A DNA stretch of 64,000 nt, from the NCBI GenBank assembly GCA_013177825.1, contig JABLXX010000001.1, positions 396,936-460,935 on the forward strand. The letters are read 5' to 3'. The translations under genes and the position numbers were made by a program. Of this stretch, positions 1 through 64,000 are shown piece after piece. Position 1 is the first letter of the stretch. Every line of letters starts with the position of its first letter. Origin of the DNA: Syntrophaceae bacterium. GTDB taxonomy: Bacteria; Desulfobacterota; Syntrophia; Syntrophales; PHBD01. The notes under the pieces were generated by a model that was not told the origin of the DNA, searched no databases, and worked only from the letters and a program-made list of their open reading frames with translations.

Positions 1-178
1 AGCGGCCCTTGCCGGTGACCTGGATCTTTCTTCCCGGCCGGTCCGTCTTTTCCAGGAGCAGAACCGGGACTCCGCATTCGGCCGCCCGGCCCGCCGCCAT
101 CATGCCGGCCGCCCCGGCTCCGACAACGACGACCCGGCGGTCTTCCGGAGGGAGTTCCTGTTCCTTTTGCCTTTTCAT
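1..178 (-). CDS. BaiN/HI0933-family flavoprotein, N-terminal part only
   Basis: Reading the minus strand from the ATG at 178, the peptide starts MKRQKEQELPPEDRRVVVVG and continues with GAGAAGMMAA, then an acidic end of a second strand (LLLEK) and TGKG. This is the FAD-binding Rossmann dinucleotide fold (VVVVGAGAAG at about residues 16-25), and the KTDRPGRKIQVTGKG stretch is typical of the HI0933/BaiN group of NAD(P)/FAD-dependent oxidoreductases. Only about 59 residues lie in the window; the gene continues past the left edge. It is divergent from fdhE, and the 163 bp between the two starts must hold both promoters. The substrate cannot be inferred. An upstream alternative start was not seen. 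Confidence 0.75.
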   Translation of the reverse strand, partial: MKRQKEQELPPEDRRVVVVGAGAAGMMAAGRAAECGVPVLLLEKTDRPGRKIQVTGKGR

Positions 179-341
179 GATCACCCGGCCTTTCTCCACG
201 CCTACCTATCATTCCCGACAGGTCCGGTCAACGATGCCGCCGGTGAGCTATCTACTTGAAACTCTTTGCAAGAACTTTTCTTGTACTCATGATAGAAAGG
301 TTATATACACCGCTCAACGAAAAACCGAAAGGAACCGGCCC

Positions 342-1190
342 ATGCCGCAGAATCTGCGAGAAGCACTGAAAACGATTGAAGAATATAAGCAAACGAATCC
401 CCATTACGAGGAGCTTCTGGACATCCTCGGAGACATCCTCATCCTCCGGGAAAAGCATCTCCAGCAACTGGAAGAGGGTACCTTTTCCCTGGACGAACGG
501 CTTGTCGAATCCAAGATCGAGGGAGGATTCCCCCTGGTGGACGTGATCGGTGGCTCCTATGATCTTTCCCGGCCCAAGGAGTATTTCCTCGAGCTCCTCG
601 AGATCGCCGAGCGGCGGGTTCCAGGAGAGACAGGAGACGTGGCCCGGAAGATCCGGGACGGCGAGATCGATTTCGAGGAGCTGATTCGCCGCTCCTTTGC
701 TTCGGCCATGGATGAGGATGACGATGACGAAGGAAGCGAGGACGAGGCCGACCAGGAGACCTTCGACCTGATCGACCTGTTCCTGGAGGAAAGCCTCCGT
801 CCCGCCCTGTCCCGACTGGTCGCCCGTTACGGGAGCCGGATCGCCGCCGCCGACTGGTCCGAGGGCTATTGCCCCATCTGCGGCAAGGAGCCCAAGATCG
901 GAGAGATCCGGCAGGAGGAGGGATTTCGCTACCTTTTCTGCAGCCAGTGCGGATACGATTGGAATTACCGCCGTATCAAGTGCCCCTTCTGCGGCAACGA
1001 GGAGCATGACAGTCTTGCCTACTTCACTGTCGAGGGAGAGGAGCGGTACCGGGTCGACGTCTGCAACGTCTGCAAGCGCTACATCAAGATGGTGGATTTC
1101 CGGGAACTGAAAAGGGAAGCCAACCTGGACGTGGAGGATATTGCGACGCTGCATCTCGATATACTGGCCAACGAAGAGGGCTACGAGTAG
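342..1190 (+). CDS. fdhE: Formate dehydrogenase accessory protein FdhE
   Basis: A 282-residue cytosolic protein. FdhE family members bind iron through CxxC motifs and are needed to mature or activate formate dehydrogenases. Visible here are four CxxC pairs in the C-terminal half (C177/C180, C200/C203, C214/C217, C241/C244) in the family pattern CPICG...CSQCG...CPFCG...CNVC. A very acidic stretch at residues 124-141 separates this from a helical N-terminal half. The ATG at 342 is preceded by a GAAAGGAA ribosome site; an open frame extends upstream to position 9 but overlaps the divergent flavoprotein gene and has no such site. No formate dehydrogenase structural gene lies in the window. The stop codon is part of the first copy of the 138-bp tandem repeat. 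Confidence 0.9.
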   Translation: MPQNLREALKTIEEYKQTNPHYEELLDILGDILILREKHLQQLEEGTFSLDERLVESKIEGGFPLVDVIGGSYDLSRPKEYFLELLEIAERRVPGETGDVARKIRDGEIDFEELIRRSFASAMDEDDDDEGSEDEADQETFDLIDLFLEESLRPALSRLVARYGSRIAAADWSEGYCPICGKEPKIGEIRQEEGFRYLFCSQCGYDWNYRRIKCPFCGNEEHDSLAYFTVEGEERYRVDVCNVCKRYIKMVDFRELKREANLDVEDIATLHLDILANEEGYE

Positions 1191-1535
1191 CGACCCTGGA
1201 AAATGCACGGATGCTGCGTTGCGCATCGTCTCTCGTCAGTGCGGCGTACCAAGGGGTACGCCTCCCTCCTCGCGACTCGCGCGCCTTGCCTGCGTGCATT
1301 TTGCAGGGTCGCCCCGGGTGAGGAGTAGCGGCCTTGGAAATTGGCCGGATGCTTCGTTGTGTCGGATCCCTCGTCGGTGCAGCGTACCGAGGGGTACGCC
1401 TCCCTCCTCGCGACTCGCGCGCCTTGCCTGCGTGCATTTTGCAGGGTCGCCCCGGGTGAAGAGTAGCGGCCTTGGAAATTGGCCGGATGCTTCGTTGCAC
1501 TTCATCCCTCTTGGGGGATACGCTTCTCACGCCGA
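1185..1535. repeat. 138-bp tandem repeat (two full copies plus a decayed third)
   Basis: GAGTAG occurs at 1185, 1323 and 1461, exactly 138 bp apart. Copies 1 and 2 share long blocks, including GGGGTACGCCTCCCTCCTCG and a run around GCCTTGCCTGCGTGCATTTT. Copy 3 matches copy 2 through about 1498 and then decays. The first unit starts inside the last codons of fdhE. A diverged relative sits at 61672-61760, so this is a dispersed as well as a tandem element. No convincing gene is seen in the stretch 1191-1594. Confidence 0.85.
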
Positions 1536-1542
1536 AAAGAAG

Positions 1543-1575
1543 AAAAGGGGGCAGATTTGAAATCTGCCCCCTTTT
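1543..1575. repeat. 33-bp near-perfect palindrome, likely bidirectional terminator
   Basis: Arms of 16 bases (A4 G5 CAGATTT at 1543-1558 and its complement at 1560-1575) flank a single G. The right arm ends in TTTT, so an RNA hairpin here could terminate transcription from fdhE, and equally from the other strand. The same core (GGGG-C-GATTT) recurs at 61796-61825 and in damaged form at 54043-54073, which marks it as a dispersed REP-like element rather than a gene-specific terminator. Confidence 0.75.
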
Positions 1576-1594
1576 CTGGAGATAGAGGTCTCCC

Positions 1595-2251
1595 GTGAAC
1601 GATCGGGCCATTACGAAAATCCTCAACATTCTCGAGAAGCACCTGCCCGAATGGGACATGCCCATCGTGTCGGCCCTGGCCGACGATCGGGCCGATCCCT
1701 TCCTGCTGTTGATCTCCACCCTCCTCAGCCTCCGCACGAAGGACGAAGTGACCGCCGAGGCCTCCGAACGCCTTTTCCGCCTGGCCAATACGCCCGCGAC
1801 GATGCTTGCCATTCCCGAAGAAACCATTGCCCGGACCGTCTTTCCGGTCGGGTTTTACCGGACGAAGGCCCGGACGATCCATTCCGTCTGCCGCGACCTG
1901 ATCGACCGCTTCGGGGGGCGGGTCCCCGATACCATGGAGGACCTCCTCGGCCTCAAGGGCGTGGGCCGGAAGACCGCCAACCTGGTGCTGTCTCTGGGAT
2001 ACGGGAAAGACGGCATCTGCGTGGACACCCACGTCCACCGGATCTCGAACCGGTTCGGATATGTGCGGACGAAGACGCCGGAAGAGACGGAGCAGGCGCT
2101 CCGGGCGAAGCTCCCCGTCCGCTGGTGGATCCGCTACAACACGCTGATGGTCGCCTTCGGCAGGACCGTCTGCAAGCCCGTCTCGCCTCTCTGCAGCCAG
2201 TGTCCCGTCGGTCCCTTCTGCGATCGGATCGGCGTATCGAGAAGCCGCTGA
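1595..2251 (+). CDS. nth: Endonuclease III (DNA glycosylase/AP lyase)
   Basis: A 218-residue base-excision repair enzyme that removes oxidised pyrimidines and cleaves the abasic site. The helix-hairpin-helix is visible as GLKGVGRKTANLVLS, which contains the catalytic lysine, followed by VDTH with the catalytic aspartate. The C-terminal cysteines (C-x6-C-x2-C-x5-C in CKPVSPLCSQCPVGPFC) form the [4Fe-4S] loop. Length is usual for the family. The start was taken at the ATG-class codon at 1595 just after the palindrome; the GGAGA at about 1577 is a possible ribosome site. It is followed after 60 bp by the TauE-type gene. Confidence 0.92.
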   Translation: MNDRAITKILNILEKHLPEWDMPIVSALADDRADPFLLLISTLLSLRTKDEVTAEASERLFRLANTPATMLAIPEETIARTVFPVGFYRTKARTIHSVCRDLIDRFGGRVPDTMEDLLGLKGVGRKTANLVLSLGYGKDGICVDTHVHRISNRFGYVRTKTPEETEQALRAKLPVRWWIRYNTLMVAFGRTVCKPVSPLCSQCPVGPFCDRIGVSRSR

Positions 2252-2311
2252 CGGCCGGAAGGCCGGTGCGGCAACAACTCCCGGAGAAAAGATGAAAGAG
2301 CGGCGGTTGGC

Positions 2312-3070
2312 ATGAGCTTCTGGATCGGCCTGGTTTCCGGGGCCTTCGGCGGCATGGTGGGGATGGGAGGCGGCGTCCTGATGATCCCGCTGATGGGCCG
2401 CTTCCTGAAACTGCCCCAGCACGTCTGCCACGGGACCAGCCTCGTGGCGGTCGTCTTCACCGGAATCGCCGGGGCGATCACCTACGCCTTTTTCGGCCAC
2501 GTGGACTGGACGGCGGCCATGCTCCTGGCGGCGGGGGCGTTCTGGCCCGTCCGCGCGGGAGCCCGGCTGTGCACGACGATGCCGGAGCGGAATCTCCGGC
2601 AGGCCTTCGGGTATTTCCTGATCTTCGCTTCTCTGCTCCTTCTTGCCAGGCCCTGGCTTTTCACCCTGACGGCGGCTACGGCGAGGGACTGGATGTGGGT
2701 CGCCGTTCTCCTTGCCGGGGGCGCCGTCACGGGTTTCCTGTCGGGGCTGATGGGCGTGGGCGGCGGGCCGATCATGATCGCCTTCATGGTTCTCCTGGCC
2801 GGCTTCGAGCAGCAGCCGGCCCAGGGCAGCTCGCTTCTCGCCATGGTTCCGGTCAGCGCCATGGGAACCTGGGCCCACTGGCGCCTCGGAAGCATCGAGA
2901 AAACCGTTCTCCCGGGACTCATACCGGGGATCCTGGCCGGGACGGTGGCAGGCGGGGTGGTGGCCGCCTTTCTGCCGGAGCACATCCTCCGAATGGTCTT
3001 TGCCACCGTCCTCATCGTGACAGGGATCCAATACTGCCGGAAATCCGCTCCCGCCTGCCCGGAAGATTGA
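2312..3070 (+). CDS. TauE/SafE-family membrane exporter
   Basis: A 252-residue polytopic inner-membrane protein of the sulfite exporter TauE/SafE family, whose members move sulfite, organosulfonates or other small anions. Two repeats of the family signature are clear: GAFGGMVGMGGGVLMIPLM near the N-terminus and GFLSGLMGVGGGPIMIAFM at about residues 145-165, each opening a bundle of hydrophobic helices. About seven to eight membrane segments can be drawn. An earlier ATG at 2292 is out of frame. The substrate cannot be told from sequence, and no sulfonate genes lie nearby. Confidence 0.85.
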   Translation: MSFWIGLVSGAFGGMVGMGGGVLMIPLMGRFLKLPQHVCHGTSLVAVVFTGIAGAITYAFFGHVDWTAAMLLAAGAFWPVRAGARLCTTMPERNLRQAFGYFLIFASLLLLARPWLFTLTAATARDWMWVAVLLAGGAVTGFLSGLMGVGGGPIMIAFMVLLAGFEQQPAQGSSLLAMVPVSAMGTWAHWRLGSIEKTVLPGLIPGILAGTVAGGVVAAFLPEHILRMVFATVLIVTGIQYCRKSAPACPED

Positions 3071-3171
3071 CGAATCGGCTGCAGGATATACCTGTAAAAT
3101 TCACTAACTGACCGGTTACAAAAAGAGGGGGCGCGGCTGTTCCAGGACTGGCGAGGGTTTTGAAAATTTAA

Positions 3172-3199
3172 TTGACAGGTTCTCCGGATTTGAGATACC
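3172..3199 (+). promoter_or_regulatory. Candidate sigma-70 promoter of the 2-oxoacid oxidoreductase operon
   Basis: TTGACA at 3172-3177 is followed after 16 bases by GATACC at 3194-3199, about 98 bp before the first gene. The -35 is perfect and the -10 is weak. It lies in the only sizeable gap upstream of the six-gene run. Confidence 0.45.
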
Positions 3200-3296
3200 A
3201 AATCGCCTGTTTTCAAAGGGGGGGTGGGCCGCACCCCTGACGGGATCAGCGGCGAAGGCATCCACGAGAGGATAATCCACGAGGGAGAAAGAGCAC

Positions 3297-3854
3297 ATGT
3301 TGGAAATTCGATGGCATGGAAGGGGGGGCCAGGGAGCGGTGACGTCCGTGGAGCTCCTGGCCATGGCGGCAATCGACGAAGGCAAGTTCGCCCAGGGCTT
3401 CCCGAGCTTCGGCCCCGAACGACGAGGGGCGCCGGTGGAGGCGTTCAACCGGGTGGACACAAAGCAGATCAAAATCCGATCCCGCATTTACAATCCAGAT
3501 GTATCGGTGGTTCTCGACGAGAGCCAGGTCGGTCCGGCCGTTGTAGCCGGTTTGAAGCCGAGCGGGACCCTGATCGTAAATACGGCGAAAAAGGCCGGCG
3601 AGGTACGGGACCTCCTGAAGAAAAAGAATGCCGACTTTGCCGGAAAGATCGCCACGGTGGATGCCACGGGGATCGCCTGGCACGAGCTGGGAGTACCCAT
3701 CACGAACACCACCATGCTGGGAGCGCTCCTGAAGGTGACGAACGTCGTCAAGCTGGATGCCCTCAAGGAACCGGTGGAGCACCGGTTCGGCCGGATCGCC
3801 CAGAAGAATCTGAAGGCCCTCCGGCGCGCCTATGATGAGGTCAAGCTCAGCTGA
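3297..3854 (+). CDS. porG: 2-oxoacid:acceptor oxidoreductase, gamma subunit
   Basis: 185 residues, matching the gamma subunit (catalytic domain III) of four-subunit pyruvate/2-oxoacid oxidoreductases. The opening MLEIRWHGRGGQGAVTSVEL and the FPSFGPERRGAPVEAF block are family hallmarks; this subunit helps bind coenzyme A. It is the first gene of a same-strand run (gamma, delta, alpha, beta, then two electron-transfer genes). The order equals porGDAB and also that of anaerobic phenylglyoxylate:NAD oxidoreductase operons, so the por symbol describes the subunit and does not prove a substrate. GGGAGAAAGAG just before the ATG is the ribosome site. Confidence 0.85.
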   Translation: MLEIRWHGRGGQGAVTSVELLAMAAIDEGKFAQGFPSFGPERRGAPVEAFNRVDTKQIKIRSRIYNPDVSVVLDESQVGPAVVAGLKPSGTLIVNTAKKAGEVRDLLKKKNADFAGKIATVDATGIAWHELGVPITNTTMLGALLKVTNVVKLDALKEPVEHRFGRIAQKNLKALRRAYDEVKLS

Positions 3855-3915
3855 TCCGTTGACGAAAGAAACAAAGCCCGCTTCCCCGGGAAGCGCGACG
3901 AGAGAGGTTGCTATC

Positions 3916-4209
3916 ATGAAGAAGTGGCCGGAAACATGGAAAGAATATAACACGGGCGGCATTATCTTTGACGTGGGCAATGCCCGGTCCTTCAAGACAG
4001 GACCGTGGCGCTCCCTTCGACCCGTGTGGGACAACAGTAAGTGTATCAAATGCGGGGTCTGCTATCTCTTCTGTCCCGAAGGATGTGTCCAGGAGGGACC
4101 CGACGGCTTTTTTGCAGCCGACCTGGATTACTGCAAGGGCTGCGGCATCTGCGCCCACGAATGCTGGCCGTCCGCCATCAGCATGATCGAGGAGGGTCAC
4201 GAGTCATGA
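3916..4209 (+). CDS. porD: 2-oxoacid:acceptor oxidoreductase, delta (ferredoxin-like) subunit
   Basis: 97 residues with two [4Fe-4S] motifs, CIKCGVCYLFCPEGC and CKGCGICAHECW, separated by a short loop: the 2x[4Fe-4S] ferredoxin domain that carries electrons out of the oxidoreductase. An open frame runs 28 codons further upstream, but the ATG at 3916 follows GAGAGG and gives the usual delta-subunit length. The stop overlaps the next start (ATGA at 4206-4209), so translation is probably coupled to the alpha subunit. Confidence 0.88.
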   Translation: MKKWPETWKEYNTGGIIFDVGNARSFKTGPWRSLRPVWDNSKCIKCGVCYLFCPEGCVQEGPDGFFAADLDYCKGCGICAHECWPSAISMIEEGHES

Positions 4210-5375
4210 CGAAACCCGTTGGAATGGAAGTGGCGGTCGCCGCAGCGGAAGCGGTCGCTCTCTGCAATATCGACGTGGCCGCCTGTTATCCCATCACCCC
4301 GAACACGCACATCGCCGAGCACCTGGCCGACATCATCGCGGACGGGAGGATCGATGCGGAGTACATCACCGTCGAGTCGGAGCACTCGGCCCTGAGCGCC
4401 GTCATGGGCGCCTCCGGAACGGGAGCCCGGACCTTCACGGCCACCAGTTCCCAGGGCCTGATGTACATGCACGAGATCCTGCCCATCACCCCGGCCATGC
4501 GGCTGCCCGTCGTCATGGGCCTCGGCAACCGGGCCGTATCCGGTCCCATCAACATCTGGAACGACCACAGCGACATCATGCTCCAGCGCGATTCCGGATG
4601 GATGTCCATCTTCGCCGACAACGGCCAGGAAGCGGTGGACATGTTCATCCAGGCCTTCAAGATCGCCGAGCACCCCGATGTACTGATGCCCATCAACGTC
4701 AACATGGACGGTTTCCAGCTCACCCACGTGGTGGAGCCCATCGTCTTCCCCACCCAGGCGCAGGTCAACAAGTTCCTGCCGCCCTACAAGCCCTTCGCCT
4801 CCCTGCACCCGGACCATCCGGTGTCCATGGGGACCCTGGGACTTCCCGAGATCTACACGGAGGCCGTGAAGGCCCGGGACGTGGTCCTGGTGAACGCGAA
4901 GAAGGTCATCCTCGAGGTGTGGAAGGAGTGGGAGAAGATGTTCGGCCGGAAGTACGAGCCGGTCGCATCCTACAAGACCGCCGGTGCGGAGATCCTGCTC
5001 CTGACCATGGGCTCCATGGGCGAGACGGCGGAGATGGCCGTCGATGCCCTGCGCAAGAAGGGCGTGAAGGTCGGGCTCCTGAAGCTGAAGCTCTGGCGGC
5101 CCTTCCCCTACGACGAGATCCGCAAGGCCGTCCGGGGGGCGAAGACGCTGGTCGTAACCGACCGGGCCGTGTCCTACGGCGGTCCCGGCGGCCCCGTCTG
5201 CTCGGAGATCCGCGCCGCCCTGTACGATCAGCCGAACCGGCCTGAGATCGTCAACTACATCATCGGCCTCGGCGGAAGGGACGTCCGCGTGGAGGACTTC
5301 ATGAAGATGGTCGAGGGAGCCCCCAAGGCCAAGAAGTCCGGCGATGACTACCAAATCTACGGTGTGAGGGAGTAA
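4206..5375 (+). CDS. porA: 2-oxoacid:acceptor oxidoreductase, alpha subunit
   Basis: 389 residues. The N-terminal pyrimidine-binding domain of the thiamine-diphosphate enzyme is seen as AVALCNIDVAACYPITPNTHIAEHL, followed by VESEHSALSAVMGASGTGARTFTATSSQGL, which is the usual alpha-subunit core. The transketolase C-terminal-like part is at about residues 250-350 (LLLTMGSMGETAEMAVDAL...). With the beta subunit it forms the active site that oxidatively decarboxylates a 2-oxoacid to the acyl-CoA. Overlaps porD by 4 bp and is one base from porB. Pyruvate is the default guess; phenylglyoxylate or branched 2-oxoacids are possible. Confidence 0.87.
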   Translation: MTKPVGMEVAVAAAEAVALCNIDVAACYPITPNTHIAEHLADIIADGRIDAEYITVESEHSALSAVMGASGTGARTFTATSSQGLMYMHEILPITPAMRLPVVMGLGNRAVSGPINIWNDHSDIMLQRDSGWMSIFADNGQEAVDMFIQAFKIAEHPDVLMPINVNMDGFQLTHVVEPIVFPTQAQVNKFLPPYKPFASLHPDHPVSMGTLGLPEIYTEAVKARDVVLVNAKKVILEVWKEWEKMFGRKYEPVASYKTAGAEILLLTMGSMGETAEMAVDALRKKGVKVGLLKLKLWRPFPYDEIRKAVRGAKTLVVTDRAVSYGGPGGPVCSEIRAALYDQPNRPEIVNYIIGLGGRDVRVEDFMKMVEGAPKAKKSGDDYQIYGVRE

Positions 5376-5376
5376 G

Positions 5377-6372
5377 ATGAGCACCTTGACGGTTACACCC
5401 AATTACGCGACGGGAGTGGTTTCGAACTTCGACCTGTTCGCCGGGAAACTGGTGGACCGGGAAGAATATTTCAGCTGCGGCCACCGGGCCTGTCAGGGCT
5501 GCGGCGAGGCCCTGGCGATCCGCCTGATGTGCAAGGCCCTCGGGAAGGAAACGGTCATCGCCAACGCCACGGGCTGCATGGAGGTCATCTCAACCCTCTA
5601 TCCCACCACGGCGTGGAAGCTTCCCTGGATTCACGTGGCCTTCCCCAACGCGGCGGCGGTCGGCTCCGGCGTTGAAGCCGGGCTGAAAGTCATGCGCCGG
5701 AAGGGACGGATTCCCGACCGCTACGTGAAAACGGTCGCCATCGGCGGCGACGGCGGGACCGTGGACATCGGTCTCCAGGCCCTCTCGGGCGCCATGGAGC
5801 GGGGCCACGACATGCTGTACGTCTGCTTCGACAACGAGGCCTACATGAATACGGGCATCCAGCGCTCCAGCGCGACGCCCTTCGGCGCCTCCACGACGAC
5901 GGCCCCGGCGGGAGCGGCCAGCCCGGGAAACCGGACATGGAAGAAAAACGTGCCCGAGATCATGGTGGCCCACAATGTTCCCTACGTGGCCACGGCCTGC
6001 CACAGTTACCCCATCGACTTCATGAACAAGGTCAAGAAGGCCCGGGCCGTCAAAGGCCCCGCCTACATCCACTGCCTCGCCGTATGCCCCACGGGCTGGC
6101 GGGCCGAATCGAAGGACTGCATCAAGCTGGGACGCCTGGCGGTGGAAACGGGAATCTTCCCCCTCTACGAAGTGGAGAACGGGAAGTACCGCCTGACCGT
6201 GGAAAAGCCGGAAAAGCTCCGGCCCGTCACGGATTACATGAAGATGCAGGGGCGGTTCCGCCACTTGGGCAAGGAAGAGATCGGCTATTTCCAGGAGCGG
6301 GTGAACCTGGAGTTCGCCAAGCTCATGAACAAGGTGGAGTGCATCCAGTCCTGGGACGAACTGAAAGGGTAG
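5377..6372 (+). CDS. porB: 2-oxoacid:acceptor oxidoreductase, beta (TPP-binding) subunit
   Basis: 331 residues. The N-terminal cysteine region CGHRACQGCGEALAIRL and the later CLAVCPTGWR supply ligands for the proximal [4Fe-4S] cluster. The thiamine-diphosphate/Mg motif is GGDGGTVDIGLQALSGAMERGHDMLYVCFDNEAYMNTG, that is, GDGG followed about 28 residues later by the metal-binding Asn. CPTGWR and the C-terminal layout resemble pyruvate-type beta subunits. One base separates it from porA; 61 bp separate it from the flavoprotein gene downstream. Confidence 0.88.
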   Translation: MSTLTVTPNYATGVVSNFDLFAGKLVDREEYFSCGHRACQGCGEALAIRLMCKALGKETVIANATGCMEVISTLYPTTAWKLPWIHVAFPNAAAVGSGVEAGLKVMRRKGRIPDRYVKTVAIGGDGGTVDIGLQALSGAMERGHDMLYVCFDNEAYMNTGIQRSSATPFGASTTTAPAGAASPGNRTWKKNVPEIMVAHNVPYVATACHSYPIDFMNKVKKARAVKGPAYIHCLAVCPTGWRAESKDCIKLGRLAVETGIFPLYEVENGKYRLTVEKPEKLRPVTDYMKMQGRFRHLGKEEIGYFQERVNLEFAKLMNKVECIQSWDELKG

Positions 6373-6433
6373 GAATCGCAGCTTCCTGCCCCGGACGGGG
6401 CGAGGGAAGTCAATCATTTCAAAGGTGGCATAC

Positions 6434-8353
6434 ATGAAACCGGTTGCATTCAGCAGTTGGAACGGCAAGATCATTGACGGCCGCAAGGGTCAGCCCAAAG
6501 GGAAGGCCGGAGCGGCGGACATCGGTTGTCCCGTCCCGAAGGAAGGCCAGAAAATGTCGGCCCTCCTGGGATGGAACGGCCTGGTGGTACTGGACAAGGA
6601 CGCGGACATTCCCTCCCTGACCCTGGCCTACCTGAAGGAAGCCCGGAAGCTGTCCTGCGGAGAGTGCTCCGTCTGCATGATCGGCATCGACCGGGTGACG
6701 GACCTCCTGAAGGACATGGCGGCCGGCAAGGCCGACAAGGGAGCCCTCGGGGAGATCGAGGAGATCGCAAAGGGCGTAGCCAAGAACGGCAAATGCAATT
6801 TCGGCCGGGCTACCGCCCTGACGCCGGTACTCGACGCGATCAAACACTATAAGAACGATTTCCTGGCCCTCGCCAAGGGCGGGAAGCTGGAAGAAAAAGC
6901 CTGCTCGGTCGCCGTAACGGCTCCCTGCATGCAGGCCTGTCCGGCCACGCTGGACATCCCCGGCTACATCGAGCTGATCCGGAACGGCCGCTTCGCCGAC
7001 TCCCTCAACCTGATCCGGGAGCGGTGCATCCTGCCCGGGGTCATCGGCCGGGCCTGCACGCATCCCTGCGAGAGCGCCTGCGTCCGGAACGACATCGACG
7101 AGCCCCTGGCCATCCGGCTTCTGAAGCGGAGCGCCGCGGATGCGGATCTCCAGTCCGGCGGCTGCGGCCTCGCGGCCCCGAAAGAAGAGAAGAAGCAGAA
7201 GGTGGCCGTGGTGGGATCGGGACCCGCGGGCCTGGCGGCGGCTTACCGCCTGCGCGCCCTGGGCTACCCGGTGACGGTGTTCGAGGCCCTGCCCAAGGCC
7301 GGCGGCATGGCGGCGGTGGGCATCCCCGATTACCGCCTCCCCAAGGATATCCTCAATCACGAGATCGATCTCATCCGCCGCACCGGGGTGGACGTCCGGC
7401 TGAACAGCCCGGTCAGCCCCCTCGACTGGGCGGACCTGCAGAAGAAAGGCTACGGCGCCCTCTACCTGGCCGTCGGCGCCCACGTGGGCACGAAGGTCGG
7501 CTGCGGCGGGGAAGACGTAAAGGACGGCGGCTTCATCCAGGGCGCCGAGTTCCTCCGGAACCTGAGCCTGGGCGCAAAAGTAACGCCCCTGAAGAAGGTC
7601 GTCATCATCGGCGGCGGCAACGTCGCCCTCGACTGCGCCCGGAGCTGCATCCGCTTCGGATTCAAGGACGTGGAGATCCTCTACCGGCGCTCCCGCAAGG
7701 AGATGCCCGCCAGCGCGACGGAGATCGAGGAGGCCATGGAGGAAGGTGTGAAGTTCACCTACCTGGTCGCCCCGGCGAACATCGTCCGGCAGGGCGGCAA
7801 GGTAACGGGCGTCGAGTGCCTCAAGATGAAGCTGGGCGAGCCCGACGCGAGCGGCCGGCGGCGCCCGATCCCGGTGAAGGGGTCCGAGTTCGTCGTCAAG
7901 ACGGACCTGATCATCGCCGCCACGGGCCAGAAGCCCGACACGGCGTTCCTGTCCGGGAAGAGCAAGGTCGGCCTGACCGACTGGGGCACCATCAAGGTAG
8001 ACGAGGCCACGCTCCAGACGAACGTCCCGGGGGTCTTCTCCGGCGGCGACTGCGTCAGCGGCCCGGCGACCCTGATCGAGGCGCTGGACGCCGGCAACAA
8101 GGCGGCCAGGAGCATCGACGCATACCTGGCGGGAAAGGCCGTCGCCCCCGAGCTGTCGCTCAAGGGTCTCGACACGAAGGCCCAGCGGGACAGCGGCTTC
8201 ACGGCGAAAGCCGGCGCCGCCAAGGCGGCCCTTCTGAACCCGAAGGAGCGCACCGCGGTCTTTGCCGAGGTGGAGGCGGGCCTGTCGGCCGCCGACGCCA
8301 TGAAGGAAGCGGCGCGCTGCCTGCGCTGCTATCGGCTGATGGTGTGGGAATAA
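6434..8353 (+). CDS. NAD(P)-linked FAD/Fe-S oxidoreductase (NuoF-type cluster domain + GltD-like)
   Basis: 639 residues in three parts. Residues about 70-145 match the C-terminal N3-cluster domain of NuoF: CGECSVC with a fourth cysteine in GKCNFG, but no FMN/NADH Rossmann domain precedes it. Residues about 160-230 are the Fe-S-binding N-terminus of glutamate synthase small subunit (CMQACPATLDIPGY...CTHPCESAC). The rest is the GltD-type tandem Rossmann fold: VAVVGSGPAGLAAAYRL for FAD, VVIIGGGNVALDCARS for NAD(P), and a closing GVFSGGDCVSGPATLIEA. It should pass electrons between NAD(P)(H) and the 2-oxoacid oxidoreductase or ferredoxin. ATG 6434 was chosen over GTG 6425 because AAAGGTGG lies at 6421-6428. 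A similar FAD subunit occurs in phenylglyoxylate:NAD oxidoreductase. Confidence 0.82.
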   Translation: MKPVAFSSWNGKIIDGRKGQPKGKAGAADIGCPVPKEGQKMSALLGWNGLVVLDKDADIPSLTLAYLKEARKLSCGECSVCMIGIDRVTDLLKDMAAGKADKGALGEIEEIAKGVAKNGKCNFGRATALTPVLDAIKHYKNDFLALAKGGKLEEKACSVAVTAPCMQACPATLDIPGYIELIRNGRFADSLNLIRERCILPGVIGRACTHPCESACVRNDIDEPLAIRLLKRSAADADLQSGGCGLAAPKEEKKQKVAVVGSGPAGLAAAYRLRALGYPVTVFEALPKAGGMAAVGIPDYRLPKDILNHEIDLIRRTGVDVRLNSPVSPLDWADLQKKGYGALYLAVGAHVGTKVGCGGEDVKDGGFIQGAEFLRNLSLGAKVTPLKKVVIIGGGNVALDCARSCIRFGFKDVEILYRRSRKEMPASATEIEEAMEEGVKFTYLVAPANIVRQGGKVTGVECLKMKLGEPDASGRRRPIPVKGSEFVVKTDLIIAATGQKPDTAFLSGKSKVGLTDWGTIKVDEATLQTNVPGVFSGGDCVSGPATLIEALDAGNKAARSIDAYLAGKAVAPELSLKGLDTKAQRDSGFTAKAGAAKAALLNPKERTAVFAEVEAGLSAADAMKEAARCLRCYRLMVWE

Positions 8354-8416
8354 CTGGTTCCTTCCCCCTTCGGGCGGGACGGACTTGCTGGAATTCACGA
8401 GAATAGAGGTTAGCAA

Positions 8417-9124
8417 ATGGTTGCGATTACGATTGACGGGCGCAAGACAGACGCCAAGGAGAACTCGACGGTTCTTGAGAATGTCCGGAGCCAGGGAATC
8501 ATCCTGCCCACCCTCTGCCACCACGAGGAAGTGAGCGCCTTCGGGTCATGCCGTCTCTGCACGGTGGAGATCAAGGCCAACGGAAAGTGGCAGCTTGCCA
8601 CCGCCTGCAATACGCCGGTAGCGAAGGGCCTGGAGGTCCGGACCAACTCGGAGCAGGCCATCGAGGCGCGCGCCTTGGCGGCCCGGCTTCTTTACTCGAA
8701 ATATCCGAAGACGAAGGCCGTTCGGGACATCGCCCGCCAGGTGGGTGTGGACGTTGCCGACGAAAAGGCCGACGCGAAAGACTGCGTTCTCTGCGGACTT
8801 TGTGTCCGGGCCTGCCGGGAAGTGGTGGGCGCCTGCGCGCTGACTTTCGCGGACCGCGGTCTGGGCCGCGACCTGGACGAGCCGAAGATCGACTTCACCA
8901 CCGACGCCTGCATCGGCTGCGGATCCTGCGCCTTCATCTGCCCCACCGGCTATGTGCGCATGGAGACCACCGGAGACCGCCGGATGATCTGGGACAAGGT
9001 CTTCAAGATGGCCACCTGCAAAGTCTGCGGCCGCTACTTTGCACCGGAAGACCAGTTGGCCTTCATCAGCAAGCAGACCGGCGTGCCGATGAGCGCGCTC
9101 ATGACCTGCGTCAGCTGCCGGTAA
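8417..9124 (+). CDS. NuoG/HydA-N-terminal-like Fe-S electron-transfer subunit
   Basis: 235 residues. A [2Fe-2S] ferredoxin fold at the N-terminus (C34, then CRLC, then a further Cys near residue 63) is followed by two [4Fe-4S] motifs, CVLCGLCVRACRE and CIGCGSCAFICPT. The His-Cys3 cluster found in NuoG and many hydrogenase N-termini is not apparent. A CKVCG...CVSC pair at the C-terminus could hold another metal site. It is the last gene of the operon and probably relays electrons between the flavoprotein subunit and ferredoxin or the delta subunit. A strong hairpin with T-run follows at 9175-9210. Confidence 0.8.
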   Translation: MVAITIDGRKTDAKENSTVLENVRSQGIILPTLCHHEEVSAFGSCRLCTVEIKANGKWQLATACNTPVAKGLEVRTNSEQAIEARALAARLLYSKYPKTKAVRDIARQVGVDVADEKADAKDCVLCGLCVRACREVVGACALTFADRGLGRDLDEPKIDFTTDACIGCGSCAFICPTGYVRMETTGDRRMIWDKVFKMATCKVCGRYFAPEDQLAFISKQTGVPMSALMTCVSCR

Positions 9125-9166
9125 ACCAAGCGGGAACAGGTATTTCTCCCGATACCGAATCGTCTC

Positions 9167-9195
9167 TTGACAAGGGACCGCTTTTTTCCTAAAAA
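9167..9195 (+). promoter_or_regulatory. Candidate promoter of the tRNA-Asn gene
   Basis: TTGACA at 9167-9172, a 17-base spacer, then TAAAAA at 9190-9195, with the tRNA starting 29 bases further on. The elements overlap the upstream terminator hairpin, an arrangement that fits in compact genomes but weakens the -10 call. Confidence 0.5.
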
Positions 9196-9210
9196 GCGGT
9201 TCCGTTTTTT
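9175..9210 (+). terminator. Rho-independent terminator of the oxidoreductase operon
   Basis: GGACCGCTTTTT pairs with AAAAAGCGGTTCC (9191-9203) around a short loop, with one bulged base, and is followed by a run of T at 9205-9211. It ends the gene run begun at 3297. Confidence 0.7.
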
Positions 9211-9223
9211 TACACCGACGCAT

Positions 9224-9299
9224 TCCCCAGTAGCTCAGTCGGTAGAGCAGATGGCTGTTAACCATCGGGTCTGTGGTTCGAGTCCGCACTGGGGAGCCA
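9224..9299 (+). tRNA. tRNA-Asn (anticodon GTT)
   Basis: A full 76-nt cloverleaf can be drawn: acceptor TCCCCAG / CTGGGGA, D-arm AGCTCAGTCGGTAGAGC, anticodon stem GATGG / CCATC with loop CTGTTAA (anticodon GTT), T-arm with GGTTCGAGTCC, discriminator G and an encoded CCA. It lies directly left of the defence island. Confidence 0.95.
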
Positions 9300-9309
9300 A
9301 TAAAGAAGA

Positions 9310-9341
9310 GGGGTTAGCCAAGGTCAGGTTAACCCCTTTTT
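9310..9341 (+). terminator. Terminator after tRNA-Asn
   Basis: GGGGTTA at 9310 pairs with TTAACCCC at 9329-9336, followed by TTTTT. It also faces the 3' end of the WYL regulator gene from the other side. Confidence 0.6.
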
Positions 9342-9388
9342 CTCTTTCCAGTCCTTTATCCCTCGATTGTCCCACTTCTATTTGGCTA

Positions 9389-10324
9389 TCACTGCTGCTG
9401 GTTCTGAACCCACCCCTTCACCTCTTCAAAGAATTCCTTCCGGAAATCCTCGGGACCGAGGATCGAGATATGGGGAATCCATGAGCGGAGAATGCTCCGG
9501 ATCGCCTCGTAGCGGCCCACCCGGTAGGTGACGACGAGGGAGCCGTCGGGCCGTTCCTCCCGGATCTCCTGGCTGGGATACATCTTTCGCCGCCGGAAGT
9601 AATCGCTGACATCGGCATCCACCTTAACCGTCACTTCCAGGTGCGGGTCCCTGGCGAACCAGATGTTAGAGCTGCTCCGGAGCACATCGTCAATATCCGA
9701 AGGTGCCCCGGGGAAGCAGGCCTTCGTGAGCCGGAAATCGGAGATCTTGTCCAGGGCATAGCGTTTCATGACCCCCGATTCGTTGTCCTTTCCCACGAGG
9801 TACCAGAAGCCGCCGAACCAGGCCACCCGGTAGGGATCGAGGGTGACCGGGTGGGGTGACGCGGCATTGTACTGGAACCCCACCTTCTTCTTTTCCCGGA
9901 TGGCCCGGACGGCCCGGTTCAGGAGACGGTTGTCCAGGACCACCGGGTCGTCGATCTTCACGAAGACCGGCATGGTGGTGACGCAGTCCCAGAGCCGGTC
10001 GAGGACTCCGTCGGCTGCCTTCTGGAAGGGGTCGCCCAGTTGCCCCACCAGGTTCTTCAGGGCCACCACCAGCGCCAGCTCCGTGTCATCGAAGACCTCC
10101 AGGTTCTTCACCAGGTCCTTGTTCATCTCGTAGAGCCCCTTCCGGACCTCGTGGAGGGGAAACCCCGATTCCTTCAGGAGCAGGACGTCCCGTTGGATCG
10201 TGCGCGGGGTGGTCTTGAGCTGCTTGCTCAGCGAACTCGTGTGGATCCGGTCGTGCTCCATGAAGAGCCGAAGAATCCGCCCCAGTCGGATCAGCCTCGT
10301 CTCGGAACCCTTCTGTGTTCCCAT
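9389..10324 (-). CDS. WYL-domain transcriptional regulator with N-terminal winged HTH
   Basis: 311 residues. An HTH_11/DeoR-like DNA-binding domain occupies about residues 10-65 (SSLSKQLKTTPRTIQRDVLLL). A WYL sensor domain follows at about 140-225 (VGFQYNAASPHPVTLDPYRVAWFGGFWYLVGKD), and a WCX-type C-terminal dimerisation region ends the protein. WYL proteins of this build (for example CapW and BrxR) repress phage-defence operons and are thought to sense nucleic-acid signals. It is divergent from the ARPP-1 operon, has a good promoter of its own at 10375-10403, and a 34-bp dyad lies between the two genes, so it most likely controls that operon. Confidence 0.85.
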   Translation of the reverse strand: MGTQKGSETRLIRLGRILRLFMEHDRIHTSSLSKQLKTTPRTIQRDVLLLKESGFPLHEVRKGLYEMNKDLVKNLEVFDDTELALVVALKNLVGQLGDPFQKAADGVLDRLWDCVTTMPVFVKIDDPVVLDNRLLNRAVRAIREKKKVGFQYNAASPHPVTLDPYRVAWFGGFWYLVGKDNESGVMKRYALDKISDFRLTKACFPGAPSDIDDVLRSSSNIWFARDPHLEVTVKVDADVSDYFRRRKMYPSQEIREERPDGSLVVTYRVGRYEAIRSILRSWIPHISILGPEDFRKEFFEEVKGWVQNQQQ

Positions 10325-10374
10325 CGCCGCCTCCCGGAAAGAATATGCGACACACCCTCGTCGTCTGACCGTGG

Positions 10375-10403
10375 AATTATCAGCAGCCTGTAGGTATGGT
10401 CAA
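10375..10403 (-). promoter_or_regulatory. Promoter of the WYL regulator gene
   Basis: On the minus strand, TTGACC (10403-10398), a 17-base spacer, then ATAATT (10380-10375), about 50 bp before the regulator's ATG. Confidence 0.6.
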
Positions 10404-10432
10404 ACACAAAAACGAGGGACACTTCCCCAATA

Positions 10433-10466
10433 AATAGAAGGGGGAGGTTGTTCTCCTATTTCTATT
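10433..10466. promoter_or_regulatory. 34-bp dyad operator upstream of the ARPP-1 operon
   Basis: Two nested complementary pairs share one centre at 10449.5: AATAGAA (10433-10439) with TTCTATT (10460-10466), and GGAG (10443-10446) with CTCC (10453-10456). The dyad ends just before the ARPP-1 ribosome site (AAAGGAGG). Its place between a WYL gene and a defence-type operon fits a repressor site. The symmetry is seen directly; the binding protein is inferred. Confidence 0.6.
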
Positions 10467-10479
10467 CAAAGGAGGCACC

Positions 10480-11475
10480 ATGGAAACGATCATTGCGCAA
10501 AGGCTGAAAGACCTCCGCCTGGGAGAACCACAGTCGCACAGGAACGTCACGATCATTCCCGTCATGGGTCCCGAAAGCGGCCCGGACTACCTCACCCTGA
10601 AGGAGGCCATGGACACCGGGTCCCTTGTCGTCGTGGAGGTCAGCGAAGGCGGTGCCGTCCCGGAATTGAAGGTCGTCAACAAGGGTGTGAAGCCCGTTCT
10701 CCTCCTGGATGGCGAGGAGCTATCGGGGGCCAAGCAGAACCGTGTCCTCAACACGACGATCCTCATCAGAATCAACTCGGAGACCATCATCCCCGTGAGC
10801 TGCACCGAGCATGGCCGCTGGTCCTACCGGACCGCCGCCTTCGAGGACTCGGGCATCATGATGTCCTCTCACCTCCGGCGGGTGAAGAACGAGTCGGTGG
10901 CCCGCTCCCTGAAAGAGCGCCAGCACTTCCGGTCGGATCAGCATGCCGTCTGGGACGGCATCGAAGAGCAGGCCAAGCGGGCCGGCGTCCGCTCCTCCAC
11001 CGGCGCCATGAAGGACATTCACGAGTCCCGCACGGAGGACCTTGACTCCTTCCTTGCCCACTTTGCCCTGGTAGAAGGCCAGCAGGGCCTCATCGTCCTG
11101 GTGAACGGACAGGTGGCGGGGATGGACCTGGTCTCTATGCCAAAGGCATACGGTGTCCTGCACACAAAGCTTCTCAAGAGCTACGTCATGGACGCCCTCC
11201 TGCACCCGACATCCAACGGGAACGGTGCAAAGGCCGCCCCCGAAACCGCCCGTGCCTTCCTGGGAGAGATCTGCCTTACCAGGGAGGAAAGGTTTGTCTC
11301 CGTCGGCTGCGGCTGGGACTACCGCTACGAGAGCCCCGGAATCGTCGGATCCGCCCTGGTCCACGAGAAGGCAGTGATCCACCTGGCCTTCTTCCGGACC
11401 GTCGGCAGTGCGAGCAAAACCGGTCCCATGGCCACGGCCTCCCACCGGAGACAGTACCGAACAATAAGACAGTGA
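10480..11475 (+). CDS. ARPP-1-family protein
   Basis: 331 residues, matching what I recall as ARPP-1 (ADP-ribosylglycohydrolase and rhodanese-phosphatase associated protein), a family named from genomic association in predicted conflict or nucleotide-processing systems. Typical blocks are GSLVVVEVSEGGAVPELKVVNKGVKPVLLLDGEELSGAKQNRVLNTTILI near the N-terminus, IPVSCTEHGRWSY, and the downstream helical part with GLIVLVNGQVAGMDLV. The biochemical activity is not established. Strong ribosome site (AAAGGAGGCACC) before ATG 10480. First gene of a same-strand run with an HD hydrolase, a nuclease and a rhodanese-fold phosphatase, which matches the association the family is named for, minus the ADP-ribosylglycohydrolase. 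Confidence 0.75.
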   Translation: METIIAQRLKDLRLGEPQSHRNVTIIPVMGPESGPDYLTLKEAMDTGSLVVVEVSEGGAVPELKVVNKGVKPVLLLDGEELSGAKQNRVLNTTILIRINSETIIPVSCTEHGRWSYRTAAFEDSGIMMSSHLRRVKNESVARSLKERQHFRSDQHAVWDGIEEQAKRAGVRSSTGAMKDIHESRTEDLDSFLAHFALVEGQQGLIVLVNGQVAGMDLVSMPKAYGVLHTKLLKSYVMDALLHPTSNGNGAKAAPETARAFLGEICLTREERFVSVGCGWDYRYESPGIVGSALVHEKAVIHLAFFRTVGSASKTGPMATASHRRQYRTIRQ

Positions 11476-11502
11476 TTTGTCCGCAAGGATTGCCATATCG
11501 CT

Positions 11503-12120
11503 ATGACTGTGCTATCGAACACACCGAAGTTGCTATTGGAACGCTACGATGTCCTGAAACGGAAGGTAGTCTCCCGACAGGAACCATTCCAACGGTTCCT
11601 GCAGTTCCTGGAGCGGGAGACCACTTGGCTTATGTCGCCGGCGAGCACCCGTTATCACTTGGCTGTGGAACGGGGTCTCCTGGCGCACAGTGTCGGCGTG
11701 GCGGACACACTGCTTCACATCTCCAGGTTCCTTGCGCCGGCTATACCGGAAGAGAGCTGCGTCATTACCGGGCTATTCCACGATGTGGGCAAGCTCGGAT
11801 CGACGGGCCGGCCGCTCTACATTCCCAACGAGAACGAGTGGCAGGTCAAAAACAGGGGAATTTGCTATCGGGTCAACCCGGAGGTTACGGCCATGGGCCT
11901 CGCTGTCCGCAGCCTTTACCTGGTAGCCCGGTTCATCCCCCTTTCAGATGAGGAAGCCCAAGCCATCGCTTACCACGACGGCCAATACATCGAGGAGAAC
12001 CGCGTCGTTGCGCACAAGGAGGCACCTCTTACCTTGCTCCTTCACTGGGCGGACTACTGGACCGCCCATATTTATGAGGAAGGCCGTCATCCTCTGATTT
12101 CAGAACCGGAGGTATCATAA
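11503..12120 (+). CDS. HD-domain phosphohydrolase
   Basis: 205 residues with the complete HD metal-binding set: H62 (LLAHSVGVAD), H93-D94 (LFHDVGKLG), H158 (AYHDGQY) and D184 (HWADYW). HD enzymes hydrolyse phosphate esters of nucleotides or nucleic acids; the exact substrate is not deducible. It lies 27 bp after ARPP-1 and 3 bp before the nuclease gene, so all are likely one transcript. A nucleotide-signal or dNTP hydrolase role would suit a defence operon, but a metabolite repair role is also possible. Confidence 0.8.
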   Translation: MTVLSNTPKLLLERYDVLKRKVVSRQEPFQRFLQFLERETTWLMSPASTRYHLAVERGLLAHSVGVADTLLHISRFLAPAIPEESCVITGLFHDVGKLGSTGRPLYIPNENEWQVKNRGICYRVNPEVTAMGLAVRSLYLVARFIPLSDEEAQAIAYHDGQYIEENRVVAHKEAPLTLLLHWADYWTAHIYEEGRHPLISEPEVS

Positions 12121-12123
12121 GAA

Positions 12124-12762
12124 TTGAAAATCATCGGGTATGGCGAGGACGGACTGACACTCTGGGCGCTCCAGTGGAAACTGGGCCATATTCTTAACCA
12201 GTTGAAAGACCAGTCTGATCTGCAAGAGTGTCAGGTTTTCTACCGACCGAGCTTTGGCAGACGAGGCGGTCCCGGCAGTTCACAGTTTGGAGAATTTGAT
12301 TTTCTTCTTTTAAGCAGAGATCATCTTTATCTGGGTGAGAGCAAGTGGAAGCAATCGTCTGAGGATATAACAGAAGGAGTCATTACCCTGCGAGGAGAGC
12401 AGGCGGTCAGAAACCTGGTATTCAGAGCCTATGTGGAGGAATGGTTTGACAAAGGAGACTGGGCAGGTGTTCCGTCGAGATTGAGAATGCTATCCCCTTC
12501 GATTGATAAGAAGATTCCCTCTCCAAAAAGTCTGCTTGCCGGAAACCTGAAGTCAATTCTAACGATGATCAAAACACATTTTGGCAACAAAAAGCCAATA
12601 ATCCGGGACGTGCTTCTTTATTTTTTCCATTCGAAAGAGATGCAAAAGAGGCCGATTCCAAACAAGGTCCAAGTTCTCAAAGGGAATAGAATCGACTTCA
12701 CAGTTATGGCCCTCGATTATTCAGGGGCCGTAATCGAGGACACGCATTACTTTAAACTGTGA
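12124..12762 (+). CDS. PD-(D/E)XK-type nuclease-like protein
   Basis: 212 residues beginning at TTG 12124, with GGAGG at 12109-12113 ten bases upstream; no ATG fits. The core GEFDFLLLSRDHLYLGESKWK gives D59, then E72-x-K74, the spacing and beta-strand context of PD-(D/E)XK nucleases. The remainder is unrecognised. Codon use is AT-richer than its neighbours, which suggests separate transfer or frequent exchange, as expected for an effector. It could be a restriction-type or toxic DNase; a nickase or structural homologue without activity cannot be ruled out. Confidence 0.65.
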   Translation: MKIIGYGEDGLTLWALQWKLGHILNQLKDQSDLQECQVFYRPSFGRRGGPGSSQFGEFDFLLLSRDHLYLGESKWKQSSEDITEGVITLRGEQAVRNLVFRAYVEEWFDKGDWAGVPSRLRMLSPSIDKKIPSPKSLLAGNLKSILTMIKTHFGNKKPIIRDVLLYFFHSKEMQKRPIPNKVQVLKGNRIDFTVMALDYSGAVIEDTHYFKL

Positions 12763-12834
12763 ATAATATTAGATAGGTGCACGCTGTTTCAGGGGGCGCA
12801 CATTCCTTATGTATATCGGTATGACGTTGACTAC

Positions 12835-13386
12835 ATGACCAAACCTTTGAATGTTCCTTTTCCAAGGTCCTACTGGGTGGCCCCCGACACATTCCTTGCC
12901 GGCTTCTACCCCGGGGACCGGAACCGCCGAGCCATGGAGCAGAGACTAAGTGCTCTCCTGGAATGCGGCATCCGGCACATTGTGAACCTGATGGAGGAGG
13001 ACGAGACGGATCACGACGGAAAACCATTCAGATCTTACGAGACCCTCGTCCAAGGTATCGCGGACCAGTTCGGTTTTCAGGTAGCCTGTGAGCGGACCCC
13101 GATCCGGGATCTCGGCATTCCTGCCAGAGAAACGATGGTGAAGATTCTTGATGGGATCGACAGTGCAATTGCTGCGGATCGTCCCGTTTACGTTCACTGC
13201 TGGGGTGGCCGCGGCCGGACAGGCACCGTCGTGGGATGCTGGCTTGTCCGGCATGGCATTGCTAACGGCACTATAGCCCTCAACCATATCCACGAACTCC
13301 GGCGATTTGAAGCGACGGCTCATTCACCGTCGCCGGAAACGCAGCCGCAGAGGCAGATGGTTCTGACTTGGAAGCGGGGCGAATAG
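12835..13386 (+). CDS. Rhodanese/dual-specificity-phosphatase fold protein
   Basis: 183 residues. The CX5R active-site loop is intact (HCWGGRGRTGT: C122, R128), with a plausible general acid D92 in PIRDLGIP. The N-terminal SYWVAPDTFLAGFYPG motif is typical of bacterial phosphatase domains found next to, or fused with, ADP-ribosylglycohydrolases. Here it stands alone, 72 bp after the nuclease gene. Likely substrates are phosphoproteins or phosphorylated (ADP-)ribose nucleotides; sequence cannot choose. ATG 12835 is the only good start, although the ribosome site is poor, so it may rely on coupling. Confidence 0.8.
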   Translation: MTKPLNVPFPRSYWVAPDTFLAGFYPGDRNRRAMEQRLSALLECGIRHIVNLMEEDETDHDGKPFRSYETLVQGIADQFGFQVACERTPIRDLGIPARETMVKILDGIDSAIAADRPVYVHCWGGRGRTGTVVGCWLVRHGIANGTIALNHIHELRRFEATAHSPSPETQPQRQMVLTWKRGE

Positions 13387-13398
13387 GAGCCGATCACA

Positions 13399-13563
13399 GT
13401 GAACAAGATAAATGCTTTTGTGGTTATCTGGCAGGGCGCTCTATCGGTGTGGACCTGTGGAAAGCCTTTCGTTCAAGGGACAGGCATTATACGGCTTATC
13501 ATGAATGGTAGTTGCGATCCCTTCGGCCTGAAACGGGGCGAATGGATTGATAAATTGAGATAA
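13399..13563 (+). CDS. Small unrecognised ORF (54 residues)
   Basis: GTG at 13399, with AGGAG at 13385-13389 nine bases upstream, opens a 55-codon frame to TAA 13561. It translates to VNKINAFVVIWQGALSVWTC and onward to DPFGLKRGEWIDKLR. It fills the gap between the phosphatase and the GmrSD-type gene, and its stop lies just before the next ribosome site. No family is recognised. The ribosome site, the tight packing and the lack of other features in the gap are the only support. Confidence 0.4.
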   Translation: MNKINAFVVIWQGALSVWTCGKPFVQGTGIIRLIMNGSCDPFGLKRGEWIDKLR

Positions 13564-13581
13564 CAATCAGGAGTGAAACAG

Positions 13582-15543
13582 GTGAAAATTTCGACCATTC
13601 TCGATCACATCGACGGCGGTCATATGGCATTGCCTGAATTTCAGCGAGGCTACGTCTGGAACCGCGACCAAGTTCGCGGATTTTTTGATTCGCTTTACCG
13701 TCGTCATCCCGTGGGGGGGCTCCTGGTGTGGGCCACCGAGTCCAATTCGGCTACCCATCGCGGTGACGGCCGGCTGGCAGCGGGTATCGTAAAACTTCTT
13801 CTCGACGGGCAACAGCGTATCACTTCGCTTTATGGAGTTGTCAGAGGAAGACCGCCAGAGTTTTTCGATGGGAATGCGCAGGCTTTTACAGGCCTTCGGT
13901 TTCATCTTGAGACTGAGACGTTCGAATTTTACCAACCGCTGAAAATGCAGGATGACCCACTCTGGATTGATGTCACAGAACTTTTGATGAAAGGCACAGC
14001 CGGGCTTGGCGAATTTGTTGGTCGCCTGACTTCTCAATCGGCCCTCTCTGACAAAGTCGGCGAATATGTCGGACGCCTTAGTCGCTTGCTCGGAATCATA
14101 GATATCGTTCTACATGTGGAAGAAGTTACAGGAACCGACAAGTCGCTGGATGTTGTCGTGGAGATCTTCAACCGGGTTAACAGCGGAGGCACGAAACTCT
14201 CGAAGGGTGATCTGGCCCTGGCCAAGATTTGTGCGGATTGGCCTGAGGCCCGTGACACCATGAAGAGTCATCTCAAGGGTTGGGCTAGCGCGGATTACCG
14301 TTTCAACCTCGACTGGCTGCTTCGCTCCGTGAACACGGTGTTAACCGGAGAGGCGAAGTTCCAGTTCCTGCATGACAAGAACGCGACGGAGATTCAGGAC
14401 GGTTTGAAACGGGCCGTCAAGCACATCGACACCTGCCTGAACCTGATCAGCGGAAGACTGGGCCTTGACCATGATCAGGTCTTCTTCGGTCGTTTCGGAG
14501 TGCCGGTGATGGTTCGCTATCTCGACCAACGAAGCGGCCTGTTGGACGAGAAGGAACGAGACAGGCTGATGTTCTGGTTCGTTCAAGCAGGCATGTGGGG
14601 GCGATTCTCCGGATCGACGGAATCCTACATTGACCAGGACTTGGCAGTGCTGGAAGGAAACAAAGATGGCTTGGATAAGCTGTTAAAACAGTTGCGTCTC
14701 TGGCATGGCGGCCTGCAGGTTGAACCAGGACATTTTACTGGCTGGAGCCTGGGTGCCCGTTTCTATCCCGTTCTTTACATGCTGACAAGGATGGGACAGG
14801 CACGGGATTGGGGGACAGGACTCCCTCTGAAGGCCAGTTTGCTCGGGAAAATGAGTCATCTTGAAGTGCATCATATCTTCCCGAAAGCGAGGCTATACAA
14901 GCACAGCTACAAACGCCCGGAAGTCAATGCCGTGGCCAATTTCTGCTTCCTTACCAAAGACACAAATCTCAGCATCAGCGACCGGCTGCCGGAGGACTAT
15001 TTCCCAGAAATTGAGAAAGCGCATCCCGGCGCCTTGGCATCCCAGTGGATTCCGACGGATCCTGAGTTGTGGAAGATAGCGAACTTCCGTGATTTTTTAG
15101 AAGCTCGAAAAATACTCCTGGCGCAGGAAGTAAACAAGCAAATGGAAGAATTGCTGCACGGTGACACACGCTGGCTTGTAGGTCCTGTAACTGCCGTTCC
15201 TGCAGCCCCAGTAATCGTTGGAGGAATTACAAGCGAAGAAGAGGAAGAACAGCTCGAAGCCTTGAACCATTGGATGGAAGATCAGCAGCTTCCTCGTGGA
15301 ATACTCGCTTATGATTTTTCCGATTCGGACACAGGTCAACAGAGGGCCGTATTCGATCTGGCATGGCCGAATGGCATCCAGGCAGAACTCAGTCAGCCGG
15401 TTGCTGTGCTTTTAAATGAAGGAACGGAAGTACTTGCTATAGCGAGCCAAGCCGGATTTCGTTTTTTTACGAATGTGTCTGACTTTCAAAACTACGTAAA
15501 GACGGAGATTTTGGGGCTGGATCAACAGCTTGGGGTAGCGTAG
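13582..15543 (+). CDS. GmrSD-type single-chain DUF262/HNH (DUF1524) nuclease
   Basis: 653 residues. The N-terminal DUF262 (GmrS-like, ParB-fold) domain shows LPEFQRGYVW and the LLLDGQQRITSLYG motif; the C-terminal DUF1524 (GmrD-like) domain has the HNH signature LEVHHIFPKARL (H430, H431) with a later Asn in NAVANFCFLT. Proteins with both domains act as NTP-dependent type IV restriction enzymes on modified phage DNA; the same architecture is also found in BrxU. GTG 13582 was preferred to GTG 13573 because AGGAG at 13569-13573 gives it an 8-base spacer. It stands alone, before the type I operon. Confidence 0.85.
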   Translation: MKISTILDHIDGGHMALPEFQRGYVWNRDQVRGFFDSLYRRHPVGGLLVWATESNSATHRGDGRLAAGIVKLLLDGQQRITSLYGVVRGRPPEFFDGNAQAFTGLRFHLETETFEFYQPLKMQDDPLWIDVTELLMKGTAGLGEFVGRLTSQSALSDKVGEYVGRLSRLLGIIDIVLHVEEVTGTDKSLDVVVEIFNRVNSGGTKLSKGDLALAKICADWPEARDTMKSHLKGWASADYRFNLDWLLRSVNTVLTGEAKFQFLHDKNATEIQDGLKRAVKHIDTCLNLISGRLGLDHDQVFFGRFGVPVMVRYLDQRSGLLDEKERDRLMFWFVQAGMWGRFSGSTESYIDQDLAVLEGNKDGLDKLLKQLRLWHGGLQVEPGHFTGWSLGARFYPVLYMLTRMGQARDWGTGLPLKASLLGKMSHLEVHHIFPKARLYKHSYKRPEVNAVANFCFLTKDTNLSISDRLPEDYFPEIEKAHPGALASQWIPTDPELWKIANFRDFLEARKILLAQEVNKQMEELLHGDTRWLVGPVTAVPAAPVIVGGITSEEEEEQLEALNHWMEDQQLPRGILAYDFSDSDTGQQRAVFDLAWPNGIQAELSQPVAVLLNEGTEVLAIASQAGFRFFTNVSDFQNYVKTEILGLDQQLGVA

Positions 15544-15569
15544 GCCGAAACCTCTCTATTCAGAAATTA

Positions 15570-15591
15570 ACAGGCGGCATCATCCGCCTGT
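15570..15591. terminator. Perfect 8-bp hairpin after the GmrSD-type gene
   Basis: ACAGGCGG and CCGCCTGT flank CATCAT. No T-run follows, so it is a weak terminator or an RNA 3'-end stabiliser. The rest of the 198-bp gap holds a second imperfect inverted repeat (ATGATATCCGG ... CCGGAATCAT, 15682-15706) 35 bp before hsdM, a possible operator. Confidence 0.4.
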
Positions 15592-15741
15592 CCTGATATC
15601 GTGGTTGCATCATCGTCGGAAGGCGAGTACATTCAACACGTTCTTAATCTTCACCCTGTCATTTTTCCAATCATTGAAATGATGATATCCGGCTTTCCGG
15701 AATCATAACAAGCCATTACCTCAAGGAAAGCAGAGAAAATC

Positions 15742-17856
15742 GTGTCACAACTCGAACATATTGAAGCGATTGAAAAAAGGCTCTGGACCGCAGCGGATAC
15801 CCTGCGGGCTAATTCCAATTACGCCAGCAACGAATACTTCCTGCCTGTCATGGGGCTCGTCTTTCTGCGCCACGCCTACAGCCGCTATCTGGCCGTGAAA
15901 GACACCATCGAAGCGAACCTTCCCACACGCGGCGGCAAGACAAGGCCGGTCACCAAAGCAGACTTCTCGCAAAAGAGCGCCATCTTTCTCCAACCCAAGG
16001 CCCAGTTCGATCATCTGGTCGCGCTGACCGACAGCGACGACCGGGCCACGGCCATCATCGATGCAATGAAGTCCATCGAGGAGGACTATCAAAACCTAAA
16101 GGACATACTACCGAAGGGTGAATATAAGGAGCTCGACAACGCTGTCCTCGGCCAGCTCTTGCGCACCCTCAATCCGGAAGAACTCAAACAGGTCTCGGGC
16201 GACGTGTTCGGCCGCATCTATGAATACTTTCTCACCCAGTTCGCCGACCAGAAGGCTCATGACGGCGGCGAGTTCTTCACCCCCGTCTCGCTGGTATCGC
16301 TCATCGCCAACGTACTTGCGCCGGAGGGTGGCATCGTGCTGGATCCGGCCTGCGGCTCGGGCGGCATGTTCGTCCAGAGCGCCCGCTTCGTCGAGCGCCG
16401 CCACGAAAACCCGGTGGACAGGCTCACCTTCTTCGGCCTGGAGAAGAACGCCACCACCATCCGCCTGGCCAAGATGAACCTCGCGGTCCACGGCCTGGAA
16501 GGCAACATCCAGAAGGCCATCACCTACTACGAAGACCCCCACGAGTTGCTGGGCAAGGCCGATTTCGTCATGGCCAATCCGCCCTTCAACGTGGACGAGA
16601 TCGACGCCGACAAAGTCAAGAGCGACCCGCGCCTGCCCTTCGGCCTGCCCGGCGTCAACAAGAAGGGCAAGGTCCAAAACGGCAACTATATCTGGATAAG
16701 CTACTTCTACAGCTACCTCAACGACCATGGCCGGGCGGGATTTGTCATGTCCAGCCAGGCCTCCAGCGCCGGGCGGGATGAAGCCAAGGTCCGCCAGCAA
16801 CTGGTCGAGACCGGCGACTTGGATATCATGATCGCCATCCGTTCCAACTTCTTCTACACCCGCACTGTTCCCTGCGAGCTCTGGTTCCTCAACCGCGCCA
16901 AGCCCGAAACGCACCGCGACAAGGTGCTGATGATGGACGCCCGCAACATCTACCGCAAGGTCACCCGCAAGATCTACGACTTCAGCCCGGAGCAGGAGCA
17001 GAATATCCTGGCCATCGTCTGGCTCTATCGGGGCCAGACCGAGCGCTATCTCGACCTCGTGGCGCGCTATTGCTGGCGCATGCTGATCGAGGGCGCAGCT
17101 TGCTTCACCGCCCAAGATGATGACGGCGGTTCAATCGAACTACTGCCGGATTTTATTGCATCGCTGGCAAAACTGCGCAGTGCCATCGAGCCGTTCCTCA
17201 AGAACCTGGACAAGGACGCGCCCCATGTCGAGGCGCTCAAGGAACTGGACGACGCCATCCCGATGTTCAAGGCGGACATGGAGGTGTTTCGGAAGGCCCT
17301 TACCGAACAGCAGGCGGCATGGGCGAAGCAAAAGACGACCAATGGTGAATTAAAGAAAGCCGTGGATCGTCTGGCGCCGCTCGCCGAAAGCAGTCGCGAT
17401 CTGGTCAAGCAAACGGACATGATCTACAAGCTTGCCTGCCGCCTGATTGATACTTGCGAGAACGAATGCGCCGCCAAGGGCAGCGAAGACTGGGCCAATC
17501 GTGAGATCAACCGCGCCCGCAAGGCCGCCGATGAGGCCCGCGCCCTGGCGGTGGAACAACTCAAGCAGGTCCGCTACTTCTGGCGTCAGGCCCACTGGCT
17601 CACCGAACGCTTCCCCGAGGCCGAGCTTCGCGATGTCGAAGGGCTGGTCAAATTGGTGGATCGGGCCGAGATCGAGGCCAAAGACTGGAGTCTCACCCCG
17701 GGCCGCTATGTCGGCGTCGCTCCTGAAGAAGAGGACGAGAATTTCGACTTTGAGGAGACATTGCGCGATATCCATGTTGAACTGGAGGATCTGAACGCCG
17801 AGGCGGTACAACTGGCTGCGACGATTAAGAAGAATTTCGAGGAGCTGGGGGTATGA
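15742..17856 (+). CDS. hsdM: Type I restriction-modification DNA methyltransferase subunit
   Basis: 704 residues. N-terminal HsdM_N helical domain (about 8-140), then the N6-adenine methyltransferase domain with motif I VLDPACGSGGMFVQ and motif IV NPPF (MANPPFNVDE). A long C-terminal part (about 430-704) is rich in charged coiled-coil sequence, as in the longer HsdM class, and probably contacts HsdS. Starts at GTG 15742 after AAGGAAAG. Overlaps hsdS by 4 bp (ATGA), so the two are translationally coupled. Methylates the host target and forms the M2S core of the type I complex. Confidence 0.92.
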   Translation: MSQLEHIEAIEKRLWTAADTLRANSNYASNEYFLPVMGLVFLRHAYSRYLAVKDTIEANLPTRGGKTRPVTKADFSQKSAIFLQPKAQFDHLVALTDSDDRATAIIDAMKSIEEDYQNLKDILPKGEYKELDNAVLGQLLRTLNPEELKQVSGDVFGRIYEYFLTQFADQKAHDGGEFFTPVSLVSLIANVLAPEGGIVLDPACGSGGMFVQSARFVERRHENPVDRLTFFGLEKNATTIRLAKMNLAVHGLEGNIQKAITYYEDPHELLGKADFVMANPPFNVDEIDADKVKSDPRLPFGLPGVNKKGKVQNGNYIWISYFYSYLNDHGRAGFVMSSQASSAGRDEAKVRQQLVETGDLDIMIAIRSNFFYTRTVPCELWFLNRAKPETHRDKVLMMDARNIYRKVTRKIYDFSPEQEQNILAIVWLYRGQTERYLDLVARYCWRMLIEGAACFTAQDDDGGSIELLPDFIASLAKLRSAIEPFLKNLDKDAPHVEALKELDDAIPMFKADMEVFRKALTEQQAAWAKQKTTNGELKKAVDRLAPLAESSRDLVKQTDMIYKLACRLIDTCENECAAKGSEDWANREINRARKAADEARALAVEQLKQVRYFWRQAHWLTERFPEAELRDVEGLVKLVDRAEIEAKDWSLTPGRYVGVAPEEEDENFDFEETLRDIHVELEDLNAEAVQLAATIKKNFEELGV

Positions 17857-19061
17857 AAGGCGCCTCAAAAAAAACTTTAGACGACGTATGTGAATTCATT
17901 ATTGACTGCTTACATGCTACGGCACCTGTGCAAGACGAGGGCTATCCTCTCATACGTACGCCAAATATTGGACGCGGACGTCTCCAGCTTGACGGCGTCT
18001 ATCGTGTTTCGGAAGATACCTACACAAAGTGGACACGTCGTGCTACGCCGATGGCAAATGACCTGATCCTTGCCCGTGAAGCACCAGCAGGTAACGTGGC
18101 CATCGTCAAAAATGGGCAAACTGTCTGCTTGGGGCAAAGAACTGTTCACCTTAGGCCAGATCCTCAGATGGTTGATCCTGACTTCCTCTGCTACTTTCTG
18201 CTTGCGCCGCCACAACAGGGACTTCTTCTCGCTGGCGAGACAGGAGCGACTGCCAAGCACGTCAACATGAAGGATATTCGCCAGTTATCATTGAGACATA
18301 TGCCTAGATTGGAAGAGCAGCGGCGCTCTGGGCGAATATTGGCCGCCTATGATGACCTGATCGAGAACAACCGACGGAGGATTCAATTGCTGGAGCAGGC
18401 AGCGCGGCTGCTCTACAAGGAATGGTTCGTCCACCTCCGCTTCCCCGGCCATGAACACACCAAAATCACTGACGGTGTGCCGGAGGGGTGGGAGAAGATC
18501 ACTATTGGAGAATCGGCCTCTTTTTTAAGTCGAGGTATAACTCCAAAATATGACGACAATGCACCAGGGCTTGTTATCAACCAGAAGTGTATAAGGAATC
18601 GAATGGTAAGCCTTGATCTAGCCCGTCGACATTCTAATCAAGTGCCTTCAACAAAGATTGTTCAATTCGGAGATATGTTGATCAATTCTACAGGTGCGGG
18701 AACACTTGGTCGGGTTGCTCAGTTCTTGTATGAAGCTGATGGATACACAGTTGACTCACATATCACGATTGTCCGTCCCCGAGAGGACATCCCAGTCCAC
18801 TACTTCGGTTTGTGCTTAGCGAGTTTAGAATCTTACATTGCGACATTAGGCCGTGGTGCGACTAACCAGACAGAACTTTCAAAAGACGATATTGCCGCGC
18901 TTGAGATAATCCGCCCATCATCCGGCCATGCACAAATGTTCGAAAAAAAAGTGGCACTATTTTTTCGTCAAATTTATATTTTATTGGGACAGGTTAAAAA
19001 GCTAAGCCAAGCCCGCGATCTACTTCTCCCGCGCCTCATGAACGGCGACTATGCGGTATGA
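17853..19061 (+). CDS. hsdS: Type I restriction-modification specificity subunit
   Basis: 402 residues with the expected two target-recognition domains, each followed by a conserved helix: TRD1 about 1-165 then ILAAYDDLIENNRRRIQLLEQAARLLYKEWF; TRD2 about 205-370 then the helix ending LSQARDLLLPRLMNG. Each TRD reads one half of a bipartite DNA target. The second half is clearly AT-richer than hsdM, consistent with TRD exchange. It is followed after 28 bp by the AAA-ATPase gene, not by hsdR. Confidence 0.9.
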   Translation: MKGASKKTLDDVCEFIIDCLHATAPVQDEGYPLIRTPNIGRGRLQLDGVYRVSEDTYTKWTRRATPMANDLILAREAPAGNVAIVKNGQTVCLGQRTVHLRPDPQMVDPDFLCYFLLAPPQQGLLLAGETGATAKHVNMKDIRQLSLRHMPRLEEQRRSGRILAAYDDLIENNRRRIQLLEQAARLLYKEWFVHLRFPGHEHTKITDGVPEGWEKITIGESASFLSRGITPKYDDNAPGLVINQKCIRNRMVSLDLARRHSNQVPSTKIVQFGDMLINSTGAGTLGRVAQFLYEADGYTVDSHITIVRPREDIPVHYFGLCLASLESYIATLGRGATNQTELSKDDIAALEIIRPSSGHAQMFEKKVALFFRQIYILLGQVKKLSQARDLLLPRLMNGDYAV

Positions 19062-19089
19062 TACCTAAAATATTTGAAAGGAGGCAATC

Positions 19090-20058
19090 ATGGCGACTGC
19101 TGAACAGATAAAATCCCTGATTCGCTCCTATCTCGGAGATGACCCCGAGCGTTTCTACTCGATCGCTTTGCAGATGGCTGCTCACGAGGCCAAACAGGGC
19201 CATATAGCCTTGGCTCATGATATACGCGACATCGTGGACAAGGCCAGGAAGGCCAAAGGGGCAGTAATCCTGCAGTTTCCAAAGGACATGTTGGGTCTGG
19301 TGCTCTCCGAGAGGCCAGATATTGCCAAGTCTGCCCTAGTGATTCCCACAGCCCTCGAAGAACGCATTGCACGGATCATTAACGAATATAGGCAACAGAA
19401 CAAACTCAAGGCCTATGGTTTGACACATCGCCGGAAAGTGCTGCTGATCGGCCCGCCTGGCACGGGCAAAACCATGACTGCTAGGGTGTTGGCGCATGAA
19501 CTGCACTTGCCGTTGTACACAATCCAGGTAGACCGTCTAGTCACCAAGTTCATGGGAGAAACTGGCGCCAAGCTGCGCCAGATATTTGACCTCATTAAGA
19601 GTGAAGAAGGTGTGTATCTTTTTGATGAATTTGATGCCATTGGTGGAGAGCGATCCTTTGAAAACGACGTGGGCGAGATGCGCCGCGTCCTGAATTCCTT
19701 TTTACAATTTATCGAACAGGATTCGTCCGACAGTCTAGTAGTAGCCGCAACCAACAGCCCAAGACTTCTGGACCGAGCACTTTTCAGGCGATTTGATGAC
19801 GTACTGTACTACGAACAGCCGACCGATAAAGAACGTAAGCGTTTGATAGAAAATATTTTAGGAACCTATTTGGCCTCTCGCTTTACTTGGAAGCAGGTGA
19901 TTGATGACAGCAGCAATCTGAGCCATGCTGAGATCGACCAAGCATGCCGCGATGCCATTAAGAATGCCATTTTGATGGAACGAAAAAAGGTGAATGCGTC
20001 CGAATTGCTCGACAGACTAAATGAGCGCAGGGACGCACGCAAAGGGCTGCGGGAGTAA
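19090..20058 (+). CDS. ietA: AAA+ ATPase, IetA-like
   Basis: 322 residues. The ATPase core shows Walker A GPPGTGKT (K127), Walker B YLFDEFDAIGG (D179, E180), a sensor Asn in VVAATNSPRLLDRALFRRFDD with arginine-finger candidates, and a small C-terminal lid. An N-terminal helical region of about 85 residues precedes it. It has its own strong ribosome site (GAAAGGAGG). Paired with the subtilase gene 6 bp downstream, it matches the ATPase-plus-subtilisin defence pair reported as IetAS. The ATPase presumably unfolds or recruits a target, or gates the protease; this is inferred. Confidence 0.8.
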   Translation: MATAEQIKSLIRSYLGDDPERFYSIALQMAAHEAKQGHIALAHDIRDIVDKARKAKGAVILQFPKDMLGLVLSERPDIAKSALVIPTALEERIARIINEYRQQNKLKAYGLTHRRKVLLIGPPGTGKTMTARVLAHELHLPLYTIQVDRLVTKFMGETGAKLRQIFDLIKSEEGVYLFDEFDAIGGERSFENDVGEMRRVLNSFLQFIEQDSSDSLVVAATNSPRLLDRALFRRFDDVLYYEQPTDKERKRLIENILGTYLASRFTWKQVIDDSSNLSHAEIDQACRDAIKNAILMERKKVNASELLDRLNERRDARKGLRE

Positions 20059-20064
20059 TATTTA

Positions 20065-22584
20065 ATGGCGGGGAATCGGCTTTCACACATTGTTCTTCGG
20101 GATAGGCCTGAAAACACTGACTTTATCAGCGCCCGATCCAGTGGTGGGGGAAGGAGCATCCCGTCGCGTCAGCGCGACTCACATAGCGCCTATTTAAAAA
20201 GTAGATTGGAACAGGCGTGGCGATCAGTTGAAGACGAACGCGCGGTTGCTCACATCGAACGTGATGGCGTGTACATTGAATTCAAAAGCGATCCTGGTGC
20301 TGATCTGGTGACCAAAAGCCTCGAGGATATGAAGTCCAAGAAGGTACGTTTGCTTAATATCAGGACCGAGAAGGAGACAATTACTGACGATAAAACAAAT
20401 CAACCGAAAGAAGTGGTCACTACTTACGCGACGGTTTTTATTGCCAATGAAAAGAAAGAGCACTTCTTAAAAAAGATAGAGGAATATGCTGAACAGGACA
20501 CTCCGAAGGGCCATTGGAAGAACGCCGATCTAATTAACAGTATTGCGGATATTAGAAAAGCACTGGCGATTGATTCATTCTGGCAGGACGATAAATCATT
20601 GATCCCTGGTGACACGCCCAACTGGTGCGAGATTTGGTTGAGTAACGATACGGAGGAAGTCATATCCCGTTTCAATAATCTTTTAAACCGGTTGGAGATC
20701 CCATCAAAGAATGGCATTATCCGGTTTCCAGAACGGGCTGTTAAGGTTGTGTTGACTAATCGAGCGCAGTTGGAGCAGCTTTCGGCGTTGTCCGATGACA
20801 TCGCTGAATATCGTCTGGGCAAAAGTACAGCCGAATTCTGGACTGGGTTGCGAAACAAGGACCAGGCCGAATGGGTACAAAATCTGCTGAAAAGAACAAG
20901 ATATGAGCAGTCACCGGGTGTTTCCGTGTGTCTCCTTGATACCGGTGTGAACCATGGTCATCCACTCATTTCGCCGGTATTAAGCGATGGCGACTGCCAG
21001 GCTGTAGATTCGGCTTGGGGATCCCACGATCACGATAAACACGGTACCCTTATGGCAGGGGTTGCCGCCTACGGCGATTTGGTCAAAGCCCTGTCGGGCA
21101 GTGGACCTATCTATCTCAGGCACTGCCTTGAATCGGTCAAGATCCTTCCTCCGGTCGGTTCGAATCCAACCGAATTATGGGGATACGTCACATCGCAAGG
21201 TGTCAGCCTGTCTGAAATCGAGGCGCCTGATCGAAAGCGTGTCCATTGTATGGCTGTGGCTGCCGATGACACCCGTGACCGAGGTCGTCCAAGTTCCTGG
21301 TCCGGGCAACTGGATCAGATCATAGCTGGTACAGATGATGATATAAGAAGACTAATGATCGTGAGCGCTGGCAATACAGACCCGTCCGGCTGGGCACAAT
21401 ATCCAGCTGCCCAACTAACCGACTCAATTCACGATCCGGGCCAATCGTGGAATGCATTGACGGTTGGCGCCTACACGAAGATGGATACGATTCTGGACCC
21501 ATCGCTTCAAGGCTATAGCCCAGTCGCTCCCCAAAGTGGGCTTTCTCCCTTTTCAACAACATCTTTCTGCTGGGAAGACAATAAGTGGCCGATCAAACCG
21601 GAAATCGTTTTGGAAGGTGGTAATGCGGCGCGCGATACGAGCGGCTTCACAACAGAGTGCGATGATCTATCACTGCTCTCCACATATTACAATCCTCTGA
21701 CAAGCCATTTTCATCCATTTAATATGACAAGCGCTGCCACTGCTCAGGCCGCCTGGATGGCTGCTCAGATTCAGATACAGTACCCGGATCTCTGGCCGGA
21801 AACGATTCGTGCCCTTGTCGTGCACTCAGCCAATTGGCCGGACGGCCTTTGGAATCAGTTTTCTGGTGATGGATCCAAGACCGCTATAAAGAAACTGCTT
21901 AGCACTTGCGGCTATGGTGTACCGAACCTGGAGCGAGCACTGTTCAGTGCTTCGAATTTTCTGACCTTGATTGCACAGGCTGAGCTTAATCCGTTTGACA
22001 AGAAAAGAGATGATACAGGTAATGCGAAATCTGGTTACCGAACCAAGGACATGCACCTATATGAGTTGCCTTGGCCCAAGGAAGTGTTGCGCAGCATGCC
22101 AGATCATATAGAAGTGGAGATGAGGGTCACGCTCTCTTATTTTATTGAGCCTGGTCCGGGCGAAATCGGCTGGCAGGACCGTTATCGCTATGCATCCCAC
22201 GCATTGCGTTTTGATTTGAAATCTCCCACTGAAACCAAAGAACAGTTTGTCAAGCGCATCAATAAAGCAGCCAGGGAAGAAGAAGAGGGACATCCTGGTA
22301 CACAGAGCGCTTCTGACCACTGGAAAATTGGCCAAGCGCGAAACAGGGGTTCCATTCATTCAGATATTTGGCAAGGGACAGCATCCGAATTGGCGGAATC
22401 CAATATTATCGCCATTGCCCCTCGCATTGGCTGGTGGCGCGAGCGCGCTCATCTGGGGCGATGGAACCGCAGGGCAAGGTATTCCCTGGTGGTTTCAATC
22501 ATGACACCGGAAGAACGCATCGATGTGTACACACCCGTTGCCAATCAAGTCGGAATCAGCGTGCCGATTGAAGTCACCACGTGA
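20065..22584 (+). CDS. ietS: Subtilisin-like S8 serine protease, IetS-like
   Basis: 839 residues, no signal peptide, so intracellular. A roughly 280-residue N-terminal region of unknown fold precedes the S8 domain. The catalytic triad is complete: D292 (CLLDTGVNHGHP), H326 (DKHGTLMAG) and S556 (MTSAATAQAAW). A C-terminal domain of about 180 residues follows (beta-rich, about 660-839). It lies directly behind the AAA-ATPase gene and its stop is 13 bp from the hsdR start, so it is inserted inside the type I operon. Cleavage targets are unknown; such pairs restrict phage in experimental work on IetAS. Confidence 0.82.
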   Translation: MAGNRLSHIVLRDRPENTDFISARSSGGGRSIPSRQRDSHSAYLKSRLEQAWRSVEDERAVAHIERDGVYIEFKSDPGADLVTKSLEDMKSKKVRLLNIRTEKETITDDKTNQPKEVVTTYATVFIANEKKEHFLKKIEEYAEQDTPKGHWKNADLINSIADIRKALAIDSFWQDDKSLIPGDTPNWCEIWLSNDTEEVISRFNNLLNRLEIPSKNGIIRFPERAVKVVLTNRAQLEQLSALSDDIAEYRLGKSTAEFWTGLRNKDQAEWVQNLLKRTRYEQSPGVSVCLLDTGVNHGHPLISPVLSDGDCQAVDSAWGSHDHDKHGTLMAGVAAYGDLVKALSGSGPIYLRHCLESVKILPPVGSNPTELWGYVTSQGVSLSEIEAPDRKRVHCMAVAADDTRDRGRPSSWSGQLDQIIAGTDDDIRRLMIVSAGNTDPSGWAQYPAAQLTDSIHDPGQSWNALTVGAYTKMDTILDPSLQGYSPVAPQSGLSPFSTTSFCWEDNKWPIKPEIVLEGGNAARDTSGFTTECDDLSLLSTYYNPLTSHFHPFNMTSAATAQAAWMAAQIQIQYPDLWPETIRALVVHSANWPDGLWNQFSGDGSKTAIKKLLSTCGYGVPNLERALFSASNFLTLIAQAELNPFDKKRDDTGNAKSGYRTKDMHLYELPWPKEVLRSMPDHIEVEMRVTLSYFIEPGPGEIGWQDRYRYASHALRFDLKSPTETKEQFVKRINKAAREEEEGHPGTQSASDHWKIGQARNRGSIHSDIWQGTASELAESNIIAIAPRIGWWRERAHLGRWNRRARYSLVVSIMTPEERIDVYTPVANQVGISVPIEVTT

Positions 22585-22597
22585 ATGGGCGAAGATA

Positions 22598-25500
22598 TTG
22601 AGCAACTTTACAGAAGATACCCTTGTTCAACAAACCACGGCAGAATACCTGGAGCAGAAGCTCGGTTGGCAGTCCGTCTATGCATACAACAACGAGGACT
22701 TCGGGCCTGATAGCCTTCTAGGGCGGGCATCGGACCGTGAGGTGGTGCTCACGCGGTCGTTACGCAAGAAGCTGACGGAACTCAACCCCGGCATGCCCGA
22801 CGAGGCTTATGACGATGCCGTGCGGCAGATCGTGGCGATGACGGCGATGCAATCGCTCATTGCCACAAACCGCGATAAATACAACCTCATCCGCGACGGC
22901 GTGCAGGTAGCCTTCCGGAACGGCAAGGGCGAACTGGTGAAAGAACGCCTGCGAGTGTTGGATTTCAAATATCCGCTCAACAACGACTTTCTATGCGTTC
23001 GGGAACTGTGGGTGCGGGGCGATCTTTACCGCCGTCGGGCCGACATCGTGGGGTTTGTTAATGGGCTTCCACTCTTGTTCATGGAGCTCAAGACGGTTGG
23101 CAAGGATGTCCGTGTCGCCTATGAGAAGAATTTCAAGGATTACAAGGATACCGTGCCGCACCTTTTCCACCACAACGCGATTGTGGCACTGGCTAACGGT
23201 GTGGAAGCAAAAATCGGCTCGGTGACCAGCCGGTTTGAGCACTTCCATGAATGGAAGCGCCTGGCTGAGGATGAACCGGGCGTGGTGGACATGGAAACGC
23301 TGCTCAAGGGTGTTTGCAGCAAAGCAAATCTCATTGATATCGTAGAGAATTTTATCCTCTTTGACGACTCGACAGGTGAAACCAAGAAGATCCTGGCCCG
23401 CAATCACCAGTTCCTCGGCGTGAACCGGGCCATCGAAGCGGTGCGCGACAGGACAAATCGCAACGGAAAACTGGGCGTTTTCTGGCACACCCAAGGGGCG
23501 GGCAAGAGCTACTCGATGGTTCTGTTTACTCGAAAGGTACACCGCAAACTGGGTGGCAATTTCACCTTCCTGGTGCTGACCGATCGTGATGATCTGGACA
23601 CACAGATTTACAAGACCTTTGCCGGCTGCGGAGTCGTGGATAACGACCGCGAGCCCTGCCGGGCATCCAGCGGGGAGCACTTAGCCCGTCTTCTTTCAGA
23701 GCACAAGACGCATATCTTTTCCCTGATCCAGAAGTTCAACCGGGACGTAGAACCAAACCAGCCTTATTCTCCGCGAGACGATATTATCGTCATTACAGAC
23801 GAGGCGCACCGCACCCAGTATGGGACGCTGGCCCTGAACATGCGCAACGCCCTGCCGAACGCCTCCTGCATTGGCTTCACCGGCACGCCGCTTTTCAGTG
23901 ACGACGAAATCACCAAGAGGGTCTTTGGCGATTACGTTTCGACCTATGACTTCCAGCGGGCGGTGGAGGACAAGGCCACCGTGCCGCTCTACTACGATGC
24001 CCGCGGCGACAAGCTTGGCGTCTCGGTGGGCGACCTCAACGAACGCATCGCCGCCAAACTGGAGGAACTGGAAACCGCCGACATCGACGTGGCTCAGCGG
24101 CTCGAAAAGGAGCTTAAGCGCGATTACCACGTCATCACCGCTGACAAACGGCTGGATCAGGTGGCCCGCGATTTCGTGGATAACTACTCCAAAGCCTGGG
24201 AAACCGGCAAGGCCATGCTGGTATGCATCGACAAGATTACCTGCGTGAAGATGTATAACCGCATTGCCCGATATTGGGAGGAACGGATCGCTGAACTCAC
24301 GGCTGAACTGGCAGCGATCAAAGACGAGCAGGAAGAGCAGTATCGCAAGCGGCAGATTGCCTGGATGCGCGAGACCAGAATGGCGGTGGTGGTCAGCGAA
24401 GAGCAGGGCGAGGTGGAGAAGTTCCGCAAGTGGGATCTGGACATTACACCGCATCGCCGCCTGCTCAAAGACGGAATGGAGCTGCCTGAGGCGATGCGTC
24501 AGAAGCCGCAGTTCCGGTCCATGCAGCGGATGGATGTGGATGAGGCCTTCAAGGAAGAAGAGCATCCGTTTCGCATTGCCATAGTCTGCGCCATGTGGTT
24601 GACGGGTTTCGACGTGCCGTCGCTTTCGACGCTGTATCTGGACAAACCGCTCAAGGCGCACACGCTGATGCAGGCCATCGCCCGCGCCAACCGTGTGAAC
24701 GAAGGCAAGAACAACGGCATGATTGTGGATTATTGCGGCATCCTCAAGAACCTGCGAAAGGCATTAGCCACCTTTGGCGGGACAGGCGACACAGGACGCC
24801 CAGGCGAAGGCGGAGAGAACGAACCGGCCAAACCGGATGATGAACTGCTGGCCGACCTGGCAGAGGCCATCGCATTTGTCAGAGCGTTTCTGACTGAGCG
24901 GAGCGCGTCACTGGACGACATCATTCTTAAGAAGGGCTTTGAACGCAACGCTGCCATTATCGCCGCAAAGGAAGCGGCCAATGAAAACGACGAGACACGG
25001 AAACGATTCGAAGTAATGTGCCGAGCAGTCTTCTCGAAATTCAGGGCCTGCCTCACGGTGGCGGGCGTCAACGACTACCGCCGGGATTACGAGGCGATCA
25101 ATGTCGTTTACAGAAGCCTGCAGGAGGACCGCGAAAAAGCGAATATAAGCGATATCATTCAACAACTCCATAAGGTGGTGGACGAGGCGATCGAGACCAA
25201 GGGGTATGTTGTTAGCGCAGAAGAACGCGCCCCCTATGACATCAGCAAGATCGATTTTGACAAGCTGCGAACGGAATTCGAACGGAGCCGGACCAAGCGC
25301 ACAACGGTTCAGAACCTCAAGACGGCCATCGAATCGCGACTCCAGCGGCTGCTTGAGCAGAACCCTTTGCGAACGGACTTTCAGCACCACTATGAACAGA
25401 TCGTGGCCGAGTATAACCGCGAGAAAGATAGGGTAACCATCGAGAAGACCTTTGAGGCACTTCTGGTGTTCATAGACGGTATGAGCGAGGAAGAGCGTCG

Positions 25501-25849
25501 TGCCGTTCGCGAAGGACTTGATGAGGAATCCCTTGCGGTCTTTGACCTTCTGAAAAAAACGGACCTCTCGGCGGACGAGATTAAGCGCATCAAGACGGTT
25601 GCGGTCGATTTGCTCAATACGCTCAAGGCCGAGAAACTGCGCGTCACTCGCTGGCAGGACAAAGAAGCCACCCGAGATGGCGTCCGACAGGCCATTTTGG
25701 ATTTCCTGTGGAACGAATCAACCGGCCTGCCAGTGGACAACTACACGGAAGACGATGTGAAAGACAGGGCCGACGACGTCTATCGTCATGTGTATCGTGT
25801 GTACCCAACGCTCCCGTCGCCATATTACCAGTCCTCAGCGGCAGCGTGA
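22598..25849 (+). CDS. hsdR: Type I restriction endonuclease motor subunit
   Basis: 1083 residues starting at TTG 22598, which gives the classic LSNFTEDTLVQQTTAEYLE opening; an open frame continues upstream but lies inside the protease gene. The N-terminal nuclease domain has D (RRADIVGF) and LLFMELK for the D...ExK site. The SF2 helicase motor shows HTQGAGKSYSMV (motif I), ITDEAHRTQ (DEAH box), GFTGTPL (motif III) and later QAIARANR (motif VI). A C-terminal helical region contacts HsdM. It is the last gene of the run, separated from hsdMS by the AAA/subtilase pair. Confidence 0.93.
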   Translation: MSNFTEDTLVQQTTAEYLEQKLGWQSVYAYNNEDFGPDSLLGRASDREVVLTRSLRKKLTELNPGMPDEAYDDAVRQIVAMTAMQSLIATNRDKYNLIRDGVQVAFRNGKGELVKERLRVLDFKYPLNNDFLCVRELWVRGDLYRRRADIVGFVNGLPLLFMELKTVGKDVRVAYEKNFKDYKDTVPHLFHHNAIVALANGVEAKIGSVTSRFEHFHEWKRLAEDEPGVVDMETLLKGVCSKANLIDIVENFILFDDSTGETKKILARNHQFLGVNRAIEAVRDRTNRNGKLGVFWHTQGAGKSYSMVLFTRKVHRKLGGNFTFLVLTDRDDLDTQIYKTFAGCGVVDNDREPCRASSGEHLARLLSEHKTHIFSLIQKFNRDVEPNQPYSPRDDIIVITDEAHRTQYGTLALNMRNALPNASCIGFTGTPLFSDDEITKRVFGDYVSTYDFQRAVEDKATVPLYYDARGDKLGVSVGDLNERIAAKLEELETADIDVAQRLEKELKRDYHVITADKRLDQVARDFVDNYSKAWETGKAMLVCIDKITCVKMYNRIARYWEERIAELTAELAAIKDEQEEQYRKRQIAWMRETRMAVVVSEEQGEVEKFRKWDLDITPHRRLLKDGMELPEAMRQKPQFRSMQRMDVDEAFKEEEHPFRIAIVCAMWLTGFDVPSLSTLYLDKPLKAHTLMQAIARANRVNEGKNNGMIVDYCGILKNLRKALATFGGTGDTGRPGEGGENEPAKPDDELLADLAEAIAFVRAFLTERSASLDDIILKKGFERNAAIIAAKEAANENDETRKRFEVMCRAVFSKFRACLTVAGVNDYRRDYEAINVVYRSLQEDREKANISDIIQQLHKVVDEAIETKGYVVSAEERAPYDISKIDFDKLRTEFERSRTKRTTVQNLKTAIESRLQRLLEQNPLRTDFQHHYEQIVAEYNREKDRVTIEKTFEALLVFIDGMSEEERRAVREGLDEESLAVFDLLKKTDLSADEIKRIKTVAVDLLNTLKAEKLRVTRWQDKEATRDGVRQAILDFLWNESTGLPVDNYTEDDVKDRADDVYRHVYRVYPTLPSPYYQSSAAA

Positions 25850-25985
25850 GGTGGGACGGTTAAAAGATGATCACCATCCCTTTGGAGGCTGCTTAAGCTG
25901 GCACCTGTAGACTGGCTGACAGTTAGGGAGGTCACTAACTTTTACAGATTTAGCTTATAAAAAGCTCGAATAAAACGGCAACATT

Positions 25986-26525
25986 ATGGATGTAAATAGA
26001 AACATGCTTTGTAATATTGACGACTTGTGGTTCCTTCTAAGGAAGCATCTCGAGGGATCGGTCTTCTTGGACTCATATCCAACAGAATCAGCCTTTGAGA
26101 GTGATGTCTGGGAGAGCGTTGTCAAGGTAGCCGAACATATTGGGCTGAATAAAGAGGTTGCGTGCTTGACGTCGCATCGGACGAATCCCGACCGATCGCC
26201 TGTATACTGGAAAGAGTTCTGTAAACAAGAAAAAGGTCCTGACGTCAATGTCTTAGGATCGAATAACCGTTTGGATATTGTTTTCAAGCATCCGGAGTAC
26301 GGCTCAATTGGCATCGAGGTAAAGTGCCTTGGAACAAAAGGGCATGCTGCGAAGTTGACGCAGGGTATCGGGCAAATGTTTTTGGCCTTGGCTCACCGCG
26401 ACCGGACAATCCTCGTTATTCATTGTGGAACCGTTAGCTCTGCAGAAAAACAGCGATTACGAGAGGTTGCTGAAGAAATATGCAAAGAGACAAGAACGGC
26501 AGTTATTGTTGTTCCAACGAAATAG
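25986..26525 (+). CDS. PD-(D/E)XK-fold protein of unknown function
   Basis: 179 residues. The core RLDIVFKHPEYGSIGIEVKCLG supplies D and E-V-K with a following KLTQGIGQMFLALAHRD, where the Gln is the fifth conserved residue in many PD-(D/E)XK nucleases. Upstream helices are rich in charged residues. Base composition is AT-richer than hsdR. It stands alone 136 bp behind hsdR, and its 3' end faces the AbiE toxin gene. It may be a solitary restriction-like or repair nuclease acquired with the island; no closer family is recognised. Confidence 0.6.
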   Translation: MDVNRNMLCNIDDLWFLLRKHLEGSVFLDSYPTESAFESDVWESVVKVAEHIGLNKEVACLTSHRTNPDRSPVYWKEFCKQEKGPDVNVLGSNNRLDIVFKHPEYGSIGIEVKCLGTKGHAAKLTQGIGQMFLALAHRDRTILVIHCGTVSSAEKQRLREVAEEICKETRTAVIVVPTK

Positions 26526-26698
26526 GCGGAAGCACCTTTCCCTCCAGAGGCCTCTTGCCATCAATCCTGGGGCTGAATCTTGGATGACTGTCGGTGGCGC
26601 CCCGCTGTCTTTAACTTTCAATTGGACGGACAGAAAGTTGCAATCAGCCGGACGAACTTTTCGGTGAAGACAATGGAGTTCAATGCCATGATCGGCCC

Positions 26699-27703
26699 TC
26701 AGGATTTGCGCCGCTTAGGTGAGCCGTCCCCCTTTCCCGGCCTGGCCGGCCGTGCCAGGTATTTCCGTACGTTTTCCATCTTCCACAGGATCGCCGGATG
26801 AGCGCCGATGCGCTCTGCCTCCTTGGGATCATCCGGAAAGAGAAGCTCGGATCGCAGCTCTCCCTTCTGGACGGCGGTGATGAATTCTTCTTCATGGGGC
26901 TGCAGGATCAGAAACCCGCTCAGAGCAGCCCAGGCGCGCTCACTCAGCTCTTTCCTGTCCGGCGAGACACCCGCCAGAAGGGGGGCAAGCCGCTCCTCCG
27001 CATCCCGGTCGGTCATGCCTGCCTCAAGACGGTCTCGGGTATAGGTCGTCAGCGGGTGTTCAAGAATGGATGCCAGGGCGACGAACCAGCGCCGAAAGAG
27101 GATCGATTGGAATACCTCTGTTGACGGCGGCGGAGGATAAGCCACATCCCAGACGTCGCGCACCGCTCCGCGATCGAGCAGGGCCAGAAGCTTGCCGATG
27201 AGGATCTCCCCCAGGCCGGCCACCCGAATGGAAGGGCGATCCAATTCACCGGGCTGCCAGAGCTCGCGCACCTCGGTTCCGGCGATCGGCATCCGGAAGA
27301 GGAAATTCAGATCCACCTCGATCCTCTCCTCCGGCCCAAGAACCGAGCGGTAGAGAAGATAGAACTTGCGTCCGGCATAGGCATCGGCCGACTGCTGCAC
27401 GCGATACCCTTGACGCCGGGCCAGATCGAAAACGGCCTGCTCCACCACCGGTCGTGCCTCCAGCATGGCCGTCCGGTCGAGCTGCCCCACATAATTGTAA
27501 TCGAGATCCACGGAGAGCCGTTTGGGCGGGCCGAAACAGAGGTTGAAGGCCGTGCCGCCTTTCAGGGCAAGCACCGCCCCGAGAAGCGGGTGCCGCCTGA
27601 TATCAGCCGCCATCTCTCCGAGACGGACCACCTTTTCCAGCGGTTCGATCCGATACCCGGTCTCATTGGCGCAGCGCCTCAGGTATTCCAGGCTAACGTT
27701 CAT
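26699..27703 (-). CDS. AbiEii-type nucleotidyltransferase toxin
   Basis: 334 residues. The nucleotidyltransferase signature is clear: LKGGTAFNLCF then KRLSVDLDYNY (GG/S...DxD), with a third acidic site in RIEVDLNF. AbiEii toxins are type IV toxins that modify nucleotides or tRNA ends to stop growth during phage infection. The start codon overlaps the antitoxin gene's end by 11 bp, typical of the pair. The 173 bp between its stop and the PD-(D/E)XK gene hold nothing clear. Confidence 0.85.
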   Translation of the reverse strand: MNVSLEYLRRCANETGYRIEPLEKVVRLGEMAADIRRHPLLGAVLALKGGTAFNLCFGPPKRLSVDLDYNYVGQLDRTAMLEARPVVEQAVFDLARRQGYRVQQSADAYAGRKFYLLYRSVLGPEERIEVDLNFLFRMPIAGTEVRELWQPGELDRPSIRVAGLGEILIGKLLALLDRGAVRDVWDVAYPPPPSTEVFQSILFRRWFVALASILEHPLTTYTRDRLEAGMTDRDAEERLAPLLAGVSPDRKELSERAWAALSGFLILQPHEEEFITAVQKGELRSELLFPDDPKEAERIGAHPAILWKMENVRKYLARPARPGKGDGSPKRRKS

Positions 27704-28508
27704 CAGGCTCCCCCGACGATAATAGCACCTTGGGAAGGATCAGGTTCCAGCGCCCGACAAGGAGACCGCCCCTCTGTCCCCGTTCGACGTAGGCCCGTGA
27801 ACGCGGTCGGTGTTGCTCCATGCGGGCGAGAAGCGCATCAGGCACATGGAAGCTCTTCTGAAACGTCTCCAGGAACCACCCTGTCGCCGCCCAGAGCTTT
27901 GCCATGTCATACCGGCGCAGGATCTCCTCCAGGAGTTCAAGATCGAGGGTCGTGAATCCGGCGGCAGAATGGACCAGTTCCTCCAGTCCTCCGGCCAGCG
28001 ACGGTCGGCTGAACCCCTCGACCAAGGTGCGCTCGGGGCCTGTGACTTCCAGCAGTTTTCCCAGGCGCTCTATCCGCCGTGTGCCGAGCTGTTTGCCGGA
28101 GTCGCCCTTCATCGAAAGGGGAAGATCCAGGAAGCGGAGAGTTGCGTCTTCCAGTACCAGCGGCCGACGGCGCCTGGCGACATAAAGGGTGCACTGATTC
28201 CAAAGCGAATGTGCGGCTCCGAGCAGCTCCAGGGCGCTGTGATGAGAGAAGACGGCATCAGGATACATGGCACTTGCCACCAGAAAAGGATCGGGATGAA
28301 AATCTTTCGGGGACAGGGTCGGCGGCACAACGGCGTATATCTCGCGGGTGACGCGTTTCAGGCGGCCGGTCCTGAGGTGGTGCTTGAGCCGTTCGACGAC
28401 GCGCAACCGCTTTCCCTCCGGCATCAATGCCGCGGCAGCCTCATCAAGGGAGAATACCGGATGGGTGGCAAAGAAATCAGTGGTCTTTAGTTTTTGATCC
28501 GTGCTCAT
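27693..28508 (-). CDS. AbiEi-type antitoxin
   Basis: 271 residues from ATG 28508 (a TTG at 28547 would add 13). The N-terminal winged-helix domain (VFSLDEAAAALM...RLKHHLRTGRLKRVTREIYAV) is the DNA-binding part that represses the pair, and the AbiEi C-terminal domain (SAMYPDAVFSHHSALELLG ... LVEGF) mediates antitoxicity. It is upstream of and overlaps the toxin gene. The pair closes the defence island. Confidence 0.83.
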   Translation of the reverse strand: MSTDQKLKTTDFFATHPVFSLDEAAAALMPEGKRLRVVERLKHHLRTGRLKRVTREIYAVVPPTLSPKDFHPDPFLVASAMYPDAVFSHHSALELLGAAHSLWNQCTLYVARRRRPLVLEDATLRFLDLPLSMKGDSGKQLGTRRIERLGKLLEVTGPERTLVEGFSRPSLAGGLEELVHSAAGFTTLDLELLEEILRRYDMAKLWAATGWFLETFQKSFHVPDALLARMEQHRPRSRAYVERGQRGGLLVGRWNLILPKVLLSSGEPDER

Positions 28509-28843
28509 ATAGGTAACAAAATTCCCCGTATCAGTCCGAAACGTCAACTATGCAGTGGATTTGTCAGTTGGCAATACGTTTCACTATGGGTAGTTCTTTT
28601 ACCTGTTCGGCCACAATATGCAAGCAAAACTTTTTAGTGCAGAAGCAGCCTGAAGAAAAAGGATCCCTTTGTGGCTCGCGTCATGGAAGAGCCCATCACC
28701 ATGCTGATTAGAGGCGAGGGTGAGCTGCGAAGAACTGCTTGATAAAAGACTGCTCAAACCTTTCAAGGCCAAACCCCGGCAGATCCGTGGGGGTTCTGGG
28801 ACGTTTCTGTGGTATAGAGCGAGTCACCACAGGAGGGAATTCC
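28509..28843. other. Intergenic region with no clear gene
   Basis: Must contain the minus-strand AbiE promoter and the plus-strand promoter for the gene at 28844. Short open stretches exist in several frames but none has a ribosome site or recognisable product. No match to the 3' end of the tRNA-Asn gene was seen here, so no attachment site is supported. Confidence 0.5.
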
Positions 28844-29620
28844 ATGAACAAGTGGCTGAAGATCGGAATCGGCGTCGTTGTCGTGATCGCGTTGGGAATC
28901 GCGGCGGTCTTTTACTTTACGTCGGGGATGGTGGACACCGCGGATTCCTTCTTCAAGGCCGTCAAGGCCCGGGATATTGCGAAGGCACGGGACTATCTCG
29001 CGGAAGATTTCAAGGCCAGCACAGATGAGAAAGCACTGGCAGACTTCCTGTCCAGAGGCGCCATCCTGGATTTCAAGGAAGCCAGTTGGTCGAACCGGAA
29101 TATCAGCGGCAGCCGGGGCGAGTTGGATGGCTCGATCACGACGCAGGCGGGTGGAACGATCCCCATCAAGATGATGTTCGTGAAGGAAAAGGGGAACTGG
29201 AAAATTTACTCGATCCGGAAACCGACGGCGGGACTTCAATCGGGTGACGCCTCGCCGGCCGCTCCTGCAAAAGCCGACCAGGTCGCCCTGGTGAAGCAGT
29301 CAATGCGCGATTTCATCGTTTCCGTGGACGGAAAGAACATGGGGCATTTCCGGAGTACGGTTTCAACGATGTGGCAGAAACAGCATACAACGGAACAGCT
29401 CAACGAGGCCTTCAAGGCGCTGATCAACGCGGGTGCCAACTGGTCGGTGCTCAACGATCTCGAGCCGGTCCTGGCCGGTGAATCGACCGTCGACAAGGAC
29501 GGGGTGCTGGTGGTTTCGGGATACTACCCGACCACGCCGAGAAAGGTTCATTTTGAGCAGAAGTTTATCTACGAAGGCATTACCTGGAAACTGCTCGGCT
29601 TAAACATCGAAGTAAAATAG
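28844..29620 (+). CDS. Membrane-anchored protein with two NTF2-like (DUF4878-type) repeats
   Basis: 258 residues. A single N-terminal membrane helix (LKIGIGVVVVIALGIAAVFYF, about residues 5-25) leaves the rest outside the cytoplasm. Two similar halves follow: VDTADSFFKAVKARDIAKARDYLAEDF at about 30 and VALVKQSMRDFIVSVDGKNMGHFRSTV at about 150, each opening an NTF2-like cone fold; the linker is Ala/Pro-rich. AGGAGGG precedes ATG 28844. Function unknown; proteins of this kind often bind small ligands or envelope partners. Confidence 0.65.
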   Translation: MNKWLKIGIGVVVVIALGIAAVFYFTSGMVDTADSFFKAVKARDIAKARDYLAEDFKASTDEKALADFLSRGAILDFKEASWSNRNISGSRGELDGSITTQAGGTIPIKMMFVKEKGNWKIYSIRKPTAGLQSGDASPAAPAKADQVALVKQSMRDFIVSVDGKNMGHFRSTVSTMWQKQHTTEQLNEAFKALINAGANWSVLNDLEPVLAGESTVDKDGVLVVSGYYPTTPRKVHFEQKFIYEGITWKLLGLNIEVK

Positions 29621-29995
29621 CGTCCGGGGAGGCCGAGAAAACACAAGAATATCATTTTGGATTTCAGCCGCTCTGTTCCCCCCCGGCCACCGTCCTTCGG
29701 AAACCAGGGAAGGAAGGCATTCGTCCGCTCCCTGCTGGCTGGGCCTGTTCCCGGGAACCGTGTGGCTGGAGCGGATCGCGACCGCTACACCTACGATTTC
29801 TTTTTGGCGCGCCGGACGGGGTGAAGGAACCTCGGAGGAAACAGGCTCCAACACCGCAGTCCGCCTCACCGGGAACGGGGGTCTCTTTCGGGAAGGGCGA
29901 CTGGAGATGGGTACTTCAGGCCCCGGCAACACAGGATGATGCCAGGGCCTGAAAGAGAAAGGTTGATGCGCGGATTCGAACGCTCCCGACTCCGC
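29621..29995. other. Intergenic region, 375 bp, no supported gene
   Basis: Convergent space between the NTF2-like gene and the thiolase gene. Open frames on both strands lack ribosome sites and family resemblance. No strong terminator hairpin was found. Confidence 0.4.
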
Positions 29996-31180
29996 CTACA
30001 TGGCTTCGATGATCACGGAGCGGGCCGGGCCGTTTCCTCCGCAGAGGGTGGCCAGTCCCATGTTCACGCCCCTTCTCCTCATTTCATACATCAGCGTGAT
30101 GACCAGCCGCGCCCCCGTGGGCCCTCCCGGGTGTCCCAGGGCGATGGCGCCGCCGTTGACGTTGGTGATCTCCCGGTTCAGCCCGAGGAGCCTTTCGACC
30201 GTAATGTACTGGACGGCGAACGCCTCGTTCACTTCGACCAGGCCGATGTCGGAGAGTTTGATGCCGGTTCGGGCCAGCAGCTTCTGGGTCGCCGGGACGG
30301 GTCCGTAACCCATCAGCTCCGGTTCGACCGCGGCGACGGAACCGGCGATGATTTTGGCCAGGGGCTTCATGCCCAGCTCCTTTGCCTTGTCCAGGGACAT
30401 CATGAGCACTGCGGAAGCTCCATCGTTCAGGCCGGAGGCGTTCCCGGCGGTCACCGTTCCGCCCTTCTTGAATGCCGGCGGCAGCTTGGTCAGGTCTTCC
30501 GGCTTCATGTTGAACCGGACGCGCTCGTCGATTTTATATTCCTCGAACTGACCCCGGCCCCTGGGGACCTTTACGGGAACGATCTCTTCCTGGAACAGGC
30601 CGCTTTCGATGGCCCGCTGGGCGCACTGGTGGCTGCGCAGGGCGTATTCGTCCTGCTCCTCGCGGGTGATGCCGTATTTCTCGGCCAGGTTTTCCGCGGT
30701 CAGGCCCATGATGATGTTTCCGCCGCCGCTCATGCCTTCCCAGAGGCTGTCGATGAGGACGTCGTTTTGCATTTTCATGCCGGTGCGATGGTTCTTCAGA
30801 ACATAGGGCATCTGCGTCATGCTGTCCGATCCCGCGGCGATCACGACGTCGTACGTGCCCAGCTTGATATGGGCGGCTGCGATGTCGATGGCTTCCATCG
30901 AGGACGGGCAGACCCGGTTGACGGTCATGCCCGGGACGCTCGGGGGAAAACCCGCCTTCAGGGCGGCCACCCGGCCGGCGTTGTTCTGTGCGGAGTCGTA
31001 ACCGGTGCACCCCAGGATCACGTCGTCGATCAGGCTCGTGTCGAGGCCGACCCGGTCCACCACCTCCTTCAGGCAGATCGCAGCCATATCCGTCGTCGAG
31101 ATGGCCTTGAGAGACCCCAGCAACTCCCCGATGGCCGTTCGACAGGCCGAAACAATAACCGCCTCTTTCAGGTTCGCCAT
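29996..31180 (-). CDS. Thiolase (acetyl-CoA C-acyltransferase family)
   Basis: 394 residues, full length. The nucleophilic cysteine is C91 in NRVCPSSMEAI, the second active cysteine is C380 in LCGGNGPARSVI, and the catalytic His is H350 in GHPGGPTG. These motifs differ from the usual NxVCGSG and GHPIGxSG, so substrate preference may be unusual. It would condense or cleave acetoacetyl-CoA-type intermediates, the last step of beta-oxidation, and so could serve the acyl-CoA genes at 54-63 kb. Preceded on the minus strand by GAGGAGGAATC. It stands alone. Confidence 0.88.
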   Translation of the reverse strand: MANLKEAVIVSACRTAIGELLGSLKAISTTDMAAICLKEVVDRVGLDTSLIDDVILGCTGYDSAQNNAGRVAALKAGFPPSVPGMTVNRVCPSSMEAIDIAAAHIKLGTYDVVIAAGSDSMTQMPYVLKNHRTGMKMQNDVLIDSLWEGMSGGGNIIMGLTAENLAEKYGITREEQDEYALRSHQCAQRAIESGLFQEEIVPVKVPRGRGQFEEYKIDERVRFNMKPEDLTKLPPAFKKGGTVTAGNASGLNDGASAVLMMSLDKAKELGMKPLAKIIAGSVAAVEPELMGYGPVPATQKLLARTGIKLSDIGLVEVNEAFAVQYITVERLLGLNREITNVNGGAIALGHPGGPTGARLVITLMYEMRRRGVNMGLATLCGGNGPARSVIIEAM

Positions 31181-31553
31181 TTTCTGATTCCTCCTCCTGT
31201 TCCTGTAAGAATCATGGAATTTTGCATGCGATATTCACGCAACATTGACACCAAGGTTTATATGTTGCCGATATCATATGAGATAACGAATCCGGACCCC
31301 TTGATCTCGGCCCAGTAACGGTGCTTTTCGAACAACATATCGTTACTTGCCGACGGTATGTTGCGCGTCCCTCCTGAAAACCTCGACGGATTTTCCGGAA
31401 GAAGGCCGGATTTCTTCAAAAGACCCCTTGCATTCCGTCGTCGTCTGGATTAGGTTCCGCACCGCCCGTTGAAAGCGTACTTCACGGACGCTGACGCCCA
31501 CACCGCCGGTATAAGCAAGGCGGGCGCAGGATGCCATTTACCGGGTTTCGGCC
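31181..31553. other. Divergent intergenic region, 373 bp
   Basis: Lies between the thiolase start and the DUF486 gene. The part near 31240-31340 is AT-richer and contains CATATCATATGAGATAACG, a candidate thiolase promoter region on the minus strand, but no pair of boxes stands out. No gene is supported. Confidence 0.35.
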
Positions 31554-31901
31554 GTGCTCGAAACGGTTCTGCTGCTGATTCTGTCCAACCTGTTCATGAC
31601 GTTTGCCTGGTACGGCCATCTCAAGTTCATGAACGGCTGGCCCCTGGTGATGGTGATCCTGCTGAGCTGGGGTATCGCCCTGTTCGAATACATGCTCCAG
31701 GTGCCCGCCAACAGGATCGGCTTCCAGCATTACAATCTTGCCCAGCTCAAGGTGATCCAGGAAGTGATCACCATGATCGTCTTTGCCGGGTTCGCTTTTT
31801 TTGTCATGAAGCAGCCCCTGAAATGGGACTACATGTGGGCCGCTCTCTGCCTTGTCGGGGCCGTCTATTTCATCTTCCGCGGCGGCATGCCCCACACATA
31901 A
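31554..31901 (+). CDS. DMT-family small membrane protein (DUF486)
   Basis: 115 residues with four predicted membrane helices, the size of one half of a drug/metabolite transporter. The motifs NLFMTFAWYGHLKF, WGIALFEYMLQVPANRIG and QLKVIQEVITMIVFAGFAFF are typical of the DUF486 family. Start is GTG 31554; the nearby ATG at 31531 is out of frame. Transport substrate unknown; probably acts as a dimer. Confidence 0.82.
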   Translation: MLETVLLLILSNLFMTFAWYGHLKFMNGWPLVMVILLSWGIALFEYMLQVPANRIGFQHYNLAQLKVIQEVITMIVFAGFAFFVMKQPLKWDYMWAALCLVGAVYFIFRGGMPHT

Positions 31902-32356
31902 AGAGTCTGTTCCCGCCTTCAACGCTGCATGACGGAAATTCCCACGTCCCCCGTCGGCGTCCTTGCTCCGACAAGAAAAGGCCGGCCTTTCGGCCGGCCC
32001 TTTCGATACCGCTCCTTTCTGCAACCCTCGGGCGAAAAGAGGGTCTCCCTGGCCTTGACGGCTATCCTTATTTCCAGAAGAAACGCGGGCCATTTTTCTG
32101 GAATTACATACAGGGTTTTCCGGCAAGGAGACGATTTTTTTGTCAGGTACGTCAATCCCTTGACAGAAAACTATCGAATGGATCGAGCAGCACCGGTCAT
32201 CACGGGTGCCCTCTCTTTCTATATATGATTCAATAACTCCTACAATATCAACTTGATGCCAATCTCGGTCTTGCAATTACCTTTCACTGGCATGCTTTAT
32301 GAAGAAGGGAACACTGAAAGCTCTTCGTCGAACGATGGTGATCAAGGAGTGGAAAC
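31902..32356. other. Intergenic region with a strong hairpin and a dispersed short repeat
   Basis: GGCCGGCC arms at 31980-31987 and 31992-31999 form a tight hairpin that may terminate the DUF486 transcript, though the T-run is poor. At 32070-32089 lies ATTTCCAGAAGAAACGCGGG, identical to 38912-38931; here it has a matching right arm (TTCTGGAA ending at 32103), so the unit looks like a short inverted-repeat element. No gene is supported. Confidence 0.55.
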
Positions 32357-32746
32357 ATGAACTTCTTTACAGGAACAACTGGTGCCGCATTTTTTATCTT
32401 CTTTGGAGTTGTAGCGGTTGCTTTCGCCCTCAGGCACATCTACGGGATTATAACCGTTGCTTTTACCTTCCGGCGTATCTACGGGAACAATCTCACCTAT
32501 AAACTTTTTGCCTGGACCTTGCCGGGCCTGCTCATGATTCTTTCCATTGCCTTTATCTGGGTCAAACTCGACAATTTCAATAATCTTCTGATCATTGCTT
32601 TTGCTCTTCCTGTTGGATCGGCATTGCTATTCGTTCAATTATATTGCTGCAGCAAAGTTTCCGATCACGAAGTTGAAAAAATTGGCAAAGCTGCCAATCC
32701 CGCCGAGAGAAAGGGCATAAGATTCGAGCCGCGACAACGACAGTAA
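32357..32746 (+). CDS. Small membrane protein, unrecognised
   Basis: 129 residues with three likely membrane helices (about 10-30, 52-70, 77-96) and a basic C-terminal tail. CAAGGAGTGGAAAC before ATG 32357 is a good ribosome site. No family is recognised and codon use is AT-richer than in core genes. Its neighbours give no hint. Confidence 0.55.
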   Translation: MNFFTGTTGAAFFIFFGVVAVAFALRHIYGIITVAFTFRRIYGNNLTYKLFAWTLPGLLMILSIAFIWVKLDNFNNLLIIAFALPVGSALLFVQLYCCSKVSDHEVEKIGKAANPAERKGIRFEPRQRQ

Positions 32747-32844
32747 TTTCTTTTCGTTGTACGTCTCGTGTGAATCAACACGCAAAAATGCCCCACTCTC
32801 GATCTTAATCAGCGTCCAAGACTATCCCATCTGAATCACTCCTT

Positions 32845-33011
32845 TCCATGCCGTCGATCCCCGGGTCCATGATCATGTCCAGCACCACAAGGTCCACCTT
32901 CCGGCCTCGAAAGAAGGCTAACCGCGGCCTCCCCTCCCCGCCGGCGACGGCCTCGATGTGATACCCCGGCCTTCCCGGCATGCTGATGGCGAGTTCGCGC
33001 TGTTCCTCAAC
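32845..33011 (-). pseudogene. Decayed receiver-domain fragment of a hybrid histidine kinase
   Basis: This stretch aligns almost base for base with 35512-35671, the receiver-domain part of the hybrid kinase gene on the same strand (for example the shared CCATGATCATGTCCAGCACC). It contains the phosphoacceptor region but starts and stops abruptly, with no kinase or start codon, and substitutions break the frame. It is a leftover of a duplicated or deleted kinase gene. Confidence 0.8.
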
Positions 33012-33496
33012 TGGGCGAAGATTGTTTTTCCGGAATGCGTTGACGGCTTCCTCCCGCAGTGATGGCGGAGACGGACACAGCCGGAGGGATTTTTTGAATC
33101 GATAAATGGCATTATTCGTCAGAAACGGTTTTCAATTAAAAGGTTAGGTCATCCAAAAAAACAAAGGTTGGGACAGCAGCGAGAACAAACCATAAAATAT
33201 GGTAATATTTACATGATGTTACGCTTTACAAGGGACGACTATTCAAAATGTGAACACGGCATAAAATCGTCGGGATTCTTTACAGCTTGAATTGTGGTAA
33301 GTGTTTGTATTGTTGGCATTATTATAATCATGTGAATTTTTCTTTTTAATTTTTGTCGGGATTGCTTACAAATTGATTCGCTGCCGCACCCATATACAGC
33401 GCATACATGTTTTATATCAATTGGTTGCGATAAGGAGCACTATTTGCATAAAGCGGGCATCATCTCAAAAATACGGTAAAGGAAGGGAAGCATAAA
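33012..33496 (+). promoter_or_regulatory. Upstream region of the first PEP-CTERM gene: paired motif and candidate sigma-54 promoter
   Basis: AT-rich. Two copies of YGTCGGGATTSYTTACA lie at 33268-33284 and 33354-33370, 86 bp apart (about eight helical turns), as expected for activator sites. At 33434-33447, GG and GC are separated by exactly ten bases (AAGGAGCACTATTTGCA), fitting a -24/-12 sigma-54 promoter about 50 bp before the start codon. PEP-CTERM genes are often under PrsK/PrsR-type sigma-54 control. No gene is supported in 33012-33496. Confidence 0.45.
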
Positions 33497-34135
33497 ATGG
33501 GGAAAGACGATCTTCTGCAGGCAATAGTGACTCGTATACGCCATACGGCTTTGACCGCTCTTCTGATCTTGGCCCTTGCCACGCCGGCTTCGGCCTCCAA
33601 TTACAACTTCATAGTTGACTACAGCGGCGGCGATTCGGCGGTCTTGGCTACAGGCAGTGATGATCTTCTGGCGACCACACTTCAGTCGGGTGATAGCTTT
33701 TCCTACACCCTTCAAGCGGTTGGCAACGGAGAGTGGTCGACAATCGCATCCGGCGACATCTTCCCGTTGTTTGCCTTGTCTTTGACAGAAGATGGTACAC
33801 GCACCGGTAACTTCACGTTTAACCTGTTGAACAACGGTTCGTCCATCTTCTCATACTCCGATACCGTGTCTAACGCATTTATCCACCTCGGCACGAACAG
33901 TGTCAGCCTGGAGCAGGGCCTGGTGTTCGATGCATTCCAGATAGACTACTTGATCACGTCGGCTACTGTCGGCAGTACGCCGAATTCGCTACTGCCTTGG
34001 CCGGACACAGCACCTGAGCTATATGAGCCTGGCATCATCTCATTCAACACGAATGCCGTTCCTGAGCCCGCAACGATGTTGCTTCTTGGTTTTGGACTGA
34101 TGGGATTGGCAGGCGTCAGGCGGAGGATGAAGTAA
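33497..34135 (+). CDS. PEP-CTERM surface protein
   Basis: 212 residues. A signal peptide (basic start, then ALTALLILALATPASAS) leads to a beta-rich body with Asp/Ser/Gly-rich strands. The C-terminus has the full sorting signal: VPEPATMLLLGFGLMGLAGVRRRMK, that is, VPEP, a membrane helix and a basic tail. Exosortase (EpsH/XrtA-type) would cut and attach it to the cell surface or exopolysaccharide. No exosortase gene lies in the window. GGAAGGGAAG precedes ATG 33497. Confidence 0.85.
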   Translation: MGKDDLLQAIVTRIRHTALTALLILALATPASASNYNFIVDYSGGDSAVLATGSDDLLATTLQSGDSFSYTLQAVGNGEWSTIASGDIFPLFALSLTEDGTRTGNFTFNLLNNGSSIFSYSDTVSNAFIHLGTNSVSLEQGLVFDAFQIDYLITSATVGSTPNSLLPWPDTAPELYEPGIISFNTNAVPEPATMLLLGFGLMGLAGVRRRMK

Positions 34136-34161
34136 GACAAAAGATACAGTTTCTTGTATTG

Positions 34162-34196
34162 AAAGGCGGGGTCGATTGGCCCTGCCTTTTTTTTTC
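34162..34196 (+). terminator. Terminator of the first PEP-CTERM gene
   Basis: AAAGGCGGGGTC pairs with GGCCCTGCCTTT around GATT, followed by a run of nine T. Almost the same hairpin follows the second PEP-CTERM gene. Confidence 0.8.
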
Positions 34197-34659
34197 GATG
34201 GTTTCATCAGGATTGTTGCTTGTAATCTTCGACTCTAAAGAATAAACGTCCCAAGTGAGCATATTTTTCTTTGCCGCTATGAAGATCCGGTGCACTGACG
34301 ATTCGTCTTGCATATCAACGGATTAATGAAATCCACGTCGGATTCGTTAGGCTTTGCTCGACTCAATCGGCGACGCACATATTTATGGCCTTGTCAGATA
34401 TCTTTTTATTGAATATCAATGGTTGCCTTACGGCTGTAAAATATATTGACACTATTGCGGCGAACTCAGAATTGTTTAGAATATAATTCAATAACATCAA
34501 TTTGTTACGCATACGGCATGAATATTTCATATTCAATGAGTACCTGATATTGTAGCTATGTCCAAGGTAATGCTGGATACGTGAAGAACTCACAATTGTT
34601 GATTACGAGCTTGGCAGCATAGAATGTGAATCAGGAATAGGGTTTAAGGAGAGTCTCTC
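34197..34659. other. AT-rich upstream region of the second PEP-CTERM gene
   Basis: CGTCGGATTCGTTA at 34336-34349 resembles the paired motif upstream of the first PEP-CTERM gene with one base missing. No clear sigma-54 box with the right GG/GC spacing was found. No gene is supported. Confidence 0.35.
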
Positions 34660-35208
34660 ATGAAAAAGCATATTTTATGGATGATTCTTGTTGCATGTTG
34701 CTGCACCTTTGCCGGTGAATTGTGGGTAGCCCCATCTACCGCCAGCGGGAACACATATGAAGTGTTTTCTGCAGAAGGTATTACGTGGGCGGATGCACGT
34801 ACCGCTGCAGAAGCAGCGGGTGGTTGGTTGGCAACCATTACGAGCCAGGCCGAGCAGGATGAAATCGCAGCACTTGTTTACGGAGAGGGGTTTGAGTTCT
34901 GGATTGGAGGATATACGGAAGATTTCCAGAATTGGAAATGGGTGACGGGCGAAACGTGGGGATATACCAATTGGTGGAGCGGATACGGAGAATTTGAGCC
35001 CAATAACGAGGAAGGGGTGGAATATTGGCTGGCAATGTACGGAGTAGCGGAAGATGGTTATCCCGGTACCTGGAATGATGAACACAGCCTGTTTATCATC
35101 TATGGTTATGTGGTTGAATATGCCGCCGTTCCCGAACCTGCCACGATGCTCCTTCTCGGACTGGGTCTGATGGGGTTGGCAGGAGCCAGGAGAAAGTTCA
35201 GGAGCTAG
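34660..35208 (+). CDS. PEP-CTERM protein with a C-type lectin domain
   Basis: 182 residues. Signal peptide (about 1-29), then a C-type lectin-like domain at about 30-152: WADARTAAEAAGGWLATITSQAEQDEIAAL, FWIGGYTED, FEPNNEEG and GTWNDE. The EPN and WND motifs are the calcium and sugar-binding residues of mannose-type C-type lectins. The C-terminal VPEPATMLLLGLGLMGLAGARRKF is the exosortase sorting signal. Probably a surface sugar-binding or adhesion protein. Starts at ATG 34660 after TAAGGAGAG. Confidence 0.87.
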   Translation: MKKHILWMILVACCCTFAGELWVAPSTASGNTYEVFSAEGITWADARTAAEAAGGWLATITSQAEQDEIAALVYGEGFEFWIGGYTEDFQNWKWVTGETWGYTNWWSGYGEFEPNNEEGVEYWLAMYGVAEDGYPGTWNDEHSLFIIYGYVVEYAAVPEPATMLLLGLGLMGLAGARRKFRS

Positions 35209-35230
35209 ATCCGATTTGATCTTCAGAGCG

Positions 35231-35263
35231 AAAGGCAGGGCCAGTTTGGCTCTGCCTTTTTTT
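35231..35263 (+). terminator. Terminator of the second PEP-CTERM gene
   Basis: AAAGGCAGGGCC pairs with GGCTCTGCCTTT, followed by seven T. It closely matches the hairpin at 34162-34196. Confidence 0.8.
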
Positions 35264-35333
35264 ATTGGCCGGGGCGATCCGGGCGCATTGCGGCATCCGT
35301 GAAGGCGGATCGCATCGGCGCACGCGCCGTCGG

Positions 35334-38300
35334 CTACTTCCGGTCCAGCTCCGTCCGGACCGCGAGACCGATCTTCTCGAGGATGTAGGGCTTCTGGACG
35401 AATGCGCCGGCGCCCATTTCCAGGGTTTGCCGGACCCGGTCCGTTTCCGAATAGCCGCTGGCGAGGATCGCCTTCTGCCGGGGGTGGATTTCGAGAATCC
35501 TGCGGTACGTCTCCATGCCGTCGATCCCCGGATCCATGATCATGTCCAGCACCACCAGGTCCACCTTCCGGCTTCGAAGGAAGGCAACCGCCGCCTCCCC
35601 GCCGGTGACGGCCTCGACCTGATACCCCAGCCTTTCCAGCATGCTGATGGCCAGTTCGCGCTGCTCCTTCACGTCGTCCACCACCAGGATGGACTCCCCC
35701 CCGCCCTGGCAGGAAACGGGGGAGACGGCGCTGTCATCCCTGTCGCTCTTTTCTCTCGTGACGGGGAAATAGAGCGTGAAGGTGCTTCCCTCGCCCTCGG
35801 TGCTCTGCACGTCGATGTAGCCGCTGTGGTCCTTGACGGTTCCCCAGACGACGGCCAGTCCCAGGCCGGTCCCGCTTCGTCCCATCACTTTCTTCGTGTA
35901 GAAGGGCTCGAAGATTTTGCCCAGATCCTCCGCGGAGATCCCGCCGCCCGTGTCGGAAACCGTCAGGACGACGTAGTCCCCCTCCTGAACGTCGTCGTAC
36001 CCCCGGATGGGCTGGTCCAGGTAGCGGTTTTCGGTTCGGAGCGCAACCTTCCCCCGGCCGGCGATGGACTCGAAGGCGTTGGACACGAGATTCATGACGG
36101 TCTTGACCAGGTGGATGGGTGATCCCTTGATGTTCAAAAGACCGTCCGTGAGCTCCGCCGTGAAGGCGACCTGCGGGTGGTGATCTCTCAGTTCTTTGAA
36201 CTCCTGCGTTCCGAGGTAATCGGAGATGATCCCGCCCAGATCGACCACGTCCGAAACGCTGACGCCCCTCCGGGCCAGGGTCAGGAGGTCCTGGATGATC
36301 GCCGCTCCCCGGATGCTGGCTTGAAGGATGTTGTCCGCATGCCGCCTTGTGGGACTGCCTTCGGGCAGCTTTTCCGCCAGCAGCTCCGAATAGCCGACCA
36401 TGACGCCGAGGATGTTGTTGAGGTCATGCGCGACGCCGCCCGCCAGAAGCCCGAGCGCCTCCATCTTCTCCGCTCTCCGCAACTGCTCCTCCAGTTCACG
36501 GCGCTCTTCCACGGCCCGCTTGCGCTCGGTGATGTCGCGGATGAAACCGCCGACTCCGGTTTTGCCGCTCTGCAGCGGCACGTGAAACTTGGTTGTCTCG
36601 AATACGCGCTCCCCGACGGCCTCCTCCGTACTGACGACGGAGCCCATGATGACGGCCTCCCGGTCCGAGGCACGGCAGCTTCGCGCCGCCTCTTCGGGCA
36701 TCAGGTCGAAATCGGACAGGCCGATGACTTCCTCGGGCGGCCGCCCGTAAAAGTCGGCCAGCGCTTTGTTTGCCACGATGTGCCGGAACCGGTCGTCCTT
36801 CAGGAAGACAAAGTCCGACGTGCTGCTGATGAAGGTGCTGTAGCGCGTTTCACTCTCCCGCAACGCCTCCTCCGCCTGCTTGCGGTCGGTGACGTCCAGG
36901 ACCAGGCCTTCCAGGTAGAGCAGGCGATCCTGGGCGTCAAAGACGCCCCGTCCCTGCTCCCAGACCCAACGCTCCTCACCGGTTGCCCTTTGCAGTCGGT
37001 AATTCAGCACGAACGGCTGCCGCCGTTCCAGGGAGGACTGAACATGACTCCAGATGGCTTCCCGGTCCTCGGGGTGAACCAGGTCGGAATACGACACCGT
37101 TCTGTTTTCCAGCAGGTCGGCGGCGGGATAGCCGGTCAATGCCTGCGCACCGTCGCTGATGAATACCATGGTCCAGTTCGGGTCGTTTTGGCAGCGATAG
37201 GCCATGCCCGGCAGGTTGCTCATGAGGGTGGCCAGCTGCCGTTCGCTCTCCCGCAGCTCTTGTTCCGCCCGTTTGCGCTCGGTGATGTCGCGGAAGAACC
37301 ACACCCGGCCGAAATACTGGTTGTCGGCCCCCATCAGGGGTGAGGAGTAGCGTTCGATGATCCTTCCGTCGTTCAGCGGAATTTCATCCCGGCTGGATTC
37401 CTGCTGATGATCGTAGAGGTACTTCACCTTTTCCAGAAAGGCCTCCGGATCGACAAGCCACTGCCGGACCGATTGCAGCAACAATTCATCGGATTGCGTG
37501 GCAACGACGTCGGGAGGAACCTTCCATATTTCCGTAAAGCGCTTGTTGTGCAGAATGATCTTCCCCTTGCTGTCCACGGCCAGGATGCCGTCAATGGACG
37601 CTTCCTGCTGGGCGGACAGAAGGGCGTTCCGGAAAGCTCTCTCCGTCTCCATCTGCTTGCGCTCGGTGATGTCCTGAACCCTTCCCTCGTAATGGACAAT
37701 GTCGCCGTTAGCATTGCACACCGTTCTGGCGTTGGCGGATACCCAGAGCGTGCTTCCGTCCTTGCGCCGCACCGGGTATTCGAAATGGTCGATTTTCCCC
37801 TGTTCATCGAGAAGCCTTTTGTATCGGCGGCGATCTTCGGAATCGGCGTAATACTGCGTTTCAATGTCGGTCACGGTCGCGACCATCTCCTCCGGCGAGG
37901 CATATCCGCATAGGCGCGCCATGGCCGGGTTGACGCTGATGTAGCGACCTTCGGGAGTGCTCTGGTAGATGCCCTCGATGGCGTTCTCGTAAATGCTTCG
38001 GTAGCGCTCCTCGCTTTCCCGCAACTCCTCCTCTGCCCGCTTGCGCTCCGTGATGTCGTGCGAATTGATGATGATGCCCGTGAGATTCCCCGAGGCATCG
38101 TAAAAGGTGCGGCCCGACGAGCGGAGCCATACGTAGTGACCGTCGGCGTGCCGATAACGATACTCCGCATCGCGGTCCCTTTTTGTGCGAATGCCATCCA
38201 TGTATTCGGCCGCGACCCGTCCGCGGTCTTCGGGATGGATGCGATCGAAGGAGGACCGGCCGATGACTTCTTCCGGACTGTCTCCCAGCAGGGTCCGGTG

Positions 38301-38804
38301 GGAAGGGCTGGTGTATAGAATGATCCCTCCGGCGTCCGTTTCGGTCACGATATCCCTCATGTTTTCCGTGATGTGACGGTATCTGTTTTCACTCTCGCTG
38401 AGCGCTTCCTCCGCCCGCTTGCGTTCCGAGATGTCGATGAGGAATCCCTGGAAATGCAGAATCCGCCCTTCGTCGTCCCGCACGGCCCGGACGCAGTAGG
38501 ATACCCAGAAAACGGTCCCGTCCCTGCGGACGATGCGGCACTCGAAATTCAGGACTTCTCCGTGCTTCAGGAGGAGGTGTTTGACCCTGTTCCTGACCTC
38601 CGGGTCGGCATAGAGCTGGGCCCCGATGTCCGTCACGGAATCCATCAGCTCCTCCGGTGTCTTGTAACCCAGCATCCGGGCCAGGTCCGGATTCGCGTCG
38701 AGAAACCGGCCGCCCGGCGTGGTGATGAAGATTCCGATGGGGGCGTTATGGAAAAAATCCCGATAGCTGCGGTCCGTAGGCCGGACGTGTTTTTTCTGCG
38801 GCAT
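35334..38804 (-). CDS. Hybrid sensor histidine kinase with six PAS domains
   Basis: 1156 residues, no membrane segment seen, so likely a soluble sensor. Six PAS/PAC units in a row end in (D/N)ITERKRAE-type linkers (about 15-140, 141-265, 266-390, 391-510, 511-640, 641-760). The kinase core follows: GGVAHDLNNILGVMVGYSELL with the phosphorylated His, an N-box near LVSNAFE, SDTGGGI, and GTGLGLAVV. A C-terminal receiver has LVVDD, phosphoacceptor in VVLDMIMDPGIDG, and Lys in FVQKPY. The receiver and kinase core closely match the kinase at 50062-52869. ATG 38804 with AAGGAG; an upstream frame of 26 codons lacks a site. Confidence 0.9.
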   Translation of the reverse strand: MPQKKHVRPTDRSYRDFFHNAPIGIFITTPGGRFLDANPDLARMLGYKTPEELMDSVTDIGAQLYADPEVRNRVKHLLLKHGEVLNFECRIVRRDGTVFWVSYCVRAVRDDEGRILHFQGFLIDISERKRAEEALSESENRYRHITENMRDIVTETDAGGIILYTSPSHRTLLGDSPEEVIGRSSFDRIHPEDRGRVAAEYMDGIRTKRDRDAEYRYRHADGHYVWLRSSGRTFYDASGNLTGIIINSHDITERKRAEEELRESEERYRSIYENAIEGIYQSTPEGRYISVNPAMARLCGYASPEEMVATVTDIETQYYADSEDRRRYKRLLDEQGKIDHFEYPVRRKDGSTLWVSANARTVCNANGDIVHYEGRVQDITERKQMETERAFRNALLSAQQEASIDGILAVDSKGKIILHNKRFTEIWKVPPDVVATQSDELLLQSVRQWLVDPEAFLEKVKYLYDHQQESSRDEIPLNDGRIIERYSSPLMGADNQYFGRVWFFRDITERKRAEQELRESERQLATLMSNLPGMAYRCQNDPNWTMVFISDGAQALTGYPAADLLENRTVSYSDLVHPEDREAIWSHVQSSLERRQPFVLNYRLQRATGEERWVWEQGRGVFDAQDRLLYLEGLVLDVTDRKQAEEALRESETRYSTFISSTSDFVFLKDDRFRHIVANKALADFYGRPPEEVIGLSDFDLMPEEAARSCRASDREAVIMGSVVSTEEAVGERVFETTKFHVPLQSGKTGVGGFIRDITERKRAVEERRELEEQLRRAEKMEALGLLAGGVAHDLNNILGVMVGYSELLAEKLPEGSPTRRHADNILQASIRGAAIIQDLLTLARRGVSVSDVVDLGGIISDYLGTQEFKELRDHHPQVAFTAELTDGLLNIKGSPIHLVKTVMNLVSNAFESIAGRGKVALRTENRYLDQPIRGYDDVQEGDYVVLTVSDTGGGISAEDLGKIFEPFYTKKVMGRSGTGLGLAVVWGTVKDHSGYIDVQSTEGEGSTFTLYFPVTREKSDRDDSAVSPVSCQGGGESILVVDDVKEQRELAISMLERLGYQVEAVTGGEAAVAFLRSRKVDLVVLDMIMDPGIDGMETYRRILEIHPRQKAILASGYSETDRVRQTLEMGAGAFVQKPYILEKIGLAVRTELDRK

Positions 38805-38911
38805 GGCGAACTCCTTGTTCAGCGGCGATTGGCCCGATTCGTGAAAAGCCCCTTGAGGCCCGCGGGCCCTCACTGTGTCCATTGACTGAACGGTGCCATA
38901 TCATTTCCATC

Positions 38912-38931
38912 ATTTCCAGAAGAAACGCGGG
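38912..38931. repeat. Second copy of a 20-bp dispersed repeat
   Basis: ATTTCCAGAAGAAACGCGGG is identical to 32070-32089. The right arm present at the first copy is lost here. It sits 108 bp upstream of the hybrid kinase start. Confidence 0.7.
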
Positions 38932-39149
38932 ACATCCGGATTCATGGAGGAGAACGGCGCTTCGGGAAGTCGCCCGGGATCCGGCGCACAATGGTCCGCC
39001 GCCCCGGCTGCACCCGCGGCCGGCCGGGTCCGTCCGAAAAAACTTTACATCCGATGTAAAAAACGTCACATCATCGTGCGGACGGTCGATCGGCCGGACG
39101 GACGAAAACGGGTGAAGCGCCCGGATTGAGACGGATCGGGGAGGCGGTC

Positions 39150-40541
39150 ATGCGCGTCACGGTGTTGAACGGCAGTCCCAAGGGTGACGTCAGCGTCACC
39201 ATGCAGTACGTGCACTACATCGCCGGAAAATTCCCCGGGCACGAGCTGCAAATCATCAACATCGCCCAGCAGATCCGGGCCATCGAGAAAAAGGAAGACC
39301 GCTTTCAGGCCGTCGCGGCCGAAATGGCTGCGTCCGACCTGATCCTCTGGGCGTTTCCCGTGTATGTCTGCCTCGTTCCCTCGCAGTACAAGCGGTTCAT
39401 CGAGCTTCTGTTCGAGCGGAGGGCGGAATTGGCGGGCAAGTACAGCGCCGCCCTCACGACGTCGGTCCATTTTTTCGACCACACCGCCCATCAGTACATC
39501 CAGGGCGTCAGTGAAGACTTGGGGATGCGCCACATCGGCGGCTACTCCGCCGACATGTATGAACTGGTGAAGCCTGAAAACCGGCGCAGGATCTCCCTGT
39601 TTGCGGACCATGTGTTCCGCACCGTGGAGAGGCGGGATCCCGTGGACCGGCTCTTCTCCCCCCTTCCGGCTTCCGATTTCGTTTACGAGCCCGGCCCTGC
39701 GAGGGAGCAGGTCTCCGCGGAAGGGAAGAGGGTCCTGGTCCTGACGGATGCCGTTCCCGGGCAGAACAACCTGCTCGGGATGATCGAGCGCTTCCGGCAG
39801 TCCTTCTCCGGGCCGGTGGAAGTGGTCAACCTGCACGAGGTGGACATCAAGGGGGGATGCCTGGGCTGCTGCGAGTGCGGCTATGACAACACGTGCGTCT
39901 ATGCCGGGAAGGACGGCTTCGGCGACTTCTACCGGGACCGGGTCGGGGGCGCGGACATCGTCGTCATCGCCGGGGCGATCCGGGACCGTTACCTGTCTTC
40001 GACCTGGAAATGCTATTTCGACCGCGTCTTCTTCAACACGCATATTCCCACCCTGTGGGGCAAGCAGCTGGGCTTCATCTTCTCCGGCCCCCTTCGCCAC
40101 CTTCAGAGTTTCCGCCAGATCTTCGAGGGCTATGCCGAGTGGCAGCAGGCCAACCTGGCGGGCATGGTGACGGATGAGAGCGAAAGCGCGGAGGAGATCG
40201 ACGCCGGCCTGCAGGCGCTGGCGGAGCGGTCGGTGCGATTCGCCCGCGAGGGGTATGTAAAGCCGCCGGGCTTCCTCGGCGTCGCCGGCATAAAGCTGTT
40301 CCGGGATGAAATCTGGGGGCGCCTGCGGTTCGTCTTCCAGGCCGACCACCGTTTCTACGCCTCGCATGGTCTCTACGATTTTCCCCAAAAGGACCTGAAA
40401 ATGCAGGGCGCCAACTTCGTGATGGGCGCCCTGTTGAAAATCCCGGCGTTCCGGAAAGAATTCAGGAAGCGCATCAAGGGCGAGATGATCAAGCCGCTGC
40501 AGAAGGCGCTCCGCAGCGAACAGGGCAAATCGGGGGCGTGA
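39150..40541 (+). CDS. Double flavodoxin-fold NAD(P)H/FMN reductase-like protein
   Basis: 463 residues with two flavodoxin-like halves. The first (MRVTVLNGSPKGDVSVTMQY ... LILWAFPVYVCLVPSQYKRFIELL) has the phosphate-binding SPK loop of NAD(P)H-dependent FMN reductases. The second begins RVLVLTDAVPGQNNLLGMIERF and carries GGCLGCCECGYDNTC, a cysteine cluster like that of iron-sulfur flavoproteins. A basic C-terminal tail follows. ATG 39150 has GGGGAGG upstream. The fusion of a plain and a Cys-bearing half is uncommon; redox partner unknown. Confidence 0.72.
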   Translation: MRVTVLNGSPKGDVSVTMQYVHYIAGKFPGHELQIINIAQQIRAIEKKEDRFQAVAAEMAASDLILWAFPVYVCLVPSQYKRFIELLFERRAELAGKYSAALTTSVHFFDHTAHQYIQGVSEDLGMRHIGGYSADMYELVKPENRRRISLFADHVFRTVERRDPVDRLFSPLPASDFVYEPGPAREQVSAEGKRVLVLTDAVPGQNNLLGMIERFRQSFSGPVEVVNLHEVDIKGGCLGCCECGYDNTCVYAGKDGFGDFYRDRVGGADIVVIAGAIRDRYLSSTWKCYFDRVFFNTHIPTLWGKQLGFIFSGPLRHLQSFRQIFEGYAEWQQANLAGMVTDESESAEEIDAGLQALAERSVRFAREGYVKPPGFLGVAGIKLFRDEIWGRLRFVFQADHRFYASHGLYDFPQKDLKMQGANFVMGALLKIPAFRKEFRKRIKGEMIKPLQKALRSEQGKSGA

Positions 40542-40603
40542 TGCGAAGAGCGGGAGAGGGCGGGTGCGTGCAGCGCACGGAAGGAGCGGGAAGAAGCGCC
40601 GGG

Positions 40604-42511
40604 ATGAACCCGCTGCGGCTTTTATCGCTGCTGCTTATGGCGGTGGCCGTGCTGAACGGCTGCGCCCTCTTCACCCTCCGGAAAGACAACACCTTTTCCC
40701 AGGATTCCTGCCTGATCACGGGAGAGGTCTACGCCGGCGAGGCCGTGAAAAGACCCATCCTCGTCGTCGCCTTCGAGAAGGTTGACGGCAGGGTTGAAAT
40801 CGCCCATTACGCGATGCTCCACGAGCCGGGTCCCTATGAACTCCTGGTGCGGAAAGGCAGATACCATGTCTTTGCCTTCGAGGACGCCGACCGGAACCGC
40901 AAGCTCGATCCGGGAGAACTGGCGGGGATTGTCCTGGGCGACGGCCCCGGCCTGTCCATCGACGCGCCGGCCGGCGGGCTCGTGCCGGACATGGCCGTCG
41001 TTCTCTCCAGGGACCCGGAGATTCGCCGCCAGGTGCCCGCCGACATCCTGGCCCGAAGCGCCGCGGGCGGTTTCGGGCGGCACAGCACGCAGGCGGGGGC
41101 GCCCATCGACCTGAACGATCCCGCCTTCTCCGCTGAAGAGGGCGTCCGGGGATTCTGGTCCCCCCTGGAATTCTTCCGGGAGCACGGCGCCAACATCTAT
41201 TTCCTGGAGCCCTACGATCCGCGGAAGATTCCCATTCTCCTGGTCCACGGGGCGGCAGGATCGCCCCAGGACTGGCGATACTTCATCGACCACCTCGACC
41301 GTTCCCGCTATCAGCCGTGGATCTATTCCTATCCCTCGGGGGCCCGCCTGAAGGGCATGTCCGAGCTGATGGCCGTCAAGATCCATCACCTCCATCGGAA
41401 ATACGGGTTCGAGAGGCTCTACATCACGGCCCACAGCATGGGCGGGCATGTCGCCCGGTTCGCGCTGGCGCACGGGGAGATCGGCAAACCCGACATGAAG
41501 CTGCTGTTCGTCTCCATCTCTACGCCCTTCGGAGGCGAGGAGCTGGCCGAAACAGGCGTCTCCCAGTCGCCCGCCGTCATCCCGAGCTGGAAGGACATGG
41601 TGCCGAACAGCGAATTCATCCGGCTTTCCTTTTCCCGGAAGATGCCGCCCACGATCCCGGATTATCTCTTTTTCGGACACCGGGGCAGCCGGAACCCGCT
41701 GCGCCCCAACAACGATAACACGGTGACGCTGGAGAGCATGCTCGACCCGCGGGCCCAGTCGGAAGCGATCAAGGTGTTCGGCTTCAACGAGGACCATGTC
41801 GGCATCCTGAACAGTGCGGCTGTTATGGCCCAGTACAAGGCGATCCTCGAAGGCGTCGAGAAGCGGGATGCGGATCCCGGGCGGGCGAATCGAAAGGGCA
41901 AGGTCCGGTTCCGCTATGCCGTCGGGGAGGCGAGCGACGCCCCCCCGCTCTGGATGTGGCTGATGTTCATCCCCGCGGACACGAGCAGGGCCGAGTTCAC
42001 CCTGTCTCCCGATCCCCTGAAGGCGGACCAGGAGATGGGGCCGATCCGGGCGGGAGCCTACGACGTGGGTCTCCTGGCGTGGGGATACAGGGTAAGCCCC
42101 GCCGGCGTGAAGGCGGACGTTGCCCCGGGCGGGACGGCGCAGGTCTCCCTGTCGCTCGAACCGCAGGGAATGGTGGGCGGCCGGATTACGACGGGGCTTA
42201 AGAAAGACGACCGGTACTGGGGATTTATGCCGTATGTGGCGAACAGCCGGATTACTTCCATCTCCCTGACCGGCGGCGGCGCGCAGCGGAAGATCGTTCC
42301 CCGCCCCGCGACCAGGGGTGAGGCCATTCGGAGCGTCATGGACAACCGGGATTTCTTCTGGAAAGATTTTTTCATTTTCTTCGATCTGCCCAAGGGCCGA
42401 TACGAGCTCAGGATCGAAGCACAGGGATTCCGGCCGTTCGTTCAGGCCGTCACCGTCGATCCGAAGATCATTCACGCCCCCCTGAAAATAGCCCTTTCCC
42501 CTCTGGATTGA
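40604..42511 (+). CDS. Lipoprotein with an alpha/beta-hydrolase (PGAP1-like) domain
   Basis: 635 residues. The lipobox LLMAVAVLNGC puts the lipidated Cys at residue 20, so the protein is anchored to a membrane. A beta-rich region (about 35-165) precedes the hydrolase domain (about 225-420): IPILLVHGAAGSPQDWRYF for the oxyanion hole, AHSMGGH with nucleophile S278, and a late His in FGFNEDHVGIL. This resembles the bacterial PGAP1/lipase group. Two further beta domains fill the C-terminus. It follows the reductase gene by 62 bp. Substrate is probably a lipid or ester. Confidence 0.75.
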   Translation: MNPLRLLSLLLMAVAVLNGCALFTLRKDNTFSQDSCLITGEVYAGEAVKRPILVVAFEKVDGRVEIAHYAMLHEPGPYELLVRKGRYHVFAFEDADRNRKLDPGELAGIVLGDGPGLSIDAPAGGLVPDMAVVLSRDPEIRRQVPADILARSAAGGFGRHSTQAGAPIDLNDPAFSAEEGVRGFWSPLEFFREHGANIYFLEPYDPRKIPILLVHGAAGSPQDWRYFIDHLDRSRYQPWIYSYPSGARLKGMSELMAVKIHHLHRKYGFERLYITAHSMGGHVARFALAHGEIGKPDMKLLFVSISTPFGGEELAETGVSQSPAVIPSWKDMVPNSEFIRLSFSRKMPPTIPDYLFFGHRGSRNPLRPNNDNTVTLESMLDPRAQSEAIKVFGFNEDHVGILNSAAVMAQYKAILEGVEKRDADPGRANRKGKVRFRYAVGEASDAPPLWMWLMFIPADTSRAEFTLSPDPLKADQEMGPIRAGAYDVGLLAWGYRVSPAGVKADVAPGGTAQVSLSLEPQGMVGGRITTGLKKDDRYWGFMPYVANSRITSISLTGGGAQRKIVPRPATRGEAIRSVMDNRDFFWKDFFIFFDLPKGRYELRIEAQGFRPFVQAVTVDPKIIHAPLKIALSPLD

Positions 42512-42590
42512 CCGGATCAAAACCGGTCCGGCTTCCCTTCCTGCCGCGCCGCAATCCCCGGGTGCGGGTCCTTTCATGTCGAATGGATAT

Positions 42591-42689
42591 CGATACACCT
42601 TGTTGAACCTCCACAGCTTTTTCTTGACAACGTGATATGCCGTGCTATTTTGTAACGCAATGTTACGTGGTGGTGCATTGCGATACACT
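42591..42689 (+). promoter_or_regulatory. Strong promoter with nested inverted repeats and flanking direct repeats
   Basis: TTGACA at 42625-42630, 16-base spacer, TATTTT at 42647-42652 with an extended TGC. Directly downstream, GTAAC-GCAAT-GTTAC (42653-42667) and CGCAATG ... CATTGCG (42657-42663 and 42677-42683) overlap. CGATACAC occurs at 42591 and again at 42682. These flank the start of transcription and look like operators, most simply for autoregulation by the HTH protein encoded next. Confidence 0.6.
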
Positions 42690-42691
42690 TC

Positions 42692-42934
42692 ATGAAAGAG
42701 ATCATCCTGAACGACGTTGTTTATTACGCGGCCGCGGATATCATCAAAGAACTGCAGATATCGCGGCAGACGTTCTGGCGCTGGCGGCATGACCGGAAGA
42801 TTCCATCCGGCCACCGGTTTCGGGACCGAAGGCTTTTGTATCAACAGGGTGAGTTCGCTGAGATATGTGACTATGCAAACAAGGTTGAGTCCATCCCTGT
42901 GAAAAATGATGGCCAGCTCAATCTTTTTAAATAA
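42692..42934 (+). CDS. Small MerR/excisionase-like DNA-binding protein
   Basis: 80 residues. The N-terminal half is a helix-turn-helix: DVVYYAAADIIKELQISRQTFWRWRHDRKIPSGHRFRDRRLLY, the pattern of MerR-like or excisionase HTH_17 proteins that read a winged helix. No effector domain. A strong promoter with inverted repeats lies just upstream. A small regulator or a phage/plasmid-derived accessory protein is likely; there is no integrase nearby. Confidence 0.65.
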   Translation: MKEIILNDVVYYAAADIIKELQISRQTFWRWRHDRKIPSGHRFRDRRLLYQQGEFAEICDYANKVESIPVKNDGQLNLFK

Positions 42935-42994
42935 ATGCCGATAATACAGGATGAACAAATAAGAATGCCGGCAACCATATAAGGAGGTTTCGGG

Positions 42995-43183
42995 ATGATA
43001 AAGGGAATGGTCGCTCCGGATGCGATGAATTTCAGTATGACGGGTTATGCCATGGCGGACAGGGAAACCCCGGCTGCCATCTCGGGCGAGACCCCGCTGA
43101 TTCTTGCCTCCATAAAGGAAAAAGCGAAAAGGCTGTATGACGAACTCCATGACTATGATGAGCCGACATATTTTCATTTTTGA
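42995..43183 (+). CDS. Small unrecognised protein (62 residues)
   Basis: AAGGAGG at 42980-42986 before ATG 42995 is among the best ribosome sites in the window. The product MIKGMVAPDAMNFSMTGYAM and onward is followed by a helical segment (SIKEKAKRLYDELHDY). No family is recognised. It lies 60 bp behind the small HTH gene, and a double hairpin terminator follows, so the two may form a small operon. Confidence 0.55.
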   Translation: MIKGMVAPDAMNFSMTGYAMADRETPAAISGETPLILASIKEKAKRLYDELHDYDEPTYFHF

Positions 43184-43207
43184 TCGGTGAATGAAGAGTG
43201 ATCATGA

Positions 43208-43268
43208 CTTCAGGCAAAACCTGAAGCCGCGATAAAAGGGGGCGGCCGGGAAGGGCTTGCCCCCTTTT
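43208..43268 (+). terminator. Tandem hairpin terminator
   Basis: CTTCAGG/CCTGAAG (43208-43226) is followed by AAAAGGGGGC (43234-43243) pairing with GCCCCCTTTT (43259-43268). The second hairpin with its T-run ends the small operon. Confidence 0.65.
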
Positions 43269-43441
43269 GTCTTTCCGGAAGCGGATCTGTCCCCGCTTTG
43301 TCCCGCTCTTTCCCGTTGTCTCCGCGGCCGGAACGAACGATCAAGGCCGCCGGCATGGATGCTGTTCAGGACTGCAAGGGCGTGAGCGGGAATATGCCGC
43401 GAATTGCGGTCGGCCATCGCCCGGAAAGGAGAAAGCCCGTT

Positions 43442-44884
43442 ATGAAGCTTGCCGGCCAGAAGACAAAAATTGTCGCCACCATCGGACCGGCGTCGGAATC
43501 GCGAGAGATCATGGAAGGGATGATCAACGCAGGGATGAATGTTGCCCGGCTCAATTTCGCATACGGTGATCCCGACAGCCATACGCAGGTGATCAACACC
43601 CTCCGCACAGCCGCCCGCTCAACGGGACGACGAATCGCAGTCATGGCGGACCTGCCCGGCCCGAAGATCAGGATCGGCCGGCTGGCTCATGAACCTGTCG
43701 AATTGCAGCCGGGGTTCCCCTTCACCCTGACCACCCGCGATATTGTCGGAGACGCTGAACGCGTCTCGGTAAGCCTCAGGAGTCTCCCCCAGGTGCTCAA
43801 GCCCGGCGATACCCTGTTCTTAAATGACGGTATTATCCAGCTGTTAACCCTGAAAATAGAAGGAGAGGAGGTCCTCTGCCGAGTCGTCATCGGGGGGGAA
43901 TTGCGCTCCCACAAAGGTCTCAACCTGCCCGGCATAGACCTTGGGATCCGAGCCTTCACCCAGCGCGATCGCGAATGGCTGGAATTTGCATCCGCACGGG
44001 GGGTGGACGCGGTCAGCCAGTCCTTTGTCGAGAGCGCTGCGGATATCATCGCCGTACGGGAGGCCGCGGCAGCGATGGGGTACCACCCGTACATCATCGC
44101 AAAAATAGAACGCTCGCAGGCCTTGGAACACATAGACGGCATTCTTGAGGCAGCGGACGGCATCATGGTCGCCCGCGGCGACCTCGGGGTGGAGATACCG
44201 ATTGAGAAGATCGCCCTGGTCCAGAAGCGGCTTATCAATCGGGCGAACAGTCTCGGGAAACCGGTTATCACCGCCACGCAGATGCTGGAGTCCATGACGG
44301 ATAACCGGCGTCCTACCCGGGCGGAGTCGACTGACGTGGCCAATGCGGTGCTCGACGGAACGGACTGCGTCATGCTATCGGCAGAATCGGCCCTGGGAAG
44401 CTATCCTGTGGAGGCTGTGGCCATGCTGGCAAAGATTGCCGCAGCGGCAGAGCCATACCGCGTGCGACACGATCTTATGGAGGCCCTCCGGAATGGCGAT
44501 AAGAAGGGCTCCGCCACGATCACGGATGTAATCGCGTTAAATGTCGAGACGGCCCTGGAGCGCATATCCCCTGCAGCCATATTCGTTCCAACCCGCAGCG
44601 GGCTTATGGCTCGCTCCATCGCTCGCTTCAAGCCCCCGGTGTGGATCGTGGCGGTGAGCTCCAGCGAGGAGACATGTCAGCGGCTGCTCTTCAGCAGCGG
44701 GGTCTATCCGGTATATGAACCCGATCACCCTCAAAACTGGAATGCATACGTGAAGGACTGGTTATCACACCATGCGCTGGAAGGTAATTTCGCGATCTTG
44801 ACGGAAGGGCCTTCCCGAGCGCATCCGGGGGCAAACCACCGTATGGAGATCATCCGGCTTAACCGTGAAGGGAACAAGGAATAA
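43442..44884 (+). CDS. pyk: Pyruvate kinase
   Basis: 480 residues. [37 protein letters not shown] opens the barrel (usual form LNFSHG, here LNFAYG). [22 protein letters not shown] (catalytic Lys), [14 protein letters not shown], and [49 protein letters not shown] are family motifs, the last with SAESA in place of SGETA. The C-terminal domain is present. ATG 43442 follows AAAGGAG. It transfers phosphate from PEP to ADP. Downstream phosphoglucomutase is 29 bp away, suggesting a glycogen/glucose operon. The altered motifs suggest a second, divergent isozyme. Confidence 0.88.
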
Positions 44885-44913
44885 TCGATGCACAAAAAGG
44901 GAGAGAGATAAAG

Positions 44914-46566
44914 ATGAGTCTCCACGAGCTTGCAGGCAAGCCGGCGCCGCGATCGATCCTGGCGAACATTCCGAGGCTGGTCTCCGCCTACTACACCCAT
45001 ACGCCGGATGCGTCCGATCCCGATCAGCGGGTCGCGTTCGGAACCTCGGGCCACCGGGGCTCCTCGCTGAAAAACAGCTTCAACGAACGGCACATCCTGG
45101 CCATCTGCCAGGGCATCATCGAATACCGCAAGTCGAGAGAAATTGGTGGTCCGCTGTTTATGGGCATGGATACTCATGCCCTCTCCGAAGCGGCGTTGGC
45201 CACCGCAGTCGAGGTCTTTGCCGCCCAGGGGATTGCGGTGATGGTCCAGCGGGGGCTCCGCTACACCCCCACCCCGGTCATCTCGCATGCAATCCTGACG
45301 TACAACCGGGGCAGGAAAAGCGGATTCGCGGACGGCGTGGTCATCACCCCTTCTCATAACCCGCCCGAGGATGGCGGATTCAAGTACAATCCCCCCGAAG
45401 GCGGACCGGCGGACACAAAGACGACCAGGAGCATCGAGGCAAGGGCAAACGCCCTGTTGGAGAAGGGACTCACAGACATCCGGCGGATCCCCTTCGAGCG
45501 GGCGCTTACATCGGGGTCGGTCCATGAGCATGATTATGTGGCGCCCTATGTGGAGGATCTGAAGAATGTCATCGACATGGAAGCGATTGCCAAAGCAGGT
45601 CTCAAAATCGGCGTCGATCCTCTCGGCGGGGCGGCAGTGGACTTCTGGGATCCCATCGCCGACTGTTACGGACTTGACCTTGAGGTGGTGAACCGGGTCG
45701 TCGATCCGACGTTTTCTTTCATGACCGTCGACAGGGACGGCAGGATCAGGATGGACTGCTCCTCTCCGTATGCCATGGAAAGCCTGATCCGATTGAAAGA
45801 CCGTTTCGACATCGCCTTCGGGAACGATACGGACGTCGACCGCCACGGCATCGTCACGCGCGGTGAGGGACTCATGAATCCCAACCATTACCTCTCCGCC
45901 GCGGTTCATTATCTCTTCAGGAACCGTCCGGGGTGGAGAAAGGATGCCGCAGTGGGAAAGACGCTGGTCTCCACATCCATGCTGGACCGCATAGCCTTGG
46001 ACCTCGGGAGGCACCTCTACGAGGTCCCCGTAGGCTTCAAATGGTTCGTGGACGTGCTCCTCGACGGCTCCTGCGGCTTCGGCGGCGAGGAGAGCGCGGG
46101 GGCATCCTTCCTCCGCAGGGACGGCACGGTGTGGACGACGGACAAGGACGGCATCATCATGGATCTTCTCGCCTGCGAGCTTACCGCAAAGACCGGCCAG
46201 GATCCGGCCGTGCTCTACCACGATCTCGAGGAGCGATTCGGCAGGTGTTTCTATGAACGCCTTGACTCCCCGGCCACACCGGAGCAGAAGGCTGTGCTCG
46301 CACGGCTTTCACCGGAGATGATCACCGCCGGGGAGCTCGCCGGAAAGCCCATCCTTGTCTCCGCAACCCGGGCGTCCGGCAACAGCGCCGAAATCGGGGG
46401 GGTCAAAGTGATTACCACCCAGGGATGGTTTGCCGCCCGCCCGTCCGGCACGGAAGACATCTACAAGGTCTATGCGGAGAGCTTCCTGAGCGAAGACCAT
46501 CTGCGGATGATCGAGAAAGACGCGGTTACGATCGTCAACGGTGCATTTGCGGCGGCGGGGCTGTAG
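44914..46566 (+). CDS. pgm: Phosphoglucomutase (alpha-D-glucose-phosphate specific)
   Basis: 550 residues with all four domain signatures: FGTSGHRG near the N-terminus, phosphoserine loop [19 protein letters not shown], metal site DTDVDRHG, sugar-binding GEESAG and the phosphate-binding [13 protein letters not shown] at the end. Interconverts glucose-1-phosphate and glucose-6-phosphate in the cytosol. Directly behind pyruvate kinase with AGGGAGAGAGATAAAG before ATG 44914, so the two are probably cotranscribed. Confidence 0.93.
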
Positions 46567-46575
46567 GGAGAGCCG

Positions 46576-46722
46576 ATGACCCCGGCGGTTTTCCCGGGTG
46601 CCGCACAGGCCGGTCGGCAACTTGCGCCAGGGTGGGACGGCGAATGGCGAGTCACCTGCGAGGTCTTCCGGGATCTTGGCGCAGCCTTTTCCGCAGTCCT
46701 GATCATCATTCATATCCTCCGT
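46576..46722 (+). pseudogene. Remnant of an RND efflux pump permease
   Basis: The stretch translates to [20 protein letters not shown] then [20 protein letters not shown]. WDGEWxxTxEVFRDLGxAFxxxLIxIxxL is the start of the second membrane half of RND (CusA/AcrB-like) transporters. Only about 50 codons match; the flanks do not. Therefore it is a decayed fragment. The rest of the gap to 47042 holds the MocR-type repeats and no gene. Confidence 0.6.
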
Positions 46723-46944
46723 CGTGATCTGCCTTACAAGATAGAAGGGAAGGTCTCCGTCAGCACGTCCTTTGGCAGCCGCCGCTTCGCATTTTCCAAA
46801 GACGGGCGCATTGATTGAAAAAATCATAACGCCCTTCACAAAACGAACCCCTCAATCTTCGCAATCCCGCTCTTCTCCGTTGCCTGCGCTGCAAGAATAA
46901 GAAGCGAACGATATGTTTACGTTATCCAAAAACCGGGTCGCTTT

Positions 46945-46996
46945 ATAATCGGCTGGCTCATTTTTTATGATAATCGGTTCTTGAAAGCAGCCGATT
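46945..46996 (+). promoter_or_regulatory. Candidate MocR operator repeats
   Basis: ATAATCGGCT (46945-46954) and ATAATCGGTT (46970-46979) are direct repeats 25 bp apart; AGCCGATT (46989-46996) is the inverse of the first half-site. MocR regulators commonly bind direct repeats in their own promoter. The three sites lie 50-100 bp before the MocR start. Confidence 0.5.
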
Positions 46997-47042
46997 TCTT
47001 TTTTAATCTGCAGACGTCGTCAAAAAATACCCGGAGCCCGTC

Positions 47043-48524
47043 ATGAGCATCCTGATTCAAATCGACCGTAAGTCTGATACCCCCATCTTCCGGCAGATCG
47101 TGGACCGGCTCGCCGCCCTGGCCGATTCCGCCGCCGTCCAGCCGGGCACGCGGCTGCCGTCGACGCGCTCCATGGCGGACATGCTCTCCGTGGACCGGTC
47201 CACGGTCTACCGGGCCTATCAGGAGCTCTGGGCCCTGGGTTACGTGGAGAGCAGGCCGGGTTCCTACACGACGATCCGAAGCCGGACCCGCATTGCCAAG
47301 GGGCAGGAGCGCGCCGGGAGCCGCCTGATCGACTGGGAGGAAAGGATTTCGCCCAACGCCCGGAGCCTCCGGGCATCCTTCCTCGAGGACGGGGTGCGGT
47401 TGAAGAGAGCGGCGGCCCCGGACGTGATCGATTTCATGCCCCTCTCGCCGGACAGCCGGCTGATCCCTTCGGAGCTGTTCAGGAAATGCATGAATGACGT
47501 TCTGTGCCGCCGGGGCCCGGAGCTTCTTCAATATGGAAACCCGCTGGGGTACGAACCCTTGCGGACCTTCATCGCCGGGCGGATGCGCGAGCACGGCATC
47601 TCTGTCTCCGCCGGGGAGATCATGATTGCCTCGGGCGCCCAGAATGCCCTGGAGCTTCTCCTGAGGATGCTGGCCGGCCCCGGCGATTCCGTCATCGTGG
47701 AGAGCCCCACCTATTCCCGGGTCATCGATCTGCTGCGTTTGAGCGGCATCCGCATCGTTGACGTGCCCATGAAGGAAGACGGCATGGATCTCGACGCCCT
47801 GGAGGAACGCCTGCGCCGGGAGCGGCCCGCGTTCATCTACACCATGCCCAACTTCCACAATCCCACCGGCATCACCACGGAGCAGGGGCATCGCGAGAGG
47901 CTCCTGCGTCTGTGCGAGACCTGCCGGACGCCTCTCGTCGAAGACGGGTTCGAGGAAGAGCTGAAATACTTCGGAAAGGCCGTCCTGCCCGTCAAGTCCA
48001 TGGACCGCCAGGGAGTCGTGATTTACGTGGGGACCTTTTCCAAGTGTCTCTTTCCCGGGCTCCGCATCGGCTGGATCGCCGCGGACGGAGCCTGCATCGA
48101 GCGGCTGGCGCCCATCCAGCGGGCATTGACCATCTCGGGGAATGCCCTGGACCAGGCCGCCGTCCACGGTTTCTGCCGGGCGGGATATTACGACCTGCAT
48201 ATCAAGCGGGTGCACCGGGAGTACCGGAAGCGCATGCGGACCGCCCTGGATGCCATGAAGAGTTGTCTGAACCGGAAGCAGGTCCGGTGGACCCAGCCGG
48301 CCGGCGGTTATACGATCTGGCTCCAACTCCTCTCCGGCCGGTGGGACGAAGACGCCGTCGTCGACCTCCTGTTCCGGAATGGCGTCGCGGTATCGCCCGG
48401 CCGGCCGCACTTTCCTGGGCCTTCCGAGGGGGCGCACCTGCGCGTTTCCATCGCCCACACCGATGAGGCATCCATCAGGGAGGGCATCCGGAGAATGGGA
48501 GCGACCCTGTCGGAGATCCCGTGA
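47043..48524 (+). CDS. MocR-type regulator (GntR HTH + aminotransferase fold)
   Basis: 493 residues. A GntR winged helix at about 10-80 (LPSTRSMADMLSVDRSTVYRAYQEL) is linked to a fold-type I aminotransferase domain (about 120-490) with YGNPLGYEPLR, NPTGITT, and the PLP lysine in TFSKCLFPGLRIGW. MocR proteins use bound PLP or a PLP-substrate adduct as a sensor and often regulate an adjacent amine-metabolism gene. Here an aminotransferase gene lies 125 bp downstream on the same strand, a likely target. Confidence 0.9.
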   Translation: MSILIQIDRKSDTPIFRQIVDRLAALADSAAVQPGTRLPSTRSMADMLSVDRSTVYRAYQELWALGYVESRPGSYTTIRSRTRIAKGQERAGSRLIDWEERISPNARSLRASFLEDGVRLKRAAAPDVIDFMPLSPDSRLIPSELFRKCMNDVLCRRGPELLQYGNPLGYEPLRTFIAGRMREHGISVSAGEIMIASGAQNALELLLRMLAGPGDSVIVESPTYSRVIDLLRLSGIRIVDVPMKEDGMDLDALEERLRRERPAFIYTMPNFHNPTGITTEQGHRERLLRLCETCRTPLVEDGFEEELKYFGKAVLPVKSMDRQGVVIYVGTFSKCLFPGLRIGWIAADGACIERLAPIQRALTISGNALDQAAVHGFCRAGYYDLHIKRVHREYRKRMRTALDAMKSCLNRKQVRWTQPAGGYTIWLQLLSGRWDEDAVVDLLFRNGVAVSPGRPHFPGPSEGAHLRVSIAHTDEASIREGIRRMGATLSEIP

Positions 48525-48649
48525 CACCGCCGAACGCGCCTCGCCCGGAAATATGTCCGGAGCCGGATTCGATCCATGATTCACAGCGCATGCGGAAGCG
48601 AGAATTCACAATGCGTTTGCTCCCTTGCCGACGGAAAGGAGACAAAACC

Positions 48650-49990
48650 ATGTCCGATCGACCCCGCCTGATTCACGTGAACGTGAACCAGCCCTCTCTC
48701 CAGGCGGTCCGCGGAGAGGGGATTTACCTCTATGATGCCGATGGAAACCGGTATCTGGATGGATGCAGCGGAGCCCTGGTGGCCAATCTCGGCCATGGAG
48801 CCGGCGAAATCGCCCGGGCCATGGCCGTCCAGAGCGAGACGCTGCCGTACGTTTTCCGGGTCCACTTCTCCAGCCCCCCGGCCGAGGCCCTGGCGGAGCG
48901 CTACTGCAGCCTCACCCGCAACCCCATGGGGGCGGTCCTGTTTGCCAACTCCGGTTCGGAAGCCGTCGAGGCCGCCGTGAAGCTGGCCCGGACGCGCCAT
49001 CTCTCGGCCGGCGAAACGGAGCGGCATAAAATCATCTCCCGGTGGCAGAGCTACCACGGCATCACCGCCGGGGCCCTGGCCTGGTCGGGCATAGCCGGCC
49101 GCCGCAAGGATTTTCTGCCCTATTTCAAGGAGTCTCCCCATATCCCGCCGGCCTATTGCTATCGCTGCTGGTTCGGCAAACGTCCGGATGCCTGCGAACT
49201 CCAGTGCGCCCGGGCCCTGGAAACCGCCATCCTGACGGAAGGCCCGGAGACCGTCTCCGCGTTCATCGCCGAACCGGTGGTGGGTTCGGCCCTGGCCGCG
49301 GCGGCGGCGCCCGCCGGATATTTTCAATTGATCCGGGAAATCTGCGACCGATACGGCGTCCTCTTCATTGCCGACGAGGTCATGACCGGCGCCGGGAGGA
49401 CGGGAGGCTCGTTTTTCGCCAGCGACCATTTCCCCGGGGAGCCTCATATCATCGCTTTCGGCAAGGGCGTGGGCGCCGGATACTATCCCCTGGCCGGGGC
49501 CCTGGTCCGCCCGGAGATCATCGATGCCATCTCCGCCGGGTCCGGCCTTTATTCCGCGAGCCAGAGCCATTCGGCCCACCCCGTCGGCATGGCCGCGGGC
49601 ATGGCGGTGCTGGATTACATGGAAGCACACCGGCTTCTACAGCACGCCCGGGAAATGGGCATTCATCTGGGAAACCGCCTGGACGAGCTGAGGTCCCATG
49701 CCCTGGTGGGTGATGTCCGGGGGATGGGTCTGATGTGGGGACTGGAGCTGGTGAGAGACAAGGAGAGCAGGGAGCCTTTCCCGGCGGATCGGAATCTGTA
49801 CATGGACTTCTATGAGTGCGCCCGGGGGAAGGGGATGGTTCTCCTGCCGTCCAGCGGCTGCAATCGGGGGAAAAACGGAGACATGGCGCTGATCGCGCCT
49901 CCGCTGATCATCACGCGGCCCCAGGTCGATGAACTGGTGGACGCTCTCCACGGGGCGCTCGCGGATCTTGCCGGGCGTCTTTGCGCCTGA
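48650..49990 (+). CDS. Class III PLP-dependent aminotransferase
   Basis: 446 residues. DGCSGALVANLGHG, NSGSEAVEAAVKLAR (PLP phosphate binding), WQSYHGIT, FIADEVMTGAGRTG (cofactor Asp) and HIIAFGKGVGAGYYPL with the PLP lysine are all present. The amino donor is not deducible; omega-amino acids, diamines or taurine are usual for the class. AAAGGAGACAAAACC precedes ATG 48650. Paired with the MocR gene upstream, which probably controls it. Ends 71 bp from the convergent kinase gene. Confidence 0.88.
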   Translation: MSDRPRLIHVNVNQPSLQAVRGEGIYLYDADGNRYLDGCSGALVANLGHGAGEIARAMAVQSETLPYVFRVHFSSPPAEALAERYCSLTRNPMGAVLFANSGSEAVEAAVKLARTRHLSAGETERHKIISRWQSYHGITAGALAWSGIAGRRKDFLPYFKESPHIPPAYCYRCWFGKRPDACELQCARALETAILTEGPETVSAFIAEPVVGSALAAAAAPAGYFQLIREICDRYGVLFIADEVMTGAGRTGGSFFASDHFPGEPHIIAFGKGVGAGYYPLAGALVRPEIIDAISAGSGLYSASQSHSAHPVGMAAGMAVLDYMEAHRLLQHAREMGIHLGNRLDELRSHALVGDVRGMGLMWGLELVRDKESREPFPADRNLYMDFYECARGKGMVLLPSSGCNRGKNGDMALIAPPLIITRPQVDELVDALHGALADLAGRLCA

Positions 49991-50061
49991 CCGACGGCGT
50001 CGCGCCCTTTTTGCGATTTCAAGATGCGAGCGTTCGAAGTTGCCCGGGGAAAGGGACTCCC

Positions 50062-52869
50062 CTATTCCCGGTCCAGTTCCCGCCGGACGGCGATGCCGAT
50101 CTTCTCCATGATGTAGGGCTTCCGGACGAAGGTCCCCGCGCCGAGTTCCTGGGCCTCCCGGACCCGCTCCGTCTCCGAGAAGCCGCTGACGATGATCGCC
50201 TTCTGCCGGGGATGGTTCTCGCGGATTCTCCGGTATGTCTCGAGGCCGTCGATCCCCGGCTCCATGATCATGTCCAGCACGACGAGGTCCGCCTTCCGGC
50301 GGTCGATATAGGAAATCGCCTCTTCCCCGCTGGAGACTGCTTCCACCCGGTACCCGAGCTTGGTCAGCATGCTGATCGCCAGCTCCCGCTGCTCCTTCAC
50401 GTCGTCCACCACCAGGATGGATTCGCCGTTGCCCGCCAGGGATTCCACCGGCCTGGCGCCTTCCGCTTTTGCAGGCTCGTCGCGGGTCACGGGGAAGTAG
50501 AGGGTGAAAGTTGTCCCCACTCCTTCCTTGCTCTTTACGTCGATGTATCCGCCGTGGTCCTTGACGGTTCCCCAGACAATGGCCAGCCCAAGGCCCGTTC
50601 CACTCCGCCCCATGACCTTTTTCGAGTAGAAGGGCTCGAAGATTTTGTCGATGTCCTTGGCGGGGATGCCTTTTCCGGTGTCGGAGACCGTCAGGACGAC
50701 GTAATCCCCTTCCTGCATGTCGTCGTATCCGCTGAGGGGGCGGTCCAGGTAGCGGTTTTCCGTCCGGATCGCCACGACTCCCTGGCCGGAAATGGCCTCG
50801 GCGGCGTTCGACACCAGGTTCATGACCGTTTTCGCCAGGTGGATCGGCGAGCCCTTGATGTTCAGCAGGCCGTCCCCAAGCTGGGGCCGTACGATCACCC
50901 CCCGGTGGAAGGACAACAGCTTCTCGAATTCCGGCGTCTGGAGATACTCTCTGACCACCCCGTTCAGATCGACCACTTCGGAGACGGCAACCCCCCGCCT
51001 GGCCAGTGTCAGGAGGTCCTGGATGATGGCTGCTCCCTTGATGCTGGAGGTCAGGATGTTTTCCGCATACCTTCTGGAAGAACTGTCTTCGGGAAGCTTC
51101 TCGACCAGCAGCTCCGAGTATCCGACCAGCACCCCCAGGACATTGTTCAGATCGTGGGCCACGCCCCCGGCCAGCGTGCCCAGGGCCTCCATTTTCTCGG
51201 CCCGGGCAAGGCGCTCTTCCATGTGTCTGCGTTCCGTATTGTTGCGGAGGCACTCGATGGCGCCGACGATCTCTCCCCGGGAATTCCTGAGCACGGAGGC
51301 CATGGCGGACATGTGGAGGTCGCCGGGGGGGAGGTTCGGCGTGTAGGCCTCCCCGAAGAGGGTGTCTCCCTTCCGCCGGATCGTCGTGTATCTTGCTTCT
51401 TCCCCGGGATCCGGATGGAGCGCCAGATCGATCAGGGAGGGTCTCCGGTCCCCGTAGAAGGGGATGGAGTATTCCCGGTCCCCTTTGCCGAGCATGTCTT
51501 CCTTCCTGATTCCGGTCATGAGTTCCGCGGCCTGGTTCCAGGCGATGACCTTGCCTTCCCGGTCAACGACCACGGTCGCGTCGGGGAAGAAGTTGATGAT
51601 GTCCAACAACTGCTGCCGGGACTCCTGAAGCGACTCCAGTGCCCGCTTGTGTTCCGTGATATTGCGCAGCACCCCGTCTTCCCCCAGGCAGTTCCCCTGC
51701 TCGTCGAAACGCATGCGGGCATTCGACTCCACCCATACGGACTCACCATCCTTCAGCAGCACCCTGAATTGAAGGCCTCCCGTATGCTCGCGCCGATTCG
51801 TTATGGCATCCGTGAATGCGAAGACGACCCTTTCCCGATCCTCCGGATGAATGATGCTGGAAAAGGGCATCCCCACGATCGTTTCCGCCTCGTGGCCGTA
51901 GCGGGTGACGGCGTGATCGCTGACTGCAAGCACGTTCCCGTTGCGATCCAGGGAATAGATGATGTCCGGTATGTTGTTGGACAGCGTCCGGTATTTCTCT
52001 TCGCTTTCCCGGAGGGACTGCTCCGCCCGTTTCTGTTCGGTGATATCGAAAGCTGATGCTATCGTTGTATTTTTGCTGTAGAATTTGCTCACGGCGGTCG
52101 AAAGATCCAGCCACTTCTCCCGGCCGTCCTTGGCGATGATCTTGATTTCATAGCGCGGCGGCTGTTCTTCCCCCTGCAGGCGCTTGAGTCCCCTGGTCTT
52201 TACCAATTCGCGATAATCGGGATGGACGATATCCCAGAAATTCATGCCGGCGAATTCATCTGCGCTGTATCCGGTGATCGCCACGAGCGCCGGATTCACA
52301 TATTGCATTTTCGTTCCCTGAATCAGAAAGATGCCGGCGGACGTGCTTTCCGCGAGGGCGCGGAACTTCATTTCACTGTGCCGCAAGTCGTTTTCTGCTT
52401 CTCGTCGCTCGGTGATATCCGTTACCAGGTACAATACGGCCGGGCTCCCGTTCCACGGCATGGGAACCGCCGACAGATAAACCCAGATCAGCGTTCCCTC
52501 CCGGTTCACGATACGGAACTCGTAGGTATTCGGGGCCTCCTCCCCTCTGATCCGCGCGCGGTAATTTGCGATCACCTCGTCCCGGTCTTCCTGCCAGACG
52601 TAGTCGAAGAAAGGGGTTCCTTCCAGTCCCTCGACCGGCACGCCCAGGTAATCGGACACTTTGCGATTCACGAAGACAAAGATTCCGTCCTGCAGGATAA
52701 AAATACCCTCCATGGTCCTGTCCGTTATCGAGCGATATCTCTCCAGATACTGTCTTTCATTCGCGGGGGGGTCTTGAGAGATGGTTTCTGGTGTTCTTCC
52801 GGAGGGGGTGAGGCTCTCTTTTTCACGATCGGCTTCTGGAAACAGCGGCAACTGGCTTTCTCGGCTCAT
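50062..52869 (-). CDS. Hybrid sensor histidine kinase with four PAS domains
   Basis: 935 residues, soluble. Four PAS/PAC units (about 40-170, 171-300, 301-425, 426-560), the kinase core GGVAHDLNNVLGVLVGYSELL with phospho-His, SDTGKGI and GTGLGLAIV, then a receiver (LVVDDVKEQRELAISML, VVLDMIMEPGIDG, FVRKPY). From the kinase core to the C-terminus it is nearly a copy of the kinase at 35334-38804, while the PAS parts differ, so the two diverged by domain shuffling. ATG 52869 with GGGAGAGAAG. Confidence 0.9.
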   Translation of the reverse strand: MSRESQLPLFPEADREKESLTPSGRTPETISQDPPANERQYLERYRSITDRTMEGIFILQDGIFVFVNRKVSDYLGVPVEGLEGTPFFDYVWQEDRDEVIANYRARIRGEEAPNTYEFRIVNREGTLIWVYLSAVPMPWNGSPAVLYLVTDITERREAENDLRHSEMKFRALAESTSAGIFLIQGTKMQYVNPALVAITGYSADEFAGMNFWDIVHPDYRELVKTRGLKRLQGEEQPPRYEIKIIAKDGREKWLDLSTAVSKFYSKNTTIASAFDITEQKRAEQSLRESEEKYRTLSNNIPDIIYSLDRNGNVLAVSDHAVTRYGHEAETIVGMPFSSIIHPEDRERVVFAFTDAITNRREHTGGLQFRVLLKDGESVWVESNARMRFDEQGNCLGEDGVLRNITEHKRALESLQESRQQLLDIINFFPDATVVVDREGKVIAWNQAAELMTGIRKEDMLGKGDREYSIPFYGDRRPSLIDLALHPDPGEEARYTTIRRKGDTLFGEAYTPNLPPGDLHMSAMASVLRNSRGEIVGAIECLRNNTERRHMEERLARAEKMEALGTLAGGVAHDLNNVLGVLVGYSELLVEKLPEDSSSRRYAENILTSSIKGAAIIQDLLTLARRGVAVSEVVDLNGVVREYLQTPEFEKLLSFHRGVIVRPQLGDGLLNIKGSPIHLAKTVMNLVSNAAEAISGQGVVAIRTENRYLDRPLSGYDDMQEGDYVVLTVSDTGKGIPAKDIDKIFEPFYSKKVMGRSGTGLGLAIVWGTVKDHGGYIDVKSKEGVGTTFTLYFPVTRDEPAKAEGARPVESLAGNGESILVVDDVKEQRELAISMLTKLGYRVEAVSSGEEAISYIDRRKADLVVLDMIMEPGIDGLETYRRIRENHPRQKAIIVSGFSETERVREAQELGAGTFVRKPYIMEKIGIAVRRELDRE

Positions 52870-53122
52870 CTTCTCTCCCGGCACAGTAAGGAACCCGAGC
52901 AGGCGGCACTCGATGTTGATTCCCTGATTCCAAGTCCGGCATATTAGCTTATAGAGAGGGAAATGCAACCGATATTGAGGACAGATGCCGAGCGATCCGT
53001 TGTGTGGACGTGGGCATGGATGAATGGTTTGAGGCGCGATTCCCATTGACGCGGCGGGACACCGGGCCTATGCTGCCGTCCGTGAGAAATTCCGTCTGAA
53101 TGCTTTTCAAGGAGGAATCGCG

Positions 53123-53956
53123 ATGCCGTTCAAGATGCAGTCGGGGAAATTCTACCGAATGCCCGTCGTTTTCGGTCCCAGCCTGGGCCCCCGGCAGCGG
53201 GGATCGAGCCACCCGCTCTTCGGCAAGGACGGCCCCAAGGCCACGGTCATCACCGTTCGTTTTCGTACCGATCCCGCGCAGCTGGAGGCCCTGCTTCCGG
53301 AAGGCTTCGTGCTGGCGGCGGATCCCGCCGTCTCCGTGCGGGCCACGTACCTGAAGGAAATTCCCTGGCTCGCGGGACGCGGATACAATCACATGGGGCT
53401 TTCGTTTCCCGCCGTGTTCCAGGGGAAACACGACTCGGTCCGGGGCGAATTCCTGACGGTGCTCTGGGAGAACCTCTGCGATCCGATCATCACCGGCCGG
53501 GAGGAACTGGGTTACTCAAAGATCTACTGCGAGCTGCCGGAGCCCAGCGTATACGCGGGAACGACCCATTGCACCGCTTCCTGGCTGGGCTTTCGGTTCA
53601 TGGACATGCGCGTCTTCAACCTGAAGGTTCCCACGCCCGAAGAGGCGGCTGCGCTTGTCGATCCCGCTGCCGAGGGCGTTCTTCATTACAAGTACATGCC
53701 CCGCACGGGCGACTGGGGAACCGCCGATGCCGCGTACGCCACCCTGACGCCGTATGAAGATCCCAACAAGACCGTAACCGGGCGATGGATCGGGGAGGGG
53801 TCGGTCACCTTTCACGAGGCGACCTGGGAGGAGCTGCCCACGCTCTATAACATCGTAAACGTCTTCCACGGGCTGGAAGTCCGGGAATGGCTGGGCGCCA
53901 GCATTGTGAAAACCGTCGGGGCCAAGGATTACAGCGACCAGCGCATTCTCGAGTAG
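53123..53956 (+). CDS. Acetoacetate-decarboxylase-fold protein
   Basis: 277 residues of the ADC superfamily. The Schiff-base lysine region is GREELGYSKIYCELPEP, K133; in true acetoacetate decarboxylases a second lysine follows directly (PKK), here Ile. So the fold and the nucleophile are kept but the acid-tuning neighbour is missing; decarboxylation may be altered or replaced by aldolase/dehydratase chemistry as in other ADC-like families. AAGGAGGAATCGCG precedes ATG 53123. It is 166 bp beyond the start of the divergent kinase gene and opens the catabolic region. Confidence 0.75.
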   Translation: MPFKMQSGKFYRMPVVFGPSLGPRQRGSSHPLFGKDGPKATVITVRFRTDPAQLEALLPEGFVLAADPAVSVRATYLKEIPWLAGRGYNHMGLSFPAVFQGKHDSVRGEFLTVLWENLCDPIITGREELGYSKIYCELPEPSVYAGTTHCTASWLGFRFMDMRVFNLKVPTPEEAAALVDPAAEGVLHYKYMPRTGDWGTADAAYATLTPYEDPNKTVTGRWIGEGSVTFHEATWEELPTLYNIVNVFHGLEVREWLGASIVKTVGAKDYSDQRILE

Positions 53957-54371
53957 CCTGCACGCCGCCGACGGTTGGCCGCGGGCTGTCTGCTGAAAAA
54001 ATCTCTTTCCCGGGCTGCCTGCAATCCGCCGGGCGTCCGGACAAAGGGGACGGATTTCGGTCAGTCCTCTTTTTCAAATAATCAGCCGCGAGGCAGCGTT
54101 TTCCTCATCTTCGCCAATCAAAGGCGAAAGTTTGAATCTGTCTCTTTTCCCTGTTTTTTCCATTCCCTGTACATTTTCGAACATCCCGCTTCAGAAGCTT
54201 TTTCAGCAACCTGAAAGACCTTGAGGCGCACTCCATTGTCCGGGGCCGCTCCCGGTCAATTTCCCTTGACAAGCCCTCCTCTGTCTGAGAGTATGAAGTA
54301 ATAGTTCATAGTGAGCATTTGCGAGAGCGTCCGGATTCGAAAATTATCTTAATGATTACTGGAGAGTAAAC
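53957..54371 (+). promoter_or_regulatory. Intergenic region with a damaged palindrome and a candidate promoter
   Basis: AAAGGGGACGGATTT at 54043-54057 is the left arm of the dispersed palindrome family, with a degraded right arm to 54073. TTGACA at 54266-54271 is followed after 17 bases by GAGTAT (54289-54294), a fair promoter for the nitronate monooxygenase-like gene. No gene is supported. Confidence 0.45.
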
Positions 54372-55409
54372 ATGAAAACACGCATAACGGAGTTGCTTGG
54401 TATTCAATATCCGATCATCCTGTCAGGCATGAGCTGGATCAGCGTGCCCAAGATGGTGGCGGCGGTCTCGAATGCCGGAGGACTGGGCATCCTGGCGACG
54501 GGTCCGCTGGACAAGGATCAGACGAGGCAGTCGATCCGGGAGATCCGGAAGCTGACGGACAAGCCCTTCGGGGCCAACACGTCCCTGATGTTTCCCGGGG
54601 CGATGGAAACGGCCAAGGTGCTCCTGGAGGAGAAGGTCCCGGTCATCAATTTCGCCCTGGGCAAAGGGGACTGGCTGGTCCGGGAGGCCCACAAATACGG
54701 CGGCAAGGTGATCGCCACCGTCGTCAAGGAGCAGCACGCCAAGCGCGCCGAAGAATACGGGGTCGATGCGGTGATCGCCACGGGCTACGAGGCCGCGGCC
54801 CACGGGGAGGCCGTCACGTCCATGATCCTCATTCCCAGCCTGGCCGAGAAGATCAAGATCCCGATCATCGCCGCGGGCGGGTTCGCCGACGGCAAGGGCC
54901 TCGCCGCCGCGCTGGCGCTGGGGGCGGATGGGATCGCCATGGGAACGCGCTTCATGACCACGAAGGAAAGCCCGCTTCACGAGAATTTCAAGAAGCTGTC
55001 CCTGGAAAAGGGCGTCTCCGACACGCTCTATTCGAAGCGCATCGACGGCCTCTTCTGCCGGGTCATGGAGACGGAGACGGCGCACAAGGCCGTCCGTCGC
55101 GGACTCGACCTGCCGGCCGCCTTCTTCAACGCCCGCGAGATCGCTACGATGCTCCACCTGCCCTTCTTCAAGCTCTTCATCGGCGTTCTCCTGTCGGGAT
55201 GGAAGAATGCCCGGCAGCTGGCCTACTTCGCGAACGCCGGCAAGGCGTTCCGGCTGGCGACGGAGAACGGCGACATGGTGAAGGGCATTCTCCCGGTCGG
55301 GCAGGTGACCGGCCTGATGCACGACATCCCGACGGTCTCCGCCCTGATGGAGCGGACGGTTCAGGAAGCCAACGCCGTGCGCGACCGGTTTGCCGTTCAG
55401 TTGTCCTGA
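54372..55409 (+). CDS. Nitronate monooxygenase / FabK-like flavoprotein
   Basis: 345 residues, an FMN-binding TIM barrel of the NPD/2-nitropropane dioxygenase family. Visible are YPIILSGMSWISVPKMVAAVSNAGGLGILATG at the N-terminus, the phosphate-binding PIIAAGGFADGKGLAAALALGADGIAMGTRFMTT at about 170-205, and a helical tail. Members include nitronate monooxygenases and FabK-type enoyl reductases; in anaerobes of this type they often occur with acyl-CoA genes, so an enoyl-thioester reductase role is as likely as nitronate oxidation. Confidence 0.8.
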   Translation: MKTRITELLGIQYPIILSGMSWISVPKMVAAVSNAGGLGILATGPLDKDQTRQSIREIRKLTDKPFGANTSLMFPGAMETAKVLLEEKVPVINFALGKGDWLVREAHKYGGKVIATVVKEQHAKRAEEYGVDAVIATGYEAAAHGEAVTSMILIPSLAEKIKIPIIAAGGFADGKGLAAALALGADGIAMGTRFMTTKESPLHENFKKLSLEKGVSDTLYSKRIDGLFCRVMETETAHKAVRRGLDLPAAFFNAREIATMLHLPFFKLFIGVLLSGWKNARQLAYFANAGKAFRLATENGDMVKGILPVGQVTGLMHDIPTVSALMERTVQEANAVRDRFAVQLS

Positions 55410-55582
55410 CGTCCCGGAAAAAAGGGAAGGCGGCGGCATCCTCGCGCTGCAAGCAGGGAAACCGCGCGGGTACGGGCCGGAAACGGTTCCCTGGTGGCCG
55501 TTATACCGGCGTCATCGGAAATGGTTCTTTGAAGGAGAATGATACATGCGCCTTCGCATGAACTTGTATAAGGAGGTCGATG

Positions 55583-56344
55583 ATGAGTTATGAAACGATC
55601 CAGTTCGTGAGGGAGGGGCCCGTCGGGGTCCTGACCTTCAACCGTCCCGAGGCCATGAATGCCATGAACTACGTCATGATCAGCGAATTCCGGGAGTTCT
55701 TCCAGGAGCGGTTCCGCGACCATGACACCCGGGTCATCGTGCTGACCGGGGCCGGAAAGGCGTTCAACGCCGGCATGGACATGAATGATCTTATGAATTT
55801 CATTCCCCCGGGCGGGTTCAAGCCCAAGGCCGTCTACGAATTTCAGAAACTTTTTTCCGATTTCATTCTTTTCATGAGGCGCTGTCCCCAGCCGATCATC
55901 GCCGCCGTCAACGGCGGGGCGGCGGGGGCGGGGCTGTCCATCGCCGCGGCCTGCGACGTCCGGATCGCCGCCCCGGAGGCGAAATTCATCGCCGCCTACA
56001 TCAACATCGGGACCGGTGGGGCGGACATGGGTTCCTCCTGGCTGTTTCCCCGCATCGTGGGGGCCGGGAATGCGGCACGATACCTGATGACGGGCGACAA
56101 ATTCGGCGCCGACGAGGCCTATCGGATCGGATTCGTCCAGGCCATCGTCGGGAAGGACCGCCTGCTGGAGGAGGCCATGAAGATGGCGCAGACCATGGCG
56201 GGGAAATCGCCGATCGGGCTGAGATTGACCAAGGAGGCCCTGAACCGGAACACCGGCGGGCTCAGCCTCGAGGACGCGATCATGCTGGAAGACAGGAACC
56301 AGGCGATGTGCATGGTCGAGATGACCTCGCAGAACGCCGGGTAA
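55583..56344 (+). CDS. Enoyl-CoA hydratase/isomerase family protein (1)
   Basis: 253 residues from ATG 55583 (another ATG at 55580; GGAGG ends at 55576, giving 6 versus 3 bases of spacing). Crotonase fold: FNRPEAMNAMN, GAGKAFNAGMDM, VNGGAAGAGLSIAAACDVRIA for the oxyanion hole. The usual second catalytic Glu region reads INIGTGGADMGSSWLFP, with Asp in place of Glu, as in several isomerases or dehalogenase-like crotonases. It precedes the acyl-CoA ligase by 74 bp. Confidence 0.85.
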   Translation: MSYETIQFVREGPVGVLTFNRPEAMNAMNYVMISEFREFFQERFRDHDTRVIVLTGAGKAFNAGMDMNDLMNFIPPGGFKPKAVYEFQKLFSDFILFMRRCPQPIIAAVNGGAAGAGLSIAAACDVRIAAPEAKFIAAYINIGTGGADMGSSWLFPRIVGAGNAARYLMTGDKFGADEAYRIGFVQAIVGKDRLLEEAMKMAQTMAGKSPIGLRLTKEALNRNTGGLSLEDAIMLEDRNQAMCMVEMTSQNAG

Positions 56345-56418
56345 TGACGGATACGGATGGGAATGATTTATTCATCTTAGCCCGCGAAAGCGATCCGATG
56401 GGAGAGAAAGGATAAAAC

Positions 56419-58095
56419 ATGGAAGACAGAATCTGGCACAAGGCTTACGTGGCGGGCGTTTCACCGACGTTGAACATCGAGAGAATAACCATGGGCGCCG
56501 TTCTGAAAAGGACGGCGTCGCGTTTTCCGGACCATGTCGCACTCATTCTGATGGGAAAAGAAATCACCTACCGGGAACTGGACGAGAGCGTCGACCGGTT
56601 CGCCGCCGCCCTGGACGGCCTGGGCGTGAAGAAGAACGACAAGGTTGCCCTCATTCTGCCCAACATTCCGCAGATGGTCATCGCCACCTATGCCCTGTTC
56701 CGCCTGGGGGCCGTGGCGGTGATGAACAACCCCCTCTACACGCCGGCGGAGCTGGAGCACAACCTGAACAACTCCGGTGCGCGCGTGGCCGTTGCGATGG
56801 ACCTGTTCGTGCCGACGGTGCTGTCCCTGAAAGGCAAGACAAAAGTCGAAAAGGTCGTCGTCTGCCATGCCCGGGACTACCTGCCGGCCGACGCCGGCGA
56901 CGATCCCCTGGTCAAGGAGGTCGCCGCCCTGCATTTCGATATCCCGCCGGAGAGCGGCGTCTACGAGTTCAGCGCCCTCCTGGCCGGTCCTGTTTCATCG
57001 CCCCCGGATACGAAGGTCGACTTCGACGATCCGGCGGCCTTCATCTTCACGGGCGGAACGACGGGCGTCTCCAAGGCCGTCGTCCTCAGCCACGCCAACT
57101 CCAGCATCGCCGCCCAGCAGTTCCGGGCCTGGCTGTTCGATACGGAGGACGGGAAGGAGCGGTTGCTGGCCGTCCTGCCTTTCTTCCACGTGGCGGGCTA
57201 CACCGACATGATGAACAACGCCATCCTTCGCGGCTGGACCAACATCCTGGTTCCCCGGCCCACTCCCGATGTCATCTGCGAGCTGACGCTGCGCTTCAAG
57301 CCCACCCTGTTCGGCGGTGTCCCGACGATGTTCGTGGGGCTTCTGAACCACCCGAAATTCACCTCCACGAAGATGGATTTCATCAAGGGCTGCTTTTCCG
57401 GGGCCGCTCCGGTCGCCCTGGAGACGATCCACCAGTGGGAAGCCCTCACCGGCTCCTCGATCGTCGAGCTGTACGGGCTCTCGGAGACGTCGGCGCTGGC
57501 CACGTTCAACCCCTGGCGGGGGAAGACCAAGCTCGGAAGCGTGGGAATCCCGCTGCCGGAGGTGGACTGCCGCATCGTCGATGTCGAAACGGGAACCAGT
57601 GACCTGAAGCTCGGCGAGGCCGGGGAGATCCTGCTCAAGGGGCCCCAGGTGACGAAGGAATACTACAACAATCCCGAGGCGACGGCCGAGGTCATCCGGG
57701 ACGGATGGCTGTCCACGGGCGACATCGGCTACCTGGACGAGGAGGGGTATCTGTTCATCGTCGACCGGAAAAAGGACGTCATCATCGCCGGCGGGTATAA
57801 CATTTATCCGCGGGAGGTGGACGAGGTCCTTTACCAGCATCCCAAGGTGCAGGCCGCCTGTGTCGTCGGCATCCCGGACACGTACCGCGGAGAGACGGTG
57901 AAGGCCTTTGTGGTCCTGAAGCAGGATGAGACGGCCACGGAGAAGGAGATTGTCGATTTTTGCAAGGCGAAGCTCGCCGCATACAAAGTGCCGAAATACG
58001 TCGAATTCCGGCAGGCCCTGCCGCAGACGGCCGTGGGCAAGATCCTGCGCCGGGTGCTCAGGGACGAGGAACTGGCGGCCCGGAAGGCGAAATAG
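56419..58095 (+). CDS. Acyl-CoA ligase (AMP-forming)
   Basis: 558 residues of the ANL superfamily. P-loop-like FIFTGGTTGVSKAVVLSH, ELYGLSETSA, the adenylate-binding DGWLSTGDIGYLDEEGYLFIVDRKKDVIIAGGYNIYPREVDEVL hinge (A8) and the catalytic lysine in TAVGKILRRVL are all there. It activates a fatty or aromatic acid to its CoA thioester with ATP; length and motifs resemble FadD-type medium/long-chain enzymes. Entry step for the nearby beta-oxidation-type genes. GAGAGAAAGGATAAAAC precedes ATG 56419. Confidence 0.9.
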   Translation: MEDRIWHKAYVAGVSPTLNIERITMGAVLKRTASRFPDHVALILMGKEITYRELDESVDRFAAALDGLGVKKNDKVALILPNIPQMVIATYALFRLGAVAVMNNPLYTPAELEHNLNNSGARVAVAMDLFVPTVLSLKGKTKVEKVVVCHARDYLPADAGDDPLVKEVAALHFDIPPESGVYEFSALLAGPVSSPPDTKVDFDDPAAFIFTGGTTGVSKAVVLSHANSSIAAQQFRAWLFDTEDGKERLLAVLPFFHVAGYTDMMNNAILRGWTNILVPRPTPDVICELTLRFKPTLFGGVPTMFVGLLNHPKFTSTKMDFIKGCFSGAAPVALETIHQWEALTGSSIVELYGLSETSALATFNPWRGKTKLGSVGIPLPEVDCRIVDVETGTSDLKLGEAGEILLKGPQVTKEYYNNPEATAEVIRDGWLSTGDIGYLDEEGYLFIVDRKKDVIIAGGYNIYPREVDEVLYQHPKVQAACVVGIPDTYRGETVKAFVVLKQDETATEKEIVDFCKAKLAAYKVPKYVEFRQALPQTAVGKILRRVLRDEELAARKAK

Positions 58096-58195
58096 GCGGC
58101 CGGCCTCCTCCCGGCGATGCCGGGAATCCTTGATTCGGGAACGGGAAGTCGGCTATGCAGCGGTCCGGAATCCATTCTGAGAAGGGAGAATCGAT

Positions 58196-58894
58196 ATGGG
58201 ATTGAGAATCGGTGAGTTGTCGAAGATGACGGGCGTGCCCATATCCACCATCCGCTATTATGTCGCCAACGGCCTGCTGCCCGCACCCGAAAAGGTCGGC
58301 AAGCTGCTTTCCCATTACGACGAGAGCTGTGTCCAGAAACTCCAGACCATCCTGTATCTGCAGGAAAACAGGCACTTTCCCCTGTCGATCATCAAGAACA
58401 TCTTAAGAAGGATGGACAGCGGCCTGAGCCTGCAGGAGGCCGAATCCGTGGAGGACGTGATCTTCAATCCTCCCGCGAACGCCGTCGACAGCCGGCTGAT
58501 GAACCGGGCCGAATACCTGTTGCAGACCGGGCTGACGGCGGAAGAACTGAAAACCGCGGAGAAGATGGGACTGATCATGCCCTACATCCAGGACGAGGGC
58601 AGGGAACTCTACAACCATGAAGACGTCCTGTGGGGAAAGGACGTCCTGAAACGAATCCTGCAGTTCGAGAACTGCTGGGACGACTTTGTCAAATACCTGA
58701 AAATCGGAGGCCGGATGATCGACCAGGAGTTCGCGATCCGGGAGAAAATCGTCCGGGACCGGAGCCTGAAAGAGAACATGGAGATCTCCATCGAGCTGTC
58801 CAAGGCGGCGGAATACACGCGCGGTTACCTGTTGAGGAGGCTCTTCCAGAGGAAGATCCAGTCGCACATCAAAATGAGCCTCGAGGACAAGTGA
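58196..58894 (+). CDS. MerR-family transcriptional regulator
   Basis: 232 residues. N-terminal MerR winged helix: LRIGELSKMTGVPISTIRYYVANGLLP, then a dimerisation helix. A C-terminal domain of about 130 residues is helical and unrecognised, without the cysteine pattern of metal sensors. Set between the acyl-CoA ligase and the acyl-CoA dehydrogenase, it is a likely regulator of the pathway, like LiuR-type MerR proteins of acyl-CoA catabolism. GAAGGGAGAATCGAT precedes ATG 58196. Confidence 0.83.
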   Translation: MGLRIGELSKMTGVPISTIRYYVANGLLPAPEKVGKLLSHYDESCVQKLQTILYLQENRHFPLSIIKNILRRMDSGLSLQEAESVEDVIFNPPANAVDSRLMNRAEYLLQTGLTAEELKTAEKMGLIMPYIQDEGRELYNHEDVLWGKDVLKRILQFENCWDDFVKYLKIGGRMIDQEFAIREKIVRDRSLKENMEISIELSKAAEYTRGYLLRRLFQRKIQSHIKMSLEDK

Positions 58895-59012
58895 CCGGAT
58901 CGCCGGTAAGCTCCGGAAGACCGTGGCGAGAAAATCATACGGTGCCGTCCGCGGGGAGTTATGGCGGGCGGTGCTTCATTCATGAATGGTGTCGATTGTA
59001 GCGGAGGATTGC

Positions 59013-60812
59013 ATGGGACAGAATTTTTACAAGCGGGATGATCGGGACGTGAAATTCGTCCTGAAGGAGCACCTGGGCATCGATCAGCTTCTGGAACTGG
59101 AGCCGTATCAGGGATTCACCATGGAGGATTTCGACATGATCCTCGACCAGGCCCAGAAAATCGCGGCCAATGATGTGGCGCCGTCGTTCCAGGACGGGGA
59201 CCGGCAGGGATGCCGGTTCGACCAGGGCCGGGTCCTGGTGCCGGAATCGTTCAAGCATGCCTGGAAGGTTTTCCGGGAGGGCTCCTGGTTCGCCCTGGCG
59301 ATGAAGACGGACTTCGGGGGCCAGGGACTGCCCCTGATCGTGGCCGAGGCGGCGATGGAGTTTTTCATCAGCGCCAATTTCTCTTTCGGCTGCTTCGCGG
59401 GACTGGGGCCGGGCAACGGGTCCATGATCGAGAGCTTCGGCTCCCCGGAGCAGAAGGATCTCTTCTGTGCAAAGATGTACGACGGCACCTGGGGCGGCAG
59501 CATGTGCCTGACGGAGCCGGCGGTTGGATCCGACGCCCACATGGTCGCCGCGAAGGCGATACCCGACGGGAAGTATTACAAAATCCAGGGGACGAAGATC
59601 TTCATCACCTCCGGCGAGCACGACCTGACGGAGAACATCGTCCACCTGGTCATCGCCCGGATCGAAGGAGCGCCGGCAGGCGCGAAGGGCGTCTCCCTCT
59701 TCGCCGTGCCCAAGATCTGGGTCAATGAGGACGGGAGGCTGGGCGAACCGAACGACGTGGCCTGCATCGGCATCGAGCACAAGATGGGCCTCAACGGCTC
59801 GGCCACCTGCGTCCTGAATTTCGGGGAGAACGGGCAGTGCCGGGGGCACCTGATCGGGGAGGCCGGCAAGGGGCTGGCCTACATGTTCCAGATGGTCAAC
59901 GTGGCCCGGATGGCCGTGGGGCTGGAGTCGGTGGCCTTCGGCGCGAACATCTACGCGAACGTCCTGGAATACGCGAAGGAGCGCGTCCAGGGGACGCGGT
60001 TCGCCATGGGCGGCGAGCGGATCCGGATCGTGGAGCACGCCGACATCCGCCGGATGCTCCTGAACCTGAAGTCGCTGACGGAAGGGATGCGGGCGCTCGT
60101 CTACAAGACCTACCTCATGGAGGACCTGTCCAGGAACTGCCCCGATCCGGACAAGCGGAGGAGGGCGAAGGGCCGGCTGGAGCTGTTCACGCCGCTCGTC
60201 AAGGCCTATTGCTCGGACCGGATCTTCGAGATGGGCCGTGACGGCATCCAGGTCCTCGGGGGCTACGGGTTCACGAAGGAATACCCGGTGGAGCAGTACA
60301 CACGCGATTGCAAGATCCTCTCCATCTGGGACGGAACGAACTTCATCCAGTCCGCCGACCTGGTCGGGCGGAAGCTCAACATGGGCGGAGGCGCCGTCTT
60401 CCAGGCCTGGGCCGAGGAAGTGTCGGCGTTCATCAAGGACCACGAGAAAGACCGGACGTTCGGCAAGGAGCTGGAGATCCTGAAAGAGGCCCTGGAGTCC
60501 GTCGTCGGGCTGGTGTTGGACTACGGCCGATACTTCGGGGAAGGGAAGCTCGACCTGATCCCGCTCACCTCGACGCGGTTTCTCGACTGCATGTCCGAGG
60601 TGGCCGTTGCCCACCTGCTCCTGGAGCAGGGCATGATCGCCCAGACCAGGCTGGAAGGCGGGGCGGAGGGGCCGGACGCCGACTTTTACCAGGGCAAGGT
60701 GGCGACGGTGCAGTATTACTGCCGGAATTTCCTGCCCCAGGTCTTCGGCCGCGCCCGGATCGTCAAGATGGAGGATCTGACCGCCGTCCAGGTTGCGGAG
60801 GCGGCATTGTAG
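59013..60812 (+). CDS. Long acyl-CoA dehydrogenase (about 600 residues)
   Basis: 599 residues, the long ACAD class with an extra C-terminal helical domain. FAD-binding motifs: MCLTEPAVGSDAHMV, KIQGTKIFITSGEHDL, and MGRDGIQVLGGYGFTKEYPVEQYTRDCKI. The active-base position reads ILSIWDGTNFIQ: Asp (D440) where most have Glu (YEGT). Asp at this place is known to me from cyclohexanecarboxyl-CoA-type dehydrogenases of Syntrophus, which suggests a cyclic or branched acyl-CoA substrate, but this is inference. GCGGAGG before ATG 59013. Electrons would go to an ETF, not encoded here. Confidence 0.87.
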   Translation: MGQNFYKRDDRDVKFVLKEHLGIDQLLELEPYQGFTMEDFDMILDQAQKIAANDVAPSFQDGDRQGCRFDQGRVLVPESFKHAWKVFREGSWFALAMKTDFGGQGLPLIVAEAAMEFFISANFSFGCFAGLGPGNGSMIESFGSPEQKDLFCAKMYDGTWGGSMCLTEPAVGSDAHMVAAKAIPDGKYYKIQGTKIFITSGEHDLTENIVHLVIARIEGAPAGAKGVSLFAVPKIWVNEDGRLGEPNDVACIGIEHKMGLNGSATCVLNFGENGQCRGHLIGEAGKGLAYMFQMVNVARMAVGLESVAFGANIYANVLEYAKERVQGTRFAMGGERIRIVEHADIRRMLLNLKSLTEGMRALVYKTYLMEDLSRNCPDPDKRRRAKGRLELFTPLVKAYCSDRIFEMGRDGIQVLGGYGFTKEYPVEQYTRDCKILSIWDGTNFIQSADLVGRKLNMGGGAVFQAWAEEVSAFIKDHEKDRTFGKELEILKEALESVVGLVLDYGRYFGEGKLDLIPLTSTRFLDCMSEVAVAHLLLEQGMIAQTRLEGGAEGPDADFYQGKVATVQYYCRNFLPQVFGRARIVKMEDLTAVQVAEAAL

Positions 60813-60938
60813 AGAACCCCTGTCCGCGCAGGCGGACCGGGATTTCAAGCCTTTGAATTGTTAACATGAATCTGGAAACTCCAGGGAGGGGATCGTCCGG
60901 GAAGGCGATCTCCTCCCCATGGAGCGGGGAGATTGAAA

Positions 60939-61652
60939 ATGGCCGGATTTGAATACACACTGGACGGGACGGTTGCCGTTCTCACCATGAACGACGGCGA
61001 AAACCGCATCAATTTGTCGTTTATCCAGGAATTTCTCGCGGTCCTGGACGAGATCGAGCAGAAGACGGAGGCGAACGCGCTCATTGTCCGCTCCGCCCAT
61101 GAAAAGATTTTTTCCAACGGGATCGACATCGAATGGATCATGGGGGTTGTCGGCAGGAACGACCTCCAGACGGCGGCGCAGTTTTTCGTCTCCCTCGATG
61201 TTCTCCTGAGGCGCCTTCTTCTCTACCCCATGCCCACGATCGCCGTCATGAACGGCCATGCCTTCGCCGGGGGGGCGATCCTCTGCTGCTGCTTCGATTT
61301 CCGGTTCATGCGGTCCGACCGGGGCTTTTTCTGCTTTCCCGAGGTGGATATCGGGATCCCCTTCTGGCCGGGCATGGTGGCCATCATGAAGAAGGCCGTT
61401 CCCAGGTACAAGCTGGATGAGATGTATTACCTGGGAAAGAGGCTGACCGCGGCGGAATGCGAGGCGCACCATATCGTCAGCAAGGCCTGTCCGGTCGAGT
61501 CGCTGGACGCGGAGGCCCTGAGCTTCGCGAAGGGCCTCAACAAGAAGCGGGCAATCTACGGGGTCATGAAGGCCCGCATGAACGCCGACATCGTCCGGAT
61601 CATCGACACGGAAGATCAGGAACTCATACAGTCAGGACAATTGCTGGCCTGA
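60939..61652 (+). CDS. Enoyl-CoA hydratase/isomerase family protein (2)
   Basis: 237 residues, crotonase fold. [29 protein letters not shown] and [21 protein letters not shown] match the oxyanion-hole region; [14 protein letters not shown] keeps one acidic residue. The short length and pattern resemble delta3-delta2-enoyl-CoA isomerases rather than hydratases. Start ATG 60939 has GGGGAG at 60926-60931. Follows the dehydrogenase gene by 126 bp. Confidence 0.8.
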
Positions 61653-61671
61653 AGACGACCCCGGAAAAAGC

Positions 61672-61825
61672 CCGGATGCTGCGTTGCGCTTCATCCTTCG
61701 TCGCTGCGGTGTACCGACAGAGAGTACGCCTCACTCCTCAGGATTTGCACTTTTTGCCTGCGAGTTATTTGCGAGGCTGTCTGGGTACCAAGGAAAAGGG
61801 GACGGATTTTAAAATCCGTCCCCTT
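61672..61825. repeat. Dispersed element related to the 138-bp repeat, ending in a 30-bp perfect palindrome
   Basis: CGGATGCTGCGTTGCGC at about 61675 and GTACGCCTC further on match the 1185-1535 repeat in the same order. It ends in a perfect palindrome: AAGGGGACGGATTTT (61796-61810) with AAAATCCGTCCCCTT (61811-61825). Here the palindrome sits between two convergent crotonase genes and could end both transcripts. The same module plus palindrome arrangement occurs after fdhE. Confidence 0.8.
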
Positions 61826-61839
61826 CAGCAGTCCGTTGA

Positions 61840-62592
61840 CTACGAGCGGATCTGCTTCTCTTTGAGCAGCTTCCACGTCTTCTCCGAATACCAGATGTCG
61901 ACGAACTCCAGGAGAGAGGCCCGCTCCCGTTCCCGGATCTTCTCCGCCAGCGGTCCCCGGAGCAGCTTCTTGATGCTCCGGAAGGCGGCGCCGTCCTTGG
62001 CGGCGAATTCTTCCGCAATCTTCATCGCCCGCGGCGCCAGGTCTTCCTCCGCGACCGCCTCGTGGACGAGACCGAGCCGGAGAGCCTCCTCGGCGGAGTA
62101 CAGGGCGCCTGTGTAGACCGCGGTCTCCGCGTTCCTCTGCCCCAGCCACATCTTCATGATCTCGACGCTCCCCGCAAAAAGCGACGAGCCGAAGTTGATC
62201 TCGTTGAGGGAGATCCTCGCCTTTCCCGTGACCATGGTCCGGTAGTCGCAGGCGATGGCGATCATGCATCCTCCCGCCATCGTGTGCCCGTTGAGGGCCG
62301 CCACGACGGGCTTGGGGTACAGGAACAGCGCTCCGTAGAAATTGGTGAATTTCGTCAGGTAGCGGAGGAAGTCTTCTTTCCCGTATTCCAGGAATTCGGG
62401 AATGTCGAATCCGTAAGTGAAGAACTTCCCTCTTCCCGTGAGGATTACGGCCCGGACTGCAGGATCCACAGCCAGATCCCGGATGCAGGCGGTCATTTCG
62501 TCGATGACGGCTTCGTTCAGCGCATTCACCTTCCCCCGGCTCAAGGTGACGGTCGCGATTCCCTGCTCCCTGCTGCATTCCAGAAACTGCAT
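61840..62592 (-). CDS. Enoyl-CoA hydratase/isomerase family protein (3)
   Basis: 250 residues from ATG 62592, chosen because GGAGG lies seven bases upstream; ATG 62598 is too close to the ribosome site. LSRGKVNALNEAVIDEM, GRGKFFTYGFDIPEF, LNGHTMAGGCMIAIACDYRTM mark the crotonase fold; LNEINFGSSLFAGSVEI is the second active-site strand. On the opposite strand from the other genes of the region; downstream of and probably cotranscribed with the M24 peptidase gene. Confidence 0.83.
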   Translation of the reverse strand: MQFLECSREQGIATVTLSRGKVNALNEAVIDEMTACIRDLAVDPAVRAVILTGRGKFFTYGFDIPEFLEYGKEDFLRYLTKFTNFYGALFLYPKPVVAALNGHTMAGGCMIAIACDYRTMVTGKARISLNEINFGSSLFAGSVEIMKMWLGQRNAETAVYTGALYSAEEALRLGLVHEAVAEEDLAPRAMKIAEEFAAKDGAAFRSIKKLLRGPLAEKIRERERASLLEFVDIWYSEKTWKLLKEKQIRS

Positions 62593-62648
62593 GGACATAC
62601 CTCCTTTCCGTGGATGGATGAGACCATGGCGGTCCGCCATGCGGCGGT

Positions 62649-63824
62649 CTACACTTCGAAGAGCATCCGGGGCGTCGTGGTCAGGATTTCATTCCGTTTC
62701 GCCCGGATGTGAATCATGTCCTCCAGTTTGACCACGCCCAGCGCCTCGTCGAGCATGTGCAGGTCCAGGGCAACGACCTGGCCCTCCTCGAGGGGCGAGG
62801 CGTCGTAACCGGACAGGATGGGGGGCTCGTTCAGCTCGAGTCCGATACCGTGCCCGATCAGCCGGGAGATCTTTCCGCCCCCGAAGTGCTGGAACGTCTC
62901 CCGGCGCCCCAACTCGCCGGCTTTTTCGACGGCGAGCCGGTAGACCTCGGTGCAGGCGATCCCCGGACGGATGGCGGCGATCAGGTGGTCGGCGATGGAG
63001 CGGAGGTCGTCGTACAGGGAGTGGATCTCTTTTCCGGCCTTCCCCAGGCAATAGGTGCGCGTCTGATCGGCGTGGTAGCCGTCGACCAGGGTGGGGATGT
63101 CCACGATCACGATGTCGCCCGCCTCGATTTTTCTCCTCGACGGCCCCGCCGGTACGGCGGGACTCAGGCCCACCCCCGTGATGGTGTAGACGACGCCGCT
63201 GATGCGGAAGAGATTGGGGCCGGAGCTGATGGGGCCCCGGCTCATGAAGAAGTCGGGCTGGCGGATGAAGAAGATTCCCTCGTGGCCCGCCAGGCGGTGG
63301 GCGTTTTCAACCGCGGCGGCCAGCTCCAGCTCCGTGATCCCTTCCCTCAGGGTGGACAGCACCGCCTCGTGGCCCGCATGGATGGCCCCGCAGGCCTTCC
63401 GGATCTTTTCGATCTCGGCCGGCTCCTTCTTCTTTCTCTGGTCCAGCGGCAGGGAGGAGACGTCGACCGCCTCGAAGCCGGGGAAGCATTTCCCGACCTG
63501 CCGGAACTGCTCCGCCGTCAGGATGTCCATCTCCACGCCGAGACGCCGGTCTTCCCCTTGCGCGGGTACGGACAGGGCCTCGCCGATCCGTTCAAGGCGC
63601 CGCTCCTCCCGGACCTTTTCCCGCGGGATGAAGACGTCGTTCAGGGCGAAGTCCAGTCCGCTCCGGACGTACAGCGTGTAGTCGCCGGGGAGGACGACCA
63701 GCCAGGAGGGCTGCGCCGTGCCCGTGTAGTAGAGGATGTTTCTGGAGTAGCCGATCAGGGCGGCCGTGATGCCCCGGGCGGCCATCCCGGCCTGCAGGCC
63801 CTTGATTCTATCTTTACGGTCCAT
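62649..63824 (-). CDS. M24 (Xaa-Pro aminopeptidase-like) family protein
   Basis: 391 residues: creatinase N-terminal domain (about 1-125) and pita-bread M24 domain (about 135-391). Metal ligands are largely visible: VDIPTLVDGYHADQTRTY (two Asp), GHGIGLELNEPP (His), VKLEDMIHI (Glu). But the HExP His is Asn (LNEPP) and the fourth ligand Glu appears as Asp (VALDLHM). It may be an altered peptidase or a creatinase-type hydrolase on a metabolite. AGGGAGGTATCTCC precedes the ATG. The gene is 56 bp upstream of the crotonase gene. Confidence 0.82.
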   Translation of the reverse strand: MDRKDRIKGLQAGMAARGITAALIGYSRNILYYTGTAQPSWLVVLPGDYTLYVRSGLDFALNDVFIPREKVREERRLERIGEALSVPAQGEDRRLGVEMDILTAEQFRQVGKCFPGFEAVDVSSLPLDQRKKKEPAEIEKIRKACGAIHAGHEAVLSTLREGITELELAAAVENAHRLAGHEGIFFIRQPDFFMSRGPISSGPNLFRISGVVYTITGVGLSPAVPAGPSRRKIEAGDIVIVDIPTLVDGYHADQTRTYCLGKAGKEIHSLYDDLRSIADHLIAAIRPGIACTEVYRLAVEKAGELGRRETFQHFGGGKISRLIGHGIGLELNEPPILSGYDASPLEEGQVVALDLHMLDEALGVVKLEDMIHIRAKRNEILTTTPRMLFEV

Positions 63825-64000
63825 GGAGATACCTCCCTGCGAATAAAGAAAAGAGATCTGGAAACCGATTATATCGGATTGCCGAACCGCCGCCCGCCGC
63901 GCTTAGATAATTAGCCGTGTTAATTCCCGGGAAAGGCAAAGCGATCCTGATGCCGGAACGATGTCCGCGGGCGCATTGCTCGGTGATGGGTGAAAACGGT
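63825..64000. other. Right-edge intergenic sequence
   Basis: CCGAT-TAT-ATCGG at 63865-63877 is a perfect 5-bp inverted repeat about 40 bp upstream of the M24 start on the minus strand, a possible operator. Nothing else is seen to the end of the window. Confidence 0.35.

Follow-up and report, generated by a model that had tools for sequence, protein, structure and literature searches.

Does the ATPase-protease gene pair found inside a type I restriction-modification (RM) operon of a Syntrophaceae bacterium act on the restriction enzyme, or is it a second defence carried along with it? The initial annotation had offered both readings, either two defences behind one promoter or a protease acting on the restriction complex. 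We analysed a window of 64,000 nt (GCA_013177825.1, contig JABLXX010000001.1, positions 396,936-460,935, forward strand), in which the ORF list gave five plus-strand genes in the order hsdM-hsdS-ietA-like-ietS-like-hsdR. The type I operon is complete and co-directional: hsdM (methyltransferase subunit, 15742..17856, 704 aa; Pfam N6_Mtase and HsdM_N; PADLOC MTase_I, 871 bits), hsdS (specificity subunit, 17853..19061, 402 aa, overlapping hsdM by 4 nt; Pfam Methylase_S; PADLOC Specificity_I) and hsdR (restriction/translocase subunit, 22598..25849, 1083 aa from TTG 22598; Pfam HSDR_N, SWI2_SNF2 and T1R_D3-like; NCBIfam hsdR 485 bits, above the cut-off). Within it, on the same strand, lies a second gene set of predicted defence role, namely an ietA-like AAA ATPase, the predicted antitoxin (19090..20058, 322 aa; Pfam AAA; PADLOC IetA), with a ribosome-site-like AGGAGG motif immediately 5' of it, and an ietS-like S8 subtilase, the predicted toxin (20065..22584, 839 aa; Pfam Peptidase_S8, residues 285-618; PADLOC IetS). 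ORFs and Pfam thus bore out the initially described placement, with gaps of 28 nt (hsdS-AAA), 6 nt (AAA-S8) and, given the TTG start, 13 nt (S8-hsdR). The mechanical ORF of hsdR starts at ATG 22523 and runs 62 nt into the S8 gene; TTG 22598 is preferred as the start, though unproven, because the HSDR_N match begins at residue 4 of the TTG-started protein. The five genes most likely form one transcript, and this part of the shared-promoter proposal stands as the best reading; a single promoter is unsupported, because the promoter/terminator scan stayed at chance level (10 promoter-like sites against 7.4 expected, 12 terminator-like against 10.8).

The pair has the IetAS gene order, with the S8 subtilase gene downstream of the AAA ATPase gene on the same strand, and its top PADLOC matches were IetA (255.4 bits) and IetS (107.2 bits), in agreement with the first identification. 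The NCBIfam equivalog cut-offs were not reached (IteA 217.7 bits, cut-off 510; IteS 48.9 bits, cut-off 900), and judged by its sequence the pair is IetAS-like, not the named equivalog; for this reason the toxicity of IetS is carried over from distant relatives. The Walker and Asp-His-Ser motifs, initially called complete, are intact and near-invariant. In IetS the triad (D292, H326, S556) and N437 were identical in all 127 aligned rows, while in IetA G121, K127, E180, N222, R233 and R234 were identical in 119/119 rows and T128 and D179 each deviated in one. With these residues intact and dN/dS values of 0.09 (ietA) and 0.12 (ietS) against L019, a near twin of the window, we rejected an inactive relic. 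The AlphaFold model of IetA (pLDDT 85.5) gave proteasomal, PAN and FtsH AAA domains as top Foldseek matches, and that of IetS (pLDDT 81.8) matched KP-43 best (Z 26.2, rmsd 3.0, 379 aligned, model residues 284..812). We found no known fold for the first ~250 residues of IetS, a part that the listed structural matches barely test; in the model, a strand-helix pattern at residues 186-251 may recall a subtilisin propeptide. The genome itself yielded no second IetAS copy, with three other AAA matches at 28-35% and a single IetS match.

We surveyed the hsdMS-AAA-S8-hsdR arrangement, as initially proposed, in 129 loci that remained after dropping listed duplicates and IetS scores below 400 bits (36 unassessable; L070 and L245, both scored as having no searched genes, are one sequence counted twice). 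In 12 of the 129, the window not counted, the pair was flanked by HsdS on its upstream side and HsdR on its downstream side, and these nested loci span Deltaproteobacteria, Planctomycetota, Verrucomicrobia, Lentisphaerae and others. A unique insertion was therefore rejected, and its recurrence across species and phyla puts the arrangement beyond chance. In L022, L033, L039 and L041 ietS and hsdR overlap by 1-4 nt. Among the seven loci classed as having hsdR after IetAS at a contig edge, L071 and L079 in fact read IetAS-hsdM-hsdS-hsdR, and in L040 further genes precede hsdR; of the three with hsdS before IetAS at a contig edge, L222 and L238 also have hsdR upstream. L226 and L228 carry hsdR directly after IetS, with no hsdM or hsdS recognised upstream.

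The survey included 80 loci that were the best 80 of 580 confirmed, and is therefore biased toward close relatives. A random draw across four phyla gave 40 loci (its matches minus three centre genomes and the bacterium's own genome), with seven weak matches of 29 to 80 bits omitted, two of which (L132 and L133) sit in hsd operons; L235, which duplicates L052, was removed, L233 and L234 are near-copies, and L244 is a degraded hsd locus. Of the 36 assessable pairs, nine were within or next to type I genes of the same strand, four were next to other RM-type genes and 23 next to neither. Eco57I- and ISP-type genes were searched with single-sequence probes, added after Pfam analysis of chosen neighbours, so an absence here means none of the searched kinds only. 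Strict nesting occurred in 3/36, which under a hypothetical null of IetAS landing anywhere within a defence island would be mildly surprising at most. IetAS also adjoined type III-like genes (order res-mod-IetA-IetS-UvrD) and Eco57I-type genes, and relatives were present in 486 plasmid records, of which seven inspected loci had none of the searched RM genes within the run. The initial annotation had named two observations that would speak against it, a pair usually found alone and a unique position; the pair is indeed mostly found without RM genes (23/36), but its position is not unique.

The junction between hsdS and hsdR serves as a cargo slot. We examined 42 hsd loci with HsdM 37 to 86% identical to that of the window, mostly the best among the HsdM matches listed, and dropped 15 incomplete ones; in the remaining 27 the junction held IetAS in two, other genes in 17 and nothing in eight (one of these, L201, has 1,460 nt between the two genes but no long ORF on their strand). 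The cargo was diverse and included one IS66 transposase. Eight of ten cargo proteins searched by Pfam had helicase, AAA, AlbA/Schlafen, GmrSD, HerA or RhuM domains, which are defence-linked. Nesting in distant bacteria apparently arises because defence genes are exchanged at one slot of such operons.

Individual loci document this exchange. L121 shares 85.1% identity with the window in HsdM and just 54.5% in IetS, and its IetS is closest (70.0%) to that of L047, an 11.7-kb contig in which no hsd gene was found. L167 and L168 have HsdM 86% identical to the window's and no IetAS, while L059 has very different HsdM (32.5%) and HsdR (28.4%) yet 67.7% identity in IetA. Between the window and L019, identity was 52-68% in the 5' half of hsdS, 96-100% from its 3' half through ietA and ietS, and 90-96% in hsdR. 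In the IetS tree, 12 strictly nested and 31 non-nested rows required 11 changes, and 153 of 200 label shuffles were as low. Adding contig-edge cases (17 nested rows; L047 set non-nested by hand though rated unassessable, with 2.7 kb downstream, and L226 set nested) gave 14 changes, or 13 without L047, L226 and L245. A nested-only IetAS lineage was rejected on this scatter, although a larger tree counting unassessed rows did cluster the nested label (12 changes against a shuffled mean of 16.9, 0/500 as low). IetS and Hsd tree distances correlated (r 0.55-0.62, permutation p about 0.0004), which could reflect partnership instead of common host history. Within the loci nested between hsdS and hsdR alone, r was 0.60 for IetS-HsdR (p 0.0014), 0.55 for IetS-HsdM (p 0.035), 0.40 for IetA-HsdR (p 0.027) and a weak 0.15 for IetA-HsdM (p 0.24); the Hsd subunits track each other's phylogeny more tightly than IetAS tracks Hsd.

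Starting from what was observed directly here (gene order, intact catalytic residues, recurrence and cargo turnover at the junction), we consider it somewhat probable that an IetAS-type toxin-antitoxin pair serves as exchangeable cargo at the hsdS-hsdR junction, a suicidal second defence on the RM transcript, comparable to TgvAB, DarTG2 and PrrC. By analogy with relatives, the protease is probably the toxin and the ATPase probably its restrainer: an S8 protease toxin and AAA antitoxin are described for sgiAT of SGI1 (PMC5006074), and toxin and antitoxin roles for the IetAS relatives JCVI-syn3A _0132/_0133 (PMC6755753) and mycoplasma A132/T133 (PMC8562856). The five genes would be co-transcribed and IetA would restrain the protease; should infection, or the loss of IetA, tip this balance, freed IetS would cut cellular proteins until growth stops. 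IetAS would thus form a suicidal layer behind restriction that presumably needs no Hsd subunits.

It is unlikely that the protease is dedicated to the restriction complex, given the 23 of 36 random-draw relatives and seven plasmid loci without searched RM genes, nested copies that form no lineage, and the loose tracking of Hsd phylogeny by IetAS. The backup switch triggered by anti-restriction proteins, as initially suggested, has a precedent in PrrC, whose gene lies within the EcoprrI hsd operon and whose product the enzyme keeps sequestered until T4 infection frees it (PMC3874165, PMC2610378). In a guard of this form, IetAS would be kept latent by the Hsd complex, or by that complex in its DNA-bound state, and anti-restriction proteins such as Ocr, ArdA or Stp would free the protease, so that phages beating restriction meet suicide. 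We regard this as rather unlikely. The correlated distances within nested loci and the several DNA-modifying partners, type III-like and Eco57I-type included, speak for it; against it stand the IetA-HsdM pair with its weak correlation, the similar IetAS beside the very different Hsd set of L059, and again the scattered nesting. The linkage of PrrC to its RM system is reported as invariable (PMC2610378), and no such linkage was found for IetAS, with 23/36 assessable random-draw loci lacking the searched RM genes. The comparative data neither demand nor rule out an effector held by Hsd and released by anti-restriction. Distinctly unlikely is a general fail-safe in type I, type III-like and Eco57I-type operons, whose ATPase would sense the state of the modification or restriction enzyme and free the protease upon phage anti-restriction. 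That IetAS instead degrades HsdR or HsdM, a restriction alleviation shielding a host with under-methylated DNA, is very improbable. ClpXP does degrade the R subunit and so controls type IA and IB enzymes (PMC3874165), an AAA protein and a protease within the operon could act likewise, and the best structural matches of IetA are proteolytic-complex AAA domains; yet most of the assessable random-draw pairs have no searched RM gene beside them, plasmids carry relatives, hsd relatives do without IetAS (other cargo 17/27, empty 8/27, mostly among the best HsdM matches listed), no nested-specific lineage emerged, and the studied relatives behave as toxin and antitoxin.

Two further readings leave the pair without a defence role or without selection for togetherness, and both seem quite improbable. 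As an addiction module, IetAS would keep the RM operon, or the island, from being lost; going by the title of Yamamoto 2009, ietAS reportedly determines the stability of plasmid pTiC58, promotion of SGI1 maintenance is described for the related sgiAT (PMC5006074), and the 486 plasmid records agree with such a role. RM systems, however, can be addictive on their own, and the junction content differs even where the hsd genes are closely related, which means that the arrangement was not fixed by the pair. If the junction were only a recombination hotspot, recombination in hsdS would make its 3' flank a landing site, as the identity jump between the window and L019, the diverse cargo with its transposase and the published term potential recombination hotspot (PMC12255303) suggest; the domains of eight of the ten cargo proteins and the tight, same-strand packing of IetAS in the slot argue against it.

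We therefore return to the exchangeable second defence. That type I operons can harbour further defence genes is well recognised; the addition here is a protease-based toxin-antitoxin pair that seems to have reached this slot repeatedly and in several phyla. We found no report of IetAS inside type I operons in the literature searched, although the arrangement may already have been published. Related hsd loci with IetAS, other cargo or an empty junction offer matched natural material for asking whether embedded systems have no more than a promoter in common with the RM genes or respond to failure of the restriction enzyme, a question answered, in the literature covered, for PrrC (coupled) and TgvAB (HsdR-independent).

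The pair resembles IetAS, SgiAT and mycoplasma A132-T133 in its AAA-then-S8 order, short gap and complete AAA and subtilase motifs; it differs in falling below the equivalog cut-offs and in lying inside an hsd operon, not by itself on a plasmid or island. PrrC of the EcoprrI type IC operon is likewise a suicide effector embedded among hsd genes, but it is one protein, an anticodon nuclease that the Hsd complex keeps latent (PMC3874165), whereas the window has a pair whose Hsd coupling is hypothetical. DarTG2 of EPEC, described as controlled by the repressor RptR, is a toxin-antitoxin pair at the identical hsdS-hsdR slot, with a toxin of another family (PMC12255303). TgvAB, in the type I RM operon of Vibrio cholerae VPI-2, is likewise a defence of two genes set within an hsd operon; it is a GmrSD-related, modification-dependent restriction pair instead of an ATPase-protease pair, and it is described as protecting without HsdR activity (PMC11411939).

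The type I RM operon of the window is complete on the + strand, and two genes are inserted between its hsdS and hsdR genes. The ORFs of hsdM (15742-17856) and hsdS (17853-19061) are followed by an AAA ATPase gene (ietA-like, 19090-20058), an S8 subtilase gene (ietS-like, 20065-22584) and hsdR, which ends at 25849 and whose start was taken as the TTG at 22598; the family assignments by Pfam, PADLOC and NCBIfam were concordant. These coordinates bear out the one-strand nesting of an ATPase-protease pair described in the initial annotation, together with its gaps of 28, 6 and 13 nt, the last holding with the TTG start. The IetAS-like identity was upheld as well, as the PADLOC top matches of the pair were IetA and IetS; the stricter NCBIfam equivalog cut-offs were missed (IetA 217.7 bits against 510, IetS 48.9 against 900). 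No second IetAS copy was found when the window's own genome was searched for both proteins. The operon lies in a defence island, flanked by a GmrSD_N-domain gene upstream (13573-15543) and an AbiEi/AbiEii pair on the minus strand downstream (26699-28547). The GmrSD gene is retained in L019, the near twin of the window from a same-genus genome, where the AbiE stretch is different. A 179-aa ORF located 3' of hsdR (25986-26525) had no Pfam, PADLOC or NCBIfam match at E 0.001.

The complete catalytic and ATPase motifs noted earlier were confirmed by residue conservation: IetS D292, H326 and S556 (catalytic) and N437 were invariant in 127/127 aligned rows, and IetA G121, K127, E180, N222, R233 and R234 in 119/119, while T128 and D179 of IetA deviated in one row each, both without RM genes. 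The IetS structure model (pLDDT 81.8) presented a subtilisin core that matched KP-43 (Z 26.2, rmsd 3.0, 379 aligned) over residues 284 to 812, the preceding part being barely covered by the comparison. For the IetA model (pLDDT 85.5), the nearest structures were the AAA domains of the proteasome, PAN and FtsH.

Relatives were collected from a contig scan (best 80 of 580 confirmed loci kept), from order and phylum samples (155 and 395 genomes, with a match in 6 and 20, respectively) and from three further phyla sampled around survey loci (240, 294 and 296 genomes; match in 8, 11 and 13). After removal of duplicates and of IetS scores below 400 bits, 129 loci remained, and neighbour genes were labelled by iterated HMMs built from the window proteins. 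Strict nesting, with HsdS encoded upstream of the pair and HsdR downstream of it on one strand, was found in 12 loci, so the position is not unique to this operon; judged by record title, these include Deltaproteobacteria and kin (L019, L021, L022, L026), Verrucomicrobia (L039), Planctomycetota (L041), Brocadiaceae (L055) and Lentisphaerae (L059). Another 7 were classed as IetAS with HsdR next and the contig cut off upstream (two of them, L071 and L079, are really IetAS-hsdM-hsdS-hsdR), 3 had HsdS on the upstream side and reached the contig end downstream (with hsdR also upstream in two), 1 lay between hsdM and hsdS and 4 were in other type I arrangements. The pair stood beside other RM-type genes in 12 loci and near none of these genes in 54; 36 were unassessable. 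Among 40 loci drawn regardless of neighbourhood, 36 were assessable: same-strand type I genes accompanied the pair in 9, including 3 strict nestings, while 4 had RM-type genes of another kind and 23 had neither. No annotated hsd gene was seen in the stretches inspected at seven plasmid loci, taken from 486 matching plasmid records; the gene table used for this is incomplete.

More distant IetAS pairs occupy another slot of the type I operon, between hsdM and hsdS (L132, L133). In four loci (L090, L095, L097, L127), type III-like res and methylase genes precede the pair and a UvrD-like gene follows it; L095 matched ResIII/RE_endonuc, N6_N4_Mtase and UvrD in Pfam, and the other three were labelled with HMMs seeded with L095. 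L223 has a similar layout with an extra 735-aa gene and a UvrD-like piece of only 62 aa. L045 has an SNF2 helicase upstream and an N6_N4 methylase downstream of the pair, and L215 and L233 have Eco57I-type genes immediately upstream. At L243, a NACHT and FGE-sulfatase-domain protein (4289-7102) is encoded directly 3' of IetS on the same strand.

As the regions surrounding HsdM matches from the window's phylum show, the junction of hsdS and hsdR serves as a cargo slot. From 42 loci processed, 27 were complete: IetAS filled the junction in 2 (L119, L121), other genes in 17, and 8 were empty, four of these with an hsdS/hsdR overlap of 4 nt. Pfam assigned ten cargo proteins to a DEAD helicase, an IS66 transposase, two AlbA_2/RecG-C, DUF4143-AAA, GmrSD-AlbA_2, HerA, RhuM and GmrSD, with one matchless. 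One genome holds two copies of the window's RM family, both sharing about 86% HsdM identity with the window but differing in cargo: a helicase in one copy, IS66 and an AlbA/Schlafen protein in the other. In Desulfosarcina cetonica (L022), the ietA and ietS frames are both split but the three hsd genes remain open, reflecting either inactivated cargo or assembly errors.

Comparisons of single loci pointed to exchange. L121 resembles the window in HsdM (85.1%) and HsdR (78.2%), but its IetS is only 54.5% identical and, among the loci compared, closest to that of L047 (70.0%), in whose 11.7-kb contig no hsd gene was found. L059 has the reverse pattern (HsdM 32.5%, HsdR 28.4%, yet IetA 67.7% and IetS 56.4%). 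Against L019, identity was 84-98% in hsdM, 52-68% in the hsdS 5' half, 96-100% from the hsdS 3' half to ietS and 90-96% in hsdR, and Nei-Gojobori dS was 0.32 for hsdM, 0.50 for hsdS, 0.09 for ietA, 0.025 for ietS and 0.25 for hsdR. This profile fits recombination ending inside hsdS and near the hsdR start, with the cassette carried between. The divergent hsdS stretch (17858-18457) is the first target-recognition region, the other operon parts being 84-100% identical, and represents a specificity-domain replacement inside a genus. The dN/dS values (0.07-0.15, except 0.52 for hsdS) fit purifying selection on the cassette.

In a quick LG+G4 tree of 53 IetS rows (15 of 49 inner branches open), the nested state required 14 changes, of which starred branches forced at least 11, for 17 nested (contig-edge loci included) and 33 non-nested rows; this was not fewer than with shuffled labels (220/500 as low). 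Strict rows (12 nested vs 31 non-nested) gave 11 changes (153/200 shuffles as low). In a larger tree with unassessed rows counted as non-nested, the label was clustered (12 changes for 18 nested; shuffled mean 16.9, 0/500 as low). Tree distances of type I-associated loci correlated at 0.98 for HsdM-HsdR and 0.81 for IetA-IetS, and across the sets at 0.62 (IetS-HsdM), 0.55 (IetS-HsdR), 0.35 (IetA-HsdM) and 0.29 (IetA-HsdR), all six with permutation p < 0.05. Therefore, IetA and IetS keep together, as do the Hsd subunits, with a looser tie between both sets.

The most economical reading is that IetAS would act as a suicide-type second defence that has the RM transcript in common with the operon and is its exchangeable cargo. 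The main rival has IetAS coupled to the Hsd complex in the manner of PrrC, the suicide effector held latent by the Hsd complex inside the EcoprrI hsd operon; the residual IetAS-Hsd tie can come from such a partnership or from host ancestry. The earlier suggestion that the protease acts on the restriction complex is disfavoured, and IetS is unlikely to be a dedicated protease of HsdR or HsdM, as the majority of assessable relatives are not next to hsd genes, and the pair is missing from related hsd loci.

Published relatives of the pair are toxin-antitoxin systems: the protease is the toxin and the ATPase the antitoxin of the SGI1 pair in E. coli (PMC5006074), loss of the ATPase gene alone is lethal in JCVI-syn3A and loss of both genes is not (PMC6755753), and the mycoplasma pair is confirmed as a toxin-antitoxin module (PMC8562856). 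The literature searched showed no report of IetAS entering this slot repeatedly and in several phyla, and priority is uncertain because a key preprint on embedded defences lay outside that search. The general arrangement, a defence system placed in the hsd slot, is known, and embedding in type I RM operons is a previously reported trend according to PMC12629846.
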